From an uncultured Lachnospiraceae bacterium (GTDB taxonomy: Bacteria > Bacillota > Clostridia > Lachnospirales > Lachnospiraceae), in NCBI GenBank assembly GCA_944381405.1, contig CALWLA010000023.1, positions 1-36,949 of the forward strand: a DNA stretch of 36,949 nt, given 5' to 3'. Shown here one piece after another: positions 1 to 36,949 of the stretch. Position 1 is the first letter of the stretch, and every line of letters starts with the position of its first letter. A program made the position numbers and the translations under genes. The notes beneath the pieces were generated by a model. The model was not told the origin of the DNA. It saw only the letters and a program-made list of their open reading frames with translations, and made no database searches.

Positions 1-60
1 CTCCCCCGCCCCCCCCGGCGCGTGCCGGGGCCGCACGTGATGATGAATGATAACAGAACG
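1..60. other. GC-rich flank beyond the leader-distal end of the CRISPR array
   Basis: These 60 nt sit beyond the last (oldest) repeat and do not contain another repeat, so the array seems to end at position 61. The first 30 nt are almost pure G+C and hold a hairpin with arms at 13-19 and 24-30 (7 bp, 4-nt loop) but no T tract. They could be real flank or a low-quality sequence edge. No gene is visible. Confidence 0.4.
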
Positions 61-2314
61 ATTTCTACTCACACGCCCCTCGCGGGGCGTGACCCGAGTG
101 TCCATAACATCTTTCTCCGCCTTTTGACATTTCTACTCACACGCCCCTCGCGGGGCGTGACGCTTTACCTCTGGCGGCGCAATGTTGTATGACGATATTT
201 CTACTCACACGCCCCTCGCGGGGCGTGACATCACCGGCGCCAGCTCCCGGCTGTCCATCCCGCAATTTCTACTCACACGCCCCTCGCGGGGCGTGACAAA
301 TGAGGAACGTAGTCTATTTTCGCGCAAAAGTATTTCTACTCACACGCCCCTCGCGGGGCGTGACATTCCCCGGCTGCCTTTTACAAAAATAAAGAAGGAT
401 TTCTACTCACACGCCCCTCGCGGGGCGTGACGAATAGGTTGGGAATCCCGCACTTTAGCCTGCACATTTCTACTCACACGCCCCTCGCGGGGCGTGACCC
501 CAATGGCGATTTCTAATATAAATAACGGAGGGATTTCTACTCACACGCCCCTCGCGGGGCGTGACAGAAATTCCAAGTTCTTCATACGGGGGCCGGTAGA
601 TTTCTACTCACACGCCCCTCGCGGGGCGTGACGGTGTACGGCGATGCGTTGGTGTCCGGCAATGCGATTTCTACTCACACGCCCCTCGCGGGGCGTGACA
701 CCGGCAGCTCCGGAGGGCAAAAGGGAGGCTGTCTTATTTCTACTCACACGCCCCTCGCGGGGCGTGACGCGGATGCCGTCTGCGCTGCCCATCCGATCAC
801 CGGATTTCTACTCACACGCCCCTCGCGGGGCGTGACGAAAGTTCCGGCGTGGATGTATTTCGTAAAATTCATTTCTACTCACACGCCCCTCGCGGGGCGT
901 GACTGGGAGATCACTGACGAGGAGATCGCACAGCAAGAATTTCTACTCACACGCCCCTCGCGGGGCGTGACGATCATAGGGGACTATACTTGCAGCAGCT
1001 CTATAATTTCTACTCACACGCCCCTCGCGGGGCGTGACAAGAAGAAAAGGAGAAATTAAAAAACATCTTAAAATTTCTACTCACACGCCCCTCGCGGGGC
1101 GTGACTTTCCTGAACCGTCAGCTGTCGAATATCACGGACATTTCTACTCACACGCCCCTCGCGGGGCGTGACGCGTTCCCGCCGTTGCGGATGTATTCAT
1201 CGGCAAATTTCTACTCACACGCCCCTCGCGGGGCGTGACGTGCCCAGGCCTATGGGCTTGCCCATGTACTCATATTTCTACTCACACGCCCCTCGCGGGG
1301 CGTGACCCGGAGCGCCTGGAACTGGCCCAGACCATCACAATTTCTACTCACACGCCCCTCGCGGGGCGTGACGCTGTAAAACTGCTCCGTGTTCAAAGTC
1401 ACGATAATTTCTACTCACACGCCCCTCGCGGGGCGTGACGGAACAGTATGAAGAAAAGCTCCGGATGGAGGAAGATTTCTACTCACACGCCCCTCGCGGG
1501 GCGTGACGGACATGTTCACGCCTGCGGATTTCTTCGTTACCGCTATTTCTACTCACACGCCCCTCGCGGGGCGTGACTTCTTGGCGTCGGTAGGGGTGGC
1601 GACGGTATCAGATTTCTACTCACACGCCCCTCGCGGGGCGTGACGCTAACCGAAGACCAGATCAAGGACTTCCAGGCAATTTCTACTCACACGCCCCTCG
1701 CGGGGCGTGACCCAGTTCGCAGGCCCGGAGGCGGTCCGTAAGATCATTTCTACTCACACGCCCCTCGCGGGGCGTGACCTCAACTTTATTGGCAACTCCT
1801 GCCATTCTTGTATTTCTACTCACACGCCCCTCGCGGGGCGTGACACTCATCGATTGCGATACTGATTGAACCGGTCATATTTCTACTCACACGCCCCTCG
1901 CGGGGCGTGACGGGAACAACAATATCAGGATATGTTAAACCGACTTATTTCTACTCACACGCCCCTCGCGGGGCGTGACTGGCGACGGCCCTGAACGGGT
2001 TAAAGGTTGATGGATTTCTACTCACACGCCCCTCGCGGGGCGTGACAGGGGCGGGACTCGAACCCACAATCTCCAGGATAATTTCTACTCACACGCCCCT
2101 CGCGGGGCGTGACGGATTGAGGTTGGAGATGCTGTTACGGCTATGACGATTTCTACTCACACGCCCCTCGCGGGGCGTGACATAGGAAATCTAAGTCTTG
2201 AGGACTTGGGTATAGATTTCTACTCACACGCCCCTCGCGGGGCGTGACAACCTGAACCATCTTTGCGCCTTTAAGTGTCCAATTTCTACTCACACGCCCC
2301 TCGCGGGGCGTGAC
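61..2314 (-). CRISPR. Type I-C CRISPR array, 34 repeats and 33 spacers
   Basis: Thirty-four copies of a 33-nt repeat start at 61, 129, 197, 265 and so on to 2282, and all look identical, including the distal one. Spacers are 33-37 nt, mostly 34-35. Read on the minus strand, the repeat is GT, an 8-bp stem CACGCCCC/GGGGCGTG with a GCGA loop, then an 11-nt tail TGAGTAGAAAT. In type I-C systems Cas5c cuts at the base of this stem and leaves an 11-nt 5' handle, which fits. Transcription is inferred to be on the minus strand because cas2 and the leader lie at the high-coordinate end. The newest spacers are therefore near 2281 and the oldest near 94. No duplicate spacers were noticed. The spacer at 2047-2080 resembles part of a tRNA. 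Confidence 0.99.
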
Positions 2315-2467
2315 CGCTACATTTTGTATAAACGAGCAGCCACACACCACACATCTAGGAGCGGACTAATTTAACACACTTATTATAGCAATTCAAGACA
2401 TGAATTTCATCTGTTATTCAGGCGAACCTACCACTTTTTTACGATCACCTCAGCTTCGCCAGCATTA
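2315..2467 (-). promoter_or_regulatory. CRISPR leader with pre-crRNA promoter
   Basis: This A+T-rich stretch separates the cas2 stop from the first repeat. On the minus strand it carries an extended -10 element, TGCTATAAT (2382-2390). No convincing -35 box lies 17 nt upstream, which is typical of extended -10 promoters. Transcription would start near 2375, about 60 nt before the first repeat. In type I systems the leader also guides Cas1-Cas2 integration at the first repeat; that role is inferred from position. Confidence 0.7.
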
Positions 2468-2758
2468 TTATACTATGAGAATGCCTTCCGGATTATAAGT
2501 CTTTTTCGCGCCTATATGCTCAACCCGTTTCTCCCAGTTATTCCCCAGATAGTAAAACCTCAGACTGTCTTGCTCGATGTCGATCAATTTCACCAATCTG
2601 TCTTTCAGCTTTAAAAATGCAGAATAATCGAGGTCGGCCTCAAAAACTGAGTTCTGCACTCTCTGGGCATGATTCTGGCACTCTTTTGCAACTTTTCTTA
2701 ATCTGGTTTTTCCTGCTGAACTTGTAGTACTCACATCATAACTGATTAAGACCATCAT
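2468..2758 (-). CDS. cas2: CRISPR-associated endonuclease Cas2
   Basis: Cas2 is the small ferredoxin-fold subunit that bridges two Cas1 dimers in the spacer-integration complex. The protein is 96 residues from the chosen ATG, normal for type I-C Cas2. It begins MMVLISYDVST with the conserved Asp after the first beta strand, followed by the Cas2-typical segments LRKVAKEC and QRVQNSVFE. An in-frame GTG at 2770 would add four residues, but the AGAAGG ribosome site overlaps it; that site is better spaced (about 11 nt) for the ATG at 2758. It lies 19 nt after cas1 and is the last gene before the leader, as usual in I-C operons. Confidence 0.96.
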   Translation of the reverse strand: MMVLISYDVSTTSSAGKTRLRKVAKECQNHAQRVQNSVFEADLDYSAFLKLKDRLVKLIDIEQDSLRFYYLGNNWEKRVEHIGAKKTYNPEGILIV

Positions 2759-2777
2759 AAAATCGATCACCTTCTGT

Positions 2778-3800
2778 CTATTTCAAAAGAAAAGATGGAT
2801 AAGTTTCAATATCGCCGCGTACATATTTTGCCAGAAGATTACTTTGAACATATGGTAATAGGCCCATCGGAATTTTCTGTTTTAGATAAGGGTGCATCAT
2901 ATCAGAACGTTTCTTTTCCTGCCAACGGGTCAATACCTTCTTACGCCCTTCATCGTTTAGCCAGACTGCTCCCGATACCTGATGTTCAAAATCTTTTTCT
3001 CCAATGATCTGTAAATTCAATAAAGTAATTACAAACCGCTCTACGAGACATCTTGCCTCTTCCACCAGATCACAGGCCAATGAAGTTCTTCCGCTCCTCA
3101 ACGTATGGCAGTATCCAATATAGCTGTCAAGTCCAACTGTTTCCAATGCCGCTGCAAACTCGCTGGTAGCCAGTGTATATACAAAAGATAACACTGCATT
3201 GATCGGATCCAGAGGCGGCCTCTTTGTACGAAGTTCAAAGGTAAATGGCACCTTTTTATTCGTGATCAGTTTATTAAACACGGAAAAGTAACTTTGTGCG
3301 CAGTATCCTTCTATCCCAACGATTTCTTCTATACTTTGTGACTGATACAACTGATCGATGCCCGATGTTAATATTTCAATCGCTTTTTGCATTTCCGGCT
3401 CTTCACGCAGTTCTGGGTTATCATGCAGTGTGCGCCGTATCACCTGCCTAGTATTACTGAATTTTGCAGCCATTGTATTCTGAGCAAGCTCAAGACCGCA
3501 TTCTCTGAACTTATCGATCTGTGCCACCCTCAAAAATACATTTCCTTTCGTCTCGCCGCAGACCTTAGCCAAGAACCGTCCTTGAGGTGATATAAAATTA
3601 ATAGGTATTGTTTTTCCCACACATTTTCCCATCAGCGCCGGAGAACAGCCCACATAGTTGAAGCAGACAATATTTTCAATGTTTTCGAAGGGAATCCGGA
3701 GTTTAATCTCGCCATCTATTTTGCACACAAGATTTTCTCCGTCCAATGTCAGATAAGCAGTTTCATTTGTAACATAAACCGTATTTAGCAATTTTCTCAT
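2778..3800 (-). CDS. cas1: CRISPR-associated endonuclease Cas1 (type I-C)
   Basis: Cas1 is the metal-dependent integrase that inserts new spacers at the leader end of the array. The 340-residue product starts MRKLLNTVYVTNETAYL, characteristic of type I-C Cas1. The catalytic set is visible as E164 (in VGIEGYCAQ), H232 (in GYCHTLRSGR) and D244 with neighbouring E247 (in LACDLVEEAR). The frame is open further upstream, but the ATG at 3800 overlaps the cas4 stop as ATGA, a standard coupled start and the usual family N terminus. It acts with Cas4 and Cas2, which flank it here. Confidence 0.98.
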   Translation of the reverse strand: MRKLLNTVYVTNETAYLTLDGENLVCKIDGEIKLRIPFENIENIVCFNYVGCSPALMGKCVGKTIPINFISPQGRFLAKVCGETKGNVFLRVAQIDKFRECGLELAQNTMAAKFSNTRQVIRRTLHDNPELREEPEMQKAIEILTSGIDQLYQSQSIEEIVGIEGYCAQSYFSVFNKLITNKKVPFTFELRTKRPPLDPINAVLSFVYTLATSEFAAALETVGLDSYIGYCHTLRSGRTSLACDLVEEARCLVERFVITLLNLQIIGEKDFEHQVSGAVWLNDEGRKKVLTRWQEKKRSDMMHPYLKQKIPMGLLPYVQSNLLAKYVRGDIETYPSFLLK

Positions 3801-4471
3801 AGCTCCGTTCCCTCTATCTTCTCTATCTCGGCCCGGAAATTTTTTATCGGCTTTATGGAAGGCATACACAACTCTTTCATAGAACATCCGCTGCATTTCT
3901 GTCCTTTCCTGATTGCTGGTATCTTCCCTTCGCTTAAATATTGTCTCATTTCTTGCAATATCTGTTTAAGCCGTGTATCATATTCCTCAAAATTTTCTCT
4001 AAGCGGCAAAGCGATTCTTTTCTTCACATCCGCATAGTAGATCAAACCATCGCAGTCTCCGCCAAATACATAATCCACACAGATTTTTTGGGCAAATACC
4101 TGCATCAGGTCATCCTCTCTGTACTCCAGATGTTTAGGTTTCGTCGGCTTATACTCCACAACGGAAATATGATACGTCTCTTCACTTCCATCAACAGAAA
4201 TTCCTGAATCATCTCTGGTAAGCTCCAGACAATCCGTCACTCCGTACAAATTATATGGCTCGAGATCATGATATACCGGGACAGAGGTAAATACCTTTTT
4301 TCCCCGCATCGCATAGCTTTTCTCTGGATCATGTACACGCTCATGCATTAGATTTGCCTTTGTCACATAGACATTTTCTGCCCAAGCCTTATCGATCTCC
4401 AATAGCCCCCAACGATGCGGACAATACAAATAATGCTGGATGGAACGGATCGTTATTTCTGCCGACTTCAT
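3797..4471 (-). CDS. cas4: CRISPR-associated exonuclease Cas4
   Basis: Cas4 is a RecB-family nuclease with an Fe-S cluster that trims prespacers and checks the PAM before Cas1-Cas2 integration. The 224-residue protein keeps both parts. Nuclease residues are H43, D80 (GVTDCLE), and E106 with K108 (VEYKPTK). The cluster cysteines are C17 (YCPHRW) and the C-terminal trio C193, C196 and C202 (KCSGCSMKELC). The start overlaps the cas7 stop and the stop overlaps cas1, each by 4 nt, so the genes are translationally coupled. An intact Cas4 suggests that spacer acquisition is functional. Confidence 0.97.
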   Translation of the reverse strand: MKSAEITIRSIQHYLYCPHRWGLLEIDKAWAENVYVTKANLMHERVHDPEKSYAMRGKKVFTSVPVYHDLEPYNLYGVTDCLELTRDDSGISVDGSEETYHISVVEYKPTKPKHLEYREDDLMQVFAQKICVDYVFGGDCDGLIYYADVKKRIALPLRENFEEYDTRLKQILQEMRQYLSEGKIPAIRKGQKCSGCSMKELCMPSIKPIKNFRAEIEKIEGTEL

Positions 4472-5325
4472 ATTTTTTCAATCAATTCAACACCGGCTGG
4501 CATATCTCTGTCAACACGGATTTCATAATCGCTGAAAGCCCTTGGAACAGCACCAGCCTTTTCCTCGACTTTTATTTTATCGAAAAGGACATGAGACGGA
4601 CAATTCCCCAGAACATTTTCATGCTTAAATACATACAGCTTCCGCATGCACATTTTCCCTCTTGCCGCGCTGTGATCGATTTCAAACATATTCATAAGCG
4701 CAGACCAGAGAAGTTCCAAATCGTCTTCCGACAGACCGGTCGATTTGTTTGCCAGCGCTGCAGAAACATATCCCTCTGCCCGATAAAGTGCATATGGAAT
4801 CACGCTCTTTCTTCCCATTTCCGTATCGCCAGTCTCTTTCCTGTCCTCTGTAGTCCGTGCCTGTCTGGTGATCGTAACATCCTGAATACTGATGGGAGAA
4901 ATACTTCTTGCGAAGTTGATCTGCACCGGTCCTCTTACGATTCCGCAGGGATCGTCTCCGGTTGACATGACCGCTCCAAATGTCCTGACATCGTAATAGT
5001 TTCGGCACATATAATCTCTTGCTTTCTTCACCTCATCCGGATCTTTCCCTTTATTTTTCGTCTTTAGACCTTCTGCTTCATAAGCAGCTGTAAATTTCGT
5101 ATTCAACGAGCGGTCCGGTTTGATCAGGATGTTATATCCAGGCTCTCCCTCTTTCACAAGCTCTACATAGTTCCTGATCTTACGCTTCAGACAGACGTCT
5201 GTAATATATCCATATCCAGATTCCACATCGATTCTCGGGGCGTTTCCAGCATCCGGATCGCCATTCGGATTTCCGTTTTCCACATCAAAAAGAATTACAA
5301 AATCATATCTGTTTGTAAGTGCCAT
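4468..5325 (-). CDS. cas7c: Type I-C Cascade backbone protein Cas7 (Csd2)
   Basis: Cas7c polymerises along the crRNA spacer to form the backbone of the I-C Cascade. The 285-residue product begins MALTNRYDFVILFDVENGNP and continues with NGDPDAGNAPR, the hallmark N terminus of Csd2. The open frame runs another 17 codons upstream, but the ATG at 5325 has a GGAGG site a few bases before it and follows the cas8c stop by one base. The gene overlaps cas4 by 4 nt. Nothing looks truncated. Confidence 0.97.
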   Translation of the reverse strand: MALTNRYDFVILFDVENGNPNGDPDAGNAPRIDVESGYGYITDVCLKRKIRNYVELVKEGEPGYNILIKPDRSLNTKFTAAYEAEGLKTKNKGKDPDEVKKARDYMCRNYYDVRTFGAVMSTGDDPCGIVRGPVQINFARSISPISIQDVTITRQARTTEDRKETGDTEMGRKSVIPYALYRAEGYVSAALANKSTGLSEDDLELLWSALMNMFEIDHSAARGKMCMRKLYVFKHENVLGNCPSHVLFDKIKVEEKAGAVPRAFSDYEIRVDRDMPAGVELIEKI

Positions 5326-5326
5326 A

Positions 5327-5713
5327 TTACTCTTCCTCCATTTCCTCTGATTGTATTGATTTCTTCCATAACTCACGATTCTGCTGATAATATCCGACGT
5401 CGAATGTTCCCTGCTCCGTCAAGCAGAGGGTTTCCGGGAATCCTCCCTCCAGGCCATCCATTATTTCGCCGATCAGCTTATTATAAAAGACAACAACCGG
5501 ATATTTATTTCTCACTTTGTTCAAATGATTCTGTGCAAGCCGAATCAGTTTTGGAAACACCAGCGCCGGCCTGGCTGATGCAGAGGCAAAATATGCATCC
5601 TTGATTGTCCGGTTCAGCGAATTATTTGATGCGTCCTGCTGCAGTTTTTCGAGCACAGCAAATAATCTGCCGCACAAATATGCCGGTGTCTGATTTGTTC
5701 TGTCCAATGACAC
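5327..5713 (-). CDS. cas11c: Small Cascade subunit Cas11c from an internal start inside cas8c
   Basis: Type I-C systems are known to make their small subunit Cas11 from an internal start near the 3' end of cas8c. Here codon 477 of cas8c is GTG (5711-5713), in frame, preceded by the strong ribosome site AAGGAGG (5722-5728) with 8 nt spacing. A site this good inside a coding region is unlikely to be chance. The product would start (fMet)SLDRTNQTPAYLCGRLF and be 128 residues, close to the roughly 120 reported for other Cas11c proteins. Cas11 stabilises the belly of Cascade and the displaced strand. Production is inferred from the start signals, not shown. Confidence 0.82.
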   Translation of the reverse strand: MSLDRTNQTPAYLCGRLFAVLEKLQQDASNNSLNRTIKDAYFASASARPALVFPKLIRLAQNHLNKVRNKYPVVVFYNKLIGEIMDGLEGGFPETLCLTEQGTFDVGYYQQNRELWKKSIQSEEMEEE

Positions 5714-7141
5714 TTTTAATTCCTCCTTTGATTTTTTATTATTAATACAGGCTTTTATGATACCCGCCCGTATAGCATTTATCTTCCCGCTTCCTTCGTC
5801 TGTCTTGACTCTCCTGACGATCGTTTCCAAAAGCGCCTCCGGATACGTCCCGCCATTTAAGATGCCTTCAAGCAATCTCGACATCACTGCTGGATTCACC
5901 TTATCATTCTTGCTCTTGGGAGAAATCATCTCGCGTTTGATCTGCCAGAGCGCCACAGACTGAAAATCCTCTGTCACCTGCAGATCCTTCTGGAATCTTG
6001 CAATATTCCACAATACATCGGCGTATCTTCTCCGTATGATAAATTTGACCGACAGTCTGGAGGAATTAGGTTTCAATCCCAGCATATAAAAATCCACATT
6101 TGGATCAATCAGGTCTAAGGATTGGAGTCTTTCCTCCGTCACCTTGGCGTCACGGGCATCCTTCAAGAGTTCCTTAAGCATCGCATCTGTTTTTTCAGCA
6201 TCCATCTGTTCCTGCTGCCCAAGAAACAGCTTCATAAATAGGTCTTCACACGCCTCATTGCTGCTCATAGCCCAAAATACGATCGTCATCTCATCCAGCA
6301 TCGCTTTATGTTTGTCGCTGCTCAGGAGGAAATTCAAAGCCTCTGTATATTTTTTCATTGCAGCTTCAGAAATGTTACTGTTATAAGACTGTTCATTTCC
6401 ATAGGAGTTTTCGGAATCATTGTTAAACCCTATCAGCACACTTCCCGTCGGCAGCCCACCATAGACGCCTTTTATCTTACTGTGGATTCTTGCTATCGGC
6501 TCGATTTCTCCCGTAACAGCGCATTGTGCTGTTCTGGTCTGGTCATCTTTCTCCGGTTTTCCTGCCCTCTCTTCTTCCCACCTTTTCTTCAACTCCGGAT
6601 CTTCATGCAAAAGACAGTCCGGCTCTCCGGACAAGCAGAAGGCGAAGCCCGCTTTCTGATAATCTTTTCCAAGTCCCAAAAGCCACTCGTTTTTTGTCTC
6701 TTCTTCCGGCTTCCAGGAGAGTAGAAAATTTCTGAAGGCAGAAATCATCGGCGACTGAAGCTTTTCTATAAACTCCAAATTGGCTTTTACAAAGGCCATG
6801 TGCGATTTTCTTGCCTTATCTGTCCTGTCATCCGGCGTCAGCTGATCCTTCTCCAGATTTAATCCAAAAATATACAGCGGCCGGTGTTCTGCGATATTAG
6901 CTTCTATTCCCGGCTTTTCCGTGCGTTCCGGCATCACCATTTCTACCGGGACTTTTTTTATCTTTGCCTTTTTTCCTGAAGGCACCAGCTCGTCTTTTTG
7001 GCAATCAATGATTTCATCTATCTTCCCATTCTCAGTCAGAGAGATCTTGTAGTGAATATTCACTTTGGAATACCCCGCCGGGAGAACACTGCCCTTCGCA
7101 GCCAGAATATCATAATAATCGCATAAGGCTTTTATTAACAT
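5327..7141 (-). CDS. cas8c: Type I-C Cascade large subunit Cas8c (Csd1)
   Basis: Cas8c recognises the PAM and recruits Cas3 in the type I-C interference complex. The product is 604 residues, close to the usual 580-620. Family features include the N terminus MLIKALCDYYDILAAKG and the C-terminal helical region from about residue 477, with CGRLFAVLEKLQQ and the segment ASARPALVFPKLIRLAQNH. The ATG at 7141 overlaps the end of cas5c by 7 nt and has a GGGAGGA site. The last 128 codons appear to be translated a second time from an internal GTG to give Cas11c, listed separately. Confidence 0.97.
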   Translation of the reverse strand: MLIKALCDYYDILAAKGSVLPAGYSKVNIHYKISLTENGKIDEIIDCQKDELVPSGKKAKIKKVPVEMVMPERTEKPGIEANIAEHRPLYIFGLNLEKDQLTPDDRTDKARKSHMAFVKANLEFIEKLQSPMISAFRNFLLSWKPEEETKNEWLLGLGKDYQKAGFAFCLSGEPDCLLHEDPELKKRWEEERAGKPEKDDQTRTAQCAVTGEIEPIARIHSKIKGVYGGLPTGSVLIGFNNDSENSYGNEQSYNSNISEAAMKKYTEALNFLLSSDKHKAMLDEMTIVFWAMSSNEACEDLFMKLFLGQQEQMDAEKTDAMLKELLKDARDAKVTEERLQSLDLIDPNVDFYMLGLKPNSSRLSVKFIIRRRYADVLWNIARFQKDLQVTEDFQSVALWQIKREMISPKSKNDKVNPAVMSRLLEGILNGGTYPEALLETIVRRVKTDEGSGKINAIRAGIIKACINNKKSKEELKVSLDRTNQTPAYLCGRLFAVLEKLQQDASNNSLNRTIKDAYFASASARPALVFPKLIRLAQNHLNKVRNKYPVVVFYNKLIGEIMDGLEGGFPETLCLTEQGTFDVGYYQQNRELWKKSIQSEEMEEE

Positions 7142-7863
7142 CGCAATTCCTCCCTGTATTTTTTCACGTCGATCACTCCACGGATCATATGTGGACGGTA
7201 ATAGAGGGTAGATGCTTTATCTGAAAATTTCGGATTATTCCAGTCATGATTGATGGGTTCTCCCCCATCTTCAAACTGGACTCTATAGCTCATATATCCA
7301 AGATTCACATCGCCCATGCGCAGAATATTGCTGCTGATGAGCTTCTCATCGAAGTCTTCCACCAGTTCGATTCTTTTCACCGGGAATTCACAGCACCCAA
7401 GGCATGGTGTCCGGAACCACTGCCCCTTCTCTAGCCTTCTTTTTATGATATTGTAATGCTTATTTTCTCCATCCGTCTCTGCGTCATTTTTTAGTCCGGT
7501 CAGTTCAAAATGAAACTCTACTCCGTATTTCACGTTTTTCAGCACCATCGCCGCCCGTTGGCTTCTGCTTTCCGAAGCATAGATACAGGGATCTCCGCCT
7601 TTGCCATTCATCTGGCTCTTCACTGTGCTAAAAAGTGCCTTGTCTTTTACTTCATTTCTTCTGATATTGACAAAATCAATATCCTGAAAAACAATAATCT
7701 TATCGATCACATAACGTATGGCAGGCTTCCAGTATATGCTCTTCAGAAGTCCTTCCAACGCTCCGGGCGTCGGTACATCATAGCTTACCCGTTCCACTTT
7801 AAGCTCTGGTCGTGTAAAACAGGCATAGTCGCCTTCCACAATAATTTTAAATCCATAGCTCAT
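7135..7863 (-). CDS. cas5c: Type I-C crRNA endonuclease Cas5c (Cas5d)
   Basis: In type I-C there is no Cas6; Cas5c cuts the pre-crRNA at the base of each repeat hairpin and then caps the 5' handle in Cascade. The protein is 242 residues. It begins MSYGFKIIVEGDYACFTRPE and carries VSYDVPTPGALEGLLKSIYW, the conserved region that contains the catalytic tyrosine in characterised homologues (inferred equivalence). The start has an excellent AAAGGAGG site and lies 16 nt after cas3; the end overlaps cas8c. No cas6 is present, consistent with Cas5c processing. Confidence 0.97.
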   Translation of the reverse strand: MSYGFKIIVEGDYACFTRPELKVERVSYDVPTPGALEGLLKSIYWKPAIRYVIDKIIVFQDIDFVNIRRNEVKDKALFSTVKSQMNGKGGDPCIYASESRSQRAAMVLKNVKYGVEFHFELTGLKNDAETDGENKHYNIIKRRLEKGQWFRTPCLGCCEFPVKRIELVEDFDEKLISSNILRMGDVNLGYMSYRVQFEDGGEPINHDWNNPKFSDKASTLYYRPHMIRGVIDVKKYREELRC

Positions 7864-7879
7864 CGTTTTCCTCCTTTCT

Positions 7880-10090
7880 TCAGCTTAAAAAATAATCCGG
7901 TGCCTCAAATAAAACGCCCTTACATTCATCATAATAATCCATATTTGTGAGACAGTAAATACCTGTCCCATAATCATCAGCCGCGTGCTGACGGATCAGA
8001 TCCTCCAATTCCTTCTGCCTCACAGAGCAGGTATAATTCTGCAGCTTCCTGACGTTTCCCACCTTTGAATATTTCATCACCTCCACTAATTTTTCACTCT
8101 GAGCGTCTTGCGGAACTACCAGAGACACCTGTCTGGAGTCGATGAGTTCAAATTTTTCTGCATACTCTTTAAAAGGAATGGAATCCAGATCGGAACACAG
8201 TTGGTGCATGGAGTTTTTCTGAATATCCTCTGCTCTCATAAAATACAGTCTGGAATAATATTCTTCAATACATCTTACATCTGAGATATCCTCGTAGTTT
8301 TTCAGCAGTCCCTTTGTGAGGCTCGCCTTCTCATTTGATGCCGCCTGTCTCGTTTCCTCTGCCAGATCAAAAATGAAAACATCCGCCTCCTGTCTTTTTC
8401 CCTCTCTATTGCAGCGGCCTCCTGCCTGAAGGATGCTGTCCAAACCAGATCTTTCCCTGAAAACCGTATAAACATCCAGATCCACACCCGCTTCAATCAG
8501 AGAAGTCGATATAATCGTAATCCTCCTGTCCTCCGGTACATTTTGATATTCTGGATAGTCTGCCTCCAACTGCTTCAGTTCCTTTCTTATCTCTTTCAGG
8601 ATTCGTTTCCTGTCATAAGACGTCATATAGGTAGACAAATGATATTTTTTGCCCCCGCACTCCTGATATAATTCTCTGGCAGTTGCTTTTTTATTGACAA
8701 TAATCAACGATGACGGATATGCACAGCATTTGGCAAGCAGTTCAGAAGAGGATATCTCCCCAATATATCTGTATCCGCACTTCTGGAATTTCGTAAACAA
8801 GGAAGTGTCCTTTATCAATTTTACAATTTTACTGTCCGGAAGCGCGTATTCCTTCATCAACTTTTCAAAATCCGGCATAGTCGCTGTCAAAAATACTGCT
8901 TCGCTGTGTAGATATCGGGTAATATATGCGACGGCCTGAAGGCATGGCTGCAGGTAATCCTGCGGCATCAGATGTGCCTCGTCAAAAATCAGGATACTGT
9001 CGGCCATATTATGCAGTTTACGGAGCTTTCCTCGCTTATTTGCATAGATCGACTCGAAAAACTGAACTGCTGTTGTGATAATAAACGGCGCATCCCAATT
9101 TTCTGCCGCTGTCTTTGCGGCTTCCCTGTAATCTTCACTGCCGTTCTCCTCCTCTTCGTAGGAAAACGTTGACTGATGGCGCAGGATTTCTAAACTATCA
9201 CCAAATAGTCCTTCAAACACTTCCGCCGTCTGTTCTATAATGCTGTTGTATGGAATCACATAAATAATCCGCTTCTTTTCCTTAGCCAAAGCCCTTTCCA
9301 ACGCAATTTTCACACTTGCAAGCGTTTTGCCGCTCCCTGTGGGCATATTAAGCAAGTAAATCTCCGAATCCTGATTCATGTTCTGGAACGCCTGGTTTTG
9401 AAGAGCAGCTCTTGCTCTCTGAAGTTCTGTTTTACAGACAAATGCGTTCAGCCTGTCATCAACCTTCTGAAGACAAGCAGAAAAATCTGCATTTAGTTTT
9501 CTGGGCAACTCTCTCTCCTTACAAAAATCAGCCGTATCGATGGAATCAGCATCCACTAAACAGGAAAATACATATCTGGTAAGAAACGCGAACTTATCGA
9601 TCACCTTCTCCATCCGATTATCACAGTCTCTGAACAGATATGTCATCCACTCAAAGCCGTTCAGTTCCGGTAGAGCAAGCTCATCTTTATATTCGCTGTA
9701 ATCCTCATATTCTCTTTTCAGCCGTCCGCACAATGTAGATTTGTCCATATCGTCATTAGGAAACCCTCCATCCGGAATTCCAGAATGATGCCCAGAAATG
9801 CAGTATTCCATCATAAGTGCCATAGGAGGCGGCACCGCGTACTTTTCTTTGGCTGCAAGTGCTCCACAAATGGAATGCTCCACTTTAATATTGGCCCCGT
9901 TGATTCTCTTTACAAACGAATCCTGAAATTTCCCGACATCGTGAAGCAAGCCAACTGCGTACATAAAATCTTTTAACTCCGGTATTGAAAAATCTCTGCA
10001 TAACTCTGCTGTATTTTCGCAGTGCTCCTTGACAGTCTGAACTGCCCCGGAAGTTTCATTTCTATGTGCAATATATCTATTCACATCCAT
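7880..10090 (-). CDS. cas3: CRISPR-associated helicase-nuclease Cas3 (HD plus DExD/H)
   Basis: Cas3 is recruited by Cascade to unwind and degrade the targeted DNA. The HD nuclease domain is N-terminal, with H23, H50-D51 (LLHDVGKFQ), H72 and H101-H102. The superfamily 2 helicase follows with Walker A MPTGSGKT (249-256), DEAH at 370-373, LTATMP (motif III) and QAGGRCNREGK (motif VI). Length is 736 residues from the ATG at 10090, chosen because a GAGGGG site lies 10 nt upstream; a TTG at 10111 in the same frame is less likely. It is the first gene of the cas operon, about 26 nt after the predicted transcription start. All motifs are intact. Confidence 0.97.
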   Translation of the reverse strand: MDVNRYIAHRNETSGAVQTVKEHCENTAELCRDFSIPELKDFMYAVGLLHDVGKFQDSFVKRINGANIKVEHSICGALAAKEKYAVPPPMALMMEYCISGHHSGIPDGGFPNDDMDKSTLCGRLKREYEDYSEYKDELALPELNGFEWMTYLFRDCDNRMEKVIDKFAFLTRYVFSCLVDADSIDTADFCKERELPRKLNADFSACLQKVDDRLNAFVCKTELQRARAALQNQAFQNMNQDSEIYLLNMPTGSGKTLASVKIALERALAKEKKRIIYVIPYNSIIEQTAEVFEGLFGDSLEILRHQSTFSYEEEENGSEDYREAAKTAAENWDAPFIITTAVQFFESIYANKRGKLRKLHNMADSILIFDEAHLMPQDYLQPCLQAVAYITRYLHSEAVFLTATMPDFEKLMKEYALPDSKIVKLIKDTSLFTKFQKCGYRYIGEISSSELLAKCCAYPSSLIIVNKKATARELYQECGGKKYHLSTYMTSYDRKRILKEIRKELKQLEADYPEYQNVPEDRRITIISTSLIEAGVDLDVYTVFRERSGLDSILQAGGRCNREGKRQEADVFIFDLAEETRQAASNEKASLTKGLLKNYEDISDVRCIEEYYSRLYFMRAEDIQKNSMHQLCSDLDSIPFKEYAEKFELIDSRQVSLVVPQDAQSEKLVEVMKYSKVGNVRKLQNYTCSVRQKELEDLIRQHAADDYGTGIYCLTNMDYYDECKGVLFEAPDYFLS

Positions 10091-10122
10091 AATTTTCCAA
10101 CCCCTCAACAACTCTTTGATTT

Positions 10123-10151
10123 ATAATATCACACTTCTTTTCTTATTACAA
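10123..10151 (-). promoter_or_regulatory. Predicted promoter of the cas operon
   Basis: On the minus strand, TTGTAA (10146-10151) and TATTAT (10123-10128) are separated by exactly 17 nt. They match the sigma-A consensus at 4/6 and 5/6 and lie upstream of the cas3 ribosome site, with a start near 10116. The -35 box directly abuts the CTC that precedes the site resembling the creR-like guide. Confidence 0.7.
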
Positions 10152-10174
10152 CTCTAATATAATATATTGTATTT
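10152..10174 (+). promoter_or_regulatory. Predicted Cascade operator: PAM plus protospacer-like site next to the cas -35 box
   Basis: The plus strand reads CTC (10152-10154, a YYC-type PAM as reported for type I-C) followed by 20 nt (10155-10174) that match the start of the creR-like pseudo-spacer at 18 positions. Mismatches are at spacer positions 12 and 17; position 12 is one of the every-sixth bases that type I guides flip out. The match stops after position 20. Cascade bound here would cover DNA directly upstream of the cas -35 box. Similarity, PAM and position are visible; the function is inferred. Confidence 0.65.
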
Positions 10175-10180
10175 TTTATT

Positions 10181-10227
10181 AAAGAAAAAATCATCCGCAA
10201 AACTTTTTCGTTCTACAGATGATTTTC
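10181..10227 (-). terminator. Intrinsic terminator of the creR-like RNA
   Basis: The minus strand forms a 9-bp stem AAAATCATC/GATGATTTT (10218-10226 with 10187-10195). An inner hairpin contains GU pairs and is followed by a run of six T then CTTT. It ends the small RNA about 30 nt before the cas -35 box, so the RNA is a separate unit and not a cas leader. Confidence 0.8.
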
Positions 10228-10289
10228 TCAAACACAAAATATTATATTAATTTCTACTCACGTGAGCTATTCTCACGACCGAAAATACA
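10181..10289 (-). ncRNA. creR: CreR-like solitary crRNA gene predicted to guide Cascade to the cas promoter
   Basis: This roughly 110-nt minus-strand unit has three parts. First is one diverged repeat (10250-10279): GT, a 6-bp stem CGTGAG/CTCACG with a 5-nt loop, then the 11-nt handle TGAGTAGAAAT, identical to the array repeat. Second is a pseudo-spacer from 10249 downward. Third is an intrinsic terminator ending near 10181. A promoter lies just upstream. The pseudo-spacer seed matches the cas promoter beside a CTC PAM. CreR RNAs in other type I systems use limited guide complementarity so that Cascade binds and represses without Cas3 cutting. The gene symbol is assigned by analogy. An alternative is a decayed repeat with a chance AT-rich match. 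Confidence 0.7.
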
Positions 10290-10295
10290 CTGTTC

Positions 10296-10324
10296 ATTTT
10301 AATAGATAAGAGATAATAATTCAA
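10296..10324 (-). promoter_or_regulatory. Predicted promoter of the creR-like RNA
   Basis: TTGAAT (10319-10324) and TAAAAT (10296-10301) are spaced by 17 nt on the minus strand, giving a start near 10289, about 10 nt before the diverged repeat. An overlapping alternative is TTGAAC with TATTAT at 16 nt spacing further upstream. Confidence 0.6.
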
Positions 10325-10564
10325 TCCTCTTATTGTTCAAATACAGCCTTCCCAAAAACGGTTGAAGTAATTCTCGAATAAACCAGATATGTTTTTTCAG
10401 ATTATCTTCAATTCCATCGCTCAGTATTAGCAATTCAAATATGAATATTCGGCAAATCTAAAATATAACTTTAGATTTGCTGAAGCATGTTATTGTCAGC
10501 GTCCTATAACGAAACACCCTCACCGCTCCAAAGGCGCTGCTGGTTTGGTATATAAACGATTATA
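10325..10564. other. Intergenic region with an 11-bp perfect hairpin
   Basis: No gene is visible in this 240-nt A+T-rich stretch between the DUF4143 ATPase and the creR-like unit. It holds a perfect inverted repeat, GCAAATCTAAA (10452-10462) and its complement (10470-10480), with a 7-nt loop. Neither strand has a T tract after it, so it is not an ordinary terminator. It may be a protein-binding site or a remnant of an element. Confidence 0.4.
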
Positions 10565-11764
10565 TCAATAAGTATCTTTCAGCAGAAAATCGGCCAGATG
10601 TATGATTTTTACGCCATTGATGTTTCCTCCGGCCAGTTCATCCAGAGTTACCACATATTTCGGGTAGTGGTCTTTGATCTCAAGGAGATTTGCTATCTCT
10701 CGATCCGATGCCTCCGGCAGACTGCGGCACACCTGAACATAAATACGCTCATCCCGCTGCACCGCCACAAAATCGATTTCCTTTGTCGCATTCTTTCCGA
10801 TATAGACCTCATAGCCCCGCCGCCGCAGTTCAAAATACACGATGTTTTCCAACATGGCGGCAATGGATTTCGGATTAAAACCCATGGTGCAGTATTTCAG
10901 AGAAGCGTCTGCCAAGTAGAACTTTTCCTGGGTCTTCAACACAGATTTCCCCTGAAGATCATACCGCTGGCAGCGATAAATCACAAAGGCCGCCTCCAGC
11001 CAGTTCAGATAGTTGTAAACTGCCTCCACGGACAGGGAACGTCCTTCGCTTTTGAGGAACTTTGCAATGGAATTGGCGGAAAAGGTCTTGCCAACATTTT
11101 CCACGATATACTTTATGACCCGGTTGAATAAATCGAAGTTCGTGACATTGTGCCGTTTGGTAATATCGTGGGTAATCACCGAGTTATAGATGCCTTCCAC
11201 GATCTGATAGGCAGAGCGCTCGTCAAAGTTACCCAGCGCCACAATGGGGAATCCGCCCAACCGCAGGTATTCGTTTAACAGCTCCTTGGGAGAACGAGGA
11301 TCCGTTTTTTTGAAATCCAGATATTCAGCAAAGGACAGCGTATAAACCGGAATGGAAACGTATCGCCCAGTTAAATAAGTGGAGATTTCACTGGACATCA
11401 GCTTGGAATTGGAGCCGGTCACATAAATATCGGTATTGGCATTTTCCAGCAGGCTATTGACCGCTTTTTCCCAACCATCGATTTCCTGCACTTCGTCCAG
11501 CAGCAGATAGTAGCGTCCATCGCCAGTCATCTGCTCTTTGATGCCCTTATACATATCTTTGTCGCTCATTCCATCATCAAAATCCTCTGACGTATAGCGC
11601 ATACTGATGATATGGTCTTCGGCGATCCCGCTTTTCAGCAGGTCATCCCGCAGCATCTCCAGGATCGTGGATTTTCCGCAGCGCCGGATTCCAGCCAGTA
11701 TCTTTACCAACGGAACATCCCGATAGGTTTTCAGCCTGTTCATATATTGTGGCCGAATGATCAT
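10565..11764 (-). CDS. AAA ATPase with DUF4143 C-terminal domain
   Basis: This is a stand-alone member of the widespread AAA_14/DUF4143 family, whose function is unknown. The N-terminal ATPase has Walker A GIRRCGKS (25-32) and Walker B YYLLLDEVQE with D90-E91, followed by the typical TGSNSKLMSSEISTYLTGR region. The C-terminal half carries the DUF4143 signature around KTQEKFYLADASLKY and the nuclease-like strand pattern EIDFVAVQRD. Length is 399 residues from the ATG at 11764, chosen for its GAGGAGGTGA site; the open frame continues 19 codons upstream without support. It is not in an operon. Its position next to CRISPR and AbiE is suggestive of defence, no more than that. Confidence 0.9.
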   Translation of the reverse strand: MIIRPQYMNRLKTYRDVPLVKILAGIRRCGKSTILEMLRDDLLKSGIAEDHIISMRYTSEDFDDGMSDKDMYKGIKEQMTGDGRYYLLLDEVQEIDGWEKAVNSLLENANTDIYVTGSNSKLMSSEISTYLTGRYVSIPVYTLSFAEYLDFKKTDPRSPKELLNEYLRLGGFPIVALGNFDERSAYQIVEGIYNSVITHDITKRHNVTNFDLFNRVIKYIVENVGKTFSANSIAKFLKSEGRSLSVEAVYNYLNWLEAAFVIYRCQRYDLQGKSVLKTQEKFYLADASLKYCTMGFNPKSIAAMLENIVYFELRRRGYEVYIGKNATKEIDFVAVQRDERIYVQVCRSLPEASDREIANLLEIKDHYPKYVVTLDELAGGNINGVKIIHLADFLLKDTY

Positions 11765-11838
11765 ATCCTTCACCTCCTCTTTTCTTATCAGGAGTATATA
11801 GAAAAACTTCTCTAATTTCAATAGTTTTTACTTACAAT

Positions 11839-11877
11839 CCGTAAAAACTTGATATTTCTAAGGTTTTTTACGGTCAA
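11839..11877 (-). promoter_or_regulatory. Possible promoter and operator of the DUF4143 ATPase
   Basis: A 9-bp inverted repeat, CCGTAAAAA (11839-11847) with its complement (11865-11873), lies about 75 nt upstream of the ATPase start. It overlaps a weak minus-strand promoter, TTGACC (11872-11877) and TATCAA (11849-11854) with 17 nt spacing. The arrangement suggests an operator, but the binding protein is unknown. Confidence 0.35.
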
Positions 11878-11970
11878 ATTCTGAAATAATCCAGATATCT
11901 TTGATACCGATCCCGGACGGTCAGACAGGTAAATCTCTCATGGAACGCCAGGATGCCATCCAATCTTTTC

Positions 11971-14900
11971 TCAGCTGATCACCCACCTGACATGGCTTCC
12001 ATCCTCGTCCTTCCCCACCAAAAGCTGGTCCTCGATCTCCTGTTTCAGCTCGCTGACATGGGAAATGATGGCGATGAGCTTATCGCCGCCGGAAAGGCGC
12101 TGCAGCACCCGCACCGCCTGATTGCGGGCGTGATCGTCCAGAGAGCCGAAGCCCTCGTCGATGAACATGATATCCAGATGGATGGAGGCGGTACTTTCCC
12201 GGATCTGGTCTGCCATGCCCAGCGCCAGGGAAAGGGCCGCCATAAAGGACTCGCCGCCGGAGAGGGTGCGCACCTCCCGTTCCTTGCCGGTTACCACGGA
12301 GTAAACCATCAGATCAAGGCCCCGGTTCCTTCCGGCGCCTGCCTGGGCTTCCTCCACCATCCGCAGCTCGAACTGGCCGCCGGACATTTCCCGGAAATGG
12401 CCGTTGGCCGCATACAGGATCCGCTGCAGATAATACCGCTGCACAAAGGTCTCGATGTCCATCCGGCCTCCGGTGACCTTTCCGGACAACCGTCTGTACA
12501 GGCTGTCCATGCGGGTATATTCTGCCATCAGCTGGCTGCGTTCCGCCATGCGGGACCCCAGGGCGGTATAAACGCTCTGGTTCCTCTGGAGCAGTTCCTT
12601 TACCTGATTCGCTTCCTCTGCTGCCGCCCGGTAAGCTGCATCTGCTGCAAGCTGCCGTTCCTCCAAGGCCTGCAGCTCCGGTTTCGGCTGCCCGCCGATG
12701 GTTTTCAAAGCAGCGGCCTTCTGACCTTCTGCCTGGTTTTTCTTTTCATGATATGCCGCAGCCTTTTCCCGCAGCTCCGCCACCGTTTCCTTCCGATACC
12801 GGGCGGAAAGCTCCTTCCATTCCTCCTCCTTAAGCTCTTTTTCCTGAAGGCAGGCCTCATAATCCTTTTTCTGTTCCGCCCTCTCCTCCTGAAGCTTTGG
12901 AAGCTCCCTCTGATACTGTCCCATCAGGGTCTCTGCAGCTTCTTTTTTCTTTTTCGCCTGCTCTGCCGCCTGTTTGGCTTTCTCCCATGCATCGCCGGCT
13001 TTCTTCTTTTCCTGCTCCGCTGCCCTTAAGGCCGCCTCTGCTTCCGGCAGGGTATCATAGGTTTTCTGGGCTTCCAAGGCCTCCAGCGCTGCCCCGGCTG
13101 CTGCCAGCGCCTTTTTCCCTTCAGACTGCTGTTCCGCTGCAGCCTCCAGCTGTTGCTGCAGCTGGGCTCTCTTGCCTTCGGCCCTGTTCAGATTTTCCCG
13201 CACTGTCTGAAGGACCCCTACATCTTCCTGCAGCTTCTGTCCCTCCCGGGCAAGCTCCGCCTGCCGCGCCTCTATCTGCGCCTGTATCCTGGACAGAGAG
13301 AAGGATTTTGAATTCACTTCCAAAATCTCTTTCCAGAGCCCAGCCTCTTCCAACAGCTGCCCGAGCCGTTCCTTTGCCGCCTCATGCTGTTGTTCTTTTT
13401 CCTTCAGCACCTCTGCAGCAGATGCGGCCTTGGCAGCACAGAGCTTCTGGTTTTCATTTAATTCCCTTACCTCTGCCTCCAGCTCGTCGATCATTTCCCG
13501 GGTCAAATGTTCTTCCGCCTCCGTCAGCCTGCAGGGGGCGGGATGGGACAGGGAGCCGCATACGGGGCAGGGCTCTCCCGGCCTTAATTTTTCCCTGGCC
13601 AAAAGCCCTGCCTGGGCGTCCAGGAAGGCTCTTTGTTTTGCCGCGTATTCCTCATTTTTTGACTGATAGGCTGCTCTGGCTGCTTCATACTGCTTTTGGG
13701 CGTTCTGCAGCATCTGCCTCTGATCCGCGAGCCGCTGCTGCGCCTGTTCCACCTCTCCTGCTGCCGCAGCTGTCTGCTCTGCCTGCGCTGCCCTGGACTT
13801 CCATTGCAGAAGCGCCACCTCCGTATCCTTGAGCCCCTCTGCCTGCTGCTTCCACTGCTGTTCCTGCTCTGTAAAATCCTGCAGCGCTGTCCTGGCCGCT
13901 TCGACAGCCTGCTCCGCCTGGCAGGCAACGGCCTCCTGCTTTTTCAGTTCTGCCTGGGCCTTTTGCAGCTTTCCAAAAAGCTCCCTGGCTGCTTTGACAC
14001 CTTCAAAAACCCTGGTATATTCCTGCAGGGCTTTCTCCTGGGCTGTCCGGGCCTGCTGCGCTTCCTTTTCCTGCATTTCCCAGGCCTCGGCAAGCTCCGG
14101 CAGTTCCTCCTGCCGGGCTTTCAGCGCCTCCTCCGTTTCCCGGGCCCTCCTGGCACCCTCCTGATAACGGTCATAGACTGCCTTGATCTCATAGGCCCCT
14201 TCGATCTGTCCCATGAGTACCGCTTCCTTTTGGATCTCCTCCTGCTGCTCCCGGCAAAGGGCAAGGCGCTCCTCCGCCTCCTCCAACTGTCCAAAGGCCT
14301 CCTGCAGGCTCCGGGCCTTTTGAACAGCGTCCCTGGCTTCGTCCCGCAGTCTGCCCGCTTCCTGGCTTTTCTCTTCTGTCAGGACCTGCTGCCCCTCCAG
14401 ACTTTTGCAGTATGCTTCCAGGTCTGTCAAAAGCGCTTCCAGGTCTGTCACGCTCAGGGTATCCGCTTCCATGATCCGGGTCTTAAGGTCCGCCAGCGCA
14501 GGAAGCTCCAGCCGTCCGATCTCGTTTTTGCAGACCGCAAAAAGCTGGCTGAGCGCTCCGCTTTTTTCCTTTGTGCGCCGGGCAAGCTCCTGCACCACAT
14601 TTTCATAGAGTCCCGTTCCAAAGAGCCTCCGGAAGATCGCCTTTTTCTGGTCAGAGCCTGCCCGCAGAAGCTCCATGAACTCTCCCTGAGCGATCATGGC
14701 CACCTGCATGAACTGGCTTTTGGTAAGGCCTACGATCTCCGTAAGCTTGGCGTCGGTTTCCTTTTTGTTCTGGCCGTACTCCCTGCCGTCTGGCATCAGA
14801 AGGGATACCGCCTCCACCTCCTCTTTTTCCCCTTTTCCCCGTTTCAGAGGCCGGATGTGCCGCGGAGCACGGCGCACCGTATAGATCTCATCCCCTTCGG

Positions 14901-15153
14901 AAAACTCCAGCTCCACAAAGGGCGCCTCCCCTTGATGCGCAAACTGGCTCTGGAGCTCCAGTCCGTTTTTCCGGTTACTTTCGGAGCTGGCTTCTCCGTA
15001 AAGGGCAAAGACGATGGCGTCAAAAATGGTGGTTTTTCCGGCTCCCGTGTCTCCGGTGATCAGAAACAGATTTTGATTTGGCACCCTGAAATCTATCTCC
15101 GTCTTTTTTCCGTAGGACCCGAAGGCCTGCATGGTAAGCTTTCTTGGCCGCAT
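11971..15153 (-). CDS. sbcC: Exonuclease subunit SbcC (Rad50-like ATPase)
   Basis: SbcC partners SbcD in an ATP-dependent nuclease that opens DNA hairpins and degrades palindromes and blocked ends. At 1060 residues it has full family length. The order is Walker A GDTGAGKTT (34-42), a long charged coiled coil, the zinc hook CPVCGSLSHP near residue 528, a second coiled coil, the ABC signature LSGGESF near 963 and Walker B DIMFIDEGFGSLDD near 996. The ATG lies one base after the sbcD stop and has a GGGGGTGG site, so the pair is one operon. The opposite strand shows long open frames because of biased G+C; these are not genes. Confidence 0.97.
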   Translation of the reverse strand: MRPRKLTMQAFGSYGKKTEIDFRVPNQNLFLITGDTGAGKTTIFDAIVFALYGEASSESNRKNGLELQSQFAHQGEAPFVELEFSEGDEIYTVRRAPRHIRPLKRGKGEKEEVEAVSLLMPDGREYGQNKKETDAKLTEIVGLTKSQFMQVAMIAQGEFMELLRAGSDQKKAIFRRLFGTGLYENVVQELARRTKEKSGALSQLFAVCKNEIGRLELPALADLKTRIMEADTLSVTDLEALLTDLEAYCKSLEGQQVLTEEKSQEAGRLRDEARDAVQKARSLQEAFGQLEEAEERLALCREQQEEIQKEAVLMGQIEGAYEIKAVYDRYQEGARRARETEEALKARQEELPELAEAWEMQEKEAQQARTAQEKALQEYTRVFEGVKAARELFGKLQKAQAELKKQEAVACQAEQAVEAARTALQDFTEQEQQWKQQAEGLKDTEVALLQWKSRAAQAEQTAAAAGEVEQAQQRLADQRQMLQNAQKQYEAARAAYQSKNEEYAAKQRAFLDAQAGLLAREKLRPGEPCPVCGSLSHPAPCRLTEAEEHLTREMIDELEAEVRELNENQKLCAAKAASAAEVLKEKEQQHEAAKERLGQLLEEAGLWKEILEVNSKSFSLSRIQAQIEARQAELAREGQKLQEDVGVLQTVRENLNRAEGKRAQLQQQLEAAAEQQSEGKKALAAAGAALEALEAQKTYDTLPEAEAALRAAEQEKKKAGDAWEKAKQAAEQAKKKKEAAETLMGQYQRELPKLQEERAEQKKDYEACLQEKELKEEEWKELSARYRKETVAELREKAAAYHEKKNQAEGQKAAALKTIGGQPKPELQALEERQLAADAAYRAAAEEANQVKELLQRNQSVYTALGSRMAERSQLMAEYTRMDSLYRRLSGKVTGGRMDIETFVQRYYLQRILYAANGHFREMSGGQFELRMVEEAQAGAGRNRGLDLMVYSVVTGKEREVRTLSGGESFMAALSLALGMADQIRESTASIHLDIMFIDEGFGSLDDHARNQAVRVLQRLSGGDKLIAIISHVSELKQEIEDQLLVGKDEDGSHVRWVIS

Positions 15154-15154
15154 C

Positions 15155-16306
15155 CTATTCCACCCCCTGTACGCTGTTAATCACATCCTGCAGGAGCTTT
15201 TCCTCCTCTGGGCTAAGCCCCTCTCCCAGGAAACGGCTGCACAGGGCCAAGGGTCCCAGCTCCGGTTCCAGCTCCTGGCTTGCAAGCTCCCGCCTCTGCT
15301 GCAAAACCTCTCTCCTGATCTCCAACAGCATGGGAAAGGCATGGTGCAGCCGGTCCTGCATATCCATCACATCAAGATCTGCCTTGTCTGTCAGCACCAC
15401 GGTGACATAATCGCCGCAGGCCTCCCGCAAAACCTCCTCCAGCCTGCCTTTTATGATCCGCACCTGCCGCAGGGGGGTAAGCGGAAGCGATGTCACCTGC
15501 AAACTGCCTTTTTCCATAAGCTCCACCATCAGGATTCCCTTCTGCTGGCCAGCTTCGCTGACGGAGCAGGACAAGGGGGTACCGCAGTAGCGAAAGCGTT
15601 TGTCTCCCGCCTGCATCGGCTTGTGGATGTGTCCCAGCGCCGCATAATCAAAGGGCTCCAGCACATCCGCCTCCACGGCGTCGATATTGCCCAGGGTCCG
15701 TACTTCGGAATCCATCCGTTCCACCGCCTCTGGATCTGCTCCCTTTGGCAGATAAAACTGATGGCTCACCAACACGTTCCGCTGGCGCTCATCGATCGCC
15801 TCCCGTTCCAGAAGGCGGCGCAGGGTTTCGTGATAGGAAAAGCTGCTGCCGTCCTCCCTGGTGCCCAACACTGTCCGCATCATGGAAGGGCGCACAAAGG
15901 GGAGCAGGTAAAAATTCACCGGTCCAAACGCATCCTGCAAGACCACTTTTTCGATATGCTCCTCCGGGCCCTGAGGCGGCAGGCCGATCACATGTACCCG
16001 CTGCCGGGCAAGGATCTGCCGGTAAACATTGAGCCGCTGGGCGCTGTCGTGATTGCCGCTGATCATCATAAGCTCCGCCTTGGGCGCCGCCTCCAGACAG
16101 CGGAGCACAAAGCGGTCGAACAGCTCCACTGCTTCGGCGGAGGGAATGGCTTTGTCATAGATATCTCCTGCGATCAGGATGGCATCCGGCTGCTCCTGTT
16201 GCGCATAGGCCGCGATGCGGTCAAAGATATATGCCTGGTCCTCCCGCAGGTCCCGGTTCATCAGCCGCAGCCCGATATGCAGATCGGAGAGATGGAAAAA
16301 TTTCAT
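15155..16306 (-). CDS. sbcD: Exonuclease subunit SbcD (Mre11-like phosphoesterase)
   Basis: SbcD supplies the manganese-dependent nuclease of the SbcCD complex. The 383-residue protein carries the calcineurin-like phosphoesterase motifs in order: D8-L-H10 (HLSDLHIG), G-D48 (IAGDIYDK), N85-H86-D87 (SGNHDS), a histidine in VLVSHQFY, and GHIHKP. The start has an AAGGAGC site. It is the first gene of the sbcDC operon; no clear promoter was found in the short gap upstream. Nothing is missing. Confidence 0.97.
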   Translation of the reverse strand: MKFFHLSDLHIGLRLMNRDLREDQAYIFDRIAAYAQQEQPDAILIAGDIYDKAIPSAEAVELFDRFVLRCLEAAPKAELMMISGNHDSAQRLNVYRQILARQRVHVIGLPPQGPEEHIEKVVLQDAFGPVNFYLLPFVRPSMMRTVLGTREDGSSFSYHETLRRLLEREAIDERQRNVLVSHQFYLPKGADPEAVERMDSEVRTLGNIDAVEADVLEPFDYAALGHIHKPMQAGDKRFRYCGTPLSCSVSEAGQQKGILMVELMEKGSLQVTSLPLTPLRQVRIIKGRLEEVLREACGDYVTVVLTDKADLDVMDMQDRLHHAFPMLLEIRREVLQQRRELASQELEPELGPLALCSRFLGEGLSPEEEKLLQDVINSVQGVE

Positions 16307-16396
16307 GGTTTGGTGCTCCTTCGTCAGTTTTTATCCAAAGCTTGCCTTCTCCGGGGCTCCCGTCCAAATTTTTGGGGCCATTCGGTATCAGGCCAT

Positions 16397-16424
16397 CTTT
16401 CTACTCATACTCCCTGATTACGAC
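16397..16424 (-). repeat. Possible second diverged CRISPR-repeat-like element with crRNA handle
   Basis: On the minus strand this segment begins GTCGTAATC and ends TGAGTAGAAAG, which shares 10 consecutive bases with the CRISPR handle TGAGTAGAAAT. The part between could form only a weak stem (4 of 5 pairs). It overlaps the abiEii stop codon. No terminator follows, and the 34 nt after it match nothing I could find in the window. It may be chance. Confidence 0.3.
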
Positions 16425-17160
16425 TCCCACATTCTGCTTTCTGGATTCCAGCTGATCCTCACATTGCTGTCAGCAGTCAGCAGTGGTGTAGCAAACATCC
16501 TTACACCCGAGATTACCTCTTCAAGCGAAATCTGGACCATTGCCTTTTTCTTTTTCAAAAAAGAGTTCCATCTTGTTTGATGCAGCGCATCATGAGTAAA
16601 TTCCTCTCCGAAGGCTGTCGTACTCATAGACATTTCTGTTCCCCTATGTTGAAACGTCTCGGTCACTGCTTTTTTCATGCCTGCATATTCAAACGCGTAT
16701 TTACTCGTGAGAATATAAATATCGTAAAAATCCTTGTATCGGCTATTCAAATATCCATTATATACAATCGCCTCAAGCTTTTCCGCAATCGAAGATTCCA
16801 GTGAATACGCATTGACTCTCGGTGCTTCCATATCAAGAATCACCGGAAAATCCATTTTTACTGCATCAGGATAAATCATATCCCCAAATCCAATATCTAT
16901 GCTTATCGGAATCCTCGTTCTGTCAAGATAGCCTACTGCCGAAATATGCAGACCATGATATTCTTTGAATTCCGTGATATTTTGTCAAAAATCGCATAAA
17001 GAAATATTCCGCCCTTCAGCACGAAGTGTTCCGCATACTTTGATACGGAAATTCTGTATATGGTTCTCTCCAACCCGTAATAGACCAGGGCTTCTTGAAA
17101 AGTATGGCCTGTCTCCACGGCATAATTTTTAAGACGCGCTTTTATGGAATCAGCATTCAC
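16418..17160 (-). pseudogene. abiEii: AbiEii-type nucleotidyltransferase toxin, broken by deletion and frameshift
   Basis: AbiEii toxins are nucleotidyltransferases of the DUF1814 family paired with AbiEi. The N-terminal part reads from a GTG at 17160 (overlapping the abiEi stop as TAGTG) and reaches the family motif FVLKGGIFLYAIFDK near residues 46-60, then hits a stop at 16933. The C-terminal part is open in another frame from about 16985 (EFKEYHGLHISAVGYLDRT, then IPISIDIGFGDMIYP) to 16418. The segment that should lie between, including the RxTxDID catalytic motif and roughly 40-60 residues, is absent. The toxin should therefore be inactive. A sequencing indel alone would not explain the missing motif. 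Confidence 0.85.
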
Positions 17161-17738
17161 TATATCAACACCTCCAGATATGTCCTAATCGTTTTTTCAC
17201 AGCGAAGTTTTTTAGCATACTCATAGAGCCTGTCAATCTGCCGGCCTTTCCTTCCAAGATATTTCTTCAGTATCTCGGAAGTCTCTTCCATTCCTACCTT
17301 ATTCCGGTAGTAAATAATATCCGCGACTGTCTTTTCAATATCAAAGATATGAAACGAATTCTCCCCATCCCTTATTTCCTGAACGCCGATATTCATACGT
17401 CCCGGATCAAAATAATGGATCCTGATCTCCGGCCATTCAGGAAGCGTGCTGACCTTCTTTTTTCTCGCAATTGCCACGTCTACCGCATCCGGCAGAAAAT
17501 CTGTCAGACCATAATATCTTGCCGCACTCATGAGACAGATAACCCCATCCGGTACATATGCCTCGGCACTATAAAAATCATTTTCCTCGCCCTTATAGGA
17601 AAGGTTCTCGTAGGTGCTGCGGTTGATTCTCTTAATAGCTCCATTCTCTTCGAGTTTTCTTATCTTATAATAGGAATATCCCATGTCTTTTAGCTCGGCA
17701 ATTTTAATAAATTTTCTGCCTTCAGAGATCGTATTCAC
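17160..17738 (-). CDS. abiEi: AbiEi-type antitoxin and transcriptional repressor
   Basis: AbiEi neutralises AbiEii and represses its own operon through an N-terminal winged helix. The 192-residue product has the expected HTH-like N terminus (IAELKDMGYSYYKIRKLEENGAIKRI), then the AbiEi core with DFYSAEAYVPDGVICLMSAARYYGLTD and a C-terminal helical domain with HIFDIEKTVADIIYYRNK. The GTG at 17738 was chosen because AAGGAGG lies 8 nt before it; the ATG at 17783 lacks a site. The antitoxin is intact although its toxin is broken. Base use is more A+T-rich than in the neighbouring sbcDC genes, suggesting separate origin. Confidence 0.88.
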   Translation of the reverse strand: MNTISEGRKFIKIAELKDMGYSYYKIRKLEENGAIKRINRSTYENLSYKGEENDFYSAEAYVPDGVICLMSAARYYGLTDFLPDAVDVAIARKKKVSTLPEWPEIRIHYFDPGRMNIGVQEIRDGENSFHIFDIEKTVADIIYYRNKVGMEETSEILKKYLGRKGRQIDRLYEYAKKLRCEKTIRTYLEVLI

Positions 17739-17809
17739 CTTCGTTTCCTCCTTCCCGTAAAGAAAATTAAAGTAAGGCAGCATGGTTTCGCTTCTGCTGT
17801 CCTACGGAT

Positions 17810-17880
17810 ATCATACATTATTTTTACTGTAATTTAAATAAGTTTCGGCAATTATTTTTTTAACCGAAATTTGTTTAAAT
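17810..17880 (-). promoter_or_regulatory. abiE promoter with a 17-bp inverted-repeat operator
   Basis: Two 17-bp half-sites at 17832-17848 and 17864-17880 form an inverted repeat (ATTTAAATAAGTTTCGG against ATTTAAACAAATTTCGG, two mismatches) with a 15-bp spacer. A minus-strand -10, TATGAT (17810-17815), has a -35-like TTTAAA 17 nt upstream, inside the proximal half-site. Known AbiEi proteins repress by binding inverted repeats at their promoter, so this is the probable operator. Confidence 0.65.
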
Positions 17881-17935
17881 CCATATTCAGCTTGCCATAC
17901 AAATTTCTATCCTCCTCCCAGTAGAGGAGCGACGC

Positions 17936-17984
17936 TAAAAAGGAGTGCCGCCCCACCAGTCAGCCTAGCGCGGGCGGCACTCCT
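17936..17984 (-). terminator. Terminator after oleate hydratase
   Basis: A 13-bp perfect stem, AGGAGTGCCGCCC (17941-17953) with its complement (17972-17984), is followed on the minus strand by five T. It lies about 25 nt after the oleate hydratase stop. The plus strand also has a T-rich tail, so it may work both ways. Confidence 0.9.
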
Positions 17985-18008
17985 GCCTTTTCTTTTATCG
18001 ATTCTTTA

Positions 18009-19976
18009 TTACAGCATCCCGTCCTTCAGCACGCCGTACTGCCTCAGGAGCTTTTCCAGCACCGTGCCCTGTACAAACCGCAGCGCCGGTTTTTTCAGCA
18101 GATTCAGGGGGCCTGGGAGTTCGATCTCCAGGGGAGATTTTCCATCCATCAGGCGGACGCTGCTGTCCAGCAGGGCCCGGACGTCATAGACGCTTCCCCA
18201 TACCTCCGGCACGCCCCGGTCAACGCCCAGAAGGCCGTAGACCGCTTCCATGGCGGTGCGGACGGAATACTCCGTGGTAAACACCGTATCCCGTGGAGTG
18301 TCTGCGAACTGGCCCAGGAAAGCGAAGTTGACGCAGCCATCCGGAATGACATCAGGCCGGTCGCCCTTCCGCCTCGGCATAAAGAAGGCGGTGATATAGG
18401 GCAGCATGGTGGGAACGCAGACCGCGCTCTTTTCTGCATATTCCGGTATCAATTCCTCTGGCACACCGATGTGATACAGCCATTCCTCTGTGACCTCCCG
18501 GCCGGTGCAGTCCTTCATGGGCTTTTTCACATAGTCGCCGGGCACATCCGTAAAGAGGCCGTAAACCCATACGCAGACCTTTTCCGGATCCTGGGCCTTG
18601 AACTGGCCCTGCCGGTTGATGGTCCAGCTCATGAGCCAGCTGGAGTCCTTGCAGCTGACGATACCGCCGGTCACCACTTTTCCGCTGCGGGGATCCCGCT
18701 TGCAGATGTTGGTGATGTAGGGGATGATCCTGTCGTCCAGGGTGGTGATGGTGGCGGATTCCCAGTTGGTCTTCTGGATATCCGAGCAGAATTTCTCCGG
18801 ATGTCCGAAGGCGGGGTCCTGCTTTGCGATGTTTTTCCAGAGGCTCCAGCAACCGCTGGTCCGCACCTCTGCATCTCCGTTGGGCGCATGGTCCTGGTCG
18901 CCGTAAATGGTTCCCTCCGTGCAGCTGCCGTTGGTAACGAATACCAGATCATTTTCCGTCAGCAGGATGCCCTTTTCCTCTCCCTTCACCTTGCATTCGA
19001 TGGCGGAGGCGATCTTCTTTCCGTCCCGGAACTCAAACAGCACGTTGGTCACCTCGGTTCCGAAGCGGAAATCCACCCCTGCCTTTTCCAGATATTTCTG
19101 CATGGGCAGGATCAGGGACTCGTACTGATTGTAGCGGGTGAATTTCAGGGCGCTGAAGTCCGGCAGTCCTGCAATGTGATGGATAAAGCGCTGGAAGTAA
19201 AGCTTCATCTCCAGAGCGCTGTGCCAGTTTTCAAAGGCGAACATGGTGCGCCAGTACAGCCAGAAGTTGGACTGGAATACCTCATCGTCGAACACGTCCT
19301 CGATGGTCTTGTCATACAGATCCTCGTCCTTGGTCAGGAACAGCTTCATGATCTCCATGCAGCCCTTCTGGCTCAGGCCGAATTTTCCATCCGTATGGGC
19401 GTCCTGTCCCCGGTTTTCCGTAGCCCGGCACAGGGAATAGTTGGGATCCTGCTTATTGAGGCGATAGAACTCGTCCAGCACCGAAAGCTCCGGATGCTCC
19501 AGGGAGGGGATGCTGCGGAACAGATCCCACAGGCATTCAAAATGGTCCTCCATCTCTCTGCCGCCCCGCATGATGTAGCCCCGGTTGGGATCGTTGATAC
19601 CGTCGCAGGCGCCGCCTGCGATATCCATGGCCTCCAGAATGTGGATATGGGAGCCCGGCATGCCGCCGTCCCGCACCAGGAAGCAGGCTGCGGAAAGCGC
19701 TGCCAGGCCGCTGCCTACGATATAGGCGTTTTTCTGTTCCGCGCCCTCCGGTTTTTCCGGACGGGCAAAGGCTTCGTAGTTGCCGCTGCTGTAATAAATG
19801 CCCTTGCTGTTTTTCTCATGCATGCCCCGCTCCGTATTCCGGTAGTCCCCGGTGTCCGGAAGCGCTTTTCTGCCGGAAGCTCTTTTTTCCTCCACTGCCT
19901 TTTTTGCCAGCATTGCCGCTGCGCCTGCTCCTGCAAGACCTGCTGCCGCTGCGCCGATTTTCTTTAGGTTTCTCAT
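18009..19976 (-). CDS. ohyA: Oleate hydratase (FAD-dependent fatty-acid double-bond hydratase, MCRA family)
   Basis: This enzyme adds water to the cis-9 double bond of oleic or linoleic acid, giving 10-hydroxy acids and detoxifying unsaturated fatty acids. It matches the 67-kDa myosin-cross-reactive antigen family. The FAD-binding motif is YIVGSGLAALSAACFL (85-100), and RGGREMEDHFECLWDLF (137-153) contains E141, which aligns with the catalytic glutamate of characterised hydratases. From the ATG at 19976 the protein is 655 residues, some 60 longer than typical, because of an N-terminal Ala/Gly-rich segment (IGAAAAGLAGAGAAAM) before the core. An upstream ATG at 20003 with AAGGG is an alternative start. 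Confidence 0.94.
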   Translation of the reverse strand: MRNLKKIGAAAAGLAGAGAAAMLAKKAVEEKRASGRKALPDTGDYRNTERGMHEKNSKGIYYSSGNYEAFARPEKPEGAEQKNAYIVGSGLAALSAACFLVRDGGMPGSHIHILEAMDIAGGACDGINDPNRGYIMRGGREMEDHFECLWDLFRSIPSLEHPELSVLDEFYRLNKQDPNYSLCRATENRGQDAHTDGKFGLSQKGCMEIMKLFLTKDEDLYDKTIEDVFDDEVFQSNFWLYWRTMFAFENWHSALEMKLYFQRFIHHIAGLPDFSALKFTRYNQYESLILPMQKYLEKAGVDFRFGTEVTNVLFEFRDGKKIASAIECKVKGEEKGILLTENDLVFVTNGSCTEGTIYGDQDHAPNGDAEVRTSGCWSLWKNIAKQDPAFGHPEKFCSDIQKTNWESATITTLDDRIIPYITNICKRDPRSGKVVTGGIVSCKDSSWLMSWTINRQGQFKAQDPEKVCVWVYGLFTDVPGDYVKKPMKDCTGREVTEEWLYHIGVPEELIPEYAEKSAVCVPTMLPYITAFFMPRRKGDRPDVIPDGCVNFAFLGQFADTPRDTVFTTEYSVRTAMEAVYGLLGVDRGVPEVWGSVYDVRALLDSSVRLMDGKSPLEIELPGPLNLLKKPALRFVQGTVLEKLLRQYGVLKDGML

Positions 19977-20035
19977 ATGTTTTACCTGCCTTTCTGACTC
20001 CATCTTATCCCTTTTTGCCGGCAGCTGCCATTTAC

Positions 20036-20074
20036 AAAAAGGACCGGATGATAAGTTTTTTATCATCCGATCCT
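20036..20074 (-). terminator. Strong terminator between tetR and ohyA
   Basis: A 15-bp stem (20040-20054 with 20060-20074, one GU pair) and a 5-nt loop is followed by five T on the minus strand. It starts at the tetR stop codon, so ohyA probably has its own promoter or depends on read-through. Confidence 0.9.
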
Positions 20075-20643
20075 CATTGTACAGATTCTTCTCTTCTGAA
20101 ATTTTCGATGGCGTTGGTGACGCTTCCCTGCATCAGGACGCCGATCTGCCGGGCCAGCACCCGGTAATCCTCCTGCATGCCTTTTTTGATCCAGTCCAGC
20201 ATAAGCCCGGCAAAGCTGTATTTGTAAAAATCCGAGATAAAGGCCTTGTCCTCCTCGGAAAGCCCGGTGCCCGCCGCCTTTTCCTCCACCACGTCCCGGA
20301 TCAGTCCGTAGGTCAGCCGGAACAGGAATTTTTCCATGCTTTCCCGGCTGATGCACCGGTAGGCGTTCAGGATAAAGGCCTTGTTGGCCAGCACCGCCTC
20401 GAAGATATGGGAGAGGCCATCCTGCCAGGTGGCGTAGGTCTTTCTCCCCTCCAGGGCCCTTGCGGCCTCCGCCAGGCAGGTCCATTCCACCAGATCATAG
20501 ATATCCTTGAAATGATAGTAAAAGGCCATCCGGCTGATACCGCATTCCGAGGTAATGTCCTGAATGGTGACCTTATCCAGGGGTTTCTTCAGCATGACCT
20601 TTTTCAGAGCGGCCTCCAGGGCCTGTTTTGTCGTATTCGGCAT
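20074..20643 (-). CDS. TetR/AcrR family transcriptional regulator
   Basis: A DNA-binding regulator of 189 residues. The N-terminal TetR helix-turn-helix is clear: KPLDKVTIQDITSECG, then ISRMAFYYHFKDIYDLVEW (about 20-55). The C-terminal domain resembles the DhaS-like group but no ligand can be named. The ATG at 20643 has a GGGAGGA site; the open frame reaches further back into the dipeptidase gene without support. It lies directly upstream of oleate hydratase on the same strand, and TetR proteins often control fatty-acid stress genes, so ohyA is a reasonable target. That link is inference. Confidence 0.92.
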   Translation of the reverse strand: MPNTTKQALEAALKKVMLKKPLDKVTIQDITSECGISRMAFYYHFKDIYDLVEWTCLAEAARALEGRKTYATWQDGLSHIFEAVLANKAFILNAYRCISRESMEKFLFRLTYGLIRDVVEEKAAGTGLSEEDKAFISDFYKYSFAGLMLDWIKKGMQEDYRVLARQIGVLMQGSVTNAIENFRREESVQ

Positions 20644-20701
20644 AGCTTCCTCCCGCGGCGTTTTGCCGCCTGCCGCCGCTGCCCGGCGGCTTTCGCTGCC
20701 C

Positions 20702-21739
20702 TTATCCCAGCACCGTCTGATAAACCCGCAGCACGTTTTTATAAAAGACCTTTTCGATCTCCGGAAGGGTAAATCCCGCCTGCTCCATGGCCTCTGCAAG
20801 CCGCTGCATCTCCCCGGCTCCGTCGATCTCCAGTTCTCCGCCGATGCCGTCGAAATCCGTACCCAGGCCGATGACGTCGATGCCTGCCACCTGCTTCATA
20901 TACTTCATCTGGGCGATCATGTCCTGGATCCGGCTCAAAGCAGGTGCGCCCTGCTTCCGGGCAACGCCATAGGCCTCGTTCAGGAAGCCTGCGCAGAAAT
21001 TGATGCCTGCCACGCCGCCCCGCTCCGCCAGGGTCCTGAGCATCTCATCGCTCAGGTTTCTGGGGTGGAAGGCCTGGCCTCTGGCATTGGAATGGCTGGC
21101 GATGATGGGGGTTTCCTTTTTCGTATGGAGGAACACGTCCCGGATGCCTGCGTCATTGAGATGGGACAGGTCGATGAGCATGCCGATCCGCTCCATTTCC
21201 TCCACAAAGGCGATGCCGCAGTCCGTCAGGCCGTTTTCCGTATCCAAATCCACGCAGACCGCATGTCCCTGGGCCGCATCGTATCTGGAAGGGTTGGGGA
21301 AGGCCAGCTCGTTTCTGTAGTTCCAGGTCAGGGTGGACTTCCGGACGCCTTTCTCGTACATGGCATAGAGGTTTTCCAGCTTTCCTTCGTATACGCCCCC
21401 CTCTTCCACGGTCTTCAGGGCGGACATGCGCCCCTCCGCCTGGTTTTTCAGGATATCGGAGGCAGACCGGGCCGGACGGATCAGGTCCTCGTTTGCCGCC
21501 ACCTGCCTGTCAAAGGTATCCGACAGGGAGCAGACATGGGCAAAGGGCGTTTCCCCTGCCTGCTTTATGTCCTCCAGATTGGTATAAAGGGCAAAGCTCT
21601 GGCAGAGATATCCCGCCTCTTTCATCCGGAGCAGGTCCACATGCAGCTGATTCTGCCGGAGGCTAATCTCCTTTCCCTCCCGTTCTCCTTTGTTGATCTC
21701 TGCGATGGTATCGCAGTGCATATCGATGATGGGTATCAT
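20702..21739 (-). CDS. Membrane-dipeptidase-type metallopeptidase (family M19)
   Basis: M19 enzymes are zinc dipeptidases related to renal dipeptidase. The 345-residue protein has the metal ligands in the right order: DMHCDT (H8, D10), a glutamate near FVEEMERIGMLIDLSHLND, and histidines in DLSHLND and IIASHSNARGQ, ending with GLGTDFDG. No signal peptide is visible, so it should be cytoplasmic. The ATG at 21739 has an AGGAAC site and the family N terminus MIPIIDMHCDT. It lies between the DUF2156 gene and tetR, all on the same strand, and may release amino acids such as cysteine from imported dipeptides. Confidence 0.95.
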   Translation of the reverse strand: MIPIIDMHCDTIAEINKGEREGKEISLRQNQLHVDLLRMKEAGYLCQSFALYTNLEDIKQAGETPFAHVCSLSDTFDRQVAANEDLIRPARSASDILKNQAEGRMSALKTVEEGGVYEGKLENLYAMYEKGVRKSTLTWNYRNELAFPNPSRYDAAQGHAVCVDLDTENGLTDCGIAFVEEMERIGMLIDLSHLNDAGIRDVFLHTKKETPIIASHSNARGQAFHPRNLSDEMLRTLAERGGVAGINFCAGFLNEAYGVARKQGAPALSRIQDMIAQMKYMKQVAGIDVIGLGTDFDGIGGELEIDGAGEMQRLAEAMEQAGFTLPEIEKVFYKNVLRVYQTVLG

Positions 21740-21829
21740 GCTTCTGTTCCTCGTTTCTGAAAAATGAACGCCGTATATGACAGGGCAATCATAATGAAAG
21801 GCCATATGTCTCTGCATACAGCCTTTTTA

Positions 21830-22744
21830 TTATAGCATATTTACGCCGTATTTTTTCCGGATCCGGTATTTTTTTGCAAATCCTATGGGTTCATAGGACA
21901 GCTTTGCCTCCCGGATGCCCGAATCTCCCAGGTCGTCCTCCCGGTTGACGATCAACGCCTCCGGAAAGCCATGCAGCAGGAACTGCTGGTTGATGAACTG
22001 GTACATGCCGTGAATGTCCGGGTTGGCTTTTTCCACGCTGATCACCGCCATCCGTTCCCTGGGGTTGTAGCAGCCCATGGAAAAGGCTTCCACCTCCCCG
22101 TCCACATAGATGACGCCGGAGCGCAGAGGCAGCCGTTCCATATGGCGCAGGATGTTGTAGATGCCGTCGATCTCCGCCGCCAGGGTCTCGTCGCAGTCTC
22201 CATGGATGTCCAGCCACTGCTTCAGGAATTCCCACACGTCCTTCCAGTTGTTTTCCCGGATCTGGGTGTAGGTATAGCGGCTGCCGTATTTCCTGAGAAA
22301 CTGGCGGATGCGGTTCCGCTTGTCCGAAAGGCCCTCTCCCTTAAGCTCCAGGAGCGCCTGTCTGTTGTAGAGATAATCCCGGCTGTCCTCATCCTCGGAA
22401 ATGTGATATCGGTCCTCCGGCAGCCGGAGGATCCGGAGGCTTTCCTCATCTGCCAGATCGACGGCAAAGGGAAGGCCCAGCTCCTCCTCCATGTAATATT
22501 CCATGGCGGCAAAGGCCTCCGGCAGGTCCTCAGCCCGGCAAAGGGGCATCCCTGCATAACGCTCGCCCGAAAACTGCATTTGGGAAAGCAGAGCTCTGCT
22601 TTCCCAAACACAATACTCGACATGATACAGATCCTTCCAGAGATATTCATCCAAAACCGAGCTTTCACAGGTTTTATTCCCGCGCATCGTGTAAAAGCCG
22701 GCGATTTCCGGGATGCTGTCTGATGTCAGTTTTTGAAATTTCAT
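21830..22744 (-). CDS. DUF2156 (phosphatidylglycerol lysyltransferase C-terminal-like) protein
   Basis: This 304-residue protein resembles the stand-alone DUF2156 family, which has a tandem GNAT-like acyltransferase fold related to the catalytic domain of MprF. Recognisable segments are YDYLYNRQALLELKGEGLSD-like text around residues 125-145, then KRNRIRQFLRKY, and the C-terminal PDIHGMYQFINQQFL. There are no membrane segments, so it is not a full MprF. Its substrate is unknown. It starts 7 nt after the symporter gene and is probably cotranscribed. Its coding sequence contains a 30-nt perfect palindrome at 22579-22608. Confidence 0.82.
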   Translation of the reverse strand: MKFQKLTSDSIPEIAGFYTMRGNKTCESSVLDEYLWKDLYHVEYCVWESRALLSQMQFSGERYAGMPLCRAEDLPEAFAAMEYYMEEELGLPFAVDLADEESLRILRLPEDRYHISEDEDSRDYLYNRQALLELKGEGLSDKRNRIRQFLRKYGSRYTYTQIRENNWKDVWEFLKQWLDIHGDCDETLAAEIDGIYNILRHMERLPLRSGVIYVDGEVEAFSMGCYNPRERMAVISVEKANPDIHGMYQFINQQFLLHGFPEALIVNREDDLGDSGIREAKLSYEPIGFAKKYRIRKKYGVNML

Positions 22745-22751
22745 TTTCGAA

Positions 22752-24170
22752 TTACTTCTTCTTCATGGAAGTGTCAAGCTTTGCCAGCTCCATGTTCTTA
22801 TAGTCCGCCTCGTTGAAGGTGCCGACTCTCTTGTCCACCACGATGGCGTTGGTCATAGCGCCGGTTACGTTCAGCATGGTTCTGGCCATATCGATGATGG
22901 GATCGATGGCGAGGATCGGGCTGACCATAGCGAACTGAGAACCAAGGCCTACGCCGGAAAGACCTACGGAAGCGGCCATGGTAGCGGTTCCGGGGATACC
23001 TGCGATACCGAGAGAACCGATGGCCACAACGATGATGGTCATGATGATCATGGTGATGTCAACCGGCTGTCCGATAACGTTGCAGACATAGACGATCAGG
23101 AGCGCCGGGAAGAAGCCTGCGCAGCCCTGCATACCTGCGGTGGTGCCGAAGCCTGCCACCAGGCTGGCGGTACCCTGGTTTACACCCAGCTTTTTGGTCA
23201 GGGTCTCAACCGTCATGGGAAGGCAGCCCACGCTGGAGCGGGAGGTGAATGCCAGAAGCATTGCGCCGTAAGCCTTCTTCACATAGGGAACCGGAGAAAT
23301 ACCGTGGATTGCCAGCAGGATCAGCTGAATGATGAACTGAACCACAGCTGCCACATACAGGGCAACGATGAACTTCGCAACGTCGATGATGCTGGAGATA
23401 CCTCTCTGAGCTACGGTGTTTGCCAGCAGGCACAGCACGCCGTAGGGCATGTAGTCCAGGATCAGGAGCGCCATGTTGATCATAGCCTTATGTACCACGT
23501 TGATGCCGTCATAGAGCGGCTTTGCAGCCTGGGGATCCTCATGGTTGATCCACCATGCGGCAAGACCGAAGATCGCAGAGAAGATAACCAGACCGATCAC
23601 GTTGGTCGGATCTACCATGGCCTGTACGATGTTGCCGGGGATCAGGTTCATCAGGGTGGTTGCCACCGGAGTCACCGCCTTCGCCTCGCTGTCGCCTGCG
23701 CCAAGGGTGGAGCCTGCGCCAACCTGGAAAAGCATACCGATCACAACGCCTACGGCTGCCGCGATGGCAACCATCACCATGGTAACAACGATGGTGGTCT
23801 TCACCAGCTTGCCCATGCCGGAGCCCTGCTCCATGTCGATGACCACCTTCATGATGGATACCATAACCAGCGGCACAACCAGCATCTTGATGAGGTTGAT
23901 GAAGCCGTTACCGATCATACTGTACCAGGTGGTAACTTCTTTGATAAAGGTTATCTGGGTCGGGTCGTCCGGGAAGCCTGCGATGGCCTGCATCACAAGA
24001 CCCAGGGCCAGTCCCAGCACGGTTCCTACAAGTACCATGATGGAGAAATCGATCTCCTTCTTGATGTACATGTAGTGGATCAGGGCAAAAAGCGCAACCA
24101 GCGCGATCAGGAATACGATGGTCTTAATGTCGCTGATCATGAGGAACTGCTGTAAAAAAACGTTTTCCAT
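22752..24170 (-). CDS. Dicarboxylate/amino acid:cation symporter (DAACS), probable cystine or cysteine importer
   Basis: An integral membrane transporter of 472 residues with at least eight hydrophobic helices, starting with KTIVFLIALVALFALIHYMY. It has the DAACS layout, including the GFINLIKMLVVPLVMVSIMKVV helix and the re-entrant serine-rich loop (AFTSRSSVGCLPMTVETL) followed by GCAGFFPALLIVYV. The form resembles the TcyP cystine transporters more than glutamate carriers. It follows a cysteine desulfidase gene by 51 nt and has an AGGAGGG site. That neighbour makes cystine or cysteine the likely substrate; serine is an alternative. Confidence 0.88.
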   Translation of the reverse strand: MENVFLQQFLMISDIKTIVFLIALVALFALIHYMYIKKEIDFSIMVLVGTVLGLALGLVMQAIAGFPDDPTQITFIKEVTTWYSMIGNGFINLIKMLVVPLVMVSIMKVVIDMEQGSGMGKLVKTTIVVTMVMVAIAAAVGVVIGMLFQVGAGSTLGAGDSEAKAVTPVATTLMNLIPGNIVQAMVDPTNVIGLVIFSAIFGLAAWWINHEDPQAAKPLYDGINVVHKAMINMALLILDYMPYGVLCLLANTVAQRGISSIIDVAKFIVALYVAAVVQFIIQLILLAIHGISPVPYVKKAYGAMLLAFTSRSSVGCLPMTVETLTKKLGVNQGTASLVAGFGTTAGMQGCAGFFPALLIVYVCNVIGQPVDITMIIMTIIVVAIGSLGIAGIPGTATMAASVGLSGVGLGSQFAMVSPILAIDPIIDMARTMLNVTGAMTNAIVVDKRVGTFNEADYKNMELAKLDTSMKKK

Positions 24171-24221
24171 ACTATTTCCCTCCTACTGATAATGTATAAT
24201 ATCAGACCGGTCCTCCGGGGC

Positions 24222-25508
24222 TTAATGCGCGTTAAGCTCCGTCTTTCCGATCATAATATTCAGGATCTCGATATCCGTCTGCTTCATGCCGACCCTGCCT
24301 ACATAGCCCAGGCTCTTGATGGTGGCATCTGCGTTCTCCTGTACGAGACCTTCGCCGCAGGCGAATACCCTGTTCTTCATGGCCATATGATGGGCCAGGA
24401 TGGCTGCCTCCACGGAAGCAGCGATCTTTGCTGCGCAGGAGGGCTTTGCTCCGTCGCAGACGATACCGCCCACATTGGCGATGGTATTGATGATGGTGTC
24501 CTCGATCTCCTGCATGGTACCGCCGCACATATAGGTGATGGCAGCGCCTGCGCCGCAGCCCGCACATACGGCGCCGCAGTAAGCGGAAAGAGAACCGATG
24601 TATTTCTTCTGCTCCAGGGCGATCAGATTGCTCACCACAAGGGCTCTCAGCATCTTTTCCTCGCCTACCTGAAGCTCCTTCGCGTATTCGATCACCGGAA
24701 GGGATGCGGTCATGCCCTGGTTTCCGCTGCCGGAGTTGATCACCACCGGAAGGGCACAGCCGCTCATGCGGGCGTCAGAGCCTGCAGCTGCCCTGGCCCT
24801 TGCCCGGATCTTGATATCGTCGCCATAGGTCTCCAGCAGGGTCCTTCCCACCTGAGCGCCCCAGGGATTCTTCAGTCCCTCGTCGGAAATGGCGCTGTTG
24901 CAGTCGATCTGGCGCTGCAGCACATCCCGCACGTCCTCAAGATTCACGGTGTTTGCGAATTCGATGATATCATGGACGTTCAGCTTGGACTTGTCCAGCT
25001 TGTTTTCCACGGTGGTGTCGTCGGGATGCTCCTCCAGCACCTGTCCGTTTTTCACGATCCTCGTGATGTTGGTATGGGCGTTGACGATGGTCACCTCCGC
25101 ATACTCCTGGCCCTTTTCCACTCTGGCCTCGATGTACAGGTTTGCCACGCCCTCCTTCAGGGTGCAGTCGCAGAAGCCCTTCTGAACCAGCTCTACGGTC
25201 TTGGCTCTGTCCTCGTCCGTTACCCCCTGCAGCACCTGCAGCGCGTCTGCCGCGTTGCCGCCTACGACTCCCAGGGTAGCCGCTACGTCGATGCCCTTCA
25301 GACCGCCAGAGCAGGGAACGGTCACACCCTTTACGTTTTTAATGATGTTTCCGCTGCAGCATACCTTGATGCAGTCCGGGAACTGGCCCAGTACCTCTCT
25401 GGCCTTTGCTGCGGCATAAGCCAGGGCGATGGGTTCCGTACAGCCCAGGGCCGGGATCAGCTCGCTGTGCAGAATATTGACATAATTGTCATACAGCATC
25501 TTGTCCAT
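24222..25508 (-). CDS. cyuA: L-cysteine desulfidase (CyuA/UPF0597 family)
   Basis: CyuA-type enzymes split L-cysteine into pyruvate, ammonia and sulfide using a [4Fe-4S] cluster, in place of PLP. The protein is 428 residues, the usual length. Family marks are IPALGCTEPIALAYAAAKA with C23, the CSGNIIKNVKG and VPCSGGLKGIDVAATLG segments, and the C-terminal CGAVCAGCGAGAAITYMCGG stretch with several candidate cluster cysteines. It is first in a likely operon with the symporter and has an AAGGAGA site. A divergent GntR gene and an operator at its promoter suggest substrate-controlled expression. A serine dehydratase-like activity cannot be excluded. Confidence 0.92.
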   Translation of the reverse strand: MDKMLYDNYVNILHSELIPALGCTEPIALAYAAAKAREVLGQFPDCIKVCCSGNIIKNVKGVTVPCSGGLKGIDVAATLGVVGGNAADALQVLQGVTDEDRAKTVELVQKGFCDCTLKEGVANLYIEARVEKGQEYAEVTIVNAHTNITRIVKNGQVLEEHPDDTTVENKLDKSKLNVHDIIEFANTVNLEDVRDVLQRQIDCNSAISDEGLKNPWGAQVGRTLLETYGDDIKIRARARAAAGSDARMSGCALPVVINSGSGNQGMTASLPVIEYAKELQVGEEKMLRALVVSNLIALEQKKYIGSLSAYCGAVCAGCGAGAAITYMCGGTMQEIEDTIINTIANVGGIVCDGAKPSCAAKIAASVEAAILAHHMAMKNRVFACGEGLVQENADATIKSLGYVGRVGMKQTDIEILNIMIGKTELNAH

Positions 25509-25545
25509 GATTGTTTCTCCTTTATCCTGTTTAGGCTTTCTTTTC

Positions 25546-25591
25546 TAATATTATCACTAATAATATTATAAATTGTTATGACTTTTGTCAA
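25546..25591 (-). promoter_or_regulatory. cyuA promoter with overlapping palindromic operator
   Basis: The minus strand has a perfect TTGACA (25586-25591). Two -10 candidates follow: TAATAT (25563-25568, 17 nt spacing) and TATAAT (25565-25570, 15 nt). A perfect 9-bp inverted repeat, TAATATTAT (25546-25554) with its complement (25560-25568) and a 5-nt centre, overlaps the -10. It is a good candidate for binding by the divergent GntR regulator. Confidence 0.75.
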
Positions 25592-25666
25592 TATTCGTAT
25601 TTTCAAAAATTACAGCCTATTTTTGTACAGATTATCCAAAAGCCCCTTTCTCATCCGAAAATGTTA

Positions 25667-25801
25667 TTTACCTTTTTTTCGTTTTTGACTATAATAGAAG
25701 AAATGACCCCCGGCAGCCAGGATGAAAGGCCTGCTGCGGGAGCCAGGCATCTCAGTTACGGAAAGGGGCCGCAGGGCAGCTGCGGCGTTTTGTTTTATTT
25801 T
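25667..25801 (+). promoter_or_regulatory. gntR promoter and structured leader with terminator-like hairpin
   Basis: TTTACC (25667-25672) and a perfect TATAAT (25690-25695) with 17 nt spacing drive the plus strand, giving a leader of about 100 nt. The leader can form a hairpin around 25705-25741. It ends with a 7-bp G+C-rich stem, GCCGCAG (25768-25774) with its complement (25780-25786), followed by a 15-nt T-rich tract running straight into the ATG at 25802. That resembles an intrinsic terminator or attenuator. Confidence 0.6.
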
Positions 25802-26425
25802 ATGGCAGCAAAGGAAAGTTTAAAGGACAAGGCATATCACGCGATCCTCCAGGGGATCTTTTCTTCAGAATACAAACCCAATCAGATCTTGAACGAAAAG
25901 GAGCTCATCGAGCGTTACGGCTACAGCAAATCCCCCATCCGGGAGGCCCTCATCGCTCTCTGTCATGACGGCGTGCTGCGGAGCATTCCCCGTTACGGCT
26001 ACGAGGTGGTGCGGCTTACCAAGGAGGATGTGGAGTCCATCATGGATTACCGGCTCATCCTGGAGACCGGATTCCTGAAAAAGGGCTGTCAGAACCTGAC
26101 GGAGGACCAGCTGCAGATGCTGGAGGAGATCGACAGCCTCTGCAACAAGCCGGAGAGCGATCTTCTGGAGCACTGGAAATACAACATGGATTTTCACCTG
26201 TCCCTTCTGGCCTGCGCCGGCAACAACTTCGCCTATCAGGAGCTGGAGCGGGCCATGAACGTGCTGTGGCGGGCCTACGCCCAGTTCTACTGGAACAAAT
26301 GGAACAATTTCGTCATGCCCTCCGACATGCGCACCCACAGGAAGATCATCGACGCCCTGCGCCGCCGGGATATCGACCAGGCGGTGGCATTTCTGCAGGA
26401 GGACTTTAAGGATTTCGGCATGTAA
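25802..26425 (+). CDS. GntR family transcriptional regulator (FadR/VanR-like)
   Basis: A 207-residue regulator. The N-terminal winged helix (about residues 10-75) contains YKPNQILNEKELIERYG, then YSKSPIREALIAL and the wing GVLRSIPRYGYEVV, typical of GntR. The C-terminal all-helical FCD-type ligand domain has metal-site-like residues in YRLILETG, NMDFHLSLLA and MRTHRKIIDAL. The start is uncertain: the ATG at 25802 gives the family N terminus but has no ribosome site close by, while an in-frame ATG at 25703 would add 33 residues translated through the leader hairpin. It diverges from cyuA and probably controls it. Confidence 0.9.
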   Translation: MAAKESLKDKAYHAILQGIFSSEYKPNQILNEKELIERYGYSKSPIREALIALCHDGVLRSIPRYGYEVVRLTKEDVESIMDYRLILETGFLKKGCQNLTEDQLQMLEEIDSLCNKPESDLLEHWKYNMDFHLSLLACAGNNFAYQELERAMNVLWRAYAQFYWNKWNNFVMPSDMRTHRKIIDALRRRDIDQAVAFLQEDFKDFGM

Positions 26426-26482
26426 CATATAAGGGCGGCTTTATTACAGCATTTTCGGTTTCATTGGATTTTCTGATATAGC

Positions 26483-26540
26483 TTGACTTTTGCAAAAGCT
26501 CCATGCTACTTTCTAAAAAAATGGGGCAGCAGGCTGCCCC
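26483..26540 (+). promoter_or_regulatory. Possible promoter and 5' hairpin of the thioredoxin-fold gene
   Basis: TTGACT (26483-26488) and an extended -10, TGCTACTTT (26504-26512), are spaced by 18 nt. A hairpin GGGGCAGC/GCTGCCCC (26523-26540) follows, before the ribosome site. On the minus strand this hairpin has a T run, but no gene close upstream would need it. Confidence 0.35.
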
Positions 26541-26562
26541 GCTCATATAAGGAGGCAAACCT

Positions 26563-26823
26563 ATGAAGGAAATCACCATGATGATCTTAAACGACTGCCC
26601 GCACTGCAAGCGCGCGGCAAAAATGATCGAAGCGCTGAAGGAAAAGCATCCGGAGTATCAGGACATCGTCATCAAGGCCTACGATGAAAACGAGCATCCG
26701 GAGATCTCCTCCCAGTTCGATTATTACTATGTTCCCTCCATGTTCATCGACGGCCAGAAGCTCCACGAGGGGGTTCCCAGCTTTGAGGCCGTAGAGGCTG
26801 TGCTGAAGGCAGCCCTGGCATAA
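26563..26823 (+). CDS. Small thioredoxin/glutaredoxin-fold protein with CPHC motif
   Basis: An 86-residue single-domain redox protein with the active-site motif C12-P-H-C15 (ILNDCPHCKRA) and a cis-proline loop in YYVPSMFIDG. The CPHC dithiol is DsbA-like in sequence, but the size and fold pattern are glutaredoxin or thioredoxin-like. There is no signal peptide, so it should be cytoplasmic. AAGGAGG lies 8 nt before the ATG. It follows the GntR gene on the same strand but seems to have its own promoter. A role in thiol homeostasis beside cysteine metabolism is plausible, not shown. Confidence 0.9.
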   Translation: MKEITMMILNDCPHCKRAAKMIEALKEKHPEYQDIVIKAYDENEHPEISSQFDYYYVPSMFIDGQKLHEGVPSFEAVEAVLKAALA

Positions 26824-26836
26824 TCCCGCAGCATAC

Positions 26837-26888
26837 AAAAGGGCTTCCGCACCGGGTCTTTTCCAGTTCCCGGCCGGAAGCCTTTTTT
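26837..26888 (+). terminator. Bidirectional terminator between the thioredoxin-fold gene and tpiA
   Basis: The outer stem GGCTTCCG/CGGAAGCC (26842-26849 with 26875-26882) and inner pairs ACCGGG/CCCGG form a hairpin. It is followed by six T on the plus strand and four T on the minus strand. It lies between convergent genes. Confidence 0.9.
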
Positions 26889-26951
26889 CATGTCTTTTTT
26901 GTTTTTTGCTGTAGAGCTTCGGCTTCCCGAAGGCACATCGGAAACCGCAGC

Positions 26952-27698
26952 TTAACGATAGCAGACGATCTTTCCGAAATCAGCCTTTAAGGAAGCGCCG
27001 CCTACCAGGCCGCCGTCGATGTCCGGCTGAGCGAAGAGCTCCGCCGCGTTGCCTGCGTTGACAGAGCCGCCGTACTGGATGCGGATCTCCTCTGCCACAG
27101 CCTCTCCATAGAGCTCTCTGATGCAGGCTCTGATGGCTGCGCAGACCTCTTCCGCCTGCTCCGTGGTAGCGGTCTTGCCGGTGCCGATGGCCCAGATGGG
27201 CTCGTAGGCGATGACGCTCTTGGCCGCATCCTCAGGGGAGATGCCCTGATAGCCTACCTTCACCTGCTGCCGGATCCAGTCCAGGGTGATTCCCTGCTCC
27301 CGCTGTTCCAGGCTTTCGCCGCAGCACATGATGGGCGTGATGCCGTGCTCAAAGGCCTTCTTCATCTTTTTGTTCACGTCCTCGCTGGTCTCATGGAAAT
27401 AATCTCTCCGCTCGGAATGGCCCAGGATCACATATCTGACGCCGGCATCCGTAAGCATTGCCGGGGAGATCTCTCCCGTATAGGCGCCCTTTTCCTCAAA
27501 GTACATATTTTCCGCTCCAACAGCGATGTTGGTGCCCTTTACCGCCTCAGCCACCGGAACGATGTCGATGGCGGGAACGCAGAATACCACGTCCGCCTCT
27601 TCATTCTTCACAAGGGGCTTCAGCTCCTCCACCAACTTTACCGCCTCGCTGGGGGTCATGTTCATCTTCCAGTTTCCGGCTATGATCTTTCTACGCAT
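26952..27698 (-). CDS. tpiA: Triosephosphate isomerase
   Basis: It interconverts dihydroxyacetone phosphate and glyceraldehyde 3-phosphate in glycolysis. Length is 248 residues, as usual. Catalytic residues are visible: the lysine in AGNWKMN (K11), the histidine in [13 protein letters not shown], and the glutamate in [15 protein letters not shown]; the phosphate-binding [12 protein letters not shown] follows. It starts 26 nt after pgk with an AGGAGAAG site and is cotranscribed with it. Confidence 0.98.
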
Positions 27699-27724
27699 TG
27701 TTCTCTTCTCCTGTTCTGTCCGGA

Positions 27725-28936
27725 TTATTTATCGTTGACTGCCGCTACGCCCGGCATCTCCTTGCCCTCCAGGAATTCCAGAGAAGCGCCGCCGCCGGTG
27801 GAAATGTGGGTCATCTTGTCGCCAAAGCCCAGAGTATTGACTGCTGCTGCGGAGTCGCCGCCGCCGATGATGGTGGTGGCGTCGGTCTCTGCCAGAGCCT
27901 TTGCTACGGCGATGGTGCCCTTTGCCAGCTCCGGGTTTTCAAATACGCCCATGGGGCCGTTCCATACCACGGTCTTTGCAGTCTTTGCAGCCTCTGCATA
28001 AAGGGCGATGGTCTTGGGTCCGATATCCAGGCCCATCTGTCCCTCCGGCATCTGGTCTGCCTCGCAGACAGCGGTGTCGATGGCTGCGTCGATGGGATCC
28101 GGGAAGGCCTTTGCCACAACGCAATCCACGGGAAGCAGCATCTTCTTGCCAAGCTTCTCTGCCTTTTCCATCATTTCCTTACAGTAGTCGATCTTGGTAT
28201 CGTCCACCAGGGAGGTTCCTACCTGATAGCCCTTTGCCTTCAGGAAGGTAAATGCCATGCCGCCGCCGATGATGAGGGTGTCGCACTTCTCCAGCAGGTT
28301 GGAGATCACGTTCAGCTTGTCTGCCACCTTTGCGCCGCCGAGAATGGCCACGAAGGGTCTCTCCGGGTTTTCAACGGCGTTGCCCAGGAAGTTGATCTCC
28401 TTTTCCATAAGGTATCCCACTGCTGATTCCTTTACGAATTTGGTTACGCCTACATTGGAGCAATGCGCTCTGTGAGCGGTTCCGAAGGCGTCGTCCACAT
28501 AAACCTCTGCCAGGGAAGCCAGCTCCTCTGAGAAATTGTCCTCGTTCTTGGTCTCCTCCTTGCGGTAGCGGGTGTTCTCCAGGAGCACCACGTCGCCGTC
28601 CTGCATGGCAGCTACGGCCGCTTTTGCGTTGGGGCCTACTACCTCCGGATCAGCGGCAAACTTTACCGGCTGTCCCAGAAGCTCGGAAAGCCTTACGGCT
28701 ACCGGCGCCAGAGAAAGCTCCGGCTTCGGCTCTCCCTTGGGCTTGCCCAGATGGGAGCAGAGGATCACCCGTCCTCCGTCTCCGATGAGCTTTTTGATGG
28801 TGGGAAGGGCTGCCACGATACGGTTTTCATCGGTGATCTTGCCCTCCTTCAGGGGCACGTTGAAATCGCATCTTACCAGGACTCTTTTTCCCTTTACATT
28901 GATATCGTCAACTGTCTTCTTATTCAGCTTTGCCAT
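27725..28936 (-). CDS. pgk: Phosphoglycerate kinase
   Basis: It transfers phosphate from 1,3-bisphosphoglycerate to ADP in glycolysis. The 403-residue protein has the family marks [11 protein letters not shown] with the substrate aspartate, [10 protein letters not shown], the [11 protein letters not shown] segment, and the nucleotide-binding GGGDSAAAV and [14 protein letters not shown] near the C terminus. The ATG has an AGAGG site. It lies between gap and tpi, but a hairpin terminator separates it from gap. Confidence 0.98.
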
Positions 28937-28998
28937 GTTTTTACCTCTTTGCTTTTATTCGGGGCATGCCGGTACGCCCGGTCTTCCCCTTCTGTCAG

Positions 28999-29027
28999 AA
29001 AAACGGCCCGGCCCGCAGGCCGAGCCG
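28999..29027 (-). terminator. Terminator after gap, before pgk
   Basis: A 10-bp G+C-rich stem with one GU pair (29004-29013 with 29018-29027) and a 4-nt loop is followed by five T on the minus strand. It should stop or reduce transcription from gap into pgk-tpi. Confidence 0.82.
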
Positions 29028-29062
29028 CATTTACGCTCTTTGTTGTTTTTGACTTCCTTCGA

Positions 29063-30097
29063 TTACTTTACGAACTTCTCGAAGTACTTGATGGTCCTTA
29101 CCATCTGAGAGGTATAGGAGTTCTCGTTGTCATACCAGGAAACTACCTGAACCTCATAGAGGTCGTCAGCTACCTTGGTCACCATGGTCTGGGTAGCATC
29201 GAAGAGAGAACCGTAGGTCATGCCGATCACATCGGAGGATACGATCATATCCTCGTTGTAGCCGTAGGTCTCCGGCATCTTCTCGGAAGCAGCCTTCATG
29301 GCAGCGTTGATGGTGTCAACGGTGATCTCCTTGCCGTTGCCCTTTACAACTGCGAACAGAAGGGTGGTGGAGCCTGTGGGTACCGGTACTCTCTGAGCAG
29401 CGCCGATGAGCTTGCCGTTCAGCTCCGGGATAACGAGGCCGATTGCCTTTGCAGCGCCGGTTGAGTTAGGAACAATATTGACAGCAGCAGCTCTTGCTCT
29501 TCTGAGGTCGCCCTTTCTGTGGGGTCCGTCCAGAACCATCTGGTCGCCGGTGTATGCGTGGATGGTAGCCATGATACCGGACTGGATCGGTGCGAAATCG
29601 TTCAGAGCCTTTGCCATGGGTGCAAGGCAGTTGGTGGTGCAGGATGCAGCGGAGATGATGTTGTCCTCTGCAGTCAGGGTCTCGTGGTTTACGTTGTAAA
29701 CGATGGTGGGAAGATCATTGCCTGCCGGAGCGGAGATAACGACCTTCTTTGCGCCAGCGTCGATGTGCGCCTGTGCCTTTGCCTTGGAGCAGTAGAATCC
29801 GGTGCACTCCAGTACAACGTCTACGCCCAGCTCGCCCCAGGGGAGCTTGGAAGCGTCCGGCTCCTTGTAGATCTTGATGGTCTTTCCGTCAACAGTGATG
29901 CTGTCCTCTCCTGCGGATACCTTGTCGCAGAGGGCATATCGTCCCTGTGAAGAATCATATTTCAATAAGTTCGCGAGCATTTTCGGGTCCGTCAGATCGT
30001 TGATCGCTACGATATCCGTACCCTCAGCCTCGAACATCTGACGGAATGCCAGACGTCCGATACGTCCAAAACCGTTGATTGCAACTTTCACTGCCAT
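29063..30097 (-). CDS. gapA: Type I glyceraldehyde-3-phosphate dehydrogenase
   Basis: It oxidises glyceraldehyde 3-phosphate to 1,3-bisphosphoglycerate with NAD. The 344-residue protein starts [20 protein letters not shown] with the Rossmann glycine motif, has the catalytic cysteine C153 in [12 protein letters not shown], and ends with [18 protein letters not shown]. The ATG at 30097 has GAGGAGG upstream; the longer open frame is not supported. It heads the gap, pgk, tpi cluster. Confidence 0.98.
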
Positions 30098-30149
30098 GTT
30101 TTGTTCCTCCTCATACATGAACTTGTTTATCCTTAAAAGGCTACAATAT

Positions 30150-30178
30150 ATAATACCCTCTTTCCGGATTTTTTGCAA
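30150..30178 (-). promoter_or_regulatory. Predicted gap promoter
   Basis: TTGCAA (30173-30178) and TATTAT (30150-30155) are separated by exactly 17 nt on the minus strand, about 50 nt before the gap start codon. Confidence 0.7.
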
Positions 30179-30254
30179 GATATTATTGTTAAACTTCTGT
30201 CAGGCCGGAGAAAATATCCCGCCTGCGGCCATGGCGCGGTTTTCTGTATACGAC

Positions 30255-30282
30255 AACAGGAAGGCCCGAGGGCCTTCCTGTT
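30255..30282 (-). terminator. Hairpin after the phosphate cotransporter gene
   Basis: A 12-bp perfect stem AACAGGAAGGCC (30255-30266) with its complement (30271-30282) and a 4-nt loop starts 4 nt after the stop codon. There is no T tract after it, so it may protect mRNA ends more than terminate. Confidence 0.6.
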
Positions 30283-30286
30283 AAGA

Positions 30287-31963
30287 TCAGGCTTCGTTCT
30301 TGACGTAGCCCGCTACGTTTACCGCATGGTCGCTGACACGCTCCAGATTGGTGAGGATGTCCAGGAACACCACGCCTGCCTGAGGCGCGCACTGGCCGCT
30401 AGAAAGCCGCTCGATGTGCTTTTCCCGCAGTTCCTCGTTCAGCACGTCCACCTCGTCCTCGTCGGTGGTGCAGGCCTGTACGTTGGTAAGGGAACCGTTT
30501 TCCCGGGCCCGCAGGGCGTTTTCAAAGGAATCCAGGGACTTTTCAAATACCCGCTGGATATCGGAAAGGCCGGTGCCGGAGAAGGAGATATGGTTTTCCA
30601 CCATATAGTCCGCGGTCTCCGCCAGGTTGTTGGCATGGTCTCCCACCCGCTCGAAATCGCTGATGGTATAGAACAGGTTGTTGACGTGCTCCTTCTGTTT
30701 TTCCGTCAGCTCCAGGTTGTTGACCTTGATCAGATATTTTGTCAGGATGCTCTCCATCTGGTCGATGGTCTCCTCGTTGTATTCCACCTCTGCGGAAAGC
30801 TTCTTGTCCTTTTCCACAATGGCTCGCATGGAGGAACGCAGGGAGGAAAGCACCATCTCTCCCATGGCCACCACTTCCTTATCCGCTTCCTGCAGGGCAA
30901 GGGCCGGGGTCCGCATCAGACGGAAATCCATGCGCTTTGCCATTTCTTGCGCCGGCTTCTGGTAAGTATCGAAGGCAAAGGCCTCTTCCTTTTCCCGCAC
31001 GATGAGGCCGGAAAGCTCCACCAGCTTGTTGGCAAAGGGGAACAGGATCAGGGTGTTGGTCACGTTAAAGAAGGTATGGAATATAGAGATCTCCACCAGG
31101 TTGATGGGAGAATGGGCAAATTCCGGCATGGCGGTAAAGAGGATCATGGCGCCGATACCGAAGATCACCGCGCCGATGACGTTGAAGCTCAGGTGAATCA
31201 CCGCCGCCCGCTTTGCAGTCCGGTTTGCGCCGGCTGCAGAGATCAGTGCCGTTACGCAGGTACCGATGTTCTGTCCCAGGGTGATGAACACCGCCGCCGA
31301 TTTGGTCACCGCGCCTGTCATGGCCAGGGACTGCAGGATGGATACGGAGGCGGAGGAGGACTGGATGATACCTGTCACCACTGCGCCCACCAGTATGCCC
31401 AGAAGGGGATTCCTGCCCAGGGTCAAGAACATGTTGGAAAATACCGGCATCTGACTGTAGGGCTGGATGGACACGAACATAAAGTTCAGGCCGATGAACA
31501 GAAGGCCGATACCGATGAGGATCTCCGCCCAGAGGGCGTCCTTTTTCTTGGTATTGAACAGGATGTAGAATACGCCGATGCCCAGGAGCAGCGGTGCAAA
31601 GAAATCAGGCTTAAAGAGCTCTACCGCATCCCCCAGCTGGGTCAGGGATACCAGCCATGCGGTGATGGTGGTACCGATGTTGGCGCCCATGATGACGCCG
31701 GTGGCCTGTACCAGGTTAAGGATTCCCGCATTCACGAAGCCCACCACCATGACGGTGGTTGCGGAAGAGGACTGGATCACAGCCGTTACCAGGGTTCCCA
31801 CCAGAACGCCCATGATGCGCCGGTTGGTCACAGCTCCCAGGAAGCTGCTCATTTTTCCGCCGGCCGCCTTCTGCATGCCGTTGGACATGACCTCCATTCC
31901 ATAAAGGAACATACCGAGGCCGCCGATGAACTGAAACAAATTTGACAGATCGCTGATACTCAT
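30287..31963 (-). CDS. Na+/Pi cotransporter family protein with PhoU-like C-terminal domain
   Basis: A sodium-dependent phosphate transporter of the NptA/PF02690 type. The 558-residue protein has two inverted transport repeats, each with the substrate loop QSSSA (AVIQSSSATTVMVVG near residue 65 and GIIQSSSASVSILQS further on). Some eight hydrophobic helices are followed by a cytoplasmic helical PhoU-like domain of about 200 residues (ISDFERVGDHANNLAETADY and NLERVSDHAVNVAGY). The ATG at 31963 has an AGGGG site; an upstream ATG at 31987 is possible. It stands alone, and an inverted repeat lies upstream. Confidence 0.93.
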   Translation of the reverse strand: MSISDLSNLFQFIGGLGMFLYGMEVMSNGMQKAAGGKMSSFLGAVTNRRIMGVLVGTLVTAVIQSSSATTVMVVGFVNAGILNLVQATGVIMGANIGTTITAWLVSLTQLGDAVELFKPDFFAPLLLGIGVFYILFNTKKKDALWAEILIGIGLLFIGLNFMFVSIQPYSQMPVFSNMFLTLGRNPLLGILVGAVVTGIIQSSSASVSILQSLAMTGAVTKSAAVFITLGQNIGTCVTALISAAGANRTAKRAAVIHLSFNVIGAVIFGIGAMILFTAMPEFAHSPINLVEISIFHTFFNVTNTLILFPFANKLVELSGLIVREKEEAFAFDTYQKPAQEMAKRMDFRLMRTPALALQEADKEVVAMGEMVLSSLRSSMRAIVEKDKKLSAEVEYNEETIDQMESILTKYLIKVNNLELTEKQKEHVNNLFYTISDFERVGDHANNLAETADYMVENHISFSGTGLSDIQRVFEKSLDSFENALRARENGSLTNVQACTTDEDEVDVLNEELREKHIERLSSGQCAPQAGVVFLDILTNLERVSDHAVNVAGYVKNEA

Positions 31964-32007
31964 ATTGATACCCCTGTCTACCCCCATTTTTTCAGGTTTT
32001 GTTTGTT

Positions 32008-32047
32008 TGTAGGATTTCTACGGAATGTTCCCTGTAGAAAATCTACA
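32008..32047. promoter_or_regulatory. Inverted repeat upstream of the phosphate cotransporter
   Basis: Two 14-bp half-sites, TGTAGGATTTCTAC (32008-32021) and GTAGAAAATCTACA (32034-32047), form a near-perfect inverted repeat with one mismatch, 45-85 nt before the gene. No T tract follows, so an operator is more likely than a terminator. The regulator is unknown. Confidence 0.5.
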
Positions 32048-32079
32048 TATGTCTGTGCAGTTTTACATTTTAACATATG

Positions 32080-32106
32080 AAAAGGCCTCCCCGCAAGGGG
32101 AAGCCT
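32080..32106 (-). terminator. Terminator after the MacB-type permease
   Basis: A 10-bp stem with one GU pair (32083-32092 with 32097-32106) and a 4-nt loop is followed by four T on the minus strand, about 25 nt after the permease stop. Confidence 0.82.
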
Positions 32107-32128
32107 CCTATTGTACCTGAAAAAGTAA

Positions 32129-33349
32129 TCATTCGTAGCGCAATGCGATGATGGGGTCCCGGTCTGCCGCCTTTCTGGCAGGATAGATCCCGAAAAAGAT
32201 CCCCACCAGGGCGGAAAAGCCCACTGCCAGAAGCACCACCGAGGGCCGGATCACTACCGGCAGGGAAAAGGCTGCGCCTCCGGCGCTCACCAGCGCCGTC
32301 GCCAGGGTGACGCCGATGATGCCGCCCACTGCGGAAAGCACGGCGGATTCCGTAAGGAACTGGATCATGATATCCCCGGTGGTGGCCCCCAGGGCCTTCC
32401 GGGTGCCGATCTCCCGGGTCCGCTCCGTCACGGACACCAGCATGATGTTCATGATACCGATGCCGCCCACCAGCAGGGAAATGGCCGCAATGCCGCCTAC
32501 CGCCGCGGAAATGCCGCCCAGCATGGTATCCACCTGTCCCATCTCGCTCTGGGCGCTCACCAGGTAAAAATCCTCCGGGTTCCGTCCCTTGGTACCCGCC
32601 ACATAGGCCTGGAACCGTTGGTTAAAGTCTTTCAGCTGCTGCTCATCCATGGATGGATCCGCAAAATAATGGCACTGATAAATGCTGTCGTTGGGCCAGG
32701 TCAGCAGGGTCCAGGGAATCAGGGCCTCTCCGGTCCCGCTGTTGCTTCCCATCATCAGCCGCTGAAAAGCGGACATCTCCTTTTCATAGACCCCCACCAC
32801 ATTGAATTCCGTCATGGTACCGTAAACGTCTATGCGGAAGGTCCTGCCCACCGCATTTTCCGTTCCGTAAAGCTCCTTTGCGGCGGAGGCCTCCATGACG
32901 CAGTTGGGTTTTCTGGCCAGCACGTCGCTCTCCCGGAGGTATCTGCCATATTTCACTGTCACCGGCTGGACGTCGATATAGTTATAGTCGATGCCGGTAA
33001 AGTTGAATTTCTTTTTCTGAAGCTTTGTTTCCACGGTCCCTGACAGGGATGCTCCCGCATCCACATAGGCCAGCTCCCCTGGGAAAAGCTCCTTATAGGT
33101 CTCAAGCTCCTCCATGGTAAAATAGTCGCTGTCCCGTACGTCTTCGACCCAGTAGCCGATGTAAAGATAGCCCTGGGTGACGCCGATGTCCTTATAGATA
33201 TCCGCAAACATCCGCCGCATGGTATCTCCGATGGAAGTGATGGCGATGACGGAGCCGATGCCGATGATGATGCCCAGCATGGTCAGGAAGGAACGGAGCT
33301 TGTTGGCTCTCAAAGCCGCCAGGGCCATTTTCATGTTTTCGATCAGCAT
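32129..33349 (-). CDS. MacB/FtsX-type ABC transporter permease
   Basis: The membrane subunit of a MacB-like export system, 406 residues. It has one N-terminal helix (LRSFLTMLGIIIGIGSVIAI), a large extracytoplasmic MacB_PCD domain (about 45-270), and three C-terminal helices of the FtsX domain, with the family motif VTERTREIGTRKALGAT before the last two. The start has an AAGAGGA site. It is the last gene of a three-gene operon with an adaptor and an ATPase. The substrate is unknown; relatives export peptides or antibiotics, or act in mechanotransmission. Confidence 0.94.
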   Translation of the reverse strand: MLIENMKMALAALRANKLRSFLTMLGIIIGIGSVIAITSIGDTMRRMFADIYKDIGVTQGYLYIGYWVEDVRDSDYFTMEELETYKELFPGELAYVDAGASLSGTVETKLQKKKFNFTGIDYNYIDVQPVTVKYGRYLRESDVLARKPNCVMEASAAKELYGTENAVGRTFRIDVYGTMTEFNVVGVYEKEMSAFQRLMMGSNSGTGEALIPWTLLTWPNDSIYQCHYFADPSMDEQQLKDFNQRFQAYVAGTKGRNPEDFYLVSAQSEMGQVDTMLGGISAAVGGIAAISLLVGGIGIMNIMLVSVTERTREIGTRKALGATTGDIMIQFLTESAVLSAVGGIIGVTLATALVSAGGAAFSLPVVIRPSVVLLAVGFSALVGIFFGIYPARKAADRDPIIALRYE

Positions 33350-33470
33350 ATCTTTCCTCTTCTGTATCTCTTTTTTGCAGCTTCCTGCCGCTTCGTAATC
33401 TCTTTTCCCGGTTTTCTGTCGCTCAGGCTTCTCGTTTTGCAGCTCCCTGCGGCCTCGGGGCCCGGGCCCG

Positions 33471-34268
33471 TCAGGTCAGCCGGTGCAGAAGGCCCTGTTG
33501 GCTGGAGACCGGAGTGGGGTGCTCGTTCTGCCGGTCCGACAGGATCCTTCCGTCCTGAAAGGTGATGATCCGGTGGGTATAGGCGGCGATGTTGTCCTCG
33601 TGGGTGACCACCACCACCGTAACGCCGCTTTCATGGAGACGGGCAAAGAGCTCCATGATCTCTACCGAAGCCTGGGAATCCAGATTGCCCGTAGGCTCGT
33701 CCGCCAAAAGCAGCGGCGGGTCGTTGGCCAGGGCCCGGGCAATGGCCACCCGCTGCCGCTGGCCGCCGGAAAGCTCGTTGGGCTCATGGGATACCCGGGA
33801 CAAAAGCCCCACCTGCTCCAGAAGCCTGAGGGCCCGGCGCTTTCGCTCCGCGGGCTTTACCCGTGCATAGGTCATGGGCACCTCCACGTTTTTCTCCACC
33901 GACATGCGGCTGATGAGGTTGAAGGACTGGAAGACAAACCCGATCTTCCGGTTCCGGATGGCGGAAAGCTCGTCCGGCTTAAGCCCTGCCACGTCCTGCC
34001 CCTCCAGATAATACTGCCCCAGGGTAGGCCGGTCCAGGCATCCCAGGATGTTCATCAGGGTGGATTTGCCGGAGCCGGAATGGCCCATGATGGCTACAAA
34101 TTCTCCCCGGCGGATCGTCAGGTTGATCTTATTGAGTCCCAGGACCCGCAGAGCGCCTGTGTCATAGATCTTTACCAGGTTTTCCAGACGGATCAGCTCC
34201 TCCGACTCCCTGCCGCCGGTATCCGCCGGTACGGCCGTTTCTTTTCTTTTTCCGGGAAGCCTGATCAT
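33471..34268 (-). CDS. MacB/LolD-type ABC transporter ATP-binding protein
   Basis: The ATPase of the export system, 265 residues. Walker A is GHSGSGKST near residue 61, the signature [15 protein letters not shown], and Walker [13 protein letters not shown], followed by the H-loop VVVTHE. An N-terminal extension of about 25 residues precedes the domain. The ATG overlaps the adaptor stop by 4 nt and has GAAGGAG upstream. The 121-nt gap to the permease contains two imperfect copies of a TTTTGCAGCT-type segment (near 33373 and 33437) of unknown meaning. Confidence 0.96.
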
Positions 34269-35755
34269 CCTTCCGCTCCTTCCTCTGCCTCCGCCTGAGA
34301 AGTTTCCGTCTCAGCCTGGGAGGCTTCTGCGCCGGAGGCGGCCTCATCATGCACCCCCGTTGTCCGGGACTCTTGGGCCACGGTGCTTTCCTGGGTCCTG
34401 ATGGCTGCGCCCTCCCCCAGCTCCGTCTGATAGGTGGTGAGATACGGCTGTCCCTCCTGGAAAAATCCCGCATCCGCCTCCCTGACAGGCCCCAGGATCT
34501 CCGCCTCCAGGTCGCTTTCCAATCCTGTCCGCACCGGAACGATCCGCAAAAGACTCCTCCCCTGGCTATCCTGCTCCACAAACTCCATGGAGGCCTGGCC
34601 GCTGCCATCATCCCCTATGGCGGAAATGGGCACCACCCAGACGTCCTCCGCCTGGTCCAGGGCGATCCGGGCCTTGGCGGTAATGCCTGCGATCAGGGCG
34701 GAATCCTCCAGAATGCCGATTTTCGTAGGAATCACCCGCTCTGTGGAGCCGCCGCCTTTTTCTTCTCCGGTGGGACTGATGCTAAGAACGGTTCCCGCAA
34801 CGGAATTTCCTTCTCCCAGGATATCCGCCGTAATGGTCACCGGCTGTCCCGGCTTCACCTTGCCGATGCTGTACTCGCTGACCTTGATCTCCATCTGAAG
34901 GGAATCCAGATTTTCGATGGTGATCATGGGCTTGTTATCCTCGATATCATCTGCGAACTGCCCCACCTTGGTATTGACCCTGGTCACCGTACCGGAGATG
35001 GGGGCCAGGATCACCGCATCCTCCAGCCGTTCCTTTGTCTGCTGCAGCGCCAGCTCCGCATTCCGGATCTGGATCTCCATGGATTCCTCCGGAAGCACCT
35101 TCCCTCCCTGTACACGGAAGGAGGAAACTGTCTGTCTCGCCTCCTCCAGGGCGTCTGCGGCCTTTTCCAGCTCCACCAGGGCCACGTCTCCGCTCTGGGC
35201 AAGAGCCGCCTGCCGGTTATAGTCTGCCTCCGCTGTCCGGAGAGCCTGAAGGGCCTTCCGGTAGCTTTCCGTATCCGCCTGGACCTTTTCATCCCGCTGC
35301 GCCACCGCCAGGTCGTAGTTTCCCTCGGAGACCTGGATCTCCTTTTCCAGATCCGCGGTATCCAGCCGGGCCAGCACCGTCACTCCGGCCTCCACCCGGT
35401 CTCCCTCCCTGACGTTCAGCTCCAGGATCTTTGCATGAAGACTGGAGGTCACGTCCACGCTGTCAGTCCCCTCCACGGGTCCTGTCACCGTCAGGCTCTC
35501 GGTAATGGTCCCCCGCCGCAGCTCTCCTGTTTCTGCCAGGGGCAGGGCCCCGTCCCCCTTTGCAAAAAACCGCAGTCCGGCGGCCAGCAGAACGGCCAGT
35601 ACAGCCAGCAGCAGAATCCCCCGCCGCAGCTTTTTTCCGATGCGCCTGCTTCCTTTTCCGGTCTTTGGGGCATCCGCGCCCTCCAGTATGGCTTCGATCT
35701 GCCGGTCGATGCCTTCCTCTGATCCTTCCTGTGTCTTCCTGTCTCTGTTCATCAT
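34265..35755 (-). CDS. MacA/HlyD-type membrane fusion adaptor protein
   Basis: The extracytoplasmic adaptor of the ABC export operon, 496 residues. A cytoplasmic N terminus of about 45 residues precedes one membrane helix (GILLLAVLAVLLAAGLRFF). Then come a barrel-sandwich/lipoyl-like segment (AKILELNVREGDRVEAGVTVLARLD), a coiled-coil hairpin (about 140-230), the return lipoyl half (VILAPISGTVTRVNTKVGQ), and beta-barrel domains. The C-terminal 50 residues are Glu/Ala/Ser-rich and low complexity. It is the first gene of the operon and overlaps the ATPase gene. Confidence 0.94.
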   Translation of the reverse strand: MMNRDRKTQEGSEEGIDRQIEAILEGADAPKTGKGSRRIGKKLRRGILLLAVLAVLLAAGLRFFAKGDGALPLAETGELRRGTITESLTVTGPVEGTDSVDVTSSLHAKILELNVREGDRVEAGVTVLARLDTADLEKEIQVSEGNYDLAVAQRDEKVQADTESYRKALQALRTAEADYNRQAALAQSGDVALVELEKAADALEEARQTVSSFRVQGGKVLPEESMEIQIRNAELALQQTKERLEDAVILAPISGTVTRVNTKVGQFADDIEDNKPMITIENLDSLQMEIKVSEYSIGKVKPGQPVTITADILGEGNSVAGTVLSISPTGEEKGGGSTERVIPTKIGILEDSALIAGITAKARIALDQAEDVWVVPISAIGDDGSGQASMEFVEQDSQGRSLLRIVPVRTGLESDLEAEILGPVREADAGFFQEGQPYLTTYQTELGEGAAIRTQESTVAQESRTTGVHDEAASGAEASQAETETSQAEAEEGAEG

Positions 35756-35787
35756 CCCTGAAGCTCCTGTGTCTGTTTGATGAGAAA

Positions 35788-35816
35788 ATCATACTATCCG
35801 CCGCGGAAAATGACAA
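35788..35816 (-). promoter_or_regulatory. Promoter of the MacA/MacB-type operon
   Basis: TTGTCA (35811-35816) and TATGAT (35788-35793), each 5/6 to consensus, are separated by exactly 17 nt on the minus strand. The start would be about 25 nt before the adaptor ATG, which has an AGGAG site. Confidence 0.8.
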
Positions 35817-35917
35817 GAAAAGGGGCTGCGATTTAAGGTAAATGTATGCTTCCATCCCAAGATATGCGCCAACCGGCCCACAATGGCACCCCGCGGCTGG
35901 CGCGCGATCTTCCTGAC

Positions 35918-35949
35918 AAAAAAGCACCCTGCAGAAATCTGCAGGATGC
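35918..35949 (-). terminator. Terminator after tuf
   Basis: An 11-bp stem (35924-35934 with 35939-35949, one GU pair) and a 4-nt loop is followed by six T on the minus strand, about 35 nt after the tuf stop. Confidence 0.92.
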
Positions 35950-35983
35950 TTTCATTACATAAAGTCAGTCTGTACCGTCAGGA

Positions 35984-36949
35984 TTACTCCACGATCTCGG
36001 TAACACGGCCGGAACCTACCGTACGGCCACCCTCACGGATAGCGAAACGAAGGCCCTTCTCCATAGCTACGGGATGGATCAGATCAACTTCCATCTCAAC
36101 GTTGTCGCCAGGCATGCACATCTCGGTACCAGCCGGAAGTACGCAAACGCCGGTAACGTCGGTGGTTCTGAAGTAGAACTGGGGTCTGTAGTTGTTGAAG
36201 AACGGAGTGTGACGTCCGCCCTCGTCCTTGGTCAGAACGTAAACCTGAGCCTTGAACTTCTTGTGGCAGGTAACGCTGCCGGGCTTGCAGAGAACCTGAC
36301 CTCTTTCGATGTCGGTTCTGTTGATACCACGAAGCAGAGCGCCGATGTTGTCGCCGGCCTGAGCCTCGTCAAGAAGCTTACGGAACATCTCGATACCGGT
36401 TACAACGGTCTTTCTGGTCTCTTCCTTGATACCAACGATCTCAACTTCATCGTTCAGGTGAAGGGTACCACGCTCTACACGGCCGGTAGCAACGGTACCA
36501 CGACCGGTAATGGTGAATACGTCCTCGACAGGCATCAGGAACGGCTTATCGGTGTCACGAACCGGATCCGGAATGTAGTTGTCTACAGCATCCATGAGCT
36601 CCAGAACCTTGTCGCCCCACTCGCTGGAGGGATCCTCAAGAGCCTTCAGAGCGGAACCCTGGATAACCGGAATGTCATCGCCCGGGAACTCGTACTCGTT
36701 CAGCAGCTCTCTGATCTCCATCTCAACCAGCTCAAGAAGCTCCGGATCGTCAACCATGTCGCACTTGTTCATGAATACAACGATGTAGGGAACGCCTACC
36801 TGACGAGCAAGCAGGATGTGCTCTCTGGTCTGAGCCATAACACCGTCGGTAGCTGCTACTACGAGGATAGCGCCATCCATCTGTGCAGCGCCGGTGATCA
36901 TGTTCTTAACGTAGTCAGCGTGGCCCGGGCAGTCAACGTGAGCGTAGTG
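35984..36949 (-). CDS. tuf: Elongation factor Tu, 5' part missing at the window edge
   Basis: EF-Tu delivers aminoacyl-tRNA to the ribosome. The frame is open to the edge, where it begins [20 protein letters not shown], the G3 (DCPG) region. G4 (NKCD) and G5 (SALK) follow, then domains 2 and 3 with [13 protein letters not shown] and [22 protein letters not shown]. About 80 N-terminal residues with the P-loop lie outside. Contigs often break at tuf because it can be duplicated, so the edge may be an assembly end. Confidence 0.98.

Follow-up and report, generated by a model that had tools for sequence, protein, structure and literature searches.

A solitary CRISPR repeat upstream of type I-C cas operons with a guide matching the operon's own promoter: a candidate CreR RNA in a Lachnospiraceae bacterium and its relatives

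Upstream of the type I-C cas operon in a 36,949-nt stretch of DNA from an uncultured Lachnospiraceae bacterium (GCA_944381405.1, contig CALWLA010000023.1; hereafter the window), a solitary CRISPR repeat is followed by a guide that matches the promoter region of the same operon. We read this element as the gene of a CreR RNA of type I-C that would steer Cascade to its own cas promoter, a negative feedback loop sensing Cascade occupancy, and give this reading a probability of about 0.88. Covariation of guide and promoter in relatives, the free guide positions 6 and 12, the exact start of the match at the handle, and a PAM fitting the phage protospacers of a relative's array all support what an earlier note on this DNA had proposed, namely a CreR-like guide aimed at its own cas promoter. 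The features of the locus are collected in Table 1.

Table 1. Features of the candidate regulatory RNA and the type I-C locus in the window
Feature	Position	Strand	Basis
Type I-C operon cas3-cas5c-cas8c-cas7-cas4-cas1-cas2 (would-be regulated)	2468..10111	-	NCBIfam and ORFs
cas3 ORF	7880-10111	-	NCBIfam and ORFs
CRISPR array, 34 repeats GTCACGCCCCGCGAGGGGCGTGTGAGTAGAAAT	61..2314	-	sequence; may extend below 61 to contig end
Solitary diverged I-C repeat GTCGTGAGAATAGCTCACGTGAGTAGAAAT, 6-bp stem-loop and exact 11-nt handle	10250..10279	-	sequence, fold, relatives
11-nt crRNA handle TGAGTAGAAAT of solitary repeat	10260-10250	-	sequence
Guide TAATATAATATTTTGTGTTT	10230..10249	-	about 22 nt between handle and next hairpin
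A/T-rich hairpin (18 bp) with terminal T run; candidate terminator and RNA 3' hairpin	10186..10227	-	fold
Candidate small-RNA promoter TTGAAT-17-TAAAAT	10296..10324	-	consensus scan only
Target (protospacer) of guide in cas promoter, 18/20 matches	10155..10174	+	sequence match
PAM CTC	10152..10154	+	sequence; CTT/CTC/TTC at phage protospacers of related L130 array
Candidate cas promoter TTGTAA-17-TATTAT, TG before second hexamer	10123..10151	-	consensus scan

The solitary handle-bearing repeat had been placed upstream of cas3 on the same strand, and its coordinates are right and its 11-nt handle is exact. In the assembly, which has 2,003,003 bases and is 99.36% complete, the handle TGAGTAGAAAT occurs 35 times, always on one strand of the window's contig: 34 copies make up the array (61-2292), and the remaining one, at 10250-10260, stands upstream of cas3 in a repeat whose stem differs from that of the array repeat. 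The guide and the DNA downstream of it have a strong predicted fold (−24.0 kcal/mol) with a T run at its end, so that repeat, guide and hairpin together read as a small RNA gene of ∼100 nt (about 10290-10186, minus strand). This hairpin was not picked up by a simple terminator scan of the window, and an Rfam search returned a single chance match far under its cut-off. The ORFs between the guide and cas3 reach 27 aa at most and read through the hairpin or the promoter, so that the interval shows no sign of a toxin gene and cas itself would be the target. The start of cas3 is probably the ATG near 10090, since the TTG that the ORF list gives as start (10111) overlaps the GAGGGG ribosome-binding site.

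The match of 10249-10230 to the plus strand at 10155-10174, next to CTC, was confirmed at 18 of 20 positions, with mismatches at guide positions 12 and 17. As had been claimed for the cas −35 box, the site directly borders the TTGTAA box of a TTGTAA-17-TATTAT promoter match; the promoters named here are consensus assignments, and the scan of this part of the window gave four matches on both strands, close to the shuffle mean of 3.0. PAM and seed together (YYYTAATANAATAT, with position 6 free) occur only once in the 2.0 Mb assembly, at 10152-10165, and none of 400 dinucleotide-shuffled versions of the region reached the match score of the window's element. One of the CreR traits examined, a guide with limited complementarity to the cas promoter region, is thus present.

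The earlier note had suggested a search for such solitary elements upstream of cas3 in related I-C loci. With the window's Cas3 as query, one species-genome scan gave four loci, and further searches covered the genus (25 genomes), family (397), class (391) and phylum (398); for family f20 (38 genomes) the query was the L122 Cas3, and all these sets overlap. The regions upstream of cas3 were read by script over up to 800 nt. At a Cas3 identity of at least 40%, 30 loci were left after removal of L021, of which 28 could be evaluated (L087 is a duplicate and L105 has no upstream DNA), and the element is found in 16 of these. The 16 loci represent 15 distinct elements, the window's included, because L100 is nearly L099 (97% alike upstream); L100 is therefore counted among the loci and left out of the elements. 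These 15 carry the handle GTGAGT[AT]GAAAT, fall into families f1, f20 and f109, and all have a target within their own cas upstream region. Of the 78 loci with Cas3 identity below 40% (five of which have short upstream DNA), L108, L162 and L164 show a solitary repeat that bears the common I-C handle, together with a target for its guide; these three are weaker candidates than the 15 because the search that found them looked for the match. All seven I-C cas genes adjoin the element in 16 of the resulting 18; in the other two, L019 and L164, the contig ends after or inside cas3, so that the subtype is assigned from Cas3 and the handle. At the sequence level, then, a repeat-derived RNA gene with a usable handle stands by the cas operon at 15 distinct loci.

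The element is not universal among I-C relatives, since it is missing in 12 of the 28 evaluable loci (L017, L020, L024, L026, L027, L094-L098, L146 and L148), including the closest relative L017 with 86% Cas3 identity; a locus counts as lacking it when up to 800 nt upstream of cas3 show neither a self-match nor a handle of the kinds searched for. Self-matches without a real handle (e.g., L046, L083, L088, L107, L109, L151, L158 and L168) were regarded as noise. In L036, a solitary repeat with handle GGATTGAAAC stands upstream of cas3 and is followed by an inverted repeat; this locus was left out of the 18 as its best match of 13/15 with PAM TAA is unconvincing. Also left out were L021 (same contig as L018), L087 (upstream region the same as in L020), the weak matches L013-L016 of the genus search and, as yielding no locus, G089 and G129 (two of 17 such rows in the family search, both cut by contig ends), seven rows of the class search and three of the phylum search. 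L020 and L087 hold a short cas3 remnant with no solitary repeat upstream in either, and the 18.4-kb locus of L020 has no further cas gene. Among the 25 genomes of its own genus, a close Cas3 is present in the window's genome only (the next best, L010, has 36% identity and no element), so that the window's I-C operon looks recently gained or widely lost.

Covariation of the pseudo-spacer with the promoter in relatives, a test set in advance, is present. The seeds vary widely, e.g., TAATATAATAT in the window, TATTATAATGT in L018, TATTATTTTAT in L019, GATTTTGATAT in L022, AATTTTTAGTT in L023, TATTTGGTTGA in L025, TTAGTGATTGT in L028 and TTTAAATGTTA in L142, and the nine f1 and f109 elements differ pairwise at a mean of 4.4 of 10 seed positions (range 2-8). 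In the comparison of 13 elements, every guide fits its own region better than those of the others, with one tie between L099 and L102, whose guides are identical. Random pairing of guides and regions of the 13 elements reached the true total in 0 of 100,000 trials, and exhaustive pairing of the eight f1 elements did so in one of 40,320, which is the true pairing itself. In dinucleotide shuffles (400 each), 12 of the 13 element scores were never reached; the score of L018, which pairs over 15 nt only, was reached in 4/400. L018 comes from a cultured relative, Mordavella massiliensis An420c. A second run with wider regions and 1000 shuffles gave 0 for L108, L164 and L147, 1 for L142, and 2 for both L162 and L018.

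A guide carried by type I Cascade pairs with its target except at every sixth base, which is flipped out. The pairing of the 18 elements follows this spacing: guide positions 1-5, 7, 9-11, 13 and 14 are free of mismatches, and mismatches are found at position 6 in 10 elements and at position 12 in 16. Positions 8 and 15 are mismatched once each (the former in L147, the sole case at this seed position), positions 16 and 17 three and five times, and positions 18, 19 and 20 in 14, 13 and 12 elements. These raw counts are partly selected, because the 15 scored positions (1-17 minus 6 and 12) also served to pick the site, a bias that the phase and shift controls answer. A mask that frees positions 6 and 12 scores 260/270 with 11 perfect elements, compared to 234-235 and no perfect element for the five other phases of the same spacing, and moving the guide start by one nucleotide gives 231 or 222, compared to 260 at the handle end. 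The mismatch at position 12, which the earlier note had taken for a non-pairing base, is thereby borne out statistically (16/18 elements and the phase control). Judged from these alignments, a 6/12 pattern that starts at the handle end is Cascade geometry, and we know of no other explanation for its starting exactly there.

The PAMs of the 15 targets are CTC (9) and CTT (6), and those of L108, L162 and L164 are TTC, TTC and TTT, respectively. For comparison, spacers of the L130 array, from the genome and locus of L025, correspond to seven protospacers on two phage scaffolds (six on one of them), which are preceded by CTT (4), CTC (2) and TTC (1). The target thus lies next to a PAM that fits the system, with the reference taken from the array of one relative (L130), and the site appears to carry a normal PAM, at least in the L130/L025 system. 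If so, sparing from Cas3 must come from the short match, which ends at ∼17 nt compared to usual spacers of 33–37 nt. Among the arrays tried against phages, L130 alone gave protospacers: the window's array had three weak records, none of them usable, the arrays of L123 and L124 had one repeat-like match each, and those of L134 (two parts) and L131 had no match. Four spacers of the window, searched as exact patterns, had no match in viral contigs. Spacer 4 of the window's array (2047-2080) resembles, by eye, the 3′ end of a tRNA gene; matches of its core in its own assembly, with up to two mismatches allowed, are confined to the array.

The position of the target differs between families. In f1, it adjoins a promoter-like −35 box or sits a few bases upstream of it; by-eye reading has it abut the box in L009, L018 and L022, and in L018 and L023 the script's best-scoring promoter differs from the one read by eye beside the target. 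In f20, the target is located in the leader, ∼15 nt before the cas3 ATG and past a TTGACA box with 17–18 nt to a −10-like box, and the complement of the PAM, GAG, lies inside the Shine-Dalgarno sequence. The f20 RNA gene has its own TTGACA-17-TATAAT promoter match in five of six cases (TACAAT in L104), and the hairpin after its guide resembles a second CRISPR repeat in which a T run has replaced the handle. Among 13 elements folded, a stem is predicted just before the handle in 12, with differing stem sequences (L025 lacks the usual stem), and a hairpin after it in 11, the stretches of L019 and L101 having been badly cut by the script. L162 and L164 have their target on the upstream side of the solitary repeat, over promoter-like boxes, so that there the RNA may repress a promoter common to itself and cas. 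Upstream of its cas promoter, L029 carries two target sites in tandem, each next to CTT. Upstream of cas3 in L164 there are three handle-like matches and a second diverged repeat after the guide, which looks like a two-repeat mini-CRISPR.

From these features, we propose that the small RNA gene would produce a crRNA mimic from which Cas5c, the cutter of repeats in type I-C, would release the 11-nt handle. The RNA would then load into I-C Cascade, with the terminator hairpin standing in for the hairpin of the next repeat, and Cascade would bind at the cas promoter, where it would recognise a genuine PAM and open a short R-loop over positions 1-17, with 6 and 12 free. Covering or abutting the −35 box, this R-loop could block RNA polymerase, and Cas3 would not be licensed to cut because the match stops after some 17 nt, out of the usual 33–37. 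Repression would lift when array crRNAs or anti-CRISPRs occupy Cascade, a sensing role taken from known CreR.

Chance similarity, in which AT-rich intergenic DNA lies by a decayed array fragment, is the least credible of the alternatives. Guide and target are indeed AT-rich, and the caution of the earlier note on this point was fair, as the L018 shuffles also illustrate; yet it is answered by relatives with quite different seeds, including the GC-containing ones of L162 and L164, by the 0/400 shuffles of the other 12 elements, and by the pairing, phase and shift controls. The inverted repeat might instead work as RNA, either as a long hairpin in the cas leader or as an antisense RNA on the cas3 leader near the ribosome-binding site, which would suit the opposite-strand targets of 13/18 elements and the f20 target beside the Shine-Dalgarno sequence. 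However, the targets of the remaining 5/18 (L028, L029, L147, L108 and L162) are on the guide's own strand and cannot pair as RNA, which excludes a hairpin or antisense RNA there, and neither the free positions 6/12 nor the PAM has a role in RNA pairing, making this explanation very improbable overall.

Two further alternatives accept that the repeat engages Cascade. As an RNA anti-CRISPR (Racr), a phage-derived solitary repeat would poison Cascade, and solitary repeats do occur in phages (the parts consulted of PMC10651486; phage scaffold MT836150); but the element is found upstream of cas3 in many separate loci with a guide that tracks the promoter, and the guide of the MT836150 element is without such a target in the 1101 bases examined, so that we give this origin hardly any credence. 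The RNA could also guide Cascade here for a non-repressive purpose, e.g., cas activation or help in spacer acquisition. Several f1 targets immediately precede a −35-like box, a position from which a bound protein might also activate, whereas the f20 target in the leader past the −10-like box and the L162 and L164 targets over promoter-like boxes have positions suiting a block, and known CreR represses according to the portions seen of PMC12737573 and PMC13131331. We regard a non-repressive role as unlikely, if the least so of the four, and retain repression of cas by a CreR-like guide.

CreR, a cas-regulating RNA, was reportedly described by Liu et al. (2023, Cell Host Microbe, doi 10.1016/j.chom.2023.08.005), who may also predict one for type I-C; no CreR in type I-C was recognised among the matches listed in the literature searched, and it is unreported there as far as the consulted parts of these sources go. 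CreA (CreTA/CrePA, Science 2021) is said to repress a toxin, and in tracrRNA-guided self-repression of Cas9, a natural guide reportedly makes the effector repress its own promoter. The latter likewise uses a natural guide to its own promoter, and differs in being type II and derived from tracrRNA rather than from a repeat. In the portions seen, CreR is a crRNA-like RNA from a mini-CRISPR that is partly complementary to the cas promoter (PMC13131331, PMC12737573, PMC12948488); a crRNA-like RNA with a partial match to the cas promoter and no toxin is what we find here as well. As excerpted, a 2026 review has CreRs act in types I-B, I-E and V-A (PMC13131331), and a 2025 review places them in type I and V-A, a word search of its accessible text for ‘I-C’ being negative, and has them relieved by crRNA abundance or anti-CRISPRs (PMC12737573). 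The present element differs in belonging to type I-C, where Cas5 trims the crRNA according to the part seen of PMC10013973. Its structure may also set it apart, with one repeat plus hairpin (f1) or an apparent second repeat with a T run in place of the handle (f20), and its targets vary from a −35-like box to the cas3 leader or a site upstream of the RNA itself. As far as its sequence can tell, the element would work like a CreR and has every CreR feature examined at this level.

Like CreA, the element has a diverged repeat in an ectopic position and a Cascade guide that matches in part (PMC9458426, in part); in contrast to repression of a toxin, the match here is at the cas promoter. A toxin-promoter target as in CreA was not found: PAM and seed occur in the assembly at the cas promoter only and the ORFs do not exceed 27 aa, a measure that cannot show RNA toxins. 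Racr, too, is a solitary repeat unit, one of which was tested against type I-C, but is encoded by phages or plasmids and acts by mimicking the repeat rather than through a guide that matches the cas promoter (PMC10651486, as excerpted). Carriage by a phage or plasmid away from cas was not seen for our element, which is directly upstream of cas3 here and in relatives. The phage element mentioned above (L138; MT836150.1, ∼3740-3830) consists of a solitary I-C repeat with handle GTGAGAAGAAAT, a promoter-like sequence and a hairpin, and sits between an SSB-like gene and a HicA/HicB-like pair (ORF names by reading). It is a candidate RNA anti-CRISPR or toxin-linked element, and inspection of 1101 bases gave no convincing target for its guide.

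Taken jointly, the families suggest a broader picture, towards which we lean with clearly less assurance than towards the main reading. I-C systems of several bacterial families in at least two classes would carry their own CreR, with a guide held by selection to three Cas7-sized steps (positions 1-17, 6/12 free) on a valid PAM and with Cas3 sparing achieved by R-loop length, not by a poor PAM. In one family, the terminator would be a converted second repeat and the target would have moved from the promoter to the cas3 leader, and in common-handle I-C systems (L162, perhaps L164) the RNA may repress a promoter common with cas. RNA-guided self-regulation would thereby extend to type I-C, where Cas5 does the work of Cas6. 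With these natural guide-promoter pairs, it becomes testable which is the shortest R-loop on a valid PAM that lets Cascade bind while Cas3 does not cut, and whether de-repression is how I-C systems sense anti-CRISPRs and the load of crRNA. The strictness of the 6-nt pattern would serve as an evolutionary read-out of Cascade geometry, and handle, masked seed and PAM together offer a simple search key for further elements.

Past the RNA gene, the window holds at 10565-17783 an AAA_14/DUF4143 ATPase gene, SbcC- and SbcD-like genes, and short AbiEii/AbiEi-like genes.
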